Shown: piece by piece, positions 1 through 48,487 of the stretch
How the letters are laid out: every line of letters starts with the position of its first letter
How positions within the stretch are numbered: position 1 is the first letter of the stretch
From: a virus
Length of the DNA: 48,487 nt
IMG/VR virus record: IMGVR_UViG_3300033150_001984
Location: 1-48,487 of that record
Direction: 5' to 3' (one strand)
The notes under the pieces: model-generated
What the model was told of the DNA's origin: nothing
Database searches by the model: none
What the model saw: the letters and a program-made list of their open reading frames with translations, nothing else
Made by a program: the position numbers and the translations under genes

Positions 1-39
1 TAGCGCGGCCCAGGGCTGGTGTACCGTCAGAGTTTTCAT
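1..39 (-). CDS. ASCH-domain protein, N-terminal fragment cut by window edge
   Basis: Only the first 13 codons lie in the window; they read MKTLTVHQPWAAL. A short beta strand followed by xQPWA is the typical opening of ASCH-domain proteins, which have a PUA-like RNA or nucleotide-binding fold and are common in phages. The start is supported by AGGAGAT, 7 to 8 bases upstream of the ATG at 39. The gene follows the 307-codon frame ending at 60 with a 20-base gap, so the two are probably cotranscribed. The family call rests on a very short segment, and the rest of the protein is outside the window. Confidence 0.6.
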   Translation of the reverse strand, partial: MKTLTVHQPWAAL

Positions 40-59
40 TCTTTATCTCCTGCATCATA

Positions 60-983
60 TTAAGTGACACCCAGAATTCGAGAGGCTATATGTAGCCAGC
101 GCAAAGTCATCTCAAACCTTATATTACCCGAAGTGGCTATAGCACTGATACCAAGCTCAAAATGTTTGTTGATTTCATCAAAAACATCGCTGGTTTGGGC
201 TTGTAGTATATATTCAGCAAGAACCTCCGTTGCTTTAGCCCAATGATAATATCCGACCAGTCGCATAGCCACGGTATGTTTTTCCTTCATAGGCACTTTG
301 TTTAATAATATCTTTTCGTTCGTTTTCTGGGCTTTCCGCAGTTCATCAACAATTTCATGAATATAAACAAGATTATCCCCGTTAAATAAATATATCCAAC
401 ACTCAAACAAACGGTAGAGTAACTGTAGATCCCATGACGCATCTGTCATTGACGGCACCGAACTCACGACATTGGTTTCCGTAAACCAATGTTGCAAGTC
501 CGACCTACGATCTCCACAACAAGCAAGGGAAGCAAGTTTCAATATATAAAAAATTCGATCTTCTATGTTTTCCGGCAAGTTGATCAAACAATAAATATCG
601 AAACATTTAGAAGCTGCCGTGGAGATTTGTTTATCGCATAAATGATCACTCAATTTATTATACAATCCATCCATTACAATTATTTCATAAATACATACCA
701 CTTTCTCTAACAAAGCTATTCTATCAGAATTTAAAGGCAACCGTTTGTTTATTAGATTATCAACTTGATCTAACGATTCTTGGTTAATCGATCTAAACGC
801 CCAGTGATTTTTCATCGGTTTGTTCTTTGTTGAGAATATATCTATAATCCCTAGATTTTGATACAATGATGTTGCCCATTGTGATTGTTTCCCCGCCGCT
901 TCTGACAAATTCATCATACGCACTTTCGTCTGTATCATCTCTACAATCTTCCTGACAGTTAACGAAATAAACCCTATCAACAT
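60..983 (-). CDS. Unrecognised mainly helical protein, start uncertain
   Basis: An open frame of up to 307 codons that I do not recognise. The sequence is rich in Leu, Ile, Trp and Cys in amphipathic helix-like blocks, with no membrane segment and no catalytic motif I can name. The longest reading starts at 983; a better start may be the ATG at 938, preceded by AGGAAG nine bases upstream; a third option is the ATG at 815, just past most of the overlapping small gene, but that ATG has no Shine-Dalgarno site. It ends 20 bases before the ASCH gene. Base composition appears higher in G+C than the phage core to the right, which may mean a different origin. Function unknown. Confidence 0.5.
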   Translation of the reverse strand: MLIGFISLTVRKIVEMIQTKVRMMNLSEAAGKQSQWATSLYQNLGIIDIFSTKNKPMKNHWAFRSINQESLDQVDNLINKRLPLNSDRIALLEKVVCIYEIIVMDGLYNKLSDHLCDKQISTAASKCFDIYCLINLPENIEDRIFYILKLASLACCGDRRSDLQHWFTETNVVSSVPSMTDASWDLQLLYRLFECWIYLFNGDNLVYIHEIVDELRKAQKTNEKILLNKVPMKEKHTVAMRLVGYYHWAKATEVLAEYILQAQTSDVFDEINKHFELGISAIATSGNIRFEMTLRWLHIASRILGVT

Positions 984-1014
984 CCGAACCTACGATCGTT
1001 ATTCTTGCTTTCAT
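793..1014 (-). CDS. Small hypothetical protein (73 aa) overlapping the next gene
   Basis: A 73-residue frame starting with ATG at 1014, preceded by an excellent Shine-Dalgarno site (AAGGAGAG, six bases upstream). The protein begins with a hydrophobic strand (KARITIVG) followed by an acidic Asp/Glu-rich part. It overlaps the 307-codon frame in a different reading frame by up to 190 bases, so either the downstream gene starts later or the two frames are parts of one gene broken by a frameshift. It is the first protein gene after tRNA-Gly and could share its transcript. No function recognised. Confidence 0.5.
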   Translation of the reverse strand: MKARITIVGSDVDRVYFVNCQEDCRDDTDESAYDEFVRSGGETITMGNIIVSKSRDYRYILNKEQTDEKSLGV

Positions 1015-1044
1015 TTTTCACTCTCCTTAAAATAAATTATAAGG

Positions 1045-1120
1045 TGGAGCGGGCGAAGAGAATCGAACTCTCAACAAATAGCTTGGAAGGCTATCGCTCT
1101 ACCATTTAAGCTACGCCCGC
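1045..1120 (-). tRNA. tRNA-Gly (anticodon TCC)
   Basis: The complement folds as a full cloverleaf: acceptor GCGGGCG paired with CGCCCGC, D-arm with GGT, anticodon arm ATAGC-CTTCCAA-GCTAT, and T-loop GTTCGATTC. The anticodon is TCC and CCA is encoded at 1047-1045. It lies 10 bases downstream of tRNA-Thr and is probably processed from the same transcript. Confidence 0.95.
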
Positions 1121-1130
1121 TAAAAAAATC

Positions 1131-1206
1131 TGGAGCCTAGGAAGGGACTTGAACCCCTAACCAGCTGATTACAAGTCAGCTGCTCTACCATTTGAGCTAC
1201 CTAGGC
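1131..1206 (-). tRNA. tRNA-Thr (anticodon TGT)
   Basis: Cloverleaf with acceptor GCCTAGG/CCTAGGC, anticodon arm GCTGA-CTTGTAA-TCAGC and T-loop GTTCAAGTC. The anticodon is TGT and CCA is encoded. It is the first gene after the promoter-like motif at 1250-1266. Confidence 0.95.
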
Positions 1207-1249
1207 TTATGTTTTTTCAAAAAATAAACAAAATAAAAACCAGTATTTA

Positions 1250-1266
1250 AAATTAATATATATAAG
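1250..1266 (-). promoter_or_regulatory. Possible phage promoter motif, CTTATATATATTAATTT
   Basis: This 17-mer on the minus strand lies in the gene-free gap 1207-1320, 44 bases upstream of tRNA-Thr. The identical 17-mer occurs in the same orientation at 32347-32363 in another intergenic gap, and a related sequence lies at 42677-42692. Promoter activity is inferred only from recurrence and position; A/T-rich chance similarity is possible. Confidence 0.35.
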
Positions 1267-1320
1267 TAATCAAAAATTTAAAAGTACCATTATTATTTTT
1301 AACTAGTTAATATACGTTCA

Positions 1321-1566
1321 TCATATAAACATTTTTTTAGCTGCTATTCCTTTAATAACATAATCCATTATTTTATTATGATCATCTTTATTACCTTGAC
1401 TATCTAATAAAAACTGGTCCATATTAGATACTTCTTTTTTGGCTAAATAAAGACAAGCTTCATGCAGTGTTAAAAATGGCTTAGACATTTTCTTCGCATA
1501 AACCACTCTATAAATAGTTCTTTTTTCTTTAATAATAAGTCCATTATTATTTTTCTTTTTTTCCAT
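1321..1566 (-). CDS. Small basic hypothetical protein (81 aa)
   Basis: I start this gene at the ATG at 1566, which has AAAGG seven bases upstream, and not at the longer frame start at 1629 inside the upstream gene. The product begins with a Lys/Asn-rich stretch (MEKKKNNNG) and continues as a small soluble protein with a central segment (SKPFLTLHEACLYLAKKE) that looks like one helix-turn-helix-sized unit. No domain is recognised. It follows the 84-residue gene at 1590 by 23 bases and precedes the promoter-like gap before tRNA-Thr, so it is the last protein gene of a small operon. Confidence 0.6.
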   Translation of the reverse strand: MEKKKNNNGLIIKEKRTIYRVVYAKKMSKPFLTLHEACLYLAKKEVSNMDQFLLDSQGNKDDHNKIMDYVIKGIAAKKMFI

Positions 1567-1589
1567 ATGTTGCCTTTTTACTTTATGGG

Positions 1590-1844
1590 TTATGTATCTT
1601 GAATAAAAGAAGCAGTAAATGGAATACATCCGCCTGCTACATAATACTTTTCTTGTTCTCCTTCTGATAAATTACAAAATTTAGAATACAAATCCCAAAA
1701 TTTATTTCCAACTCGTTTATATGGTTTATTATTATCTTTTCGAACCGGCCACGGCCCATCTAAATGACTATATGTAAACCGTTGATTTTCATATTCGTAT
1801 ATTTTTGGTTCACATATAAAACCTCTAATTGTTCCTTTCTCCAT
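1590..1844 (-). CDS. Small hypothetical protein (84 aa)
   Basis: An 84-residue frame with ATG at 1844 and GGAG eight bases upstream. It is rich in aromatic residues (Tyr, Phe, Trp) and contains a short pattern HLDGPWPVR; it ends with a CIPFTASF segment. The composition suggests a compact beta-rich domain, but I recognise no family. It sits between a small membrane protein (1874) and the basic protein at 1321, with gaps of about 25-30 bases, consistent with one transcript of small accessory proteins interleaved with the tRNA genes. Confidence 0.6.
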   Translation of the reverse strand: MEKGTIRGFICEPKIYEYENQRFTYSHLDGPWPVRKDNNKPYKRVGNKFWDLYSKFCNLSEGEQEKYYVAGGCIPFTASFIQDT

Positions 1845-1873
1845 AACAAAATCTCCATTAAAATTAAGTATTA

Positions 1874-2068
1874 TTAATCATCATCTTTAAAAAACAAAGA
1901 AATTGAAATAACAATTAATAACCATGACATAGCAAAAACAAAGTAATCAAACAATGATAAAATACCTTTTCTTTTTGTCTCTATATACTTTAAGTTAAAT
2001 AACACAAATAAAATACCCACTACAAAATAACTAACAATAAGAATGAAAAAATAATAGAGTAATGCCAT
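1874..2068 (-). CDS. Small membrane protein, two predicted transmembrane helices
   Basis: A 64-residue protein with a hydrophobic segment at about residues 3-25, a short basic loop (KYIETKRKG) and a second hydrophobic segment at about 37-60, ending in FKDDD. The positive loop between two helices predicts a hairpin with both ends on the same side of the inner membrane. Such small membrane proteins are common in phage accessory regions, where they often alter the host envelope or exclude other phages, but nothing here shows a specific role. It follows tRNA-Asn by 29 bases. Confidence 0.55.
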   Translation of the reverse strand: MALLYYFFILIVSYFVVGILFVLFNLKYIETKRKGILSLFDYFVFAMSWLLIVISISLFFKDDD

Positions 2069-2097
2069 TGAATTAAATCCTTTTGATTAAAAAATTT

Positions 2098-2172
2098 TGG
2101 CTCTGGCGATAGGATTCGAACCTATAACTACTTGGTTAACAGCCAAGGGCTCTGCCATTGAGCTACGCCAGA
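2098..2172 (-). tRNA. tRNA-Asn (anticodon GTT)
   Basis: Cloverleaf with acceptor TCTGGCG/CGCCAGA, anticodon arm CTTGG-CTGTTAA-CCAAG and T-loop GTTCGAATC. The anticodon is GTT, and CCA is encoded at 2100-2098. It starts 10 bases after the stop of the metallophosphoesterase gene. Confidence 0.95.
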
Positions 2173-2182
2173 ACTATTTAAC

Positions 2183-2725
2183 TTATGTTCTTATCAAATA
2201 CTTTTTTATTAGATTTAGTCTTTTCCACCATATTATTTTACTAAATCTAATAGGGCAAAAGTTATGGAATTCAATATTTACATTATAGTATGGAAACTTG
2301 TTTTTTCTTATTAAAGTATTTCTATTAATATGAATATGGCCATGAATATTAATATTATTATTTTTTAACTGTTCTAATCTGATTGGTTTATGCGATAAAA
2401 TAAACTCTTTAAGTTGTACTGGATGTTTATGTACTTCTTCAAAGCCACATCTTAACCACCATTTTTTAGATCTATATCTATCATGGTTTCCCATTATCAA
2501 AAATTTTGTTCCGTTTAGTTTTGTTAAAATCTTTTTTGTTTCTTCAAAATTTGTTAATGAAAAATCACCTAAATAAAACACAGTATCATTAGGATTTACT
2601 ACACGATTCCATGAATAAATCAATATTCTATTCATTTCTTCAATATTACAAAAAGGTCGATTGCAATATTTAATAATATTCCTATGTCCAAAATGATGGT
2701 CGCTACTAATAAATAGTTTTTTCAT
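2183..2725 (-). CDS. Calcineurin-like metallophosphoesterase
   Basis: A 180-residue phosphoesterase with all motifs of the calcineurin-like dimetal family in order: SSDHHFGH at residues 7-14 (Asp9, His11), YLGD, then GNHD, SHKP and GHIH near the C-terminus. These residues bind two divalent metals and hydrolyse phosphomono- or diesters. The length is that of the short phage and bacterial stand-alone enzymes. I start at the ATG at 2725, which has AGAGG upstream, and not at 2764, which lies inside the preceding gene. The physiological substrate is unknown; cyclic nucleotides, RNA 2',3'-cyclic ends and phosphoproteins are all possible for this fold. It is flanked by a 90-residue unknown and tRNA-Asn. 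Confidence 0.85.
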   Translation of the reverse strand: MKKLFISSDHHFGHRNIIKYCNRPFCNIEEMNRILIYSWNRVVNPNDTVFYLGDFSLTNFEETKKILTKLNGTKFLIMGNHDRYRSKKWWLRCGFEEVHKHPVQLKEFILSHKPIRLEQLKNNNINIHGHIHINRNTLIRKNKFPYYNVNIEFHNFCPIRFSKIIWWKRLNLIKKYLIRT

Positions 2726-2745
2726 AGTAACAACCTCTTTTTTTA

Positions 2746-3018
2746 TTAGTCTAATATCGCCCATAGAACTAACTGGTTATATCTTGGTTTAATATCAGAA
2801 TTGTTATGTTGTTTATATCGCCATATTCTAAAATCGGAACAATTAGCTAATACATATTTCTTGGCCAGATCATAATTATACCCAACATATCTAATTACTT
2901 TTCCATCTACCGCAAAAATAGTTCCTAACATACATTCCCATATTACCGGCACATGGTTTTTCGTAGGTTTCATATTATTTGCATCTATTCCTACAAATTT
3001 CTTAATCTTATGTTTCAT
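2746..3018 (-). CDS. Small hypothetical protein (90 aa)
   Basis: A 90-residue frame with ATG at 3018 and AAGGATC nine bases upstream. The N-terminus is basic (MKHKIKK) and the body alternates beta-like segments (VPVIWECMLGTIFAV, KVIRYVGYNYD) with charged turns, then ends hydrophobic (NQLVLWAILD). No family recognised. It lies between the structured RNA at 3049-3156 and the metallophosphoesterase, whose true start comes 21 bases after this stop, so the two are likely cotranscribed. Confidence 0.6.
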   Translation of the reverse strand: MKHKIKKFVGIDANNMKPTKNHVPVIWECMLGTIFAVDGKVIRYVGYNYDLAKKYVLANCSDFRIWRYKQHNNSDIKPRYNQLVLWAILD

Positions 3019-3048
3019 AAATAGATCCTTTTATTTATTTGCTTAAGA

Positions 3049-3156
3049 GGGAGCCCTAAGAATTGAGCTTAGAATGAAACTTATAAAGGCGATAGGGTTA
3101 TAATACTTAGGGTTTAAGTTAGTATTATTTAAGTTTCATCGACCCAGTCGGCTCCC
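3049..3156 (-). ncRNA. tRNA-like structured RNA (about 108 nt), class unknown
   Basis: On the minus strand, GGGAGCC (3156-3150) pairs with GGCTCCC (3055-3049), a seven-base acceptor-like stem. Immediately inside the 3' strand is CTAAG-CTCAATT-CTTAG, a five-base stem with a seven-base loop, like a T-arm. The 5' side has GACTGGGTCGATG, which resembles the D-loop of tmRNA and of some tRNAs. Between them an 11-base helix GATGAAACTTA/TAAGTTTCATT encloses a further hairpin (ATAATACT/AGTATTAT). There is no proper anticodon arm and no encoded CCA. It could be a tRNA-like decoy, a reduced tmRNA-like RNA or a decayed tRNA with an insertion. Confidence 0.5.
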
Positions 3157-3173
3157 ACTGCTAACAAAATATT

Positions 3174-3250
3174 GCCCATGAAGGGATTCGAACCCTTACG
3201 TCACAATGGACACTGAACCCAGCGCGTCTGCCAATTTCCGCCACATAAAC
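3174..3250 (-). pseudogene. tRNA-Leu copy lacking the anticodon arm
   Basis: This is a second copy of the tRNA-Leu at 3272-3358. The D-arm, variable arm and T-arm are almost identical, but the anticodon arm is shortened by seven bases (CTGGGTTCAG replaces CTGGACTTAGAATCCAG), leaving no seven-base loop. The acceptor is GTTTATG against CATGGGC, which can still pair with three G-U wobbles. CCA is not encoded. It cannot decode leucine; it is a pseudogene or a tRNA-shaped decoy. Confidence 0.85.
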
Positions 3251-3251
3251 A

Positions 3252-3275
3252 ACCAGTATATTTTGTTATACTGGT
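3252..3275 (-). other. Perfect hairpin overlapping the CCA end of tRNA-Leu
   Basis: ACCAGTATA and TATACTGGT form a perfect nine-base stem with a six-base loop, in the spacer between tRNA-Leu and its defective copy. The stem includes the encoded CCA end of tRNA-Leu, so it could direct 3' processing or compete with tRNA folding. It has no U-run and does not look like a simple terminator. Confidence 0.5.
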
Positions 3276-3358
3276 GCCCATGAAGGGATTCGAACCCTTA
3301 CGTCACAATGGACACTGGATTCTAAGTCCAGAGCGTCTGCCAATTCCGCCACATGGGC
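3272..3358 (-). tRNA. tRNA-Leu (anticodon TAG)
   Basis: Class II tRNA of 87 bases: acceptor GCCCATG/CATGGGC, D-arm with GGCAGACGC, anticodon arm CTGGA-CTTAGAA-TCCAG, a long variable arm, T-loop GTTCGAATC and encoded CCA. The anticodon is TAG. It is separated from tRNA-Gln by only five bases. Confidence 0.95.
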
Positions 3359-3363
3359 ACAAA

Positions 3364-3440
3364 TGGAAGGGCTGATTGGACTCGAACCAATGAATCTGAG
3401 AGTCAAAGTCTCATGCCTTAACCATCTTGGCTACAGCCCT
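3364..3440 (-). tRNA. tRNA-Gln (anticodon TTG)
   Basis: Cloverleaf with acceptor AGGGCTG/CAGCCCT, anticodon arm TGAGA-CTTTGAC-TCTCA and T-loop GTTCGAGTC. The anticodon is TTG, and CCA is encoded. It begins four bases after the stop of the 80-residue gene at 3445. Confidence 0.95.
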
Positions 3441-3444
3441 AAAC

Positions 3445-3687
3445 TTATTTTTTTGATTTCTTTAATCTAAAATTATAAATTCTTCCATTATATGAGCATC
3501 TAAAATTGCCAGATTTTAATGAATTAGAGAACTGTATGCTTCCGTTATAGAACGTATTTCTGTTATATTCAAAAGCATCACGTTCAAATCCAAATTCAGA
3601 AAGAGCTTCTATTATTTGGCTTTTTGAAAGTATATCAACATAAACATCTTTTTCAAAACCATCTTGCATGATTTCTAGTTTGTACAT
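3445..3687 (-). CDS. Small hypothetical protein (80 aa)
   Basis: An 80-residue protein starting with ATG at 3687, with GGAG eight bases upstream. It opens with a strand (MYKLEIMQDGFEKDVYVDI), then a helix (SKSQIIEALSEFGF) and beta-like segments ending in a basic tail (RLKKSKK). This alternation would fit a small alpha/beta domain, but I recognise no family. It is followed directly by tRNA-Gln and tRNA-Leu and preceded by a sigma70-like promoter candidate at 3739-3768, so protein and tRNAs may be one transcription unit. Confidence 0.6.
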   Translation of the reverse strand: MYKLEIMQDGFEKDVYVDILSKSQIIEALSEFGFERDAFEYNRNTFYNGSIQFSNSLKSGNFRCSYNGRIYNFRLKKSKK

Positions 3688-3738
3688 CAAAATCTCCAGA
3701 TGCTAGAATAATAATACTAAAGCTTAAACTGAAACTCC

Positions 3739-3768
3739 ACTATAATTTGAAATTCTGACTTTAGTCAA
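3739..3768 (-). promoter_or_regulatory. Sigma70-like promoter candidate (TTGACT-18-TATAGT)
   Basis: On the minus strand TTGACT is followed after 18 bases by TATAGT, close to the bacterial housekeeping consensus with near-ideal spacing. It lies in the gap between tRNA-Pro and the 80-residue gene, about 50 bases upstream of the ATG at 3687. A host-type promoter here would allow early expression before the phage polymerases act. Chance occurrence is possible in A/T-rich DNA. Confidence 0.4.
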
Positions 3769-3790
3769 GAATCCTAGATATTTATAAAAA

Positions 3791-3867
3791 TGGTCGGGAT
3801 GGAGGGATTTGAACCCCCGACCCTCTGCTCCCAAAGCAGATGCTCTCCCAGACTGAGCTACATCCCG
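3791..3867 (-). tRNA. tRNA-Pro (anticodon TGG)
   Basis: Cloverleaf with acceptor CGGGATG/CATCCCG, anticodon arm TCTGC-TTTGGGA-GCAGA and T-loop GTTCAAATC. The anticodon is TGG, and CCA is encoded at 3793-3791. Confidence 0.95.
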
Positions 3868-3878
3868 ACTTGGATAGC

Positions 3879-4055
3879 CTAATCTTCTTTAGTTTGATTA
3901 TTTTTTATATGAAATTGATTACATGAATATGTTCTAAAAGTTATTCTATTCAACAAAACACAAAGACCATGATCAACAAGATAATTCTTTTTATTTTTCC
4001 AATGCTTACAATTATAACATTGTTCTTTCTTCCAATTTTGTTCGATCATAATCAT
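3879..4055 (-). CDS. Very small Cys/His-rich protein (58 aa), putative zinc binder
   Basis: A 58-codon frame from ATG at 4055 to TAG at 3879, filling an otherwise empty 220-base gap. The product begins MIMIEQNWKKEQCYNCKHW and later has HGLC and YSCNQFH. The CxxC pair followed by His and two more Cys suggests a small zinc-binding knuckle. AGGT lies just upstream of the first ATG, and an alternative ATG two codons later has better spacing. It sits between a small membrane protein gene and tRNA-Pro. Function unknown; small zinc proteins in phages often bind nucleic acids or host polymerase. Confidence 0.55.
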   Translation of the reverse strand: MIMIEQNWKKEQCYNCKHWKNKKNYLVDHGLCVLLNRITFRTYSCNQFHIKNNQTKED

Positions 4056-4090
4056 ATACCTACTATTATTTTTTATACAAAACGATAAAA

Positions 4091-4312
4091 TTAACTAAGT
4101 ATTTTTTGTTCGTTATTAATTAGATTTTTAAATGAAAATGTTACTACTCTACTTAATATCCAGATCCAACACGCCCAAGATACAGCAAAAGATAAAACAA
4201 AATCGTTGAATGAATCTTTTCCACTTTTGCCAAGATAATATAAAGAAAATAAAAGACCAGGAAAAAATCCAAGAATAAGATAGTAAATAACAAACGAATG
4301 GATGAGTTTCAT
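4091..4312 (-). CDS. Small membrane protein, two predicted transmembrane helices
   Basis: A 73-residue protein starting at ATG 4312 with GGAG eight bases upstream. Hydrophobic segments lie at about residues 5-27 (containing LILGFFPGLLFSLYYLG) and 37-60 (containing FAVSWACWIWILS), separated by a short KSGKDSFND loop. This predicts a two-helix inner membrane protein. It has the same general plan as the small membrane protein at 1874-2068 but little evident sequence identity. Specific function unknown. It follows tRNA-Ala by 56 bases. Confidence 0.55.
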   Translation of the reverse strand: MKLIHSFVIYYLILGFFPGLLFSLYYLGKSGKDSFNDFVLSFAVSWACWIWILSRVVTFSFKNLINNEQKILS

Positions 4313-4368
4313 AGTATTCTCCTATATGTAAAATGGTTAGTAATGTAATTTATGGCCTCTTTAAAATT

Positions 4369-4444
4369 TGGTGGAGATGATCGGGATCGAACCGATGACC
4401 TCCGGCTTGCAAAACCGGTGCTCTCCCATCTGAGCTACATCCCC
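4369..4444 (-). tRNA. tRNA-Ala (anticodon TGC)
   Basis: Cloverleaf with acceptor GGGGATG/CATCTCC (one G-U pair, G3-U70, the identity element for alanine), anticodon arm CCGGT-TTTGCAA-GCCGG and T-loop GTTCGATCC. The anticodon is TGC; CCA is encoded. It begins four bases after the folE2 stop. Confidence 0.95.
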
Positions 4445-4448
4445 TATG

Positions 4449-5306
4449 TTATAAGAAAAATTCTCCGCAGAATCCTCCTTCTATACCTTTCCACGTAACT
4501 GCTATCGCCTCAGACGTATGAATACTTTCTTCATGAACACATTTTACTATCCAATCATATATTTTTTCGTTTTTATTTAAATTATTTGAAATAGCTCTTA
4601 TTGCATCTTCAACAAAGATTGGATTCTCTGATGCTATTCTGGCTATTTCTTGCTCATCCTCTCTTTTAATAATTGGATAAGGAATTGTTTTAATAGAATC
4701 TTCAACTATATCAATTAAATCTTCGACCCATATATAATTGTTTTCTTTAATTTCTGCCATTATATTAGCAAAAGATCGTTGGTTATGAGGAAATCCATTC
4801 AAACCTTTATCAATTAAATCTTTCGAAAGAGCTGCCGAACAAGGGCAATACGAAGCGTACTGTACTTTTACTCCTTGAAAAAATCTAAAAGATCCATCTA
4901 TTAATTGACCTTCAAATTTACATTTATAAAAAACTGGAAATTCATAATCTGAAATTACTGATTTTCTTGGTTTTGGCAATTTGAAATTAAATTTTATAAA
5001 AACATTATTTGATTCTACTTTATTTCTTAGATCAACTAAGATTTCTTTTATTAAATCATGTTTTAATGGTAAATTTAAAAAAGGTATTAATGTTCTAATA
5101 AATCTAGACATTGATATACCTTTTGTATCTTCATCCAAATTAGCTCTCATAGATACTTTTGCACATAATGATTCATAGTTCAAATCATCATTTCGTAATT
5201 GTAAAAGAAATGGTACCTCTACATTCTCGACTCCAACTTCTTTGATTGGCAACTTTATGTTTGATTTTCCAGACTGAACATCAGGCAGATTATTTTTTTT
5301 AGACAT
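4449..5306 (-). CDS. folE2: GTP cyclohydrolase FolE2 (type IB)
   Basis: A 285-residue member of the FolE2 family, which opens GTP to 7,8-dihydroneopterin triphosphate, the first step of both folate and 7-deazaguanine (queuosine, archaeosine) synthesis. Family features visible in order: N-terminal PDVQSG at 8-13, VGV at 24-26, the CPCS motif with the catalytic Cys at 154-157, PHNQRS at 173-178, and NPIFVEDAIR near 235-245, which supplies an active-site Glu. The length matches bacterial FolE2. With QueD at 24308-24730 it gives two steps of the preQ0 pathway; QueE and QueC are not in the window. The upstream AAAGGA lies 16 bases from the ATG, a loose spacing. It is separated from polymerase set 1 by a 149-base gap in which I see no gene. 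Confidence 0.9.
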   Translation of the reverse strand: MSKKNNLPDVQSGKSNIKLPIKEVGVENVEVPFLLQLRNDDLNYESLCAKVSMRANLDEDTKGISMSRFIRTLIPFLNLPLKHDLIKEILVDLRNKVESNNVFIKFNFKLPKPRKSVISDYEFPVFYKCKFEGQLIDGSFRFFQGVKVQYASYCPCSAALSKDLIDKGLNGFPHNQRSFANIMAEIKENNYIWVEDLIDIVEDSIKTIPYPIIKREDEQEIARIASENPIFVEDAIRAISNNLNKNEKIYDWIVKCVHEESIHTSEAIAVTWKGIEGGFCGEFFL

Positions 5307-5455
5307 GTTTATTTACCACATTCCTTTAAAATATTATGTATTTCTCGTCCCTTAATAAAATTTTATTTTTTTATTTGTTCTGTTATATTCTGTATTTTTC
5401 TTTTAAATTAGATGTCATAAAAACAGTTCGTATTAAGTTATTATCTTTCTTTATT

Positions 5456-8400
5456 TCATTCCGAATCATTCTTTTTTGGTTCCTTTCCTATATTTGTATC
5501 TATTCCAGCAACAGTGAGATAAGCATTTAGTAATTTAACAGATTCTGGAATAATTGATGTTTCGTCTTCTTCTCTTATAAAATTAGCTTCAATGGTTTTC
5601 TTTATGTATTCATTCTTCAAATCAATACAATCAGATTTGGTCGTTAAAAACTCATGAAGATTTTTAGGCGCATCATGAGCTATTAAACAACTTGTTTCCA
5701 TTTCCCCTAGACGTTGACCCCCTTCGTTTTTTCTTCCTCCTAATGGTTGCATTGTTCGTCTAGCATATCCAGATATAGATCTTCCAGAAAGCCTAGATTC
5801 TGCTAAATGAACCATTTTAAAGAAATACATTGAGCCGACTGCAATTTTGTTTTGCAGTTCTTGCCCTGAAACTGGATCATAAATTTTTTGTCGAAACTTA
5901 GTATTTGTGTACTGCAATGCTTTTTTAACATCTGATAAATCAACCGATTCAAATGGAGGTTGCAGAATATATAAATCTTGAATAAATTTTTCGTCAATTT
6001 CTCTAGTTAGTAATTGGTTTTCTAATTGAGTTTTATACCATTTGTTTTCTGTTTTATCAATTATATCAATATAATCAAGTAAATACTTTTTAATTTTATT
6101 TTGATTGTTCTTTTCTTTTATCATTTTCATTAATTCTTTCTTCAAATCTAAAACTGACATTCCTAAATGCAATTCATATAATTGTCCTATGTTCATTCTG
6201 GATATTATACCAAGAGGATTTATACAAATATCAACATGCTCTCCATTTTCTAACTTAGGCATTTTCTCATGCGGTACAATGGATGCGATAACACCCTTAT
6301 TACCATGCCTATTTCCAATCTTATCTCCAGTTTGAATTTTCCTAAAGAAAATTCCAAACATCTCAACTCTAATTCCTTCTATTAATTCACCTTTTATTTT
6401 AAACTTTCCAGTATTTGAGAACTTATCAAACCCTCTATCTTTTATAACTTTCTTTGCATCTTCTTTTGATAAAACACTAAGTATAGCCTTTTTGATATTA
6501 TTTTCTTTTTCAATTTGTTTTTCGATTGTTGACGTAACCCAGGAATTATATTCCTGAACTTCAGTATTCCATTTGTTTGCATAAATATTCATATCAGTTA
6601 TAATAATTTCTTTTTTGAAACTTAACTCAGTTGGATCGTTAAATACTGAATCAAAATCAAAGTTTCCAGTAGGTATTTCTTTCAATTTTGCATAAGGGAA
6701 TCCAGCTTTTACTATATCAAAAAGGTTCGGCACTGGTTTATATTTGGTATCATCTAACGTTAACAAAACTTTGTTTGATGGAATATTAAAAGATAAGTCT
6801 TCATAGTGCATAGATGTTAGTAAATCATCTTTCACTAACCGATCAGATATTACAATTCCATCCTCATAATTATAACCGTAATAAACCATAACCGCAGTTA
6901 ATAATTCTTTGCCAAACTGAATTCTGCCATTATTGCAAAATAGACTTTCAGCTAGTATTTGACCTTGTTTAACTTTATCTCCAACTTTAACATAGATTTT
7001 CATCATATCTAAATTTCCAGTATATATTTTTCTATACTCAATGTTAAAAATGTCAACTGTTTTATCATCATAAACTACAATCATAATAGTATTATCTAAA
7101 TAAGTGACTTCCCCATTCTTCTTTGCAACTTTTACAAATTGTGTTTTGTTCGTATATAATCCTTCGCAGCCACTTTGAATTAACGGTTGATCAAAGTTTC
7201 TTAACATAATTGACTGTCTCATTTGAGAAACAGCCATTTGTAATCTAGTTTGATCATCATGGCTTAGTAAAGGAACCATGGATACTGGAATGGAAATTGG
7301 TTGTTTTTGACAAGCATCTTGAAATCTAAAATCATCAGATAGTTTAACATTAGGAATTAGATTTTGTAAAATGCCGCAATTATCTCTATCTGGAGTGTCA
7401 ACTGGACATAATCTTCCTTCCATTGATCGGTAAATATCTCTTAAATGCTCAGGAACATTTTCCCGATCAAACCCTCCAGGGCCAACCAAACTAGTTCTAG
7501 ATAATTTAGTTAGTTCATCAATCGGATTTATAGCAAAATCAAACTGGATTATATCTGAAACATTACATGCATTTAATATCTGAGTAGAATTAATATTAAA
7601 CTTTGGTTGTCTGGAAGTTCTGTTACTAATGCATAAATCAAAAACTATTTTTGCAAGCTTGGATGTGACTATATATTCCCAGCATCTAAGTCTTTTATTT
7701 GTTAAATCCAAATCATCTACATAATTGCCTCGTATCACATAAATAAGTTCTTCTATCACTGAGGATGTATGAAAAAACTTTACTGACATAATATCAGTTT
7801 TCATAATTAAATCCAGTGCGTAAACTACATCCTCCCCTTTTGATTTCTTGTTATACTTGCTATATTGTTGACCTAACTCTAAGATAAAATCATCTTGAGT
7901 AAACCCTGAAGATTCATCATAATAGATTCTTAAATCATACAATAATTTATCATACATCTTTTCTAAATTTAAAGAATCTTCATTGATGTTTTTAACGTCA
8001 AACTTGTCAATGATATAATCTGGACCATAGTATGCATACATAAGAAGAGATAAAGGAACTTTTTTCCCTAAAAAACTTAATCTAATAAAAGGAACCTCTT
8101 TGCTTTCAAATACCATCAATGTTGCCACATTTGTTCTTAATTTAATATTTTTTCCTCTAGTAATTAGAGGAATATCAAATAATTGAAAAAATGGAATTTT
8201 TCTTCTTCCATTTATTATTATATATTGATCATCAATTAATTTTGGAATTAATATACTTAAATCAATTTCATTGTTTCCTTTTTTCAATATAATAGTTAAG
8301 TTTTCCTTAATAGTTTGATACAATTCACCATTTGATTTTCTAGAATCTTTTATTTCAAACTTAGCAACTTCAAATCCTAGTTCTTCTGCTGGCACTAGAA

Positions 8401-8497
8401 TCTGTCTACAAATATCTAACATTTTCCCATGATCTATTTTTCTAATATCAAATATATTTTTTTCGGACAACGAATAATTCGGATTGTTAAAGTCCAT
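5456..8497 (-). CDS. RNA polymerase beta-like subunit, set 1
   Basis: A 1013-residue homologue of the bacterial RNA polymerase beta subunit. Recognisable blocks are NYEDGIVISDRL (roughly 545-560), GDKIGNRHGNKG (around 725), which is the conserved beta motif near the active centre, and GGQRLGEMETS (around 925) near the C-terminus, all in the order of cellular beta. The N-terminal lobe is reduced compared with the roughly 1150-1350 residues of bacterial beta. In phiKZ-like phages this subunit is split into two chains; here it is one. The ATG at 8497 has AGGAGGT ten bases upstream. The beta' gene lies 15 bases upstream, so the two are made together. No alpha, omega or sigma is seen. Set 2 (33235-40341) is a diverged second copy. 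Confidence 0.93.
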   Translation of the reverse strand: MDFNNPNYSLSEKNIFDIRKIDHGKMLDICRQILVPAEELGFEVAKFEIKDSRKSNGELYQTIKENLTIILKKGNNEIDLSILIPKLIDDQYIIINGRRKIPFFQLFDIPLITRGKNIKLRTNVATLMVFESKEVPFIRLSFLGKKVPLSLLMYAYYGPDYIIDKFDVKNINEDSLNLEKMYDKLLYDLRIYYDESSGFTQDDFILELGQQYSKYNKKSKGEDVVYALDLIMKTDIMSVKFFHTSSVIEELIYVIRGNYVDDLDLTNKRLRCWEYIVTSKLAKIVFDLCISNRTSRQPKFNINSTQILNACNVSDIIQFDFAINPIDELTKLSRTSLVGPGGFDRENVPEHLRDIYRSMEGRLCPVDTPDRDNCGILQNLIPNVKLSDDFRFQDACQKQPISIPVSMVPLLSHDDQTRLQMAVSQMRQSIMLRNFDQPLIQSGCEGLYTNKTQFVKVAKKNGEVTYLDNTIMIVVYDDKTVDIFNIEYRKIYTGNLDMMKIYVKVGDKVKQGQILAESLFCNNGRIQFGKELLTAVMVYYGYNYEDGIVISDRLVKDDLLTSMHYEDLSFNIPSNKVLLTLDDTKYKPVPNLFDIVKAGFPYAKLKEIPTGNFDFDSVFNDPTELSFKKEIIITDMNIYANKWNTEVQEYNSWVTSTIEKQIEKENNIKKAILSVLSKEDAKKVIKDRGFDKFSNTGKFKIKGELIEGIRVEMFGIFFRKIQTGDKIGNRHGNKGVIASIVPHEKMPKLENGEHVDICINPLGIISRMNIGQLYELHLGMSVLDLKKELMKMIKEKNNQNKIKKYLLDYIDIIDKTENKWYKTQLENQLLTREIDEKFIQDLYILQPPFESVDLSDVKKALQYTNTKFRQKIYDPVSGQELQNKIAVGSMYFFKMVHLAESRLSGRSISGYARRTMQPLGGRKNEGGQRLGEMETSCLIAHDAPKNLHEFLTTKSDCIDLKNEYIKKTIEANFIREEDETSIIPESVKLLNAYLTVAGIDTNIGKEPKKNDSE

Positions 8498-8512
8498 ACT
8501 TTAGTATACCTC

Positions 8513-11215
8513 CTATAAAATTTCACCGCAAAGAATTTTATCTAAGATTCCTCGATATTCTCCACTATATATAATACCTCTTAGTATGTTTTTTCTCGGA
8601 TTAGAAAATGCTAATCCTAATAACCAACTTTCATGGCTCGGAACCGATTGAATACTATAAAATACAGGTTTATGATTTTCTCTATCTTTTAATAACCTCC
8701 ATTTTTTAAGTTTATCGCTCCACATTAATTGAGAAACTACACATTCAAAATGAACATGATGAATTTTTCGATTGCTATTATATATTTCAAATAATCTTGA
8801 AACTAAAGTTTCCGCATCAGTTTTTGAGGTATCATGCATTAACTTTGAAGTTTCGCTCAAATCCCCAACAATATCTTGTTGAATCATATTAACTTCTTTC
8901 GTGTTTTTCATATGAGCAACACCAGATGTGTGGAATGTTCTTAAAACTAACTGAGTATTACATTCCCCTAAACTCTGCGCTGCGATTATTCCTATATATT
9001 TTGAAGAAATTGTTTTATGTAAATCCCCATAACAAACATGACATATGTTTTCATTTTTGCAATATATTGGGCTTCTTATTTTAAGCTTTTTTCCGATAAG
9101 CGATAAACAATTATCATCTGTTATTTTATGCAAAGATCCATCTTTGAAGTAATATCTATCAATTAACATTTTTGCTTTTCTTTCCGAATCCACATTCACT
9201 AATAAATAATCGGTTGTTCCACAATCAACCATTTTTTCATCTAGTTTTAGATTAGCACAAGTAAATATTAGTTTTCTGGACAAATACCCAGAAATTCCAG
9301 TATTCAGCGCAACATCCAAAAGTCCTTTTCTGCAACCATATGTTGAAACAAAGAACTCTTTTTCTGTCAAGCCGCTAAGTAAACTATTTTTAATAGGAAC
9401 ATCTAAAATTACTCCCTTAAAGTTAGATATAAATCCTCTTGTCAAAACTATTTGTCTAGCTTGATCCCAACTACCTCTGGCTCCAGATTCAATCATATAA
9501 GAATAATTGAATTTCTTCTTTAACGAACTTAACGTATCATCAGATAAAACTTTTGCTAATCTTTCTATGTTATTTTTTGGTTTATACAATTCTTGTCTAA
9601 TTTCATCAGATTCTTCTATATCACACAAATCAAGAGACAGGGTGGATCCAAATAAAGTCGCATATTTAAATCCTATCTTTTTTATGTTATCTATTACATT
9701 AGATGCTATTTCTATTGGATATGTGTCTTTTATAGTTCCTAAGATTTTTATTAGTTCTTTTTTCTTAACTGGATAATCTATAACTTCAAAGTCTTCTGGC
9801 AAACACTCATTAAATATTTTTTGAGATTCAGTTATTTCTTTATTCTTGTAATTAGTTTTTTCTTGTAGTGAATTAAATAAATTTGAAGTTAGCGAATATA
9901 TTCCGAGAATAATATCTTGACTCGGAGACGTTGACAATTTCTTGTTTGCCGGATTTGTCAGATTTTTTGTTATTAATAATTTATCAATAACTTCTTGTTT
10001 TGCTTCCTCACTTATCGGTATATAAACCGCCATTTGATCACCATCAAAATCTGCATTAAATCCTGGGCAAGCCAATGGATGAATTTTGATAACATTTTCC
10101 ATAGAAACTTTAATTCTAAATCCCAACATATTTAATCTATGTAAAGATGGTTGTCTATTTAAAATACATACTTCATCTTTGGCCATTTCTTGACATAAAT
10201 CAAATAAAACTGGATAATTATAATCAATGCATTTATCTATATAATCAATCGCATCGTTTAGAATTTTAAATGTTTCTTGTTCTATTAATTTTTTAGAAAT
10301 TTTTAACTTAAACAGTTCAAGAAACATAGTATAAGGCAATATGCATTCATCCAATTCTAACGTTGGTTCTGGCGCAATAACTGCACGGCCAGAAAAATCA
10401 ATTCTCTTTCCTAAGATATTTCCTCTAATCAACCCTTCTTTTTTAGCTAACTTAGCTAAAATATTTACATATAACTCGTTAATATCTTTTTGTAATTGCC
10501 TATAATAATTATAATAAAGCTGCTTATCTTTGTTAATATTTAAAATAGTATTTTCCATAGCTTCTTTTTTAGTAAGAATTTGCATATAGTATCTATTAAT
10601 CTTATCCACTTGATTACTATTTCTGGCTTTTGGAGAAGCTGGTCTTAAATCAGGCGGAAGAACAATAACTTCATTTATTATTAGTTTGTCTAAATTATCT
10701 TTTATAATCGTCCATTCTTCATAACCATCATTTGATAAAGTTTCACTTAGCCATCTTACAAGCTCATAAATAGCATCTGTTCTTTCCCATGTTTTGCTAT
10801 TTTTAGGAATATTTTCTTTATTTGTAGTCACAGAAATATTCCCATCAGATTCATATAATATTGATTGTTCGTCTCTCATTAAAGAATCTAAAAGATTCTT
10901 TACATAACTACCGCCAATTTCACATAGTAAATCATACACAATCGGGTTCACAACAGGGATAGGTAATTCAATTTTGGCAAACCGCCTTCTCCGTTCATTT
11001 GCACTTACGGCTTCCACTCCACATACTTTACAAACGAACCCTTTTTTTGAGACGCCGTAATACTCTCCACATGCGCATGTATAATTCTTTACGGGACCAA
11101 AAATCTGTTCCGAAAACAATCCTTCTGAGTGAAACTTTTTCTTGTCGATCAATTTTGTTGTTGAAACGCATTTCATATGTTTGCAGAAATTTTTCACGTC
11201 CAATAGATTCGGCAT
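8513..11215 (-). CDS. RNA polymerase beta'-like subunit, set 1
   Basis: A 900-residue beta' homologue and catalytic partner of the beta-like protein. N-terminal SEGLFSEQIFGP and a zinc-binding pair (CACG and CKVCG) match the beta' clamp start. GKRIDFSGRAVI precedes LNRQPSLHRLNMLG, and FNADFDGDQMA at about 387-394 supplies the three Asp that hold catalytic magnesium. A second Cys cluster (CKNENICHVC) and AAQSLGECNTQLVLRTFH match the C-terminal half. It is shorter than bacterial beta' (about 1200-1400). I start at the ATG at 11215, which has GGGAGGAC upstream; the longer frame to 11260 lacks this. Its first 188 bases overlap the end of the upstream gene. Confidence 0.93.
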   Translation of the reverse strand: MPNLLDVKNFCKHMKCVSTTKLIDKKKFHSEGLFSEQIFGPVKNYTCACGEYYGVSKKGFVCKVCGVEAVSANERRRRFAKIELPIPVVNPIVYDLLCEIGGSYVKNLLDSLMRDEQSILYESDGNISVTTNKENIPKNSKTWERTDAIYELVRWLSETLSNDGYEEWTIIKDNLDKLIINEVIVLPPDLRPASPKARNSNQVDKINRYYMQILTKKEAMENTILNINKDKQLYYNYYRQLQKDINELYVNILAKLAKKEGLIRGNILGKRIDFSGRAVIAPEPTLELDECILPYTMFLELFKLKISKKLIEQETFKILNDAIDYIDKCIDYNYPVLFDLCQEMAKDEVCILNRQPSLHRLNMLGFRIKVSMENVIKIHPLACPGFNADFDGDQMAVYIPISEEAKQEVIDKLLITKNLTNPANKKLSTSPSQDIILGIYSLTSNLFNSLQEKTNYKNKEITESQKIFNECLPEDFEVIDYPVKKKELIKILGTIKDTYPIEIASNVIDNIKKIGFKYATLFGSTLSLDLCDIEESDEIRQELYKPKNNIERLAKVLSDDTLSSLKKKFNYSYMIESGARGSWDQARQIVLTRGFISNFKGVILDVPIKNSLLSGLTEKEFFVSTYGCRKGLLDVALNTGISGYLSRKLIFTCANLKLDEKMVDCGTTDYLLVNVDSERKAKMLIDRYYFKDGSLHKITDDNCLSLIGKKLKIRSPIYCKNENICHVCYGDLHKTISSKYIGIIAAQSLGECNTQLVLRTFHTSGVAHMKNTKEVNMIQQDIVGDLSETSKLMHDTSKTDAETLVSRLFEIYNSNRKIHHVHFECVVSQLMWSDKLKKWRLLKDRENHKPVFYSIQSVPSHESWLLGLAFSNPRKNILRGIIYSGEYRGILDKILCGEIL

Positions 11216-11609
11216 ATTTTGTCCTCCCTTCATTATAGTATCTAAAATCCTTGTCATCAACTACTTTAATCTTATTATGTAATATATCATATGCAATATA
11301 ATCAATCCATATTGAACTATTACAATTATATACAGATAAACAAATTGCTTTGATTTTTTCTAATAAACGATCATCAAAGTGCCTAGCTTTAACGGTACGA
11401 GGTAAACATATTTCATTATATTTATCCATATTAGCATGAAAACCAGAAATATCAATACCACATAAAATATTAGAGGGTGAAAATCTAACAAATATTTTTT
11501 TAACACAATATTTATCTAGAGCTTCTGTCACAGAATAAAATCGATTCCCGTACATGATATACTCTACGGGCATGTTTACGTCTATATCAAGAATTTTAAA
11601 GTCGCCCAT
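11028..11609 (-). CDS. Unknown protein (193 aa) overlapping the beta' gene
   Basis: A 193-residue frame from ATG 11609 (GGGAG eight bases upstream, two bases after the stop of the second E1-like gene). Its 3' third overlaps the beta' start by 188 bases in another frame, an unusually long overlap for this compact genome. The N-terminal two thirds (MGDFKILDIDVNMPV, CGIDISGFHANMDKYNE, IDYIAYDILHNKIKVVDD) look like a folded alpha/beta protein. The C-terminal overlapping part is basic (Arg/Lys-rich). I see no known family. Its position between the ubiquitin-like cassette and polymerase set 1 makes a role with either possible. Confidence 0.55.
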   Translation of the reverse strand: MGDFKILDIDVNMPVEYIMYGNRFYSVTEALDKYCVKKIFVRFSPSNILCGIDISGFHANMDKYNEICLPRTVKARHFDDRLLEKIKAICLSVYNCNSSIWIDYIAYDILHNKIKVVDDKDFRYYNEGRTKYAESIGREKFLQTYEMRFNNKIDRQEKVSLRRIVFGTDFWSRKELYMRMWRVLRRLKKRVRL

Positions 11610-11610
11610 G

Positions 11611-12483
11611 CTATGCACTCCCATCAAATGGTGTAATGAATAGTTTATTTGATGATAACCTTAAAATAAAACTTGAGAAATTTAAATCAGACACTTTTTC
11701 ACATAGAATTTTTACACATGAATTAGAATCAGTAAACGAATCTTTCTTAATTTTTTCTATTGGAATTCCTTCGTAACATATAATTATATCTTTATTTTTG
11801 TTTTCTTCAACTATTTTTTTTTCAATCGCTGCTATGTTAACAAACTTATCTTCACCAGGAATTTCTTCCCGAATATAATCTAGGTCATTTACTTGCTGCT
11901 TTTCAATCTCTCTTTTTAAATATAATATTCGGTCGTATTTATCTTTCATAGAAAAGATTTTGTTATGATCTAGTTCAACAATATTGTTTTTCAATATAGG
12001 GTAAAAATACTGAAGTGATAGTCTCGAAACGAATGATGCTTTATATAACTCGTCTGCTTTAATTTCAAACGAATAAGTAGATGAAATATAAGAATAATTT
12101 TTTGGTTCATTAAGGCAATCAATAACCAAACTTTCATTAGGATTTAGAATTAAAAGTTTAATATCATAACTTATACCTTCATACGAAATATCTCTGCAAT
12201 CTATAATCAAATCATAATATTCACTGTTTTTTTCTTGATATTTATATGGAATTCCAATAAATCTTTTATCTTTTAATATATCAGCAGACAAACAGTTTAC
12301 TTTTAACTTTCCAATATGATATTTTTTGTATATTGTATTTTGTTTCTCTATGTTTTTTTCAGTGACTTTATCAAAATCATAACATACTAATGCTTTAATT
12401 GTTTTTACTTTAAGCAACTCTTTACATAAAAATCCTCCAAGGCTTCCTGCGCCAACTACACACAGTGTTTTATTATTAAGCAT
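11611..12483 (-). CDS. Second ThiF/E1-like Rossmann protein
   Basis: A 290-residue protein with an N-terminal nucleotide-binding motif VVGAGSLGG (residues 9-17), a YDFDKVTEKNIEKQN segment matching the DxDxVxxxNLxRQ block of ThiF/E1 enzymes, and LIIDCRD in place of the usual D(N/C)xDxxxxR. This is the adenylation fold of E1, MoeB and ThiF, but the Arg finger is replaced by Lys and no clear catalytic Cys is seen, so it may be a degenerate partner like the inactive half of a heterodimeric E1. The frame extends upstream to 12552, but those residues come from the terminator; GGAGA before the ATG at 12483 fixes the start. It follows the ubiquitin-like gene. Confidence 0.7.
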   Translation of the reverse strand: MLNNKTLCVVGAGSLGGFLCKELLKVKTIKALVCYDFDKVTEKNIEKQNTIYKKYHIGKLKVNCLSADILKDKRFIGIPYKYQEKNSEYYDLIIDCRDISYEGISYDIKLLILNPNESLVIDCLNEPKNYSYISSTYSFEIKADELYKASFVSRLSLQYFYPILKNNIVELDHNKIFSMKDKYDRILYLKREIEKQQVNDLDYIREEIPGEDKFVNIAAIEKKIVEENKNKDIIICYEGIPIEKIKKDSFTDSNSCVKILCEKVSDLNFSSFILRLSSNKLFITPFDGSA

Positions 12484-12530
12484 ATTCTCCTCGTTCTTTT
12501 TATATAAAACACATCTGAAACGGTTCTGAA

Positions 12531-12576
12531 AAAAAAAAATAGAGAGGGGCATAATAGCCCCTCTCTATTTTTTTTT
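12531..12576 (-). terminator. Strong rho-independent terminator, symmetric
   Basis: AGAGAGGGGC and GCCCCTCTCT form a perfect stem around the six-base loop ATAATA, flanked by matching A and T runs so that pairing extends to about 20 bases. It would terminate transcription from either direction. It lies directly after the stop of the ubiquitin-like gene at 12582 and before the second E1-like gene, and so divides the cassette into two transcription units or sets their relative levels. Confidence 0.9.
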
Positions 12577-12581
12577 ATTTT

Positions 12582-12989
12582 TTATCCTTTTTGTCCAGAG
12601 GGTTTTACGAACTCAAGATTATCACCTGATTTCAGTACATAATCCTTTTCCACGCTTTCGCCATTAACTAAAGGCGAAGTTACGCTATCAATGTTTAAGA
12701 TTTCTGACAAAACGTTTGCTACTTCGCTAACCGTTTTCCCACAAACAGGAAACTCATCCGAATTTGCTCCGCAGCTAACTCTGATTAAAGACTTCCAATT
12801 ATTATCCTCTCTTTCAGATGAGATATTAAAATCAATTTCATCGATTCTATTATCATTTGATTGTCTTTGCATAATAGCTTCAATGATCTCATGTTTCCTT
12901 TTCTTCGTGTATCCAACTATGTTCAAGCTAACAACAAGTTTTCTGAGTGCATTCACAGTCATAGCATTCAAAGATTCGTACGTATACAT
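12582..12989 (-). CDS. SAP-like domain fused to a ubiquitin-like beta-grasp protein
   Basis: A 135-residue protein in two parts. Residues 1-42 (ESLNAMTVNALRKLVVSLNI and then KKRKHEIIEAIM) look like a SAP/HeH-type helical motif, usually nucleic-acid-binding. Residues about 66-135 look like a ubiquitin-like/MoaD-type beta-grasp domain: strand SLIRVSCG, helix TVSEVANVLSEILN, then PLVNGESVEKDYVLKSGDNL and a C-terminus FVKPSGQKG ending in Gly. The VNG...D..L..GD pattern and the GxKG tail match my memory of the PRTRC plasmid protein C family. A free terminal Gly is what an E1 adenylates. The ATG at 12989 has AGGAG. The gene lies 12 bases after the E1 gene and is followed by a strong terminator. Confidence 0.8.
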   Translation of the reverse strand: MYTYESLNAMTVNALRKLVVSLNIVGYTKKRKHEIIEAIMQRQSNDNRIDEIDFNISSEREDNNWKSLIRVSCGANSDEFPVCGKTVSEVANVLSEILNIDSVTSPLVNGESVEKDYVLKSGDNLEFVKPSGQKG

Positions 12990-13001
12990 TTAGTTCTCCT
13001 T

Positions 13002-13691
13002 CTAAATTGTTTTAGTTTTTCTTACTTTTGGGGCCACATTCATTTTTTCCATATCAAAATAAATTTCCGATATTTTAACATTGTTCAAAATAACAACATT
13101 ATAAAACATCCAACACATTATAGTAGCAACTGAAAGGTTAGCAAAGAATAACTGGGGTTCTGATTTTGACAATTCTTCACAAGACATTTCTTCGGGCGAT
13201 TTATCCTTTGGATGTTCAATCTCAGGATGATAATCCGTAAGTCTTGGAGTTATATTTTTATTTCCTTTTTTTACAAATAACTGAACATTGCCATCATAAA
13301 ATTCATTACCTCCAGAAATAAGAATAATATCGTTTAAACCAGAAACATAATCAGAAACTATTTTTCTTGTTCTATGATTATCAACAGACAAAATAACAAT
13401 ATCTTTATCATGTATCATGGTTTCAATATTTCCTTCGTTAACATAAAATTGTATGTTATCATATTTTATCGATGTGAACTTTTTAGATAACTCATCTGAT
13501 TTAATAAAAGATTTATTACCATACTCAAAAAACTCTTGCCTCTCTAGATTTTTAGGTTGATATTCATCCCCATCAATCAGAGTAATAGACACATCAAATT
13601 TATTTTGATAATTTAAGAATCTAGATACTTTATCAACAAATAATCCGCCAACACCTCCGATTCCAACAACTTTAATATTAAGGTTATCCAT
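13002..13691 (-). CDS. ThiF/E1-like activating enzyme, PRTRC type
   Basis: A 229-residue E1-like enzyme expected to adenylate the C-terminal Gly of the neighbouring ubiquitin-like protein. It shows GIGGVGG at 10-16 for ATP binding, LIDGDEYQPKNLERQ at 38-52 (Asp42, Asn48, Arg51, Gln52) and VDNHRTR at 103-109. GNEFYDGNVQLFV and a late MSCEELSKSEPQLFFAN (Cys171) follow the arrangement I know from PRTRC ThiF proteins, where that Cys precedes a QxLFxN segment; Cys171 is the best catalytic-Cys candidate. The start at 13691 is chosen for GAGG nine bases upstream; the JAMM gene ends at 13693, so the two are translationally coupled. Confidence 0.85.
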   Translation of the reverse strand: MDNLNIKVVGIGGVGGLFVDKVSRFLNYQNKFDVSITLIDGDEYQPKNLERQEFFEYGNKSFIKSDELSKKFTSIKYDNIQFYVNEGNIETMIHDKDIVILSVDNHRTRKIVSDYVSGLNDIILISGGNEFYDGNVQLFVKKGNKNITPRLTDYHPEIEHPKDKSPEEMSCEELSKSEPQLFFANLSVATIMCWMFYNVVILNNVKISEIYFDMEKMNVAPKVRKTKTI

Positions 13692-13692
13692 T

Positions 13693-14700
13693 TCATACAT
13701 CCTCAGAATTATACTTGAAAGCAAGCTGGTCATCTAAATCATCATATTGAAATATACTTTCATATAAATCAATTACATCATTTAGAAAATCTTGATCTTC
13801 CTCAGCCAAAAGATTTAGTTTTTGTCTCCTATATTTACATGTTTTACAAACATCTTCATTTGTTTCATGTTCCTCAACATTATTCTTTATGTAATTACTA
13901 GGATAATCATATTTGTCTGACCAATCCAGAAAACGATCAAAAACCATAAAATCATTATATCGGTTCGGTATTATAATTACTTCTTCTTTTTGCACAGAAA
14001 CTTTGTCTAACCATTTTTTTGGGAATTTTTCCTCTTCAACATAATAAAATTTTCTATGTACACTTACTTTATGAAAATATCCGCTCCTAAAACTACTTTC
14101 CTCCAGCTCTGTTCCTTCTACGATAGAATTAATATGATCTTTAGGGGACGTTTTAAATCTCGTTCCGTTCACCATCACTGATGCCGAAATTGAAACTTTA
14201 TTTCTGTTTACATTTCCGACAGTAATATGAATACCATCAATATTTTTTTCATCTTCCGTATCAACAGATGAATGAAATGATCCAAAGGTATTATGACTAT
14301 GGATTGTCCCTATTAAATCAAAGTCATTCGAATAAGACTCTTTGTAAGAGTTTAATATATCATATTTTATTGACCCTCCGCTAACTTCTTGATCTGGCAC
14401 AATCACTTTGTATTTCCTCTTGGTTGCGTTATAACATAACAAAACCACCGATTCTGCGTTATATAGTTCATTTACTTTTTTAAAGAAAGAACATATCTGA
14501 AAAAACATTTTTAGTGGTATTTTCTTTATATTAACTTTCGCATAACATTGGACTTCTTTCAAATGACTGATAGAATTTACCGGAACTACGCTCTCAAATA
14601 TTCCGATTTTCTTTTTTAAATAAATTCCATCTTTTCCGATTATATAACAAATTTTTTTATCAGGCATCTGATCGCTGTTCTTTAAAAAGATAGGAAACAT
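13693..14700 (-). CDS. JAMM (JAB/MPN+) metalloprotease with C-terminal zinc pair
   Basis: A 335-residue protein with a complete JAMM active site: Glu83 (AESVVLL), then H134-S-H136, Ser144 and Asp147 in IGTIHSHNTFGSFHSSVD, the exact H-x-H-x7-S-x2-D spacing of zinc deubiquitinases. The FHSSVDTEDE context resembles PRTRC protein A. A CKTC pair at 285-288 in the C-terminal region may form half of a zinc site. In bacteria such enzymes trim the tail of ubiquitin-like precursors or remove conjugates. The ubiquitin-like protein here already ends near Gly, so deconjugation is the likelier role (inference). The start overlaps the stop of the E2-like gene (TAATG). Confidence 0.88.
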   Translation of the reverse strand: MFPIFLKNSDQMPDKKICYIIGKDGIYLKKKIGIFESVVPVNSISHLKEVQCYAKVNIKKIPLKMFFQICSFFKKVNELYNAESVVLLCYNATKRKYKVIVPDQEVSGGSIKYDILNSYKESYSNDFDLIGTIHSHNTFGSFHSSVDTEDEKNIDGIHITVGNVNRNKVSISASVMVNGTRFKTSPKDHINSIVEGTELEESSFRSGYFHKVSVHRKFYYVEEEKFPKKWLDKVSVQKEEVIIIPNRYNDFMVFDRFLDWSDKYDYPSNYIKNNVEEHETNEDVCKTCKYRRQKLNLLAEEDQDFLNDVIDLYESIFQYDDLDDQLAFKYNSEDV

Positions 14701-17075
14701 TAGTACACCTCGCTATAATCTATATATTCTTTTTTAACAGAAAATAAATCAGGCATTGTTCCATTACATAAATCTGGTGTTACATGTCCAGTTTTAATAA
14801 ATTCTTTTCGGTTATGTGATTCAAGAATTGATGGGGCAATTCTTGGAGTTAAAACACCGTATCTTTTCATGTCAGGTTTTTTTCTATTTAATACTACAAA
14901 AGGATAAGACAAAGTATAATATTTTCCATTATTATACTCGTACAAATACCCAGAAGAAATAAACAAATCTCCTGGTTGATTATGAACTTGTTGTCTAATG
15001 ATATATTTTAGTTCATGCTTATCGTATTCCGGATCAGTCTTAGAAATAAAATCAAATAAATTAGTCCAACACATAGGAATAGTTAAACAATTTGAACAAA
15101 GAATTAAATGGTTATTACCTCCTGTTACATCAACAAGAATTCCGACTACACTATTCACATGATTTTTTGGGAACCCATATATTTTACTATATTTAGCTTT
15201 AACTTTCATTCCACTATGAATATTTCCGACTCGATCATGAATATGTCTAATCGAACCTGCGTATACGATGTTTTCATGAATAAATTTTTCTCGAGTGTTA
15301 ATTCCATCATCTCCTATAAGTCTAAAGTACAATGATGAGTATTTTACTTCAAACCCAGCAATTTTTTGTATTTTTGGAATATTAGACATATGATCCCAGT
15401 CAAAAACAACTACATTATCGCCTACATTAAAATTAATAGGATAATCAACTCCGTCAATAAAAACCGACTTCCCTGAATTGGTTAGACATGTGCCCGTATT
15501 ATAATTATAAGGAAAAGTTCTTTCATAAAACAATCCACCATTAGTTTTAATTACTTTTATTTTTTCTTTATTTGTCGAATAAAGATTACATGATATCCTA
15601 TAATTACCTGAAATCTCTTTTGTTTCTATTATTTCATTTTGTTCAATTATTATTTTGCTACCATTTTCTATAGACTTTATACTATATGTGTCAATTAGAT
15701 TTTGGTTCTTGTTTAAAAACTTAAGCATTAACATATCGTTTTCCATCGAAGCCCCTTCAAATACACATTCTTTAAACAGTCTGTTTACTGAAGATGAATA
15801 AAGAATTATTATTTGATCTCCTTTTGAAATCTTTTTTCCTTTGATAGTTATGTTATTTAAGTCAATTTTTTCAATTTTTTCTATTGAATCAGCAATAACT
15901 GAATTAAAAAATGAATCTGTTAATTCAATAACGTTATCATAACTTTTACGTATGTTCCTTATTTCCATTACTAAGTCTTTATCATAGTTTCTAATTTTAT
16001 ATTTTATTACATCACCTTGGTTGATAACTATTCCATTAATAACAACATTGTTATTCTCCTTGTTATAAATATAATCAACAAAACTATTTCGTAATTCATT
16101 AGTTAAGTCAACTTCAATTATTTTTCTGTTTTTATCAATTAGTTCTATTTTTTTGGTTCCGTTCCTATCAATAATAGAGTATACGTTATATTTTTTATTT
16201 TCATATTCTACAACGTCTCCGACTGCAATCCAATACTTTCCACAACGAATTGCAGAGGTATAGATATAATTTTTAGTCTTATTGTCAGCTAAGGAACATG
16301 ACTCACGAAAATTAAAATAGGCATCAGAATCTGCATACCTTCGTTTAATATTCATTATATGTTCATCCAATGTCTTATTTACTTTTATCCAATCTAAAGA
16401 TAATACAAACATTGGATTTTTCTTTGTGCACTCATGCCAAGTAAAAAAGTCACGTAATTGCGGAATTCGTTTCGAATATTCTAAATAGTTTTCAGTATAG
16501 TCTATATTAAAATAGCTATTCCAAAAAACTCTAATTAACTGCTCTGGTATTTCATTCGATTTAAAGTTATTGAAACGTTCTTTCATACATACTTCATCAC
16601 TACTATTAACATTTGGTAAATTAGTTTTTAGTAAATAATCAGTTTTAAACTTTAACGGATGAACTCTATAAAAAACATTACAGAACGCATGATTATAAGA
16701 AACATCAATGACATAAATAATATATGGAAATGCTAAATTAAACTTTAACATGTCAGATTTATTTCTAACTCTGTGATTATCTATAATATTTTTTTCTTGT
16801 TTGAATATCCAGTCAGAGCTATCAAAAAACAATGTTCTTACTGCCGGCGGTTCTTCTATGACATACAAATCTCTGGTCCTGCTAATGTTTTCTACATACC
16901 TACAATTTTTAGGCAATATACAATTTTTTTTAATGGTTGAATGTAAATTATCAACAAAATCTTTGAATTGAACTAAAGTTTCTCTTTTATACATAACAAA
17001 ATTATTATCATCAGAACTGGTAGCTCGTATTACGGATACATCATTGGGAGTGATGAAAAGACCTTGTTCATTCAT
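14700..17075 (-). CDS. E2-like (UBC-fold) protein with long beta-barrel repeat region
   Basis: A 791-residue protein. Residues about 70-200 look like an E2 core of the kind found in PRTRC protein B: hydrophobic strands (FPYIIYVIDV, CNVFYRV), then a TNLPNVNSSDEVCM segment in which Cys163 is in the position of the catalytic Cys, followed by helices. From about residue 270 onward there are several segments of the type GDVVEYENKKYNVYSI, GDVIKYKI and KGDQIIIL, each resembling an SH3-like or KOW-type barrel, which suggests a string of small beta domains. The start at 17075 has AAGGGGAA. The E2 assignment is motif-based, and no His-Pro-Asn is seen. It overlaps the JAMM gene. Confidence 0.65.
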   Translation of the reverse strand: MNEQGLFITPNDVSVIRATSSDDNNFVMYKRETLVQFKDFVDNLHSTIKKNCILPKNCRYVENISRTRDLYVIEEPPAVRTLFFDSSDWIFKQEKNIIDNHRVRNKSDMLKFNLAFPYIIYVIDVSYNHAFCNVFYRVHPLKFKTDYLLKTNLPNVNSSDEVCMKERFNNFKSNEIPEQLIRVFWNSYFNIDYTENYLEYSKRIPQLRDFFTWHECTKKNPMFVLSLDWIKVNKTLDEHIMNIKRRYADSDAYFNFRESCSLADNKTKNYIYTSAIRCGKYWIAVGDVVEYENKKYNVYSIIDRNGTKKIELIDKNRKIIEVDLTNELRNSFVDYIYNKENNNVVINGIVINQGDVIKYKIRNYDKDLVMEIRNIRKSYDNVIELTDSFFNSVIADSIEKIEKIDLNNITIKGKKISKGDQIIILYSSSVNRLFKECVFEGASMENDMLMLKFLNKNQNLIDTYSIKSIENGSKIIIEQNEIIETKEISGNYRISCNLYSTNKEKIKVIKTNGGLFYERTFPYNYNTGTCLTNSGKSVFIDGVDYPINFNVGDNVVVFDWDHMSNIPKIQKIAGFEVKYSSLYFRLIGDDGINTREKFIHENIVYAGSIRHIHDRVGNIHSGMKVKAKYSKIYGFPKNHVNSVVGILVDVTGGNNHLILCSNCLTIPMCWTNLFDFISKTDPEYDKHELKYIIRQQVHNQPGDLFISSGYLYEYNNGKYYTLSYPFVVLNRKKPDMKRYGVLTPRIAPSILESHNRKEFIKTGHVTPDLCNGTMPDLFSVKKEYIDYSEVY

Positions 17076-17097
17076 TATTAGTTCCCCTTGTTTAACT

Positions 17098-17424
17098 TTA
17101 ATATCCAAGTTGTTGCCTTATGGTATTTAAATCATTATCATCATTATTTTCGGCCAAAGTTTCGTTGGTATTTTCATCTTGTACATTAATTTCAGTTTCT
17201 GCCAAATCATTATTTTCGGCCAAAGTTTCGTTGGTATTTTCATCTTGTACATTAATTTCAGTTTCCATAGAATCATCTGACTTGTCTTCTTTGTTAAAAT
17301 AACAAAGAATGTATTCTATCATACTTTCTTTTTTTCTGCCAATAACTCCCTTGATTTTATTGTTTTTGCAAATTTCATTCAATTCGGTCACTTTCATTTT
17401 TTCAAGCGATTCTTTTGTGTACAT
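17098..17424 (-). CDS. SAP-like domain protein with acidic tandem repeat
   Basis: A 108-residue protein. Residues 1-43 (ESLEKMKVTELNEICKNNKI, then RKKESMIEYIL) resemble the N-terminal SAP/HeH-like motif of the ubiquitin-like protein at 12582-12989; both start MYT-x-ESL. The rest is a very acidic, Asn-rich and probably disordered tail containing a 22-residue unit repeated twice in tandem (NVQDENTNETLAENND). The motif could tether the protein to DNA or to a shared partner, and the tail could act as a spacer or a binding site. GGAG lies eight bases before the ATG at 17424. It is 22 bases upstream of the E2-like gene, in the same operon. Confidence 0.7.
   Translation of the reverse strand: MYTKESLEKMKVTELNEICKNNKIKGVIGRKKESMIEYILCYFNKEDKSDDSMETEINVQDENTNETLAENNDLAETEINVQDENTNETLAENNDDNDLNTIRQQLGY
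17140..17265 (-). repeat. Two direct 60-base repeats, period 66
   Basis: Positions 17140-17199 and 17206-17265 are identical for 60 bases with a period of 66, that is 22 codons, inside the SAP-like gene. Identity at the DNA level, including third positions, indicates a recent duplication, likely to vary in copy number between relatives. Confidence 0.9.
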
Positions 17425-17439
17425 TTTTGTTCTCCTTTT

Positions 17440-17826
17440 TTACATTTCATTGTTTAGAAATTTAAATTGTTTAGCATACTCAACTAAAATCTTTTTTGGA
17501 ATATTTTCATCATTAGTAATCTGCCACACTGCAACTCGTTTTGCATGCTCATCTTTTTTGTTTAAATGTTTCTTTAACATCGAATAATTTGAGATTATAT
17601 ATTTATCTTTGCTTTCTCGTTCTAAACATAAAAAACCAACCTCATTATCAAATCTACCTTTAACAGGCAATGATAAAAATATATTTGGGCCTTTTGGCAA
17701 CTTATTAAAAAGTTCTTCATCCATTTTTTCATTTTCTTCTTCTTGAATTCTATCACATAGCATTTTAACTTGCATGTCAAAACTATGTGATTCAATTTCA
17801 GATAGAATTTCATTTAATAATGTCAT
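17440..17826 (-). CDS. Hypothetical protein (128 aa)
   Basis: A 128-residue acidic protein with an N-terminal helical part (LLNEILSEIESHSFDMQVK, then a run of Glu) and a central DEELFNKLPKGPNIFLSLP, followed by VGFLCLERESKDKYIISNYS and a basic helical end. The DELF-x-K-x-PK...FLSLP pattern recurs in the 144-residue protein at 40344-40778, next to polymerase set 2, so the two may be distant paralogues. It overlaps the 123-residue gene by 17 bases and is 15 bases upstream of the SAP-like gene, consistent with translational coupling in the E2/JAMM/E1 operon. No known family recognised. Confidence 0.65.
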   Translation of the reverse strand: MTLLNEILSEIESHSFDMQVKMLCDRIQEEENEKMDEELFNKLPKGPNIFLSLPVKGRFDNEVGFLCLERESKDKYIISNYSMLKKHLNKKDEHAKRVAVWQITNDENIPKKILVEYAKQFKFLNNEM

Positions 17827-18181
17827 TTATATTACCTTCCTCTAAAGAATATTGTTCTTTGATAATTTTCTTTGCTGCAAAAAGTAACAAGTCTAAAAAT
17901 GACGTTGCATTAAAAATATTATTATTATTTTTTAAGTTAAAAGATATCATGTTATAAAGTCTAATAAAGAAATTATCTAAAACTAAATCATCTGTGCTAG
18001 TTAGTTTAGTACAAACAATTTTTGCCTCATTAACCTGTATATTTATTGATTTGACTCGTTCTTGCTCCTGAATCGATTCATCTAACAATTTTATATTACC
18101 TTCTAGCGAAAATTTATTACAAGATATTTTATTCCCGCTACCCACTCGTAATATTGTCGGATGTAATAATAAAATTGCCAT
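17810..18181 (-). CDS. Hypothetical protein (123 aa)
   Basis: A 123-residue protein opening with a hydrophobic strand (MAILLLHPTILRVG) followed by beta-like charged segments (SLEGNIKLLDESIQEQERVKS, INIQVNEAKIVCTKL) and a helical C-terminal half with FIRLYNMISFNL and FLDLLLFAAKKIIKEQYS. I recognise no family. The start lies one base after the stop of the SH3-like gene at 18183, and the end overlaps the 128-residue gene by 17 bases, so it is translated as part of a tight operon leading to the ubiquitin-like cassette. Confidence 0.65.
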   Translation of the reverse strand: MAILLLHPTILRVGSGNKISCNKFSLEGNIKLLDESIQEQERVKSINIQVNEAKIVCTKLTSTDDLVLDNFFIRLYNMISFNLKNNNNIFNATSFLDLLLFAAKKIIKEQYSLEEGNINDIIK

Positions 18182-18182
18182 T

Positions 18183-18542
18183 TTAGTGCTTAATATAGAA
18201 TCTATTTTTGTTTAGATCTTCTATCCACTTTGCTTTATCAAAGGGAACCGATCTCCAATCATTTTTTTCCAGATCAAAAACATGAACAATTTTATTTTTA
18301 GTTATTAACTTTAAAATTTTAGCAATATCTACTTTCTTTGGATGCTTGTTTTTTGGAATTTTATCAAAATTCAACGTACACATCATAACTCTATCTGTTC
18401 CGTCTTTTTTAGTAAATTTAATAACAACCTGCTCGGAATTTCTTATTTTGTTAAAAAATTCGATAGCATCCTCTATTGGCAAATTTGCGTTTGTTCCAGT
18501 CGATGGTTTGTTCTTTAGAGTGTGTTTGTCATTTTTAGCCAT
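18183..18542 (-). CDS. Phage SH3-barrel-fold protein
   Basis: A 119-residue protein with the pattern IKFTKKDGTDRVMMCTLNFDKIP and, near the end, VFDLEKNDWRSVPFDKAKW. A charged strand with KKDG-x-x-R-x-M-x-CTLN followed by a V-x-DL-x-KNDWRS strand is typical of a widespread small phage family annotated as SH3 beta-barrel-fold proteins, whose role is unclear and may involve nucleic acid or protein binding. The N-terminal 25 residues are Lys/Asn/Thr-rich and probably disordered. Its start lies eight bases inside the end of the radical SAM gene, so the two are coupled. I take the family assignment from memory of the pattern only. Confidence 0.65.
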   Translation of the reverse strand: MAKNDKHTLKNKPSTGTNANLPIEDAIEFFNKIRNSEQVVIKFTKKDGTDRVMMCTLNFDKIPKNKHPKKVDIAKILKLITKNKIVHVFDLEKNDWRSVPFDKAKWIEDLNKNRFYIKH

Positions 18543-19587
18543 TATTAGTGTCCCTTTTGTTAGAATGCAATAAGTTATCTAAAGAATCGTCTTTGTTATA
18601 TAAAATTTTACTCATAATCACACAAGTCCAATTACATTTTTTGCACCATAAATCTTTATCATATTTGATAGCATATCGAAGAGATCTAAGTTCTCCATCT
18701 TTTGTAACATATTCATGTACTTTCTTTTTCGGTGTGATAACGCCTCTTATTCGTAAACATAACCTAACGCTTCCATCAGAATCAATAGTTAGATTATGTA
18801 CTCCATTCTCCATTTCACAATCATAATTAGAAGGCAACATACAAAACATTTCTGGTAGCAGACAATCAGCCATATGAACCTGGTAATCATTCTCTAAAAT
18901 TTTTGAAAATGATGTCATTAGAGTTTTAGATTTATTAACTAGTTGATTTTCATCAATAATATTACTAAAATCATAATACTCAGATTTAGAAATATCTATA
19001 AAAGTTATATCCGATGATATATCATTTTTAGTCATTAATTCAACTAAGTCAGGAAGATGAGCAAGAGATTCATTGTCCACTGTTATTTCAGCGACTCTGT
19101 CGGTACAAACATCTTTTAAATCAATCAACCGGTTAAAACCAGAAACACTTTTTTTATATCTGTCAGACTTTGTTTCATGTTGGTTAATTATCACTGGGTC
19201 AACAGAGGAAGTTATTCCTTGTAAATATCCAGTTTTATTAATTAGTTTTTCCATCAATGGTTGTATCTCTTCTGTGTTATTCGTAATAATAGTATAGTTA
19301 ATTTTTTCATCATTGCAAAACGAAATAATTTCTGGAAGATCTTTTCTTAACAGTGGTTCCCCACCATAGAAAATATGAAAAATATTTTTGTTATGCTTTT
19401 TTAACCTATAAAGAATATCTATAACATAATCCGTTGACATTTCATTTTTAAGATAATATGACATATATGGATATTTACTTGGTTTGTTATCATAATTTCT
19501 TACAATTCTACAATAATGACATTTTAAATTACATTTTCTCGTTAAAATCCAAGAAACAATTTGAATTTTATCAACTTCTGTTATCAT
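18535..19587 (-). CDS. Radical SAM enzyme with C-terminal Cys-rich (SPASM/twitch-like) region
   Basis: A 350-residue radical SAM protein. Cys19, Cys23 and Cys26 in TRKCNLKCHYC form the canonical CX3CX2C site for the 4Fe-4S cluster, and FYGGEPLLRKD at about 75-85 is the GGE motif that contacts S-adenosylmethionine. The C-terminal third has an additional set of Cys (CEMENGVHNL, LCLRIRG, WCKKCNWTC), the arrangement of SPASM or twitch domains that hold auxiliary clusters in peptide- and protein-modifying enzymes. I start at the ATG at 19587 after GGGAG. It heads the operon containing the SH3-like, 123- and 128-residue proteins and the ubiquitin-like cassette. Substrate unknown; peptide modification is possible but inferred. 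Confidence 0.85.
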   Translation of the reverse strand: MITEVDKIQIVSWILTRKCNLKCHYCRIVRNYDNKPSKYPYMSYYLKNEMSTDYVIDILYRLKKHNKNIFHIFYGGEPLLRKDLPEIISFCNDEKINYTIITNNTEEIQPLMEKLINKTGYLQGITSSVDPVIINQHETKSDRYKKSVSGFNRLIDLKDVCTDRVAEITVDNESLAHLPDLVELMTKNDISSDITFIDISKSEYYDFSNIIDENQLVNKSKTLMTSFSKILENDYQVHMADCLLPEMFCMLPSNYDCEMENGVHNLTIDSDGSVRLCLRIRGVITPKKKVHEYVTKDGELRSLRYAIKYDKDLWCKKCNWTCVIMSKILYNKDDSLDNLLHSNKRDTNNG

Positions 19588-19628
19588 AAACACTCCCTTT
19601 TATCTTTAAAATTTAGCATGTCGAAATT

Positions 19629-21830
19629 TTATTTTAAGAAAGTTAATACTTCATCAGCTTCTATTTGATCAATTTGTCTATGGCTAATTAAATAAATGGC
19701 TTTATCTTTTGATAGCAACCGAAGAGCCTTAGAAACATATTCAATATTAGTATCATCCAAACTATCGAAAATCTCATCAAATAACAAAACATTAAATTTA
19801 ACATTTTGAATTGTGCTTTGTAAATCATTTAAAGTTAATATAGTTGCAATATCAACTAACCGAATTTGCCCTCCAGAAAGTTGAATTCTAGAATTTGCTG
19901 ATGTTTCGTTATCATATATATTAACAGAAATTTTATCCCTAAACTCGCCTGATTTTGTTGCTTTTAAAGTATCAAAACTAACTATGTATCTTCCATTAGA
20001 AATTTTATCTAAATAAAAAGATACCCTTTCATTCATAAATGGAATTGATTCATCAATCAACATTGACGGAATACCGGAATTTGAGAACGCATCTTTCCAA
20101 AAGTTAGTGATTGTTATTTCGTTTTCTACTTTTTGCTTATTTGTTATAATATTGTTAATTTTTTCATCACATTCTTTTATTAGTTTATCATAATAACTAA
20201 TTTGAGAAGCATCAAAATCCTGGCTCTTTAAATCTTCTATTTGTTTTTTGCATAAGTAAATATTATTTTGTATGTTTCTTTTTTTCGTATTTAATTCATC
20301 ATTCTTTTCGATTTCTTTTTTGACTTCAACTTTTTTGTTCACCAATATTTGTATATTTTCTATTAAACTTTTTCTTTTTTGATTTGTAGTATCTTCAATT
20401 TGTTTTAACTTATCTTTCACTAACTGGTCAACTTTTTCAATAGCTACTTTAAGCTTGTTATTGATGGTTTCTTTTATATTAAGAAAAGAAGTTTCTAGCT
20501 CTTGTATATGACTTTCAAAATCTTTTTCTAATTCAAATATTTCTTCTTTATTTATGTTAATATCTTTCTGGATTTTATTTAGTTCATTTGTTTTTTCTTG
20601 AAACTTTATATTTGTTTCTGATTTTAATTTTTCTAATTCTTCCGTCTTTTTTTGCAATGATTCTTTATGATGATCTGGTATTTCTTGCAGACATGTTGGG
20701 CAAGTTCCAGATTTTGAAATCGCAGATTCTAATTCCAAAACTGATTCGGATATATGTTTAATATTATATTTAATAGACATAACATCATCTGATATCTTTG
20801 CTTTACTTTCCTCTAATCTATCTATATTTTCTTTTAAGATTTTAGTTTTTTCATCTAAGTTATTTTTTAGAATCTTCTTTTTCTCTTCAAACTCTTTACT
20901 TTGTTTTTCTTCTTCATTGGCGGCTTGTATAACAAATTCTTGTTTTTTATATTTTGATTTGTTTTTAACCTCCTCTAATTCTTTTTCTTTGTCACTATCT
21001 ATGTTAGTTAATTGATGGTTAAAAGATGCTAAATCTGATTCGATTTCGGCCATGGTTGATTGTAATTCATTATCAGGAATTATTTGTATCTTTTCTATTT
21101 CGTTTAGATCTTGCTCGTTATCCTCTAGAGTTTTTGTGAGTTTTTCTATTTTTATGTTTCTTTCTATATAAAACTGCTTTTCTTTTTCTTTTAAAGCATC
21201 TATATTTTTATTATAGTTTTCTATTAATCCTAAATTTAACTTGTAATTGTTTTCTAATTCATTCAACCGATCTTTATATTCAGAAATTCTTTTTGTTGAT
21301 TCTTGTTGGTATAGGTTATAATCATTTAATTGCAAAATAGTTCTAAATATTTCTTTTTGTTCAGAATCTGTCAGGTCCGTAAAAAACGTTTTTATTTTCT
21401 GACCAAATAGAAGAGTATTAGTAAATAGTTTCTGAGGCATTAAAAGTTTTTCAATTTCTTTTTTAACTTCAACATGTCCTCGTTTATAAACTTTATTATC
21501 TTTTTTTAGTATAACAGTATTTCCAAACTTTGGATACTTTAAATATCTTTCCGCTCTAAAAACAGTCTTTTCTTGATTATCTATTAAACTAAAATTTACC
21601 CAAGTTTTGCATTTTTTCTGAACTTTATTATTAATAACATCATCACCTCTGGCGCCACTTGAAGTTATACCATAAAAAGTAAAAGGAGGAATGTCAAAAA
21701 TGGTTGTTTTACCGATTCCGTTTGGTCCGGTAATCATTGTTAGCGTATTATTTTTTATTTCTATTTCCATTGGTTCTTTATAACAACAAAAGTTTTCGCA
21801 TCCAAATTTTTCAAATATTATTTCTCTCAT
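19629..21830 (-). CDS. Recombination endonuclease large subunit, SbcC/Rad50/T4 gp46-like
   Basis: A 733-residue SMC-type ATPase. Walker A TGPNGIGKTT lies at 34-43, followed by long coiled coils on both sides of a zinc hook CPTC (377-380), then the ABC signature LSGGQ and Walker B with DEIFDSLDD near 690. This is the layout of Rad50/SbcC and T4 gp46, which with the partner nuclease processes double-strand ends for recombination-dependent replication. T4 gp46 is about 560 residues, so the coils here are longer. The partner gene lies four bases upstream. GAAGG precedes the ATG at 21830. The head domains and hook are complete. Confidence 0.92.
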   Translation of the reverse strand: MREIIFEKFGCENFCCYKEPMEIEIKNNTLTMITGPNGIGKTTIFDIPPFTFYGITSSGARGDDVINNKVQKKCKTWVNFSLIDNQEKTVFRAERYLKYPKFGNTVILKKDNKVYKRGHVEVKKEIEKLLMPQKLFTNTLLFGQKIKTFFTDLTDSEQKEIFRTILQLNDYNLYQQESTKRISEYKDRLNELENNYKLNLGLIENYNKNIDALKEKEKQFYIERNIKIEKLTKTLEDNEQDLNEIEKIQIIPDNELQSTMAEIESDLASFNHQLTNIDSDKEKELEEVKNKSKYKKQEFVIQAANEEEKQSKEFEEKKKILKNNLDEKTKILKENIDRLEESKAKISDDVMSIKYNIKHISESVLELESAISKSGTCPTCLQEIPDHHKESLQKKTEELEKLKSETNIKFQEKTNELNKIQKDININKEEIFELEKDFESHIQELETSFLNIKETINNKLKVAIEKVDQLVKDKLKQIEDTTNQKRKSLIENIQILVNKKVEVKKEIEKNDELNTKKRNIQNNIYLCKKQIEDLKSQDFDASQISYYDKLIKECDEKINNIITNKQKVENEITITNFWKDAFSNSGIPSMLIDESIPFMNERVSFYLDKISNGRYIVSFDTLKATKSGEFRDKISVNIYDNETSANSRIQLSGGQIRLVDIATILTLNDLQSTIQNVKFNVLLFDEIFDSLDDTNIEYVSKALRLLSKDKAIYLISHRQIDQIEADEVLTFLK

Positions 21831-21834
21831 ACTT

Positions 21835-22866
21835 TTATCCTTCTATATTTTGGCAAGATTCGATTATGCTTAACCCAACTTTTAAATAAGAATCTCTTTC
21901 ATTCTCCGGTATTTGTTTAATATCCATATAAGACCTAAGCTTGTCCTCCCTTGACATTGTAGACGTAATTCCTCTATTTGTAATATCAACCTCTGTTCTG
22001 TCTACAATTCTAAATTGTTCTTGAATATCTTTCGTATCAATCTTTTCTAATTTGCTAATAGTAACATGATGCCCTTGATCTGATAGTTCTTTAGCTTTCT
22101 TAATTACTTCATCATAATTATCTTTTCGTAATTCAAACGAATAAAATTTTTTGTATCCATCAAATGGAACAGATTCGATTGTATCATTATCCGTATTTAT
22201 TACTAGAAATCTTTTTTCATCATGCTTTTCGCCCCAATCTAATTGTATTGGAGAGCCACAATAATAACAAGATATATCATCTCTTATTATTTCTTGTGGT
22301 TTATGATAATGACCTAATATTACATATTGATATTTTGATCTTAAATCATTTAAAGATAAATCAGAAATAACACTGATTCCAGAATTCAAAACACCTTCGT
22401 TTAATCCAAAATGAGAAAACAAATACTTTGCACTTTTATTTTTGATAACGTCAACCATATTTGTTGAATATGGAACCAAAAGAATATTTTCAGATTCTAT
22501 AAACATATAATCTGAAGTCACTCTAATTACGTTTGGTTCATTATCTAAAGAAACAAGCGCAGAGCATACATCTTCCCCTTTCCCAGAAAGATCATGATTT
22601 CCATCAATAACAATAAATTCTAAATCAGGGTATGATCTAAAAAAAGATAACAAAATATTCTGAGCAATAGAATAGATTATTGATTTGCCGTGCAATAAAT
22701 CGCCAAGTATCGCAATTTGATTAATTTCATTTTCTAAAGAATAAGTAGCAATGTAATTCAAAACATTTTTTATGCTACTTAGTCTTTCTGGCAAATTACT
22801 TTTAGGATCTATTACATCATGACCATATCTGGCTAAATGTAAATCTGCAGTTATCGCTATTTTCAT
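21835..22866 (-). CDS. Recombination nuclease subunit, SbcD/Mre11/T4 gp47-like
   Basis: A 343-residue calcineurin-type nuclease with TADLHLARYG at 6-15, GDLLHGKS, GNHDLSG, SHFGLNEG and GHYHKP in order, supplying the dimanganese ligands. This is the Mre11/SbcD family; T4 gp47 is 339 residues, an excellent length match. It forms the exonuclease/endonuclease with the gp46-like ATPase encoded next. The ATG at 22866 overlaps the stop of the UvsW-like helicase gene by four bases and has GAGGGAT upstream, so three recombination genes form a coupled block, in the order helicase, gp47, gp46. Confidence 0.93.
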   Translation of the reverse strand: MKIAITADLHLARYGHDVIDPKSNLPERLSSIKNVLNYIATYSLENEINQIAILGDLLHGKSIIYSIAQNILLSFFRSYPDLEFIVIDGNHDLSGKGEDVCSALVSLDNEPNVIRVTSDYMFIESENILLVPYSTNMVDVIKNKSAKYLFSHFGLNEGVLNSGISVISDLSLNDLRSKYQYVILGHYHKPQEIIRDDISCYYCGSPIQLDWGEKHDEKRFLVINTDNDTIESVPFDGYKKFYSFELRKDNYDEVIKKAKELSDQGHHVTISKLEKIDTKDIQEQFRIVDRTEVDITNRGITSTMSREDKLRSYMDIKQIPENERDSYLKVGLSIIESCQNIEG

Positions 22867-24299
22867 TTTATCCCTCTTTTCAAATATTCAGCCTGAACTA
22901 AACTATCTGCATCTTTTTCGTTTAACTTTATAGTTTTGTTGTCATTCGTTATTCCAAGATATTGAATACTGTAGTTCTTTTTCTTATAAAATTCTTTCCT
23001 TATAAAATAAGTTTTAGAGATTTCCCAACACCCAATATCAACTATATCTATAATTATTGCATCTTTTTTCCCTTTATGTTGTCTACATATTCTTCCGCTC
23101 ATTTGTTTAATATTAGATATGGGGGATGTTAGAATTAGCAAGTCTTTCCATGGAGCATCGATTCCATCTCTTATTTTTCCAGGCGTAGAAAAAACATTTT
23201 TACTTTTTAAATTACTTAAACTATGGCCACTAACAAACATAGCCTTATCAGCATCTAAATTATCATGTAATTCTTGTAATAATTTAACTCTTTCTGCTAT
23301 AATTAAGCTATGTCTCGAATTCTTATGTTTATTGATTAGTTCTTTTATAACAGATTTAAATTTAGGGGATTTAGTTCTCATCAAACTTAGATATCTAGCT
23401 CTTTGAAATTCACCACCCCAATATAAGTATCTTTTTCTATAATCAGTATTTATTCCGTAATCAAAAAGAACGAATGTTACCCTAATATCATTAACAGAAC
23501 CTGAAGTTTCTTCTTCTTGATATATGTCACCTAAATGATAAGTAATAATATCAGAATTCCCATCAAATCTATAGGGAGTGGCACTCAACCCAAATGTAAC
23601 TTTAGCTGGTATATGAATAGAACACTCTGAAAAAGTAGGCGCCCCAACACTTGTATGAACCTCATCTCCGATAAATATTCCAATGTTAGCTTTATTTAAA
23701 GAAATAAGAAAGTTGGTTCTATCTCTTTTTAATAAAGAAACAAACATTTGGTTTGTTATAATTATAACAGATTTTTTAAAATCTTTGTTATATGTGGTTG
23801 AAGTCAATATTGATATATCATCTTCCTTCAAAGAAGAATGTTCAATAAATCTATTTTTCCATTGATTAGCTAAACTATCTCTATGAACTAAAATTAATGT
23901 TCTTTTTTTCCTTTCGCTAACAACATATATGGTAATTACAGTTTTTCCTGACCCTGGTTCCATTTCAATTATTCCAGAATCATTCTTTAACATATAGTTT
24001 ATTGCATTTTCTTGAATTCTGTCCCTTGGTGATATATTATGAGTTATATCAATATCTTTTCCAATATGTGATTCATCAATTATTTTAAACGGTTCATTGA
24101 CAAAATTGTCAATCGGAAAAAATCTTGGAACTAATAAGTAATTGTCAGATTCTATAAAAAACTTATGTATAGTTTTTTCTTTTTTGTTTCCATACGAATT
24201 ACTCCACCTATGCAAAAACCCTTTAATACCAAAGTAAAAAGTAGAGTTTTTGTATTTCGATGGAATTAAAATTCCTTGCTTTTTTCTAAATTCATACAT
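22863..24299 (-). CDS. Superfamily 2 helicase, T4 UvsW-like
   Basis: A 478-residue SF2 helicase. An N-terminal domain of about 90 residues precedes the Q-like segment, Walker A EPGSGKT at 114-120, the Walker B DEVH box, GLSATPYR (motif III) and the motif VI region QMSGRICRQHKGKK. T4 UvsW (about 500 residues) has the same organisation; it remodels branched recombination intermediates and R-loops and helps the switch from origin-dependent to recombination-dependent replication. Location directly before gp47- and gp46-like genes supports this. GAGG lies seven bases before the ATG at 24299. A more general SSL2/XPB-like helicase label would also fit. Confidence 0.85.
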   Translation of the reverse strand: MYEFRKKQGILIPSKYKNSTFYFGIKGFLHRWSNSYGNKKEKTIHKFFIESDNYLLVPRFFPIDNFVNEPFKIIDESHIGKDIDITHNISPRDRIQENAINYMLKNDSGIIEMEPGSGKTVITIYVVSERKKRTLILVHRDSLANQWKNRFIEHSSLKEDDISILTSTTYNKDFKKSVIIITNQMFVSLLKRDRTNFLISLNKANIGIFIGDEVHTSVGAPTFSECSIHIPAKVTFGLSATPYRFDGNSDIITYHLGDIYQEEETSGSVNDIRVTFVLFDYGINTDYRKRYLYWGGEFQRARYLSLMRTKSPKFKSVIKELINKHKNSRHSLIIAERVKLLQELHDNLDADKAMFVSGHSLSNLKSKNVFSTPGKIRDGIDAPWKDLLILTSPISNIKQMSGRICRQHKGKKDAIIIDIVDIGCWEISKTYFIRKEFYKKKNYSIQYLGITNDNKTIKLNEKDADSLVQAEYLKRGIK

Positions 24300-24307
24300 G
24301 AAAACCT

Positions 24308-24730
24308 CTATATTATATTAACAGGAGCTACTCCATAACTAGCCACAGAATCTTCGTTTTCCCAAATTGCTACGTAAAGTAAATGATGTTCAGAATTTAA
24401 CTTTTCAGATATTTTTTTATATAACATTTCAGATAAAACTTCCGCAGTTGGGTCTTTTCCCTCTGGAACAGTAATAACTTTTATGTCTTCTTTTATTACC
24501 ATTGGATCATTTTCATTTAAAAATAAACAATGATCCCAATCCTTTAGTAAATCATTAACAACATTCTTTAAATCTGAAAAATCAATCACCATATCTTTTT
24601 CGTTAAGTCGATCTGAACTTACTGTGACTAGTATTTTTAAGTTATGACCATGTAAATTCTTACACAAAGATTCATTTTTGAACAGTCTATGACCGCAAGG
24701 ATACCGAAATGTTTTTGTAACCGTGTACAT
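24308..24730 (-). CDS. queD: 6-carboxy-tetrahydropterin synthase QueD
   Basis: A 140-residue member of the 6-pyruvoyl-tetrahydropterin synthase/QueD family, which converts dihydroneopterin triphosphate to 6-carboxy-5,6,7,8-tetrahydropterin in 7-deazaguanine synthesis. Zinc ligands His14, His27 and His29 are present, with Cys23 in CKNLHGH at the catalytic position; the C-x-x-LHGH spacing is that of QueD. The C-terminal VAIWENEDSVASYG carries the substrate-binding Glu. It uses the product of FolE2 encoded at 4449-5306. It lies between the topoisomerase and helicase genes with spacers of six to eight bases, so it is expressed with replication genes. AGGAG precedes the ATG. Confidence 0.92.
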   Translation of the reverse strand: MYTVTKTFRYPCGHRLFKNESLCKNLHGHNLKILVTVSSDRLNEKDMVIDFSDLKNVVNDLLKDWDHCLFLNENDPMVIKEDIKVITVPEGKDPTAEVLSEMLYKKISEKLNSEHHLLYVAIWENEDSVASYGVAPVNII

Positions 24731-24736
24731 AATCTT

Positions 24737-26056
24737 TTACTCCTTTATCATGTTGCTATAATCTTGCAATACATATTCTTGAATATTTTTAAGATTATTT
24801 TCCATTTGATTCTTCTTTTCTTTAAATGTTTCAGTATCTAAATCCATAGAAAGAAGTTTTCTTATCTTATATTTATTGATTAATGTTTTTACTACGTCTT
24901 CAGAGAGGTTAGTTTTTTTAGAAATATTGGTAATTGCTTTATCAACATCAGAAATAGATTTATTAATGTATTCTGGTAAAACTTTTCTTATTTTGTCAAG
25001 ATCGATATATTCTTTAATTATATTCTCTGTTTTTGAAATTTCTGATTTTAACATTTCCGAGTTTATTGTTTTGTACAAATTGAAGACATAAAGTAAAACT
25101 TCGTCTACCGAACATATTTTAACTTTGGTTCTAGATTCCATAATTACAATTTGAAAATGAATGCTCCCTGTTAATATAGAATCTATTTTATTAACCAGTT
25201 TATTAAATATTGTTTGTTTATATCGCTGCTTTAAAACTCCAATCTGAATAATAGTTTGACCATTAGAAGATAAATCATTAAAACCTATATCTTGATTAGC
25301 TAGTTCTTTTTCAAGTTTATTTAAAATACCTTGAAATGTCATCTTTATAGGCCAAGACTTTATATACAAACAAAAATCTTTTTTGTTTATTTCATATTTT
25401 CCTTTAACTTTTATTTGAGCTTGCCCTTTTTCACATAAATCATTTAAATCTTTATCCGATGATATTATTTCACAATTTGTTACTGGCTTAATTACTGGTT
25501 TTGATTTTCTTAGTCCTAATAGCCACAACAATCGATTATATAAATCTTTTTTAGTATAACATGGAATTAAACTTTTATAACCAAATCCAATTCCTTCCAT
25601 ATACTTGTTTCCCAAAAAACAAAACGGAAACATAGTAGGCAAAAATAATGGTTCCTTGGATTCCGAATCCACTTCACATGTTCGATATGGAACATAATTT
25701 ATCAGTTTAAATGCTAGATTAATTGTCTCTTCTGCAATTTTACACTCAGTATATCTCGGAGCTGATGCGTTTGTTGGTTCTATACCAATATTTGTTCCAA
25801 AGTTTCCTTGTCCGGTTAAAAAACCTTGTTGAACAAGTTGGACCAATGTTCCGTACGACGAACCATGCGGATGAAAATGGCCAGTACAATGAGCATCAAC
25901 CGTCTGGCTTTTCTTATACTTGGTTCTCGCTATTTGATATGCAGAATATAGTAATCTACGTTCTGCTGGACGAAGCCCGTCAGCTATTAAAGGCAACATT
26001 CGTTGATTGTCTTCTATGCCATATTCCTTATATGCAGATTTAATTATCTTATCCAT
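24737..26056 (-). CDS. Type II DNA topoisomerase A-like subunit (T4 gp52-like)
   Basis: A 439-residue homologue of the DNA breakage/rejoining half of type II topoisomerases. LPLIADGLRPAERRLLY, TVDAHCTGHFHPHGSSYGT and APRYTE, with the catalytic Tyr102, follow the GyrA/ParC active-site order. The length equals T4 gp52 (about 440) and it lacks the C-terminal beta-pinwheel of GyrA, so DNA gyrase-type supercoiling is unlikely. I start at ATG 26056 after GAAGG; the upstream gene stops at 26058. With the B-like subunit it forms the phage topoisomerase for replication and segregation. Confidence 0.93.
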   Translation of the reverse strand: MDKIIKSAYKEYGIEDNQRMLPLIADGLRPAERRLLYSAYQIARTKYKKSQTVDAHCTGHFHPHGSSYGTLVQLVQQGFLTGQGNFGTNIGIEPTNASAPRYTECKIAEETINLAFKLINYVPYRTCEVDSESKEPLFLPTMFPFCFLGNKYMEGIGFGYKSLIPCYTKKDLYNRLLWLLGLRKSKPVIKPVTNCEIISSDKDLNDLCEKGQAQIKVKGKYEINKKDFCLYIKSWPIKMTFQGILNKLEKELANQDIGFNDLSSNGQTIIQIGVLKQRYKQTIFNKLVNKIDSILTGSIHFQIVIMESRTKVKICSVDEVLLYVFNLYKTINSEMLKSEISKTENIIKEYIDLDKIRKVLPEYINKSISDVDKAITNISKKTNLSEDVVKTLINKYKIRKLLSMDLDTETFKEKKNQMENNLKNIQEYVLQDYSNMIKE

Positions 26057-26057
26057 A

Positions 26058-27908
26058 TTAACCTTCAAAGTTAGATAGTTCAGTTTCCATATCTTTTATA
26101 TCACATTCTAGTAATTTTCTTCTTTCTTCCACGTCAGAAAATAATTTCATAATATCTTTTTCGTTGTTTGGAAATGGTAATTTTATTAATCGTCTAGTAT
26201 TTTCATCCAGAGCACAAATTTTTAATTGCCATGGACTCAACTCACCAAGACCTTTAAATCTAGTAATTGGCTGGTTTTCTTTTTGAGCTTTTTCAACTTC
26301 CTGCTCTGTCCATAAAGGTAGAAATGTTTTTCCTTTATTTATTGCATATAACGGAGTTCTAATTAAATAATATCTTCCTTGTCTAATAATTTCTGGAACC
26401 AAATTCATTAGAGCAATTGTTAATAGACAGAAAATATGATTTCCGTCAGGGTCAGCATCCGTTGAACAAATTACTTTTTCATATCTTAATTTTGATATAT
26501 CAAAACTCGGTCCATATCCGCATCCTAATGCTTGCAGTAATTCTTTAATTTCTTTATTTTTTATAATATCTCCTTTTTTAGTAGCAATTGATGGGATTTT
26601 TCCTTTCAACGGAAACACTGCATGTAGATTCGGATTCCTTGCCTCAACGAATGATCCTCCTGCACTATCTCCTTCAACTATGAATAACTCACCGTTTTTT
26701 GATATACAATCACGTAGCTTTGTAAATTTAGTAAATGCTCTTTTCCCACTATTAAGACCCCTATTAAGTTTTTTAGAGTCTTGATTTTTTCTGTATTTTT
26801 CAAAATGTTCTAGTAGGAATTTCAATAAATCTTTGTTTGTCTGAAAATATTCTTCTAATTCTCTTTTTAGATCTTTTGAGAATCTGTTAAAATAATTAGC
26901 TCTATTTTCTACTTTGTCTTTTGTCTGCCCTCCAAAAGTTGCATTCTCTAAAGATAAAGACAAAAATGCACGCAATCCAACTAAACAATCATTTTCTTTC
27001 ACTCTCGTAATATTAAACTTTTTTAATTTTGACATGAAGAAATCTTTCAAAACAGAATTAAAAAAGTTAAGATGTGTACCGCCGTCCTCAGCTGCTAAGA
27101 TATTAACAGATGATTTAATTTTTTGACCGATCGATCCAGAAAATGAATAACAAAAAACTGCATTAAATTTTTCATATTTTACTTTAGAATTCAATTCAAT
27201 TATAGGCGAGATATCTTTATCATCTTTTTGTAAAACATGATTCTTAAAAAAATCATGTTTGTTAATTTTTATAACTTCTTTTTTTCCATCTATAATTAAA
27301 GCGAATCCACAATTTTCCAATTCAACTGACGCGGTATATAATCTATTTCTGATTTTATTTATATCTACGTCTATACTTTCGAAAAATTTCTTGCTTGGTT
27401 TAAATGAAATTTTAGTAGAAAAAGGTTTTTCCCCAGTAAACTTATCTATTTTTTTACTTTTTAGTTTTGCGTTCTCAAATCGAAATATAGCATGTTTGTT
27501 ATCACGATATATTTCTATTTCATACCACTCACTAAGAGCATTTACTGCGGTCAATCCAATCCCATGCCTGCCGCTAGTTATTTTATATGCTTTCTTTAGA
27601 TCTTCAAATTTTGATCCAGAATGCAATTTTGATGAGATTCTAATAGGAACATCTTCGTCAATAGGAATTCCTCTTCCATTGTCTAAAACCGAATATATAT
27701 TTGATTTTGTATCTAATGTAACGCATACTATAGCTAACTTATTGTCAGAAAGTCCGCTTGCAAATATTTGAGCTTCATCTAAAGAATTATCAAAAACTTC
27801 TTCAATAAGATGATTAGGATTTTTTGTTGACCCTATGTAATTGTTTGGATTTAATTGAATTCCTTCGATTGCACTCAAATCTCGAATATCGCTTGCTTTA
27901 TATTCCAA
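26058..27908 (-). CDS. Type II DNA topoisomerase B-like subunit (T4 gp39/60-like)
   Basis: An ATPase subunit of about 616 residues with the GHKL fold motifs DNSLDEA, DNGRGIP and GRHGIGLTAVNALS, then the transducer, and a TOPRIM domain with EGDSAGGSF and DADPDGNHI, which binds the magnesium for DNA cleavage. T4 splits this protein into gp39 and gp60; here ATPase and TOPRIM are in one chain, as in many T4 relatives. The best start appears to be TTG at 27908, eight bases after AAGGAG; the GTG at 27917 is too close to the Shine-Dalgarno site. It precedes the A-like subunit directly. Confidence 0.92.
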   Translation of the reverse strand: MEYKASDIRDLSAIEGIQLNPNNYIGSTKNPNHLIEEVFDNSLDEAQIFASGLSDNKLAIVCVTLDTKSNIYSVLDNGRGIPIDEDVPIRISSKLHSGSKFEDLKKAYKITSGRHGIGLTAVNALSEWYEIEIYRDNKHAIFRFENAKLKSKKIDKFTGEKPFSTKISFKPSKKFFESIDVDINKIRNRLYTASVELENCGFALIIDGKKEVIKINKHDFFKNHVLQKDDKDISPIIELNSKVKYEKFNAVFCYSFSGSIGQKIKSSVNILAAEDGGTHLNFFNSVLKDFFMSKLKKFNITRVKENDCLVGLRAFLSLSLENATFGGQTKDKVENRANYFNRFSKDLKRELEEYFQTNKDLLKFLLEHFEKYRKNQDSKKLNRGLNSGKRAFTKFTKLRDCISKNGELFIVEGDSAGGSFVEARNPNLHAVFPLKGKIPSIATKKGDIIKNKEIKELLQALGCGYGPSFDISKLRYEKVICSTDADPDGNHIFCLLTIALMNLVPEIIRQGRYYLIRTPLYAINKGKTFLPLWTEQEVEKAQKENQPITRFKGLGELSPWQLKICALDENTRRLIKLPFPNNEKDIMKLFSDVEERRKLLECDIKDMETELSNFEG

Positions 27909-27925
27909 TATTATCACTCCTTATT

Positions 27926-28002
27926 TGGCCTCCCTGACAAGATTCGAACTTGTAACCTACAGATTAGAAATCTGTTGCTCTATCCTATTGAGCTACAGGG
28001 AG
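27926..28002 (-). tRNA. tRNA-Arg (anticodon TCT)
   Basis: Cloverleaf with acceptor CTCCCTG/CAGGGAG, anticodon arm ACAGA-TTTCTAA-TCTGT and T-loop GTTCGAATC. The anticodon is TCT, which reads AGA, a codon favoured in A/T-rich DNA. CCA is encoded. It stands alone between the VWA-protein gene and the topoisomerase gene, 24 kb from the other tRNAs. Confidence 0.95.
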
Positions 28003-28016
28003 GCCATTATATATTA

Positions 28017-29378
28017 TTAAGTATAATCAGCTCTAACAACAAAACCAGTTCTATTTATCATATCTGTTCTTCCATTTTTCTTTGGAATTACCCAAATTAT
28101 TCTTTTAGGCAACTCTTTTTTCTTTACGTTTAGATTATCGCAATAACCATCAGAAAATGCCAATACGATATCTGGTTTAAGTTCTTTTAGTTTTTGTAAA
28201 CCAGGTAGCAGTGTTGTTCCCCCTCTTCCTTTAACGTCAAATTGAATGTCTCTCAGTTTTTTAACTTCATAGATCTTTTTAACCGAAGTATCACATTCAA
28301 CAACCGTAGTTTTACAGTTTTTATCATTATCAATAATATTTTTAACTCCCATTAGAGCTTCATGAATCTCTTCCTTACTTTGAGATCCGGAAGTATCTAT
28401 CAGAATCCCAATATTAAAGGAAAAGTCCTTAGTTTTGCCAGGAAACGGAGCAGTTATTGGCAACTTATTATTTAAGAAAAAACATACTCGTTTCTTATTA
28501 ATTTTACTATATGCTAATTTAAATTTAGATAGTCTGCTTCCAATAACTAGTTTCTTAATTATTTCATAATACGGAAGCAGGGGCCGTCTAAATAACTGGT
28601 CTATTGACTCAGTTATGTATGATGGAAGGTTAGATCTATCTTTACTTGACATACTCTTCAATGATTCTTTAACTAAAGTTTTAACGTAATTTTCGTTTTT
28701 CCTAGCTAAAGATTCATTGTCTGGGCTTTTCTCCGTACCATCACTCCATTTGTCATGTGAAGAGACCATTTTTTCGGTCTCAGAATTCTTTTCTGATTTA
28801 TTTTTATTTAGTAAGTTATTAATCAATTTGTTTTTTTTACTATTGTTATTTGACGACTTAGACTGTGACTCATTTTTCCCAGATCCGACACTTAATGAAT
28901 TTGTTCCATCTAACAACTCATCAAAATAATATTCACTTGCACAAGATTGGGGGAGATCAAAATCCTCTGGAAACAAAGGTTTAATAGATAAATCTTTATT
29001 AATTTTCAATAATTTTGGCATATTTATTTGTTGATTCACTGCCATATCCGCTGATATATGAAACAACAAACTTTTTATCTCTTTTTGTTCTTTAACAAAT
29101 TCGTTATTTACTATTCTTAAAAATCTTGAAATATGATTATTTAACAAATGTAACCCATCGTGCTCAATACACTTATCGATAGTCTTATCTGGAGCGGTCT
29201 CAAGCAACTTGCTATTATATAACATGGTTACTTTTCCATCATCCTCAAGCTTTAATGCTGTGACGCTATTCAATGAATTATCTTGTTTTTTATCAATCAA
29301 AGAAAACAAATATCCCCAGTAACAATGTTTCAGAGCCATATACATAATATGCTCTTTAATTCTATCATATCCGTTCAT
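28017..29378 (-). CDS. VWA-like metallopeptidase-domain protein (DUF2201-like)
   Basis: A 453-residue protein. The N-terminal part has IEHDGLHLLNNH (71-82), the position of the HExxH-like motif in DUF2201 putative metallopeptidases, but with Asp in place of the catalytic Glu. A central Ser/Asn/Lys-rich linker (about 165-225) is followed by a C-terminal von Willebrand A-like domain with the metal-site motif LIDTSGSQS near 328 and LAFSDGYCD later. VWA proteins of this kind work with MoxR-type AAA+ ATPases; one is encoded immediately upstream at 29403-30623. Together they probably remodel or assemble a protein complex; the client is unknown. Confidence 0.75.
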   Translation of the reverse strand: MNGYDRIKEHIMYMALKHCYWGYLFSLIDKKQDNSLNSVTALKLEDDGKVTMLYNSKLLETAPDKTIDKCIEHDGLHLLNNHISRFLRIVNNEFVKEQKEIKSLLFHISADMAVNQQINMPKLLKINKDLSIKPLFPEDFDLPQSCASEYYFDELLDGTNSLSVGSGKNESQSKSSNNNSKKNKLINNLLNKNKSEKNSETEKMVSSHDKWSDGTEKSPDNESLARKNENYVKTLVKESLKSMSSKDRSNLPSYITESIDQLFRRPLLPYYEIIKKLVIGSRLSKFKLAYSKINKKRVCFFLNNKLPITAPFPGKTKDFSFNIGILIDTSGSQSKEEIHEALMGVKNIIDNDKNCKTTVVECDTSVKKIYEVKKLRDIQFDVKGRGGTTLLPGLQKLKELKPDIVLAFSDGYCDNLNVKKKELPKRIIWVIPKKNGRTDMINRTGFVVRADYT

Positions 29379-29402
29379 TTGTTTATCTCTTATTTTGGAT
29401 TG

Positions 29403-30623
29403 TTAGTTACTATGAGAATCTTTTATGCGTATTATCTTTTCGAAGAAATTGATCTTATAATCATTAAATTTTGAAACCATAACAGAGTGCATCTTAGTAA
29501 TATATCTAAACGCAGGATCTCTCCTATCAAAAGAATCTACCTGCGTTATAAATATACTGGCCGTATCAATAGGAATATCTAACAAGAAATCCTTGACGTT
29601 TTCCAAATTATGTTCATTATAATCTGGGCAACTCGTTGTTAGATAAGTCATAAACGAAAACATTATGGTACTTAGTTTTGAATGGTTTCCTTCTTTGTTA
29701 CACTCAGTAATGATATGTTTAACAGATTTATAATCGTTAAAAATATCCTGAGGTTTTATGTGATCCATATCTTGAAGGAAATCAACAAATAACCTAGCTG
29801 CAGACAAATTCAACAAGCCTGCAGAAAGCTCAATAATATCGTTAATATTCTTTTTAATTCCTCCATTGTTATCATACCCAATTAAGATATTCGATAATCT
29901 TTCCCATGACGCAGGATTCGCAAAAATCGATCCTATCTTTTGCGAATCAAAGTCATACAGCCTTTGTGGATGAGATTGAATATATTCGATAATACTACTA
30001 TGAAATTTATTTTTGATTGCATGATCGAGAAAATCTCTTACTGAGACTTCAGTGAATAAATGAAGAGCTCTTCTTAATCCAGCAGCGTCTTCAATATAAT
30101 CCATTGAATATTCTTGATCATCCGGATTATCAATGGTTATAACAAACCATCCTTTCGGGAATTGATGTTTATGAATAGAACATTCATTTTGAATTTGCCA
30201 CAATAATTGTTGAAGGTTATGATCCCCTCTTGCCATTTCATCAATTACAAACAACCCGTATGAATTTTCATCCTTCGGAACAAAATCTGAATATAACATC
30301 CGAAACGATGAAAAACCATCTTCTTTTTTTTCGTTAACTGGCCACGGAATAATAAAATCATCTCTTGACAAAACCGGGGCTTTGATAATTATAGTATCAA
30401 ACTCGTTTCCGGTTTTCTCAGTCAAATCGTCAGCGATTTGCTGACAAATTTGAGTCTTGCCAACCCCAGCAGGTCCTATGATATGAAAACATTGTTTTTC
30501 TATATCTATATTATTTTCCCAAGCTTTTATAGTATTTAAGATGTTTTTAGAAATTAACTTTTTTATCTGATTTATTGTTAAAATCGGAGCGTTAAGTTTA
30601 TCAACATGCTTCATATCTTTCAT
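29403..30623 (-). CDS. MoxR-type AAA+ ATPase
   Basis: A 406-residue AAA+ protein with Walker A GPAGVGKT at 50-57, Walker B GLFVIDEMARGD, and sensor/arginine-finger segments (FVITIDNPDD, EDAAGLRRALHLF). The pattern fits the MoxR/ATPase_5 group, which acts with VWA-domain partners as a chaperone-like motor; the partner is the next gene (28017-29378), 24 bases downstream. GGAG lies nine bases before the ATG at 30623. A terminator-like hairpin directly upstream (30650-30679) separates it from the putative single-strand-binding protein gene, so its expression may depend on readthrough or RNA processing. Confidence 0.85.
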   Translation of the reverse strand: MKDMKHVDKLNAPILTINQIKKLISKNILNTIKAWENNIDIEKQCFHIIGPAGVGKTQICQQIADDLTEKTGNEFDTIIIKAPVLSRDDFIIPWPVNEKKEDGFSSFRMLYSDFVPKDENSYGLFVIDEMARGDHNLQQLLWQIQNECSIHKHQFPKGWFVITIDNPDDQEYSMDYIEDAAGLRRALHLFTEVSVRDFLDHAIKNKFHSSIIEYIQSHPQRLYDFDSQKIGSIFANPASWERLSNILIGYDNNGGIKKNINDIIELSAGLLNLSAARLFVDFLQDMDHIKPQDIFNDYKSVKHIITECNKEGNHSKLSTIMFSFMTYLTTSCPDYNEHNLENVKDFLLDIPIDTASIFITQVDSFDRRDPAFRYITKMHSVMVSKFNDYKINFFEKIIRIKDSHSN

Positions 30624-30649
30624 GGAAGAAATCTCCTTACATAAAAAAC

Positions 30650-30684
30650 CAGTCTGTAGATTTTTGTATCTACAGACTGTTTTT
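30650..30684 (-). terminator. Rho-independent terminator after the putative SSB gene
   Basis: CAGTCTGTAGA and TCTACAGACTG form a perfect 11-base stem with an eight-base loop, flanked by A and T runs on both sides. It lies between the stop of the gene at 30711 and the start of the MoxR gene at 30623, with little room for a new promoter, so partial termination would make the upstream product more abundant. Confidence 0.85.
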
Positions 30685-30710
30685 TATTGGTTTAAAATTA
30701 TAAGATACTT

Positions 30711-31598
30711 TTAGAACACAACATCGTCAAGAGAGAAATCGCTTTTAGACGGTGAAGATTCCGCTTTCTCATTATTATTATTATTAGAATCAGAAAATTT
30801 CTGGTCTTCACTTGGCACATATCCAGTTGAAGTCGCTTTGTTTTTTGACCAATCAAACTTTTCAACAAACTTGTCTTTAGTTTTCTTGCTTATGTCAAGA
30901 ATATTTTTAACTATATCATTTGCTAAGGTTACACTGCTTGTTAAAACAAAAACATCTTTTGGTCCATATTTTGAAGATTCTTTTCCGATAGTTACATTTG
31001 TTACCACTCTTTTATTATTGACAAATGCTTTTTCAGCATTCTTTGAAGCCTCTGTCACTGGAGTGAAAAATGGCTCAAATTCTTGCTGGCTAATATCAGA
31101 CAAATAAGATGAGACATTTCCGTATTTCATTCCTTTAGCTCGAAGGAACACAAAAATCGGTTTTCCTTCTTCATTTTTCCTCGGGACGCCATTAGAATCT
31201 GTTAAAATTCCCGATACTATTAATTGTGACCTACACGAAGAGCAATAGCTACTGGCCGCCCTCTCTGCGGAAGTTGATCCGCACGGATGTCCGCTGGTCC
31301 CTTTCCACGGGCCAGGACCTTCCTTAAACGAGAAACATTCTACGGTTTCCCCTCTCGGACTTTGCATTGTTTTTGCAAGGACTTCCTTCACATGAGTTAT
31401 TATGAAATTAACCTCATCAAGATTATATTCAACCCCTCTGATATGAAGTTTTCCTGCTTTTTCTACAATATTTTGATGGTTGGTTCTGTCCTGCCCACCA
31501 ATGTAAACTGCATGAAAAAATTCTTGCTCCGGAGGGGTTACAGGTTTGCTAGCGTAACCAGTCTCTGCCAATTCTTGATACTCAGAAAAATCAACCAT
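30711..31598 (-). CDS. Putative single-stranded DNA-binding protein, gp32-like
   Basis: A 295-residue protein close in length to T4 gp32 (301). A Cys/His cluster (CFSFKEGPGPWKG, GHPCG, YCSSC) at about 93-130 may bind zinc, and the middle (IFVFLRAKGMKYGNVSSYL) would fit an OB-type beta barrel. The C-terminus is Ser/Asn-rich and ends acidic and hydrophobic (DFSLDDVVF), the kind of tail single-strand-binding proteins use to recruit partners. The location among replication genes and a strong terminator after the gene suggest high expression. The Cys cluster region is conspicuously G+C-rich compared with the rest. The assignment is by layout, not clear homology. Confidence 0.5.
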   Translation of the reverse strand: MVDFSEYQELAETGYASKPVTPPEQEFFHAVYIGGQDRTNHQNIVEKAGKLHIRGVEYNLDEVNFIITHVKEVLAKTMQSPRGETVECFSFKEGPGPWKGTSGHPCGSTSAERAASSYCSSCRSQLIVSGILTDSNGVPRKNEEGKPIFVFLRAKGMKYGNVSSYLSDISQQEFEPFFTPVTEASKNAEKAFVNNKRVVTNVTIGKESSKYGPKDVFVLTSSVTLANDIVKNILDISKKTKDKFVEKFDWSKNKATSTGYVPSEDQKFSDSNNNNNEKAESSPSKSDFSLDDVVF

Positions 31599-31617
31599 TT
31601 AAAAATCTCCTTTAAAT

Positions 31618-32247
31618 TTAAAAGTTTGGAACTAAACACCAATTCGTAGAATTGGTATCTTTTGGTATGGTAACGATAGAACAAAAAGTGTTAAACCAGC
31701 AACTTATGTTATCCATCATCAATTTTGATGATATAAAATTAGATACTTTGTAGTTTGGGAGTTCTTTTAAAGTTTCATCCTTAATAGTAATAGGTACAAC
31801 TTTTCGAACTTTCGAATTTGAATACTCTCCATTTTTTAACAAACTAGGATGTGGGCAATAAACTATAACCAGTTTATCTCCAGCCATCCTAAATATCTCG
31901 TTTTTAAATAAATATAAATTTGTGTCTATGTCAAATCCAACAACCGCATCTGGTCCGGTTGCTTCTTCTAATACACGATGAATCGAAGTATGTTGTCTAC
32001 ATAGTTGAATATTTTCTTTTCTTTTTTCTTCACATATCTTACATCCCCCTGGATCAATATTTATTTCAGTTTTTATTTCAAAATCATTACTCATTGCCTT
32101 CGAAACAAAATTCAAAATTCTTCCTCTATTCAATAATAACTTAATAAGAGTAATAGGATAGAGACTATGGCTTAAATCTAATTTTTCAAGAATTTCTTCA
32201 GCCTTAACCACATAAGAATTGTTTCTTTCATTAAAATTGGTAAGCAT
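31618..32247 (-). CDS. Hypothetical protein with CxxC/CxxH motif (209 aa)
   Basis: A 209-residue protein. The N-terminal 70 residues look helical, then GGCKICEEKRKENIQLCRQH (about 77-97) gives a CxxC and CxxH pair that could hold one zinc. The second half is alpha/beta with DAVVGFDIDTNLYLF, DKLVIVYCPHPSLL and KVVPITIKDETLKELP. I recognise no family. It lies immediately upstream of the putative single-strand-binding protein gene (19 bases) and has GGGAG five to six bases before the ATG. A 146-base gap with a promoter-like motif precedes it, so it is probably the first gene of that unit. Confidence 0.65.
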   Translation of the reverse strand: MLTNFNERNNSYVVKAEEILEKLDLSHSLYPITLIKLLLNRGRILNFVSKAMSNDFEIKTEINIDPGGCKICEEKRKENIQLCRQHTSIHRVLEEATGPDAVVGFDIDTNLYLFKNEIFRMAGDKLVIVYCPHPSLLKNGEYSNSKVRKVVPITIKDETLKELPNYKVSNFISSKLMMDNISCWFNTFCSIVTIPKDTNSTNWCLVPNF

Positions 32248-32327
32248 TTTTTCTCCCTATTAATATCTATATAAAATTTCAAAAAACTGTTGAATAAAAA
32301 AATGAACACAGCCCTAACTTAAAAGAT

Positions 32328-32344
32328 GTAATAGATCCTATTAC
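32328..32344. other. Short perfect inverted repeat in intergenic gap
   Basis: GTAATAG and CTATTAC flank a three-base spacer in the 146-base gap 32248-32393. It lies just downstream (minus strand) of the promoter-like motif at 32347-32363. Its position suggests an operator or a weak hairpin in the 5' leader, without further support. Confidence 0.35.
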
Positions 32345-32346
32345 AT

Positions 32347-32363
32347 AAATTAATATATATAAG
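32347..32363 (-). promoter_or_regulatory. Possible phage promoter motif, second copy
   Basis: CTTATATATATTAATTT on the minus strand, identical to the motif at 1250-1266. It is 100 bases upstream of the gene starting at 32247, in the largest gap of this part of the window. The gap 32248-32393 contains this motif, the inverted repeat at 32328-32344 and no gene that I can see. Confidence 0.35.
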
Positions 32364-32393
32364 AAAACTTTTTTAAAAAAATAAATTAGTACT

Positions 32394-32648
32394 TTATAAT
32401 TCTGCTGACGCGGGCTGGGAATAATTGTCTAAGTTAATAAACAAATCTGCATCAGGGAAACTATTAGAAGCGATTTTAATTCTTTCTTTGGTAGATACTG
32501 GCATATTCACATCTGTTACATATAAATGACATCCGTTAGTAAAAAGAAAAACAATTCCCTCATGAGTTTGTTCCGCTTCTATTAGTTGATTTCTTGGTAG
32601 GATTACTTTGAATTGTCCTTTCATTATGGTTATAGTATTCTTATTCAT
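32394..32648 (-). CDS. Small hypothetical protein (84 aa)
   Basis: An 84-residue protein starting at ATG 32648, eight bases before the end of the 197-residue gene. The sequence is largely beta-like (NTITIMKGQFKVILP, HEGIVFLFTNGCHLYVT), then a helix and an acidic end (DADLFINLDNYS). It would fit a small beta-barrel or Sm-like domain, but no family is recognised. It is the last gene of the polymerase set 2 operon before the promoter-containing gap, and overlaps its upstream neighbour, so it is translated by coupling. Confidence 0.6.
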   Translation of the reverse strand: MNKNTITIMKGQFKVILPRNQLIEAEQTHEGIVFLFTNGCHLYVTDVNMPVSTKERIKIASNSFPDADLFINLDNYSQPASAEL

Positions 32649-33234
32649 TACTTTCCTCCATTAGCTTTATTTGGATTTCTGTTTTCATTCTGTTTGTCAA
32701 ATCAACAAACATTTTGATAAAACCCTCTTTGTAGTATGTTCTTAAGAAATGAGAAACCAACACAGAAAAATTAAATTCTGAAATTTTCTTGGTTGATATC
32801 TCAATAATAACTTCGCAGTTCGCTTGACACCAATTATCAATATCTATTCTAAATAAATTAACTTTAAACTCTTTCCATATGGAAGTAAAATAATCTACAT
32901 ATTCAAAACCGACAAATTTAATTAAATCTATAACATTAGATATTGTTTCTTTCTCATTAAAATCTAATTCTTGAAATTCAAAATCATATTGTTCATCAAA
33001 TCTTTCCAGCGCTCGAATGCAAAAAGATTTTTGATTTTCTATTGGTTGCTCAAGAATTGACTCGGAAAATAATTTCCAGTAAGTTGGAAATTTTTTAGTG
33101 CCAACTGTTTTAGCTAATTCTAGATAATCAAATAAATTAGATCCTTCTTCTATTTTACTTTCTACCAATTCAGGATCTATTTCTGGAGGCGGTATAGTTC
33201 CTCCAGCAAGAATATCTGTATTATTTTCTTTCAT
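32641..33234 (-). CDS. Acidic hypothetical protein (197 aa) coupled to RNA polymerase set 2
   Basis: A 197-residue acidic protein starting at ATG 33234, directly after the stop of the beta-like gene (33235), and overlapping the next gene by eight bases. The N-terminal 45 residues (with TIPPPEIDPELVESKIEEG) are Pro/Glu-rich and probably extended; the rest is helical with YDFEFQELDFNEKE and a segment of alternating hydrophobic residues. No family recognised. Direct coupling to the polymerase genes makes an accessory role in transcription plausible, but nothing in the sequence shows it. Confidence 0.65.
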   Translation of the reverse strand: MKENNTDILAGGTIPPPEIDPELVESKIEEGSNLFDYLELAKTVGTKKFPTYWKLFSESILEQPIENQKSFCIRALERFDEQYDFEFQELDFNEKETISNVIDLIKFVGFEYVDYFTSIWKEFKVNLFRIDIDNWCQANCEVIIEISTKKISEFNFSVLVSHFLRTYYKEGFIKMFVDLTNRMKTEIQIKLMEESNE

Positions 33235-36200
33235 TTATTTCCTCTCTAGCATTAAGCTTATAAAATAAGAATTTAATAGATCTTTCGCTGGTGACGATTT
33301 TGGTTCTATATAATCGGCATGTCCTTTTTGAATTACCTGTGATAGTATTTCATTTTTTGTTAAATGATCATCACTCAACGGACCCATTAACTCACTTAGA
33401 ACAGATAAAGCGCTATATGAAATTAATGAATACGTATCGCCTTCTCCAAGTCTTTGTCCGCCTTCTCGTCTCTTTCCTGCAGTTGGTTGTAGTAATTTTC
33501 CTGTAACCGGACCTGTTGCTCGACCATGAATTTTTTCTGCCGCTATATGTTCAAGTTTGTAAATATAAGTATATCCAACTGGAACTTCGTTTTTTGTTTT
33601 TACATTATATTCAGGAAGATATAAAGGATAACCGCTTTTTAAATTCAATATTTTCATCGCTTCCATAATTTGTGAATGGGATGGCGATTTAAATGGAGGA
33701 ATAACAAGTGGAAAAAAACCTGTATTTTTTACATCTTCTATAATCTTTTTAAACTTAGTGTCTGATAGCGATTTAAACGTAGATATTAGTTTAGTGGAAT
33801 ATTGTTTATCTTTAGTTGAATCTAAAATACTTAACACTTTATTCAAAACTGTTAAAATTTTACTTTTCGATTCGTTGCTTAAAAACATATCGCCTATTCT
33901 TTTAGAAATTAATCCTGAGTATAGTTCAAATACTTGTCCCATATTCATTCTTCCAAGAATTCCAATCGGGTTTAAAACTATTTCTAAATGGTCTCCCCAC
34001 GGAGTTCTTGGCATATTCTTTTCATCTTCAATTACAGATATTATTCCTTTATTACCATATCTATTACATAATTTATCACCGACATTAATTTTTAGTTCTT
34101 GTTCAATTTTAAACTTGATTAAAACGCCTTTTATTGGCACACTTTTAATTGTGAATTTCTCTTTTTTTGGTTTGTTATATCGTTTGTTAGTTCTATCTAT
34201 TAGATCTTTTAACTTTGGAAATTTGTTTTCATCTAAATTAGAAAACACTTCAATATCAACGATTGTTCCGCCAGGGCTCTTTAAAATTAATTGCCCGCCT
34301 ATTATTTCAGTTCCTTCTTCGTCCTCTATTTCTTGGTATCCAATTAACTCTTCTATTTCTCCAATCGTTTTTACTAGTAACCTATCACCTTTTTTAGTTT
34401 TATCTCCGATATTAGCAATTGAAATTATTCTGTCTTTCTTAGAAATTAAAATTTCTTCCTCTATACCATGCAAGGAAGTTAAAAAATCATTCTCTACTAA
34501 TTTACTGGATATTGCAATACCATCTTCAAAATTATATCCTTTGTATGGCATATATCCAGTCAATAATGTTCTTCCTAATGAAATAGATCCATTTGATATG
34601 CAACTTCCTTCCGCTAGAACTTGGTTGGTTTTTACGGACTGTCCAATTTTAACAATCGGATTAAAAACACTTAGTGTGTTTTTTCCAGACCCAGATTTTA
34701 AGTGTTCTGGCATTAAACTAACTTTTGTAGTTCCTTTTGGACATTTCACTTCAATAAAATCATTCTCAACTTGTGTAACCTTTCCATTACATGGTGCTTT
34801 TTTAATAAAACTGTCTGATAATACCTGAGGAAGAATTGATTCATAACCAGATTGAATCACCGGCGGAGAAGGATTTTTTAATGGAATAACTTGTTTTGCT
34901 TGTTGAGTAGCCATAATAATTCTTGCGCCATCATTATTTTCAATAAAAGGAATTAAAGCCGCAGACGTTGATAATAATCCAGAAGCTTCTTTGTTATTAA
35001 TTTGTTTTGTTTTAATCAACCCTCTGGCGGAAGTTAGCGCTGCATCAATGGTCAATTGCTGAACAATGCCTATATTTTCACCTTCTGGAGTATCAAAAGG
35101 ATCTATGGTCCCAAAATACGAATCATGAACATTTCTTGCATCTATTTGAATGGCTACTTTATCTGGAATTCCACTAACCTTTTTTCCAACCGGAGATATT
35201 CTTGTTATAGTTGCCATTTCTTCTACCGGATTTGCATATTCCATGTCAGTAACAATTTCTAACATAGAAAATTCACTTAAAACTTTTGTTGGAGAGAATT
35301 CAAATTTGGCATCTGTATTTCCTGACAAAACTTGTTCTTTATAATTAGTATATGCAGCTAAAATTTGTTTTTGTATTAAATGAACAAGAACTTCCGAATT
35401 TCTAATTCTTTGATTAGACAAATCATTTCTTTCTTGACAAAAACCAGTTAATAACTTAGTTATCATGTATTCCATTATATTTTCTAGTTCATATGGAAGT
35501 TGTTGATTTATAAGAACTTGTTTCGCAACAGGATCAACAATGTTTTCTAAGTTTGAAGAAATCAAAAATGTTGAGTTTACCCTGCCTGTCATTGAAATAA
35601 TTAACTCGTTAAAATATTCTTTTGTTCCAAATTCTTTAGATATATCATATTCAGATACTTTAGCTTGAATAAACGATTGGCATAATTCTTCTTTTAGTTC
35701 AGAATCGACATTTTTAAAAAGAATATACTTTTCATTGTTTATTTTTACAGAATATTTTTGTTTTCTTTTTGGTTTTTCGTTTGTTATTTCATAGTCTATT
35801 TTATATTTCTTACAAGTTTCATCAAAACCAAAGCTATAAGCCAAAAGAATAAAAAGAGGTAATTTATAAGATCCCATATAAGCTTCTAAATACTTTAATC
35901 TTTTTGTTCTCTTGCTCCATATATGAAAACTAGAATATGAACTTTCGAATTTAGAATCATACAGTTTTGGAAAACTTATAGGACATACTACAATTTGATT
36001 TATCAAACATTTCTTTCTTCCGTTTATTCTAAATGTGCCTGTCTGTGGATCTATTTTTGGAATCTCAATTTTTACATCATGAGTATTTCCGAACATATCT
36101 TTTAGCTCTATATTAACAATATTTACATCAGATTTTTCTAGTTCTCCTTTCTTTTGAGGTTTCTCTTCAATTCTAACTTTACTAACTTTTAAAGAAACTT

Positions 36201-37338
36201 CTTTGCCTTGTAATATTTTAAATGATCTTTCTATATCTTTTGAAAGGTTTTGTTCGAAATCAATCTGCCTTTTCTCAAAAATATGATTAGGAGCTTTGTT
36301 ATCAACCATCTCTGGAATATTTACTAATGAAATAATTGGATCACTAGACATGTTGATTGGTTTTGATTTACTTAATATCATATCAACATATTGTTTATCT
36401 ATTAATTTTAAAGCTTTGTTCTTTTTTGATGGGGGGATTGATTTTGCAATATTTCTTGCTTTGTTTATGTTTCCAGTAGATGAGTATAATACAGATTTTA
36501 TCACGGTATCTTTAATTTCATTTTCTGTTTCTTTGTTGGCCAAGATTTTGCTTAGCATCTTATCATCTTTTTTCAAGTAATTATAAACAGCATTAATTAC
36601 TTTTTCTTTTCTATTTTTATCTGCTATGGATAAATTATCCTTAACTTTGTTAACTATTTTCTCAGCAGCATCTTTTGTTTCTTTGTCGTCTTCCTCTTCG
36701 GTTTCTATTGGACGAATAGATTTCAAAAAAGCGTATGTCCTTGTGAAATTAAAATCTCCATCTTTCATTAACACCCTATACATTGTTTTAGATATGCCTA
36801 TAGTTCCAAGTAACATATCTGAAAATGGATGTTCTCTTGTTTTTATTTGTTGAACAATAGGAAATATTTTTCTGTTTATGATAATATCTAATTCTTTTGT
36901 TACGTCCACTGTATATAAAAGAATTTTCTCATATCCAGGAAAATCTGTAAAAATTTTTGTTATTATATTTTTAATTAGAAATCCAGCTCTTTGTCTGTAT
37001 GTTTGTGGATGATAAACTTGGTCTATTGTCTTAAAATAAAATGATAGATCGTATATTAAATTTCTATTTGAAGGAAACTTCATATTACTAGCATATGATT
37101 GTAATTTTCGCATCTTATATAACTTATGAATCTCTGGAGTCATTCTGCTTCTTGGAATCTTAGTGGTAGGAACAATCACTGTTTTAAAATCTTGAAATTT
37201 TATATTTAGTTTTGGATAGTCATTAATAAACAATGAATTCTCAGGAAAATAAACTAAAAGATATGGTTTATCTTTTTTATAAAATCTCATTCCAGAAACT
37301 TTTCTAGAATAAAGAGGCATGTTTTTATATTGTATCAT
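33235..37338 (-). CDS. RNA polymerase beta-like subunit, set 2
   Basis: A 1367-residue beta homologue, as long as bacterial beta and 350 residues longer than the set 1 protein. YNFEDGIAISSKL, GDKLCNRYGNKG (around 1089) and GGQRLGEGDTY (around 1293) are the conserved beta blocks, with DPFDTPEGENIGIVQQL earlier as in cellular beta. The extra length is mostly N-terminal: about residues 75-350 contain a Lys/Asp-rich helical region not seen in set 1. The ATG at 37338 directly abuts the stop of beta', so the two are translationally coupled. I cannot tell whether this is the virion or the non-virion enzyme. Confidence 0.94.
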   Translation of the reverse strand: MIQYKNMPLYSRKVSGMRFYKKDKPYLLVYFPENSLFINDYPKLNIKFQDFKTVIVPTTKIPRSRMTPEIHKLYKMRKLQSYASNMKFPSNRNLIYDLSFYFKTIDQVYHPQTYRQRAGFLIKNIITKIFTDFPGYEKILLYTVDVTKELDIIINRKIFPIVQQIKTREHPFSDMLLGTIGISKTMYRVLMKDGDFNFTRTYAFLKSIRPIETEEEDDKETKDAAEKIVNKVKDNLSIADKNRKEKVINAVYNYLKKDDKMLSKILANKETENEIKDTVIKSVLYSSTGNINKARNIAKSIPPSKKNKALKLIDKQYVDMILSKSKPINMSSDPIISLVNIPEMVDNKAPNHIFEKRQIDFEQNLSKDIERSFKILQGKEVSLKVSKVRIEEKPQKKGELEKSDVNIVNIELKDMFGNTHDVKIEIPKIDPQTGTFRINGRKKCLINQIVVCPISFPKLYDSKFESSYSSFHIWSKRTKRLKYLEAYMGSYKLPLFILLAYSFGFDETCKKYKIDYEITNEKPKRKQKYSVKINNEKYILFKNVDSELKEELCQSFIQAKVSEYDISKEFGTKEYFNELIISMTGRVNSTFLISSNLENIVDPVAKQVLINQQLPYELENIMEYMITKLLTGFCQERNDLSNQRIRNSEVLVHLIQKQILAAYTNYKEQVLSGNTDAKFEFSPTKVLSEFSMLEIVTDMEYANPVEEMATITRISPVGKKVSGIPDKVAIQIDARNVHDSYFGTIDPFDTPEGENIGIVQQLTIDAALTSARGLIKTKQINNKEASGLLSTSAALIPFIENNDGARIIMATQQAKQVIPLKNPSPPVIQSGYESILPQVLSDSFIKKAPCNGKVTQVENDFIEVKCPKGTTKVSLMPEHLKSGSGKNTLSVFNPIVKIGQSVKTNQVLAEGSCISNGSISLGRTLLTGYMPYKGYNFEDGIAISSKLVENDFLTSLHGIEEEILISKKDRIISIANIGDKTKKGDRLLVKTIGEIEELIGYQEIEDEEGTEIIGGQLILKSPGGTIVDIEVFSNLDENKFPKLKDLIDRTNKRYNKPKKEKFTIKSVPIKGVLIKFKIEQELKINVGDKLCNRYGNKGIISVIEDEKNMPRTPWGDHLEIVLNPIGILGRMNMGQVFELYSGLISKRIGDMFLSNESKSKILTVLNKVLSILDSTKDKQYSTKLISTFKSLSDTKFKKIIEDVKNTGFFPLVIPPFKSPSHSQIMEAMKILNLKSGYPLYLPEYNVKTKNEVPVGYTYIYKLEHIAAEKIHGRATGPVTGKLLQPTAGKRREGGQRLGEGDTYSLISYSALSVLSELMGPLSDDHLTKNEILSQVIQKGHADYIEPKSSPAKDLLNSYFISLMLERK

Positions 37339-40300
37339 TTATTTAAACTCTCCAGTGAGTACTTGTTCTAATATTGAAGGTTCGTCAACAGTGTCTGCGA
37401 TTAACCCAGTAGAAATTGCTTTTCCTATGTTTTCAAATGCTAAACCTTGAATAAAACTAGTACTAAAAACAATATTTTTAATATTTGTCATTACCGGATT
37501 AAATGGTTTGCATAATCTAGCAGGCAAAGAAAGATCTCGTCTGCATCTTAAAACATTTGATAGCAAAATTTCTAAGTGTACTGAATCCATTTTTGATTTT
37601 GAAAAATATACATGAGACAGCTTTTTAAACAAATGTTGAGTATCTTTAAATATTTCTTTTCCGCCAAGAAGTCTTTCTATAAAATGAACTTCTTTTTTCA
37701 AGTCATCCGCTCCAGATGCTCCCTCTAATATAATTTCACCTTTTTTAAACGTTAATTCTATATAAAATTTCCCATGTTTAATCATATCCATAGCTTTTAG
37801 TTCGATCGGATAATCTAGAATAATGTTAAATGTAACATCTTGATATTCAATTCTGCATATTAAACTTTTAACCCATATTGTTTTTTCTATCTCATCGATT
37901 GTTAAATCGGTATCAATTTCATAACTATTTAAATCTATTATTAATTTACAATCTTGTTGTGTTATTAACTGAGTTTCATTTTGGACTAGTTTGTTTCTTA
38001 CTGTATTTTCCGTTACTAAAGGATCATTGTCAATGATATCATTTATTAATTGCCTAGATTGCAATTTAACGGCTCCGCCAGTATGAAACGTTCTCATAAT
38101 TAACTGAGTTCCGACTTCGCCAATTACTTGGGCAGCAAGTATTCCAACAAATCTACTTTTATGACGAAGAAGTAAATTACCATAACATGTATGGCATATC
38201 TTTTTTGATTCACAAAAAATTGGGCTTCTTAGTTTAATCATATCTCCAGATTTAAACTTGCTTTTATCAAATAATTCTAATTTTCCTTTGTTATTAACAT
38301 AATATCTTCCATCTATTCTTGATATTAAATATTTATCTAACTTTATTGTTAAAGTATCTTTTGTTCCACAATCTTTATTAGATTGACTAAGTTCTACATT
38401 ATTTAAAACATAAGCTAGTTTCCTAGACATATATCCTGTATCCGCAGTATTTAAAACTCTATCTATAATACCAGCTCTTCCACCTGGAGAGGCTTTAAAA
38501 TATTCTTCTGGAGACAGCCCATCAGAAAATGATCCTTTTATTGGCTTTAAAATATTTCCTTTTGGATCTTTGATTATGCCTTTGGCAACTAAAATTTGCA
38601 TCGGTCCGTTCCAGCCTTTCCCAGCGCCAGATTCAACAATTGCATATAACCCAGTATCTTTCAGATAATCTTTTAAAATCTTTAACATAGCATCTAAAAG
38701 TTCTTGGGCTTTGTCTGGATCTGCATCCTCTAGATCTTTCTTTAACTCATATATTTGATCTGGAACTTGAATATCAGATAATCTAATGCTTGGTGCCATA
38801 ATTGTAGAAAATTTAAAAGCAAAATTTTTCATTTTGTAAATTGCTTTTTGCCCCTCTTCATCATTAAACTTATCTACAATGTCAGATATAATATTATTAG
38901 CAATACTTTTGGTAACTACTTGATTTACAAACGGATATTTTTCAGGGAGACAACTATTAAAAATTGCTTTTCCTAAACTAGTATTAACGCCCCTATAATT
39001 AACTGGAGAGTATATATCAGTTCTTGTTTGGAGATCGTCATCTAAAACTGATAAAAATGGACCTTTTAGTGAAACATCTTTGGTCATAAAATATAATCCA
39101 ACACACATTTCTTTTGATATAGAATAATTTATACTATTTGATGACACTCCAGTTTTACCGTTCATCATCCTTTCTTGAATTTCTTTTTGAGCTTTATCTG
39201 TAATTGGATGATAAATAGCCATTTGATCGCCATCAAAATCTGCGTTGAAACCACCAACTTGAACTGTCGATACTTTTATAACATCACCATCAACTAATTT
39301 TGGTTTCATTCCCCTAAGACTTTCAGCATGTAATACTGGGTCTCTTTTACATATCACATACCGATTCATCATCGCTAGTTCGGTTGCATCCCATATAATA
39401 TTATACAAGGTTTCTGGTATTTCATCATTGTTTTTAATATTCTTTAAAACTTGTTGAAGTGTATCCACGGACAAAGGAACACCCAGAAAATCTTGAATTT
39501 GGTTATCTAATTCTTTTTTATCAAATCTATCTGTATATAAAATAATATGAATTATAAAAGGATTAAATAAGGTAACCGCTATTCTAAATGGAATCCCAAC
39601 TTCGTTTGTTTTTAATTCTGGTCCTGGTGCAATAACTGCCCTTGTTGAAAAATCAACTCTTTTTCCAAGAAGATTTTGCCTAATCAATCCATGTTTTTTA
39701 CTAACTTTTAACTTGATGAATGAATCATGTTCATTAACAGATTTTTGCATACTATAATTTAATAGATCAAATAATGGACCTGAACCTGAACTTTTAATTT
39801 GCTCTGCCCTTCTTATTATACTTATATAAACATTGTTTAGTTCATCTATTATCCACATCCCTGACTCATCTTTATAAGCCGGCCTAAATTCAGGAGGAAT
39901 TACTGGAATTTTATTGATGAATAATCTTTTGTTAGAATATGAATTTTTTATTAATTGAATATACTTTTCTCTTGTTTCGGTTTCACCTCTGAATTTTATT
40001 CTTGGAAATAACTCGATAAACGCTTCTATTCCGGTTACTCCATTTTCATCAACTATTAATCTTTTATTCTCATCTAATGAAAATGAATTTTCTGTTGATA
40101 TGAATTTTTCAACTTTTCTATCTAATTGAATAAGTATTTTCAATCCAGTTGGATGAATTACATTACAATTTAAATCTATATATGAAAAAGTTTGTCGCCT
40201 ATGAATTGTTTCTAAATTTCCAAAAATGGTTTCTGAAAACAATCCATCATCAGAAAAATCTCCGGTTTTACTAAGAATTTCAGAGTTAGTTACTGGTGTT

Positions 40301-40341
40301 AGACTTTTTGTAAACTTTTCGATATCGAGAAAGTTTAGCAT
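37339..40341 (-). CDS. RNA polymerase beta'-like subunit, set 2
   Basis: A 1000-residue beta' homologue with the catalytic NADFDGDQMA at 366-375. GLFSETIFG opens the clamp region, GKRVDFSTRAVI precedes the active site, and IFCESKKICHTC plus AAQVIGEVGTQLIMRTFH mark the C-terminal half. Unlike set 1, the N-terminal zinc-binding CxCG/CxxCG pair is absent (the equivalent reads NLETIHRRQTFSYIDLNC). The C-terminal GLAFENIGKAI matches GLAFSNPRKNI of set 1, so both end at the same structural point. It follows the 144-residue gene by two bases. Confidence 0.94.
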   Translation of the reverse strand: MLNFLDIEKFTKSLTPVTNSEILSKTGDFSDDGLFSETIFGNLETIHRRQTFSYIDLNCNVIHPTGLKILIQLDRKVEKFISTENSFSLDENKRLIVDENGVTGIEAFIELFPRIKFRGETETREKYIQLIKNSYSNKRLFINKIPVIPPEFRPAYKDESGMWIIDELNNVYISIIRRAEQIKSSGSGPLFDLLNYSMQKSVNEHDSFIKLKVSKKHGLIRQNLLGKRVDFSTRAVIAPGPELKTNEVGIPFRIAVTLFNPFIIHIILYTDRFDKKELDNQIQDFLGVPLSVDTLQQVLKNIKNNDEIPETLYNIIWDATELAMMNRYVICKRDPVLHAESLRGMKPKLVDGDVIKVSTVQVGGFNADFDGDQMAIYHPITDKAQKEIQERMMNGKTGVSSNSINYSISKEMCVGLYFMTKDVSLKGPFLSVLDDDLQTRTDIYSPVNYRGVNTSLGKAIFNSCLPEKYPFVNQVVTKSIANNIISDIVDKFNDEEGQKAIYKMKNFAFKFSTIMAPSIRLSDIQVPDQIYELKKDLEDADPDKAQELLDAMLKILKDYLKDTGLYAIVESGAGKGWNGPMQILVAKGIIKDPKGNILKPIKGSFSDGLSPEEYFKASPGGRAGIIDRVLNTADTGYMSRKLAYVLNNVELSQSNKDCGTKDTLTIKLDKYLISRIDGRYYVNNKGKLELFDKSKFKSGDMIKLRSPIFCESKKICHTCYGNLLLRHKSRFVGILAAQVIGEVGTQLIMRTFHTGGAVKLQSRQLINDIIDNDPLVTENTVRNKLVQNETQLITQQDCKLIIDLNSYEIDTDLTIDEIEKTIWVKSLICRIEYQDVTFNIILDYPIELKAMDMIKHGKFYIELTFKKGEIILEGASGADDLKKEVHFIERLLGGKEIFKDTQHLFKKLSHVYFSKSKMDSVHLEILLSNVLRCRRDLSLPARLCKPFNPVMTNIKNIVFSTSFIQGLAFENIGKAISTGLIADTVDEPSILEQVLTGEFK

Positions 40342-40343
40342 AT

Positions 40344-40778
40344 TTACACTGCCTTGATTTTATTAACTTGTTGTTTTAGTTTGTTTATTAACCTTGTTGT
40401 TTTAGATTTATTTATCGAAGATAAAAACGCAGTTGGAATATTTTTTGAATATCTGGTATATAGCATTTGAAGTCTTTTTCTTATGCACTTTAAATCATCA
40501 ATATTAACTGATCCTCTCTGTTCCAACTTATCAATAATTTTTAAAGATATTTTAATGATATTGGGATCTATCATTCCTTTTCTATTACATATTGGCAAAA
40601 TTGTAACATCATTCCTATACGGAAGAGAAAGAAAACATTTTGGATATTTTTCAAAGAGTTCATCTCTCGCATCTTTGTTCATTAACCAATCTAGTGTATG
40701 ATGTGTTGGATCAATCAACATTGAAACCTTTCTTATTAACTCGCTTAAATAATCAAATGAATCATTAAAAGTACTCAT
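40344..40778 (-). CDS. Hypothetical protein (144 aa) upstream of RNA polymerase set 2
   Basis: A 144-residue protein with a helical N-terminal part (FDYLSELIRKVSMLID), then ARDELFEKYPKCFLSLPYRND and a basic helical C-terminus (RLINKLKQQVNKIKAV). The DELF-x-K-x-PK-x-FLSLP stretch resembles the 128-residue protein at 17440-17826, suggesting paralogy. The ATG at 40778 is two bases after the stop of the receiver-like gene, and the stop is two bases before the beta' start, so it belongs to the polymerase operon. No known family recognised; basic C-terminus and context would suit a nucleic-acid-associated accessory protein. Confidence 0.65.
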   Translation of the reverse strand: MSTFNDSFDYLSELIRKVSMLIDPTHHTLDWLMNKDARDELFEKYPKCFLSLPYRNDVTILPICNRKGMIDPNIIKISLKIIDKLEQRGSVNIDDLKCIRKRLQMLYTRYSKNIPTAFLSSINKSKTTRLINKLKQQVNKIKAV

Positions 40779-40780
40779 TT

Positions 40781-41149
40781 TTAATCCTCCAAAAACTTAG
40801 TAATCTCATTTAGAAAATCTGTATTTATAAATTGTTTATTCATAATTAACACATCATCATAAGTATATAACATACGATTTATCATTGAATTGGTGAAAGC
40901 CAGTAAATTAACCATTAAAATACATTTAATCTTTCTGTTTAAAAGTTCATCAAAAATAGAAAAATTAATATCTACAATATCACATTCTAGATCTATAATT
41001 ACTAACATAACGTTATTCTTATTTAAATGTGATATCACTTCATCATATGTGCTTCGAAAACTAGTGCTAAAATTATTGTTTTCTAGAATATTCCTATACT
41101 TGCCATATAAAGAAATGTTATCTGAATAAATTAGAATTTCTTTTTTCAT
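40781..41149 (-). CDS. CheY-like receiver-domain protein (stand-alone)
   Basis: A 122-residue protein of exactly receiver-domain length. ILIYSDN at 5-11 puts Asp10 at the acidic-pocket position, VMLVIIDLE at 47-55 gives Asp53 at the phospho-acceptor position, and Lys105 in VLIMNKQF is at the invariant Lys position. The Thr/Ser after strand 4 is replaced by Asn81 (CILMVN). The fold assignment is good by spacing, but the second acidic residue is less clear, so phosphorylation is uncertain. There is no output domain. It is cotranscribed with the 144-residue gene and polymerase set 2, which would suit control of transcription or interaction with a host kinase. Confidence 0.6.
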   Translation of the reverse strand: MKKEILIYSDNISLYGKYRNILENNNFSTSFRSTYDEVISHLNKNNVMLVIIDLECDIVDINFSIFDELLNRKIKCILMVNLLAFTNSMINRMLYTYDDVLIMNKQFINTDFLNEITKFLED

Positions 41150-41204
41150 GTTAATACTCTTTCTATTCTTACTTTTTATTTTGTTCTAAAATATTCTTTT
41201 AAAA

Positions 41205-42656
41205 TTAAAATGAAGAATTCATAAGTTTTTTCATTTCTTCTATTTGTTTATCATATTTATTAGCAAAGAAATTAGTATAAAACATAATCATTTCTTTTTC
41301 AATTTTACTCAAAGGAACACCAGATAGTTCTTGTCCTGTTATTATATTCGTAAATGATATTCTAGAAACTCTCCCTATGAAATATCTAAAAATTTCATAT
41401 TGTGGCATTTTTGTTTTAAAACCAAAAAAGTTATTTATATCATTCTGAATATTAATATAATAATTAATAGATTTTATTTTATACGTTGTGATAACTGCTG
41501 GTTGGGTTGTTGGATAATACAACAAAATAGAAAACAAAGTTTTAAATTCTGATTTAAAAACCTTTCTTAATAACCTTTGTATATACACTGATAAAATTGC
41601 AGAATGTTCTGGAGTTAATGTTTTAAAATGATTATATGGAATGTTTGTTATTTTAGATAGCATAGGGTATGCTAAACATTCAGAAAGTGGAGATATGTAT
41701 TTTATTCCAGATATTCTATTTTGAAATGTAATAATTCCTTCATTCCTATCTGCAGTGGATGTCATTTTTGTTTCTGATTTTCTTTCAATCTCTTTATATA
41801 TCTCTTCGTATGCAATTCCTTTTAATCTGCCAATAGTATCATTAAACGAATATGTCTTTAAGTTATTTACGTTAATTCCATGAATATCCTCTGTAGAGAT
41901 AGAATCGTCATAAATAATAGAACCTTTATAAACAGATCTTAAAAACCATTTAACAGATTCATCAATTACTCCAACAAAATAAGTAATTGGATTCTTATCT
42001 TCTTGACATAAAACCAAGATATTATTCATGATAAAATTGAAAATTTCAACCACATGAACATCAATTGTTTTACATTGAATCATTTTAATATATTCCCACA
42101 TGTATCTATCAGATAAGTTATACTTGAAAGTCTTAGTTTTAATAACATTAAATATTTTAAAAATAATTTCAGTATCAGAGATATCTTTTATAATTTCATT
42201 ATAAGCTTTTCTATGCAATCTTTGATTCAATTTTAAATTGCTAGAGTTAAAGAAAATAGCGTAAAATTTTAAATATCCAGAAATCAATGCTATTTGTTTA
42301 ATTTCTTCTACGGTAAATAAAATACTATTTTTCTTAGCTTTTGATTCGTCAACAAACTGAGAAAAATCAATATCCGCTTTATTAGTAATATACTCATTAA
42401 CAAAATGTTTAATCATCGGAATATTATCAATAAGAATATCATATCTCTTATCTTTATTTTTGTTATAGTCAGTAATAAAACTACAAAACCAATCATCAAA
42501 ATCATCTTTACATGTTTCAGAAATTTTTTCTATAAAAGAAGAAATGATAAAATATTTGTTAGTAATGGATGAAGAAATTAAGTCTAGTTCAACAAGAACA
42601 TTATCATCATTCATTATTGCCCATTTCTTGTGTTCTTCTTTTTTTAGTTTTATCAC
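41205..42656 (-). CDS. Unrecognised protein (483 aa)
   Basis: A 483-residue protein with no motif that I recognise. It is rich in Ile, Lys, Asn, Phe and Tyr and mainly helical in pattern, with no signal peptide or membrane span. The start is GTG at 42656, preceded by GGAG; an ATG two bases earlier runs straight into TGA. A promoter-like A/T motif lies just upstream at 42677-42692. It is followed after 55 bases by the receiver-like gene and polymerase set 2, and preceded by the amidase gene. Either a virion protein or a polymerase-associated factor would fit the position. Confidence 0.7.
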   Translation of the reverse strand: MIKLKKEEHKKWAIMNDDNVLVELDLISSSITNKYFIISSFIEKISETCKDDFDDWFCSFITDYNKNKDKRYDILIDNIPMIKHFVNEYITNKADIDFSQFVDESKAKKNSILFTVEEIKQIALISGYLKFYAIFFNSSNLKLNQRLHRKAYNEIIKDISDTEIIFKIFNVIKTKTFKYNLSDRYMWEYIKMIQCKTIDVHVVEIFNFIMNNILVLCQEDKNPITYFVGVIDESVKWFLRSVYKGSIIYDDSISTEDIHGINVNNLKTYSFNDTIGRLKGIAYEEIYKEIERKSETKMTSTADRNEGIITFQNRISGIKYISPLSECLAYPMLSKITNIPYNHFKTLTPEHSAILSVYIQRLLRKVFKSEFKTLFSILLYYPTTQPAVITTYKIKSINYYINIQNDINNFFGFKTKMPQYEIFRYFIGRVSRISFTNIITGQELSGVPLSKIEKEMIMFYTNFFANKYDKQIEEMKKLMNSSF

Positions 42657-42676
42657 ATAATTCTCCTTTTTTTAAA

Positions 42677-42692
42677 ATAGATATATATAGGA
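42677..42692 (-). promoter_or_regulatory. Possible promoter motif related to 1250-1266
   Basis: CCTATATATATCTATT on the minus strand shares the core TATATATAT with the motifs at 1250-1266 and 32347-32363. It lies 20 bases upstream of the GTG start at 42656, in the 67-base gap between the amidase gene and the 483-residue gene. Weak support. Confidence 0.25.
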
Positions 42693-42723
42693 TTAAAGTT
42701 TATACAAGAATGAAACAGGTTGT

Positions 42724-43239
42724 TTATTTCATAATAAAACGTCTAGCCTGCGCTTCTATTATATTCTTGCTAACAAATGTGCCTGGACATGTTTCATTTT
42801 CATTAGACGAAACTTCATTATGAAATTTTATTCTACTATATGAAAGGGAGAACATTTTTAAGAGAGGATTTATAATCTTATAACATAATACTTCATATGT
42901 TCGTTTTTCTGGAAAATCAACATCATAATTTCCAAGTAACGCAACATGAATTGATTTTCTATTCATATTGGATTCAATATCCGGAAAATCACATTCTAAA
43001 ACAAATGGGCGAGCAATAAACGGATAGAAATCATCACCAATCCTTTCAACTATAAAATGATAGTTTATGTCAGGAACTTTTTTCTCCATAACATAATTAC
43101 TCATTTTTTTCATTTGAAATTTTGGAGCATCTATTTTAATGGAAGGTTCTTGATACGTACACCAAGTGTGGTGAATAATAACATACTGGACTTTAGTATG
43201 TCTAATTTTCATTAATGGTAATTTAAATGGATATTTCAT
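42724..43239 (-). CDS. N-acetylmuramoyl-L-alanine amidase (Amidase_2 type)
   Basis: A 171-residue peptidoglycan amidase. VQYVIIHHTW at 18-26 carries the first zinc His, FHNEV at about 139 the second, and a CPG near 149 follows as in the H...C/H-x-C-P-G ending of Amidase_2 enzymes such as T7 lysozyme; INYHFIVERIG and HVALLGNYD match intermediate family segments. It cleaves between N-acetylmuramic acid and L-alanine. The gene follows the gp5-like spike gene by one base, so it is probably a baseplate-associated cell-wall enzyme for infection rather than, or in addition to, an endolysin. No signal peptide is seen. Confidence 0.85.
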   Translation of the reverse strand: MKYPFKLPLMKIRHTKVQYVIIHHTWCTYQEPSIKIDAPKFQMKKMSNYVMEKKVPDINYHFIVERIGDDFYPFIARPFVLECDFPDIESNMNRKSIHVALLGNYDVDFPEKRTYEVLCYKIINPLLKMFSLSYSRIKFHNEVSSNENETCPGTFVSKNIIEAQARRFIMK

Positions 43240-43240
43240 T

Positions 43241-44653
43241 TTAGGTATTTCTGTCCCCTTCAGGCGTTGATGGAATAGCAGGATTTGCTGGCTCTGTCGG
43301 ATTATGGCATAAATCCGAAGGTTCGCTACTTTCAGCTCCTTCTGGTTGAGATGGACTAATCGCTGGACCAGCAGACGGAGTATCTGGATTATTTACAAAT
43401 CCACCATTTCCTTGAATTGTATTGGCAACCAAGTTTACATTACCAGTATCAGATGTTATATTAATATCTCCATTAATCTTCATGTTAATAAAATCTTGAG
43501 TTTCTGCATTTATTTCTTTTGCTTTTATGTTCATAACGCCATCTTTATCTATCGACATTCCGGTGCCTCCAGAACCTGCAGTTGAGATTCCTGGTTGTGC
43601 TTTTATAGCAGATGGTGATTTTAAGTTAATATCGCTTTCGGATTCAATATTAATTTTTCCTTTAGCTTTTGTTTCTATATTCCCGCTTGTTGATTCTGAA
43701 TTAACTCCGGCTCCTTTTATGTTAAATTTCTCTACTGATTCTAATTTCATTTTTTTGTTTGCTTTCATATTAATATTATCAGCGGATTCATCAAAAATAT
43801 TTTTACTGCTTGTTCTACAAATATTGCCATCACTTGTCTGGCAATGTAAATTTTTATGAGAAATCATGCTTGTGTCATTATCTGACTCAGTCTTTAGTTT
43901 ATTATGTGTCAACAAACTCATATCTTCTTTTGATTCGGCGCTAATATGTCCAGTTTCCGCCAGAATATCAATATTTTTATTGGCAGTAAGATAAAAAGAA
44001 CCATCAGTTTTTATTTCAATGTCATTCTTAAAATAAATTTGTAATTTTTGTTCATCAACATCTATATGAAAAAAATCTCCTTTGACTGTTCTGACTAATA
44101 CTTTCTCTTTTCCAGATCTTTCATCAAATAAAATGGTTGTCATATTACCATCTATCTGATATACTGAGTTTGTGTCTCCGGTTGGTGGAGTATTAATTTG
44201 TCTTTTCTTTCCAGCGATTTCTATTCTTTCATCATCTGGATCATCTGAAATTATAATGACTCTTCCTTTATGAGTTTTTAAGATTGTCCATTTATCTTCA
44301 TAATTAGAACCTAATTGATTTTCCGGAAGAACCATAGTGTTTTCTAACTCACATGCAGCCATATAATAAGGTTTATTTATATCTCCAGATTCAAAAAATA
44401 TCCAAAGATAAGCACCTTTTTTTGGAATATATGAAGACCCCATATAATGATGATCTTTATCAAACTCAGTATTTCTGCCACCCACTGGATTGTTAGCAGG
44501 CCTTGCCCATAATCCTTTTGTATCTGGAATATTTGGCATTATACTTGGAATCCAAACTCTTACTCTTCCAAATTTCTGAGGGTCTTTATTGTCAACTACT
44601 TTTGCTCTATATATCCCATATAATGATTTATCAGTTCTGGATGTATTATACAT
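43241..44653 (-). CDS. Baseplate hub/spike protein, T4 gp5/VgrG-like
   Basis: A 470-residue protein. Residues about 10-130 form a gp5-type OB domain: YRAKVVDNKDPQKFGRVRVWIPSI, LWARPA and PKKGAYLWIFFESGD follow the family. From about 200 to 400 there is a long array of short beta repeats (for example DIEIKTDGSFYLTANK, NINMKANKKMKLES, KINIESESDINLKS), the trimeric beta-helix needle. The end is Pro/Ser/Glu-rich. T4 gp5 has a lysozyme domain between OB and needle; it is absent here, and the amidase is encoded separately by the next gene. AGGTAG lies upstream of the ATG at 44653. Confidence 0.88.
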   Translation of the reverse strand: MYNTSRTDKSLYGIYRAKVVDNKDPQKFGRVRVWIPSIMPNIPDTKGLWARPANNPVGGRNTEFDKDHHYMGSSYIPKKGAYLWIFFESGDINKPYYMAACELENTMVLPENQLGSNYEDKWTILKTHKGRVIIISDDPDDERIEIAGKKRQINTPPTGDTNSVYQIDGNMTTILFDERSGKEKVLVRTVKGDFFHIDVDEQKLQIYFKNDIEIKTDGSFYLTANKNIDILAETGHISAESKEDMSLLTHNKLKTESDNDTSMISHKNLHCQTSDGNICRTSSKNIFDESADNINMKANKKMKLESVEKFNIKGAGVNSESTSGNIETKAKGKINIESESDINLKSPSAIKAQPGISTAGSGGTGMSIDKDGVMNIKAKEINAETQDFINMKINGDINITSDTGNVNLVANTIQGNGGFVNNPDTPSAGPAISPSQPEGAESSEPSDLCHNPTEPANPAIPSTPEGDRNT

Positions 44654-44659
44654 AATGTA

Positions 44660-45547
44660 CTACCTAAAAATTTGATCAGAAAATATAGAAACCATTTTTT
44701 CATACTGAATTCGATTGTATCTATAAATAAATGATGGGATAACCGATGATCCAGATATCGAAGAACATAAAATACTAGATATAAATCTTGAAAGATCTTC
44801 TAATGCCGGAACTAGATTTACAGAAATACTGGTTATAATCTTTTTCATAAAAGAATATTTTGTTAATCCTGGCATGATTCCCATCTTATCTAAACAATTA
44901 ATAAATTCAATAATATCTTCAAAGTTAAATGTATCTAATTGATGGACATCTTCTTTGTATGAATAAGCAGCATGTTGACTTGCTTTATGATAAGCAGATT
45001 TAGAATCATAACCAAAAAATGATGATAAAATATATACTGAAATTAAAAATTTTAATTTTGGTATTTTTTGAGAATATAATCCCAATAAACCATAATCTTT
45101 TCCAAATAACCTAACAAAAAAAGAAAGTAAATAGTTTATAATTAATGTTGAATATGAATCAGAGATCAATATCTTTTTGTTTACTAGTTTAGAAAAACAA
45201 ATTCCATAAACCAAACATGAAAAAATAGTTCTATAATCAACATCCACTATCGTTTTTTTATCAAAGCTTTTTAAGTTAATTATAATATGTTTTGTTTTGA
45301 TATTATATGTAATTGGAAGTAAATAATTATCAAATACAACAACTTTAAAATTATCTTTGTTTGAACGTACGTAATCTATTACATAGTCTTTTTTCTTATA
45401 TTTCATTTTTGATTCATGGATTTTAATATAATTCAACAATCTGACTACAGAATTTTCTTCACTAGAAAAACTGTCTAAAACTCTTTCGCTTACATCAATA
45501 TAGTTTCTTGTATTTTTTAATAATGAAAATGATTGTTTTATTTTCAT
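44660..45547 (-). CDS. Unknown protein in the baseplate gene block (295 aa)
   Basis: A 295-residue Ile/Ser/Tyr-rich protein with several hydrophobic stretches, such as LIINYLLSFFVRLFG (near 132-147) and FLISVYILSSFFG (near 167-180), that could be membrane-interacting or buried helices. No known family recognised. The ATG at 45547 overlaps the previous gene by four bases, and the stop is six bases before the gp5-like gene, so it is made together with baseplate proteins. A baseplate, tape-measure-chaperone or tail role is inferred only from position. Confidence 0.65.
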   Translation of the reverse strand: MKIKQSFSLLKNTRNYIDVSERVLDSFSSEENSVVRLLNYIKIHESKMKYKKKDYVIDYVRSNKDNFKVVVFDNYLLPITYNIKTKHIIINLKSFDKKTIVDVDYRTIFSCLVYGICFSKLVNKKILISDSYSTLIINYLLSFFVRLFGKDYGLLGLYSQKIPKLKFLISVYILSSFFGYDSKSAYHKASQHAAYSYKEDVHQLDTFNFEDIIEFINCLDKMGIMPGLTKYSFMKKIITSISVNLVPALEDLSRFISSILCSSISGSSVIPSFIYRYNRIQYEKMVSIFSDQIFR

Positions 45548-45930
45548 GTCTTTGAAGTTCTCACTGCTTTTTGTAACATTCTAAATTGTTTTTCTTTTCT
45601 CATTAACCTTTCTTTTGTTTTTACTATTTTCTTATTAATTTTTTCAATACACTGTTTCTTTTTTGTTTCATCTTTAATCTGGTTGCATTTGCTAATGTTA
45701 TTTTTTAAAGAAGATATCATTCTTTTCAATGCTTTTATTTCAACATCGGTCATGCATAATGATTTGCCGATGCCAACAGTGGTAGAACATTTTCTAGCAT
45801 GTTTTGAAAAATATTCTTTATACATCCTATATGCAGCCATAATTAAAGATGCTGCACTTAAAGTTAAAAGAACAGATTCTTTAGTTTGATAATATTTTAA
45901 ATATTTGTTATTAGTTTTCATAATGCTCAT
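45544..45930 (-). CDS. Basic coiled-coil protein with N-terminal hydrophobic segment (128 aa)
   Basis: A basic protein of about 128 residues. A hydrophobic stretch (SVLLTLSAASLIMAAYRMY) near the N-terminus is followed by Cys-containing loops (KCSTTVGIGKSLCMTD) and a long Lys-rich helical region (ALKRMISSLKNNISKC, CIEKINKKIVKTKERLMRKE), probably a coiled coil. I start at the ATG at 45930; 45921 is equally possible, with GGAT upstream. The frame continues to 45957 but overlaps the previous gene there. It lies between gp53-like and unknown baseplate-block genes. Likely a virion or tail component; function not recognised. Confidence 0.55.
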   Translation of the reverse strand: MSIMKTNNKYLKYYQTKESVLLTLSAASLIMAAYRMYKEYFSKHARKCSTTVGIGKSLCMTDVEIKALKRMISSLKNNISKCNQIKDETKKKQCIEKINKKIVKTKERLMRKEKQFRMLQKAVRTSKT

Positions 45931-45937
45931 CCATAAT

Positions 45938-46327
45938 CTACCAGTTAACCGAGTCAATTTTTGATATGTCTCTTAGCGAAAATTTATCTTGACAAACTGT
46001 TATGATAGATTGATAGGAAGGAATAACTACAGTGCTTAAATCAAATTCCTCTAAACAAAAAACATTGTTTACATACATTAACATATTTGCTAAAACCACA
46101 GTTCCGTATTCATCAAAACTTAAGTAATCTGGTTTATATTTATATTTTTGATTAAAACTTATTTCTTTTGAGTTTCGTAGTAAGTAAAACAAGTTTTTTT
46201 CGATTGTCCAAAACGATGGACTAGTAAAAACAAATAAATCATTTTCTGTTTTATATTTGTTTGCAAAGTTGTCAATTGAAATAGGTAATTTTGCAAACCT
46301 TTTACTTTCTTGATCTATAGTTATCAT
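45938..46327 (-). CDS. Putative baseplate wedge protein, gp53/LysM-like
   Basis: A 129-residue protein. The C-terminal half (KPDYLSFDEYGTVVLANMLMYVNNVF, read in segments, then FDLSTVVIPS) resembles the pattern of T4 gp53-like baseplate proteins, in which a residue at a fixed place follows D-x-x-S...YG-x-x-x-x-x...N, and a LysM-like end with V-x-IPS. The N-terminus is a short extended region. It is flanked by a gp5-like spike gene block and by an HNH-like protein, and starts at the last base of the preceding stop. The assignment is by pattern and neighbourhood, without clear catalytic motifs. Confidence 0.45.
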   Translation of the reverse strand: MITIDQESKRFAKLPISIDNFANKYKTENDLFVFTSPSFWTIEKNLFYLLRNSKEISFNQKYKYKPDYLSFDEYGTVVLANMLMYVNNVFCLEEFDLSTVVIPSYQSIITVCQDKFSLRDISKIDSVNW

Positions 46328-46989
46328 TAAATTTCTCCTACTGCCTTAACACCAGGATAATTATCTGAACTCCACGAAGAGCTTCCAGATTTAATACTCA
46401 TTCTAGTATTTATCGTATCTAAGTCATCTTGATCTAGATATTTAGAAAATTCTTTTAAGAATGATAGATAGTTTCCTTTCACTAGCTGAATTGGAATCGC
46501 CAAAAAACCGTTATGAAATTTCTCATGAATGCTTTTCAATAATGTAATATATCCAACTTTATTTTTGAAATGTAATTCAATGCATTCTATTGCGATATCA
46601 AAAGTTGAGAATTCTTGATTTTTTTCTATTTTTCTGTTTACAATCGCTTTTACTAAAGAATACAAAGATGGAATATGATGATGAACTTCTATTTTAACTT
46701 CGTCCATTTTTTCGTTTGTTATAGCACATTTATTTACTCCAAGTATATCAATTATATACTCTCTCCACAGTTTATACTCATATGAATTTCTTATCATTCT
46801 TTCCACTGATTTAATAAACTTATTACAATCAGATTCGTTTTCAAAATTTTTAATTCTGAGGCTCAAGCGAAATGGATGCTTATCAGAATATAATTCTAAT
46901 TTATCAACGTTTGATTCTATACTGGCTTCATTTTTGTTATTCTCATCTAATTCTTTTTGTATTTGAGTTAAGTTAATATTATCTGTCAT
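46327..46989 (-). CDS. HNH-like fold protein, probably not an active nuclease
   Basis: A 220-residue protein. The middle reads CAITNEKMDEVKIEVHHHIPSL (given only in part), followed by LLKSIHEKFHNG. The order Cys, then I-x-VHHH-x-P, a helix, and H-x-x-FH is that of HNH/Endonuclease VII-type domains, but only one Cys of the usual CxxC zinc pair is present. Such domains occur in large phages as structural or recombination-associated proteins. The N-terminal 45 residues are Asn/Glu-rich and probably disordered, and the C-terminus is Ser/Gly-rich. It sits among baseplate-type genes. Its start is 17 bases after the stop of the last gene. Confidence 0.5.
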   Translation of the reverse strand: MTDNINLTQIQKELDENNKNEASIESNVDKLELYSDKHPFRLSLRIKNFENESDCNKFIKSVERMIRNSYEYKLWREYIIDILGVNKCAITNEKMDEVKIEVHHHIPSLYSLVKAIVNRKIEKNQEFSTFDIAIECIELHFKNKVGYITLLKSIHEKFHNGFLAIPIQLVKGNYLSFLKEFSKYLDQDDLDTINTRMSIKSGSSSWSSDNYPGVKAVGEI

Positions 46990-47006
46990 GAAATAACATC
47001 CTTGTT

Positions 47007-48487
47007 TTATGAACTAGTTTTTGATAAAAGGTCTTGAAAAATGCGCGATCCTTTTAATTTGTTTATTATATCCATCAAACCTTTAATAGCTATCATACTA
47101 TATTTTATACCAATATTTGAGATTGCAATTCTGTTTTCTTGTTCTTTTACATAACTTTCATTTTTTGATTTATCGCTCCATAAATACTTTAGATATACTA
47201 AAATTAATAAAAAAACAAGAAGAATTTCTATCATAACAACATTTTCATCTGGTAATTTGTTAAATTTTATATCTTTCAATTTTATAATCGAGGTAATTGA
47301 AAATGCTATAATTGAACCACAAAAAGCTAATACAAGACTGCCTAAATATATATCAGATCGATAAACAATGTCCTCTGCATTTTCAAGTTTTTTTCTTGCA
47401 TAGTTTGAAAATTTGTTTATTAACTTATTGGCTTTTTTAGTATTTTTTCCAGAAACTACAGCTATTATTCTAGATAAAATATCTAAAGAAAAACTGTTTT
47501 TATATTCTTTGAATTCGTTTTGTAATTTCTGTTTTGTGTATCTGTAACACTCTTCAAATCCATCAATTCTTGACTTTCCTAATTGTATAACTTTTCGAAT
47601 ATCAATGTTTGGGAGGTCTTTTACTCTTTTCCTTAGTTTTTCAATATTTTTAGCCTTCGCTGCAGCTTTAATGCTTGATAATGTAGATTGTATTTTATTA
47701 AGTATAGATTCATTTAAATATGTACGTTCATTTAGGTTATGTTTATTTAAGCTATATTCATTTAATTTTAGTCTTGCTTTTGCCCTACCAAGAACCTTTC
47801 TAATTGGAACTTTCCTTCTAAACAAAGGACCTGTTGCTTGTTCTGCATCTTTTATGTCTTTAAATGCTTGATAATGTGAACGTGCAGCGGATGTTACTAA
47901 ATATCTATACGGAACTTCAATAACAGATCCTTTGTATCTTTTAAGACAAAAATAACATTTTTGCTCTGCGTTATCCGCAGCAATTATAGTTGGCCATCCA
48001 AGAGAGAATAATCTTCTAATTTTTTTAGGTTGATTAAGAATATCTGCGCCTAAATCTAAAAAGTTTACTAAAACAAAAATATTTTCTCTATGATCTGTAC
48101 TTGCTAAAATAACATCTTTTCTTGGATCTCCAGTTATATGAAATTTTTTTCTGCCAAAACTAATTTTTTTAGATATTGTTTGTTGCAGTCTTATAAGTTT
48201 TTTTGAAACAGTTCTTCCTAGTTTGGTTAGTTCTCTTTTAATTTTATTTAAACTCACATCATAAAGAATCATTGATGCTAGTTGTCTATCATCTTTTACA
48301 CGATATGGAGTAACTTTAACTCCAACAAAAGTAGATTTCTTTTCACCATCTTTCACAATATCTACCTTCATCCAAGTAGGCTCAATCGATAAACTTTCTT
48401 CATGAGGAAAGTTAATATCAACTCCATATGGTACTTGTGTTACAGAAATATTACTTGCACCTCCGGGGGCTCTTTGTGGCGTCCCTG
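47007..48487 (-). CDS. Virion-type membrane protein, C-terminal part (runs off the right edge)
   Basis: The frame is open to the window edge with no stop. The in-frame ATG at 48371 has no convincing Shine-Dalgarno site, and 38 codons upstream of it read as protein (GTPQRAPGGASNISVTQVPY), so the gene starts outside the window. About 490 residues are visible: a beta-rich N-terminal part, a helical middle with a Lys/Arg-rich region and repeats of the type LNEYSLNKHNLNE, and two hydrophobic segments at about residues 345-365 and 380-400 of the visible ATG frame. A GPLFRRKVPIRKVLGRAK segment is highly basic. No family recognised; the context suggests a tail or baseplate protein. Confidence 0.65.
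   Translation of the reverse strand, partial: GTPQRAPGGASNISVTQVPYGVDINFPHEESLSIEPTWMKVDIVKDGEKKSTFVGVKVTPYRVKDDRQLASMILYDVSLNKIKRELTKLGRTVSKKLIRLQQTISKKISFGRKKFHITGDPRKDVILASTDHRENIFVLVNFLDLGADILNQPKKIRRLFSLGWPTIIAADNAEQKCYFCLKRYKGSVIEVPYRYLVTSAARSHYQAFKDIKDAEQATGPLFRRKVPIRKVLGRAKARLKLNEYSLNKHNLNERTYLNESILNKIQSTLSSIKAAAKAKNIEKLRKRVKDLPNIDIRKVIQLGKSRIDGFEECYRYTKQKLQNEFKEYKNSFSLDILSRIIAVVSGKNTKKANKLINKFSNYARKKLENAEDIVYRSDIYLGSLVLAFCGSIIAFSITSIIKLKDIKFNKLPDENVVMIEILLVFLLILVYLKYLWSDKSKNESYVKEQENRIAISNIGIKYSMIAIKGLMDIINKLKGSRIFQDLLSKTSS

Follow-up and report, generated by a model that had tools for sequence, protein, structure and literature searches.

Published accounts of conjugation by ubiquitin-like proteins (Ubls) in bacteria treat it as part of host defence or of plasmid biology. 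The bacterial ISG15-like (Bil) antiphage system comprises a Ubl, an E1, an E2, and a JAMM-type DUB. The E1–E2–JAB–Ubl operon of the plasmid PRTRC systems appears to correspond to row 6d of Iyer et al. 2006 (PMC1779556), and no experimental account of PRTRC function was found in the literature searched. Phage lambda also encodes a Ubl and a JAMM protein, TAPI and TAPK (gpI and gpK). Their Ubl-JAMM processing was predicted previously (PMC1779556), and a 2025 conference report (PMC12908700) describes cleavage of the Ubl domain from gpI by gpK. However, lambda has no E1 or E2, and the pair has a tail assembly role, whereas the phage cassette described here has both enzymes.

The analyzed window (48,487 nucleotides of IMG/VR record IMGVR_UViG_3300033150_001984) represents part of the genome of a phage that has two multi-subunit RNA polymerases. 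The original prediction placed a complete, five-gene PRTRC-like ubiquitin conjugation cassette at positions 11,611–17,424, beside an RNA polymerase. All five proteins are encoded by open frames on the minus strand as predicted, and the domain matches, conserved order, and active sites bear out a PRTRC-like E1–E2–Ubl–JAMM cassette in a large phage. The rpoC and rpoB genes follow downstream, and this order is kept in the relatives. The predicted gene content was incomplete, however, because the E2-like gene E2b had been overlooked, and a second E1–E2 pair is present. Moreover, the span is not entirely devoted to the ubiquitin pathway: its upstream end encodes a small Rho_N/SAP-like protein, which is no enzyme of this pathway and has a counterpart at the same place in three relatives.

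Table 1. Features of the conjugation locus and its neighbours (window positions).
Feature	Position	Strand	Length	Remarks
rpoB (beta subunit)	5456..8497	-		Pfam Rpb2 domains 3, 6, 7; same gene run
rpoC (beta prime subunit)	8513..11215	-		Pfam Rpb1 domains 2-5; downstream, same conserved gene run
E2b (second E2/UBC-like)	11028..11627	-		HxN...C motif
E1b (second ThiF-like protein)	11611..12552	-	313 aa	
Modifier (Rho_N + beta-grasp Ubl)	12582..12989	-	135 aa	End SGQKG
E1a (PRTRC-ThiF-like activating enzyme)	13002..13733	-	243 aa	
JAMM/MPN metallopeptidase (PRTRC-A-like)	13693..14700	-	335 aa	
E2 (Prok-E2_D/PRTRC-B-like)	14700..17108	-	802 aa	
Small Rho_N/SAP-like protein	17098..17424	-	108 aa	Upstream of E2; Rho_N 20.5 bits, below cut-off
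WYL_2 (Sm-like/SH3) protein	18183..18542	-		Conserved neighbour; PF10902, 39 bits
Radical-SAM protein	18535..19593	-		Conserved neighbour; PF04055, 43.4 bits

The E1, JAMM, and E2 proteins are homologous by profile to ThiF, A, and B of the plasmid PRTRC systems, and the B-A-ThiF order is the same as that in C. necator pHG1. In contrast to PRTRC, the Ubl gene follows the E2 gene instead of preceding it, the modifier is a Rho_N-Ubl fusion, the E2 bears a long SH3-like array, and an E1b–E2b pair and the rpoC–rpoB run are attached. No PRTRC E or F gene was recognized in the conserved run. As the original prediction had it, no ParB-family member (TIGR03734) was found in the window; a weak ParB-like match (24.5 bits against 278.6) occurs about 25 kb from the cassette in two of six large relatives. 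The ParM-like PRTRC_D (TIGR03739) gave no match in seven records, in which the control also matched nowhere. Because the curated cut-offs were missed and ParB is absent, the cassette is, judged by its sequences, PRTRC-like and not a member of PRTRC. It is viral, as proposed, but not unique: besides other viral contigs, the isolated Bacillus phage vB_BauM_KLEB27-3 carries a previously unremarked tetra-Ubl PRTRC-like cassette. That phage likewise has an E2_D-JAMM-ThiF run and a Ubl ending in AGVKG. Unlike the window modifier, its Ubl is a tetramer without Rho_N that exceeds the PRTRC_C cut-off (61 against 45.95 bits); its E2 is 255 aa long without an array, and no E1b–E2b lies nearby.

E1a, probably starting at 13691–13700, matches Pfam ThiF (PF00899) with 52.8 bits (cut-off, 28.1). 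Its best NCBIfam match is PRTRC_ThiF (TIGR03736), over the full length but with 49.6 bits against a cut-off of 144.75, and profile-profile comparison with plasmid PRTRC ThiF gave 99.9%. The predicted ATP motifs and late Cys are real and conserved: GxGGxG occurs in 36/36 sequences, and Cys185, together with Asp54, Arg65, and Asp118, in 73/73. The ATP-binding residues and catalytic-type Cys are those expected of an E1. The JAMM ligands Glu83, His134, His136, Ser144, and Asp147 are exactly where they had been predicted and are invariant in 36 aligned relatives; among 78 distinct sequences the ligands are kept in all (Glu83 in 77/77 where aligned). This protein does not reach the PRTRC_A cut-off (TIGR03735; 32.8 against 101.8 bits) but aligns with PRTRC_A proteins at 99.7% (hhalign). 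Its matches to solved structures are weak, mostly RPN11 and AMSH, and BilC is also matched weakly (E = 0.73); a single-sequence scan of viral contigs found no match to it. Ubl processing and deconjugation are its predicted roles.

The large E2 probably starts at ATG 17075, where a Shine-Dalgarno-like sequence is located. The proposed catalytic residue, the Cys of the VCM motif, is Cys174 (16587–16589) and is conserved in 70/70 sequences. Pfam Prok-E2_D (PF14460) is matched by 22 of 33 family members (best E = 3.3e-6), which together with the Cys assigns the protein to the UBC-type class. No NCBIfam match to PRTRC_B (TIGR03737) was obtained for the window E2; in hhalign the two aligned at 96.3% (E = 1.7e-9) with the catalytic Cys superimposed. 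The phage E2 has N-x-D where PRTRC_B has a conserved His. Towards the C-terminus, about 500 residues are taken up by a long array of SH3-like (KOW/Tudor-like) domains. A Foldseek search of the PDB with the AF2 model (pLDDT 79.5) ranked Spt5/DSIF (9.8e-5) and agenet/Tudor proteins highest, with low TM-scores, and no E2 proteins were among the best 50. The Spt5 match, with TM-scores of ~0.1, reflects small SH3-like barrels, which are common in many proteins. Arrays of such barrels are also found in Spt5/DSIF and NusG-type KOW factors. However, the phage array is joined to an E2, an NGN domain was not seen, global TM-scores are low, and any homology would be tentative. No match to the large E2 was found among isolated phages by tblastn.

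The modifier appears to consist of an N-terminal Rho_N (SAP-like) domain (31.4 bits; cut-off, 24.9), a ThiS/TGS-type beta-grasp Ubl, and a G-x-K-G end. Its family matches Rho_N in 20/23, TGS in 14/23, and ThiS in 12/23 members. The beta-grasp assignment is putative: in the window copy ThiS and TGS lie near but below the Pfam cut-offs, and its Ubl part matches ThiS at 3.2e-4, just below the cut-off. The final Lys-Gly, in agreement with the predicted Gly end, is invariant (71/71). Short tails follow it in 23 of the 71 modifiers, and one relative (L042) has a tandem di-Ubl; processing of the modifier is therefore implied. With PRTRC_C (TIGR03738), neither an NCBIfam match nor a significant hhalign profile match was found, and only the GxKG end is shared, being present in some PRTRC_C proteins (AAGAKG, IGTKG). 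PRTRC-like Ubls from plasmids and phages of Gram-positive bacteria share ends of the type [A/S]GxKG with the modifiers, among them the tandem copies in KLEB27-3 (L008) and in L009.

Dozens of viral contigs, the longest of 277 kb, show the gene order E2-JAMM-E1-Ubl-E1b-E2b-rpoC-rpoB. Conservation of this order and of the active sites excludes chance. When the radical-SAM neighbour gene was used as an independent seed for a locus survey (n = 60), 55 of the 60 loci carried all five genes of the E2–E1b stretch; the cassette is therefore near-core and not a sporadic accessory. A terminase was present in 9 of 11 contigs tested, and only two cellular-binned relatives appeared in a genome scan. No tubulin (PhuZ) was found in the large relatives, and thus a nucleus-forming PhuZ phage is not supported. 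Five PRTRC-like cassettes (L132, L137, L124, L126, and L134) do not adjoin this RNA polymerase within their 20-kb loci. Across a widespread giant-phage family, the tagging machinery nearly always belongs to an operon with an RNA polymerase. This suggests that these phages chemically tag proteins during infection, perhaps, as far as the sequences indicate, proteins of transcription.

We consider it fairly probable that the locus encodes a phage Ubl conjugation pathway that shares its gene run with the viral RNA polymerase. Enzymatic conjugation itself is predicted with high confidence. In the proposed mechanism, where a precursor extends beyond the C-terminal Gly, JAMM would trim the modifier back to that residue, at which the window copy already ends. 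E1a would adenylate the modifier and take it onto Cys185; from there the large E2 would receive it on its catalytic Cys and join it to lysines, and JAMM would remove the conjugated modifier. The KOW/Tudor-like array of the E2 and the Rho_N domain of the modifier point, less surely, to transcription complexes as the place of the reaction. The RNA polymerase of the phage (or of the host), or proteins that associate with it, may be the targets, and the tag, by adding a nucleic-acid-binding domain, might alter elongation, termination, or polymerase assembly. Transcription machinery as the target is tentative, at somewhat below an even chance, and the adjacency to rpoC-rpoB may be mere co-expression.

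Two other uses of the same chemistry seem improbable. The modifier could be conjugated to virion proteins or guide virion assembly, with JAMM as a maturation peptidase. Lambda gpK provides a precedent, and maturation functions are near-core like the cassette. However, the genes stand among those for RNA polymerase, topoisomerase, helicase, and SbcCD in a DNA-metabolism run, not among tail genes, the JAMM is PRTRC-A-like, and processing alone needs no complete E1 and E2. Marking of host or virion proteins had been suggested in the original prediction as well; the domains present speak rather for transcription. Counter-defence or host takeover, which the original prediction had raised, has a similarly poor chance: host proteins would be tagged, or JAMM and a decoy Ubl would oppose host Bil/CBASS-type conjugation. 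Counter-defence genes are usually sporadic, whereas the cassette is near-universal and fixed in position, and this role is therefore disfavoured. Host Ubl conjugation does act against phages in Bil (cited in PMC12660748) and CBASS (PMC10097602), and deconjugase-only strategies were proposed for Borgs (PMC12660748); a complete conjugating pathway exceeds what a deconjugase needs. Compared with Bil, the shared Ubl, E1, E2, and JAMM-type DUB are here phage-encoded and near-core, with a ThiF/PRTRC-like E1 and a Rho_N-bearing modifier.

A sulfur-carrier pathway, in which the ThiS-like protein would become a thiocarboxylate that serves to thiolate tRNA or cofactors, is very unlikely. The E1 is ThiF-like and, beyond Rho_N, the best Pfam matches of the modifier are ThiS and TGS. 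However, there are two E2-like proteins with an invariant catalytic Cys as well as tandem or tailed precursors, and the families identified in the window include no rhodanese, cysteine desulfurase, or thiazole genes. That the cassette is a non-catalytic, degenerate remnant of a plasmid PRTRC system is hardly credible, since all catalytic residues are kept across highly diverged relatives and the cassette is near-core, even though ParB and PRTRC_D were undetected and TIGR cut-offs unreached.

In the open literature searched, we found no report of a phage PRTRC system or of Ubl conjugation in jumbo phages; subscription papers and preprints lay mostly outside this search, and such absence is no proof. 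A jumbo-phage survey (PMC7824862) contains nothing like the cassette. Here, a broad giant-phage lineage keeps a complete pathway, with two E1–E2 pairs, beside its own RNA polymerase. If the pathway is active, bacterial viruses would conduct ubiquitin-like signalling of their own in the course of infection, and PRTRC-type systems would gain a tractable context. Phage KLEB27-3, being isolated, makes related questions testable now.

The cassette comprises two separable modules, the core four genes and E1b–E2b, although the status of the latter as a second, separable module is less sure. A 92-kb fragment, L201, has the RNA polymerase and E1b–E2b but not the core four genes, which are therefore not strictly needed for RNA polymerase function there. 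E2b belongs to the cassette and is paired with E1b. Its conservation is confined to approximately the first 110–130 aa, the remainder overlapping rpoC, and includes His64 and Cys74 (63/63) and Pro65 and Asn66 (61/63 each). Profile matches in the PDB were only three, all weak and all to eukaryotic E2s at HPN...CL; UQ_con was found in one family member (0.0059). The AF2 model (pLDDT 89.9) has a strand-loop-helix arrangement, and Foldseek gave no significant match (CDC34A, E = 0.79, TM = 0.41). E1b, predicted as a second E1-like protein, indeed matches Pfam ThiF (29.1 bits; cut-off, 28.1). It probably starts at 12483, which has a Shine-Dalgarno-like sequence. Its N-terminal half is an adenylation domain that matches plasmid ThiF at 98.4%, with GxGxxG, Asp59, and Lys84 in 68/68 sequences; no Cys occurs at the E1a Cys position. 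The C-terminal region is divergent and ends in a conserved Ala (67/68). A beta-grasp fold there, suggested by eye, is only a lead, and an hhalign comparison of this region with Ubl was not significant. It is conceivable, though rather unlikely, that the locus performs viral co-transcriptional tagging, in which a Spt5-like E2 on RNA polymerase would modify the transcription apparatus with the Ubl, whose Rho_N domain would bind RNA/DNA, and E1b–E2b would work independently with another modifier, possibly the Ala-ending tail of E1b. Defence-library matches of E1b and E1a to CBASS-type E1–E2 proteins were due to the common adenylation domain. The E1b alignment across relatives is highly variable.

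The original prediction of a conjugation cassette named five proteins: a ubiquitin-like modifier, a ThiF/E1 (E1a), a JAMM peptidase, an E2 and a second E1-like protein (E1b). All are minus-strand open frames of the 48,487-base virus record at the predicted positions and carry the predicted residues. Neighbouring genes overlap or almost touch, and Shine-Dalgarno-like sites are present. Both E1a and E1b pass the Pfam cut-off for ThiF. The best NCBIfam match of E1a is PRTRC_ThiF over its full length, and JAMM matches PRTRC_A, each scoring under the curated cut-off. The modifier contains a Rho_N domain over the cut-off, and its other half is ThiS/TGS-like, scoring slightly under it. The 802-residue E2 on its own had no significant match in domain and family profile searches; 22 of its 33 relatives matched Prok-E2_D. 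Judged from sequence, the cassette is real and complete, and conjugation chemistry is likely. It is larger than predicted, a second E2-like gene (E2b) having been missed.

Positions of the cassette and other features in the window
Feature	Positions	Strand	Remark
E2	14700-17108	minus	
JAMM	13693-14700	minus	
E1a	13002-13733	minus	
Modifier (Ubl)	12582-12989	minus	
E1b	11611-12552	minus	
E2b	11627-11028	minus	between E1b and rpoC
E2b-rpoC overlap	11028-11215		about 190 bases
First RNA polymerase (rpoC-rpoB)	5456-11215	minus	
Second RNA polymerase	33235-40341		near virion genes
FolE2 (GTP cyclohydrolase)	4449-5306		
QueD-like	24308-24730		

The active sites are highly conserved among relatives: H134, H136, S144 and D147 of JAMM in 78/78 and E83 in 77/77; D54, R65, D118 and C185 of E1a in 73/73 and K78 in 65/73; the catalytic Cys of E2 in 70/70; and K134-G135 of the modifier in 71/71. 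E1b retains its nucleotide-binding residues (GxGxxG, D59 and K84 in 68/68), has no Cys at the position of that in E1a and ends in a conserved Ala (67/68).

E2b aligns with short proteins from the relatives that carry the classical UBC active-site tract, HPNxxPxTxxFCL. H64 and C74 are present in 63/63 members and P65 and N66 in 61/63; the window has Ala at position 65. The family profile matched only three PDB sequences, all eukaryotic E2s (E 0.037-0.68). The AlphaFold model is confident (pLDDT 89.9), and its strands, active-site loop and helix follow one another as in an E2. A Foldseek search with this model gave no significant match; the results included the E2 CDC34A (E 0.79, TM 0.41, not significant). 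E2b is probably an E2. Its frame enters rpoC much further than in relatives (about 20 bases at most), by extension, frameshift or assembly error.

Scans of viral contigs with the E1a profile gave 42 loci, and the JAMM profile gave 99 stretches, of which 80 were kept; one contig may carry loci from different seeds. The dominant order is E2-JAMM-E1a-Ubl-E1b-E2b-rpoC-rpoB. To avoid circularity, the neighbouring radical-SAM gene was used as an independent seed, and 55 of 60 such loci contained E2, JAMM, E1a, Ubl and E1b. Among the exceptions, L188 and L193 are truncated by the flank or contig end (an 800-residue E2-like protein is visible in L193), L195 lacks, of these five genes, only a recognised E2, L201 has E1b-E2b alone and L198 has none of the cassette genes. 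The cassette is near-core in a giant-phage lineage. Nine aligned relatives have an additional gene of 137-203 residues between Ubl and E1b (L003, 11226-11699, and counterparts), which the window lacks; no relation to PRTRC_B E2 was found.

The assignment to a large phage agrees with the gene content. The window encodes topoisomerase II, SbcCD-like proteins, a helicase, a tail lysozyme and an amidase, and a second multi-subunit pair brings its RNA polymerases to two. Contigs of cassette-bearing relatives reach 277, 248, 245, 224 and 223 kb; terminase was found on 9 of 11 tested, and exactly two ThiF proteins on 10 of 11.

The cassette consists of separable modules, because L048 and L037 have E2-JAMM-E1a-Ubl and no E1b-E2b within their contigs, and the 92-kb fragment L201 has E1b-E2b (12124-13382) adjoining rpoC-rpoB, and E1a, JAMM and the core Ubl were found nowhere in it. 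The L201 pair is a stand-alone second module. The minimal module, E2-JAMM-E1a-Ubl, occurs in further viral contigs (L124, L126, L132, L134, L139, and L137 without a recognised E2). A binned bacterial contig (L053, 5357-8640) also has a minimal cassette, with 45% identity in E1, among pilus, leuC/leuD-like and glycolysis genes.

KG is the exact terminus in 45 of the 71 modifiers; in a further 23 a tail of up to 10 residues follows it, and in the other 3 a longer one. L042 (10725-11684) encodes a tandem Rho_N-Ubl-Rho_N-Ubl, each unit closing with AGRKG. The PRTRC-like Ubl of the Gram-positive locus L009 has two copies with KAGTKG at the ends; plasmid and phage PRTRC-like Ubls thus share this design with the tandem and tailed modifiers. 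Polyubiquitin is matured by deubiquitinases. On this model, JAMM would mature modifier precursors, and we infer that tails and tandems are the pattern expected of such maturation. In the Gram-positive plasmids L010 (5952-6893) and L014 (5761-6771), the JAMM N-terminus looks Ubl-like by eye, with a KKGA junction, and is possibly a Ubl-JAMM fusion precursor.

Profile-profile comparison with the proteins of PRTRC, the plasmid E1-E2-JAB-Ubl system, bore out the predicted relationship for E1a with ThiF (99.9%), JAMM with A (99.7%) and E2 with B (96.3%, catalytic Cys aligned), but the modifier had no significant match to C. The B-A-ThiF gene order is that of pHG1 PRTRC. PRTRC_B-type E2s have a conserved His after the Cys (PMC1779556), whereas the cassette E2 and some Gram-positive homologues have an N-x-D pattern there. 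A profile search found no PRTRC-type ParB, as predicted. Given this homology, the null result for C, the replaced His and the absent ParB, we regard the cassette as PRTRC-like Ubl conjugation in a new variant form carried by phage, and not as belonging to PRTRC itself. ThiF, JAB and Ubl systems are not discussed in a jumbo-phage survey (PMC7824862), and our remaining open-literature searches found no report of such a system.

In the isolated, culturable Bacillus phage vB_BauM_KLEB27-3 (OM634661.1), gp199 (1718-2425), annotated as a hypothetical protein, consists of four head-to-tail PRTRC_C Ubl units, each ending in AGVKG (61 bits; cut-off 45.95). Genes for E2_D-like, PRTRC_A-like and ThiF proteins lie downstream of it, and no PRTRC ParB match was found in this phage. 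In Vibrio phage D69 (5812-7870), a PRTRC_A-like JAMM adjoins a ThiF-like gene, both annotated as hypothetical.

The predicted adjacency to RNA polymerase was confirmed, with rpoC-rpoB following the cassette. Besides the Rho_N domain of the modifier, a separate Rho_N-like protein gene precedes E2. The E2 model (pLDDT 79.5) has about 500 beta-strand-rich residues past the E2 domain, and its best PDB matches were Spt5 in DSIF (9.8e-5) and agenet/Tudor arrays. With low TM-scores (about 0.1), these matches show at most small SH3-like barrels in common, and do not show a common global fold. For the same reason, the transcription machinery as the target of the cassette is our preferred inference and not a result. 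Elsewhere in the window, the FolE2 and QueD-like genes hint at 7-deazaguanine modification of DNA or RNA.
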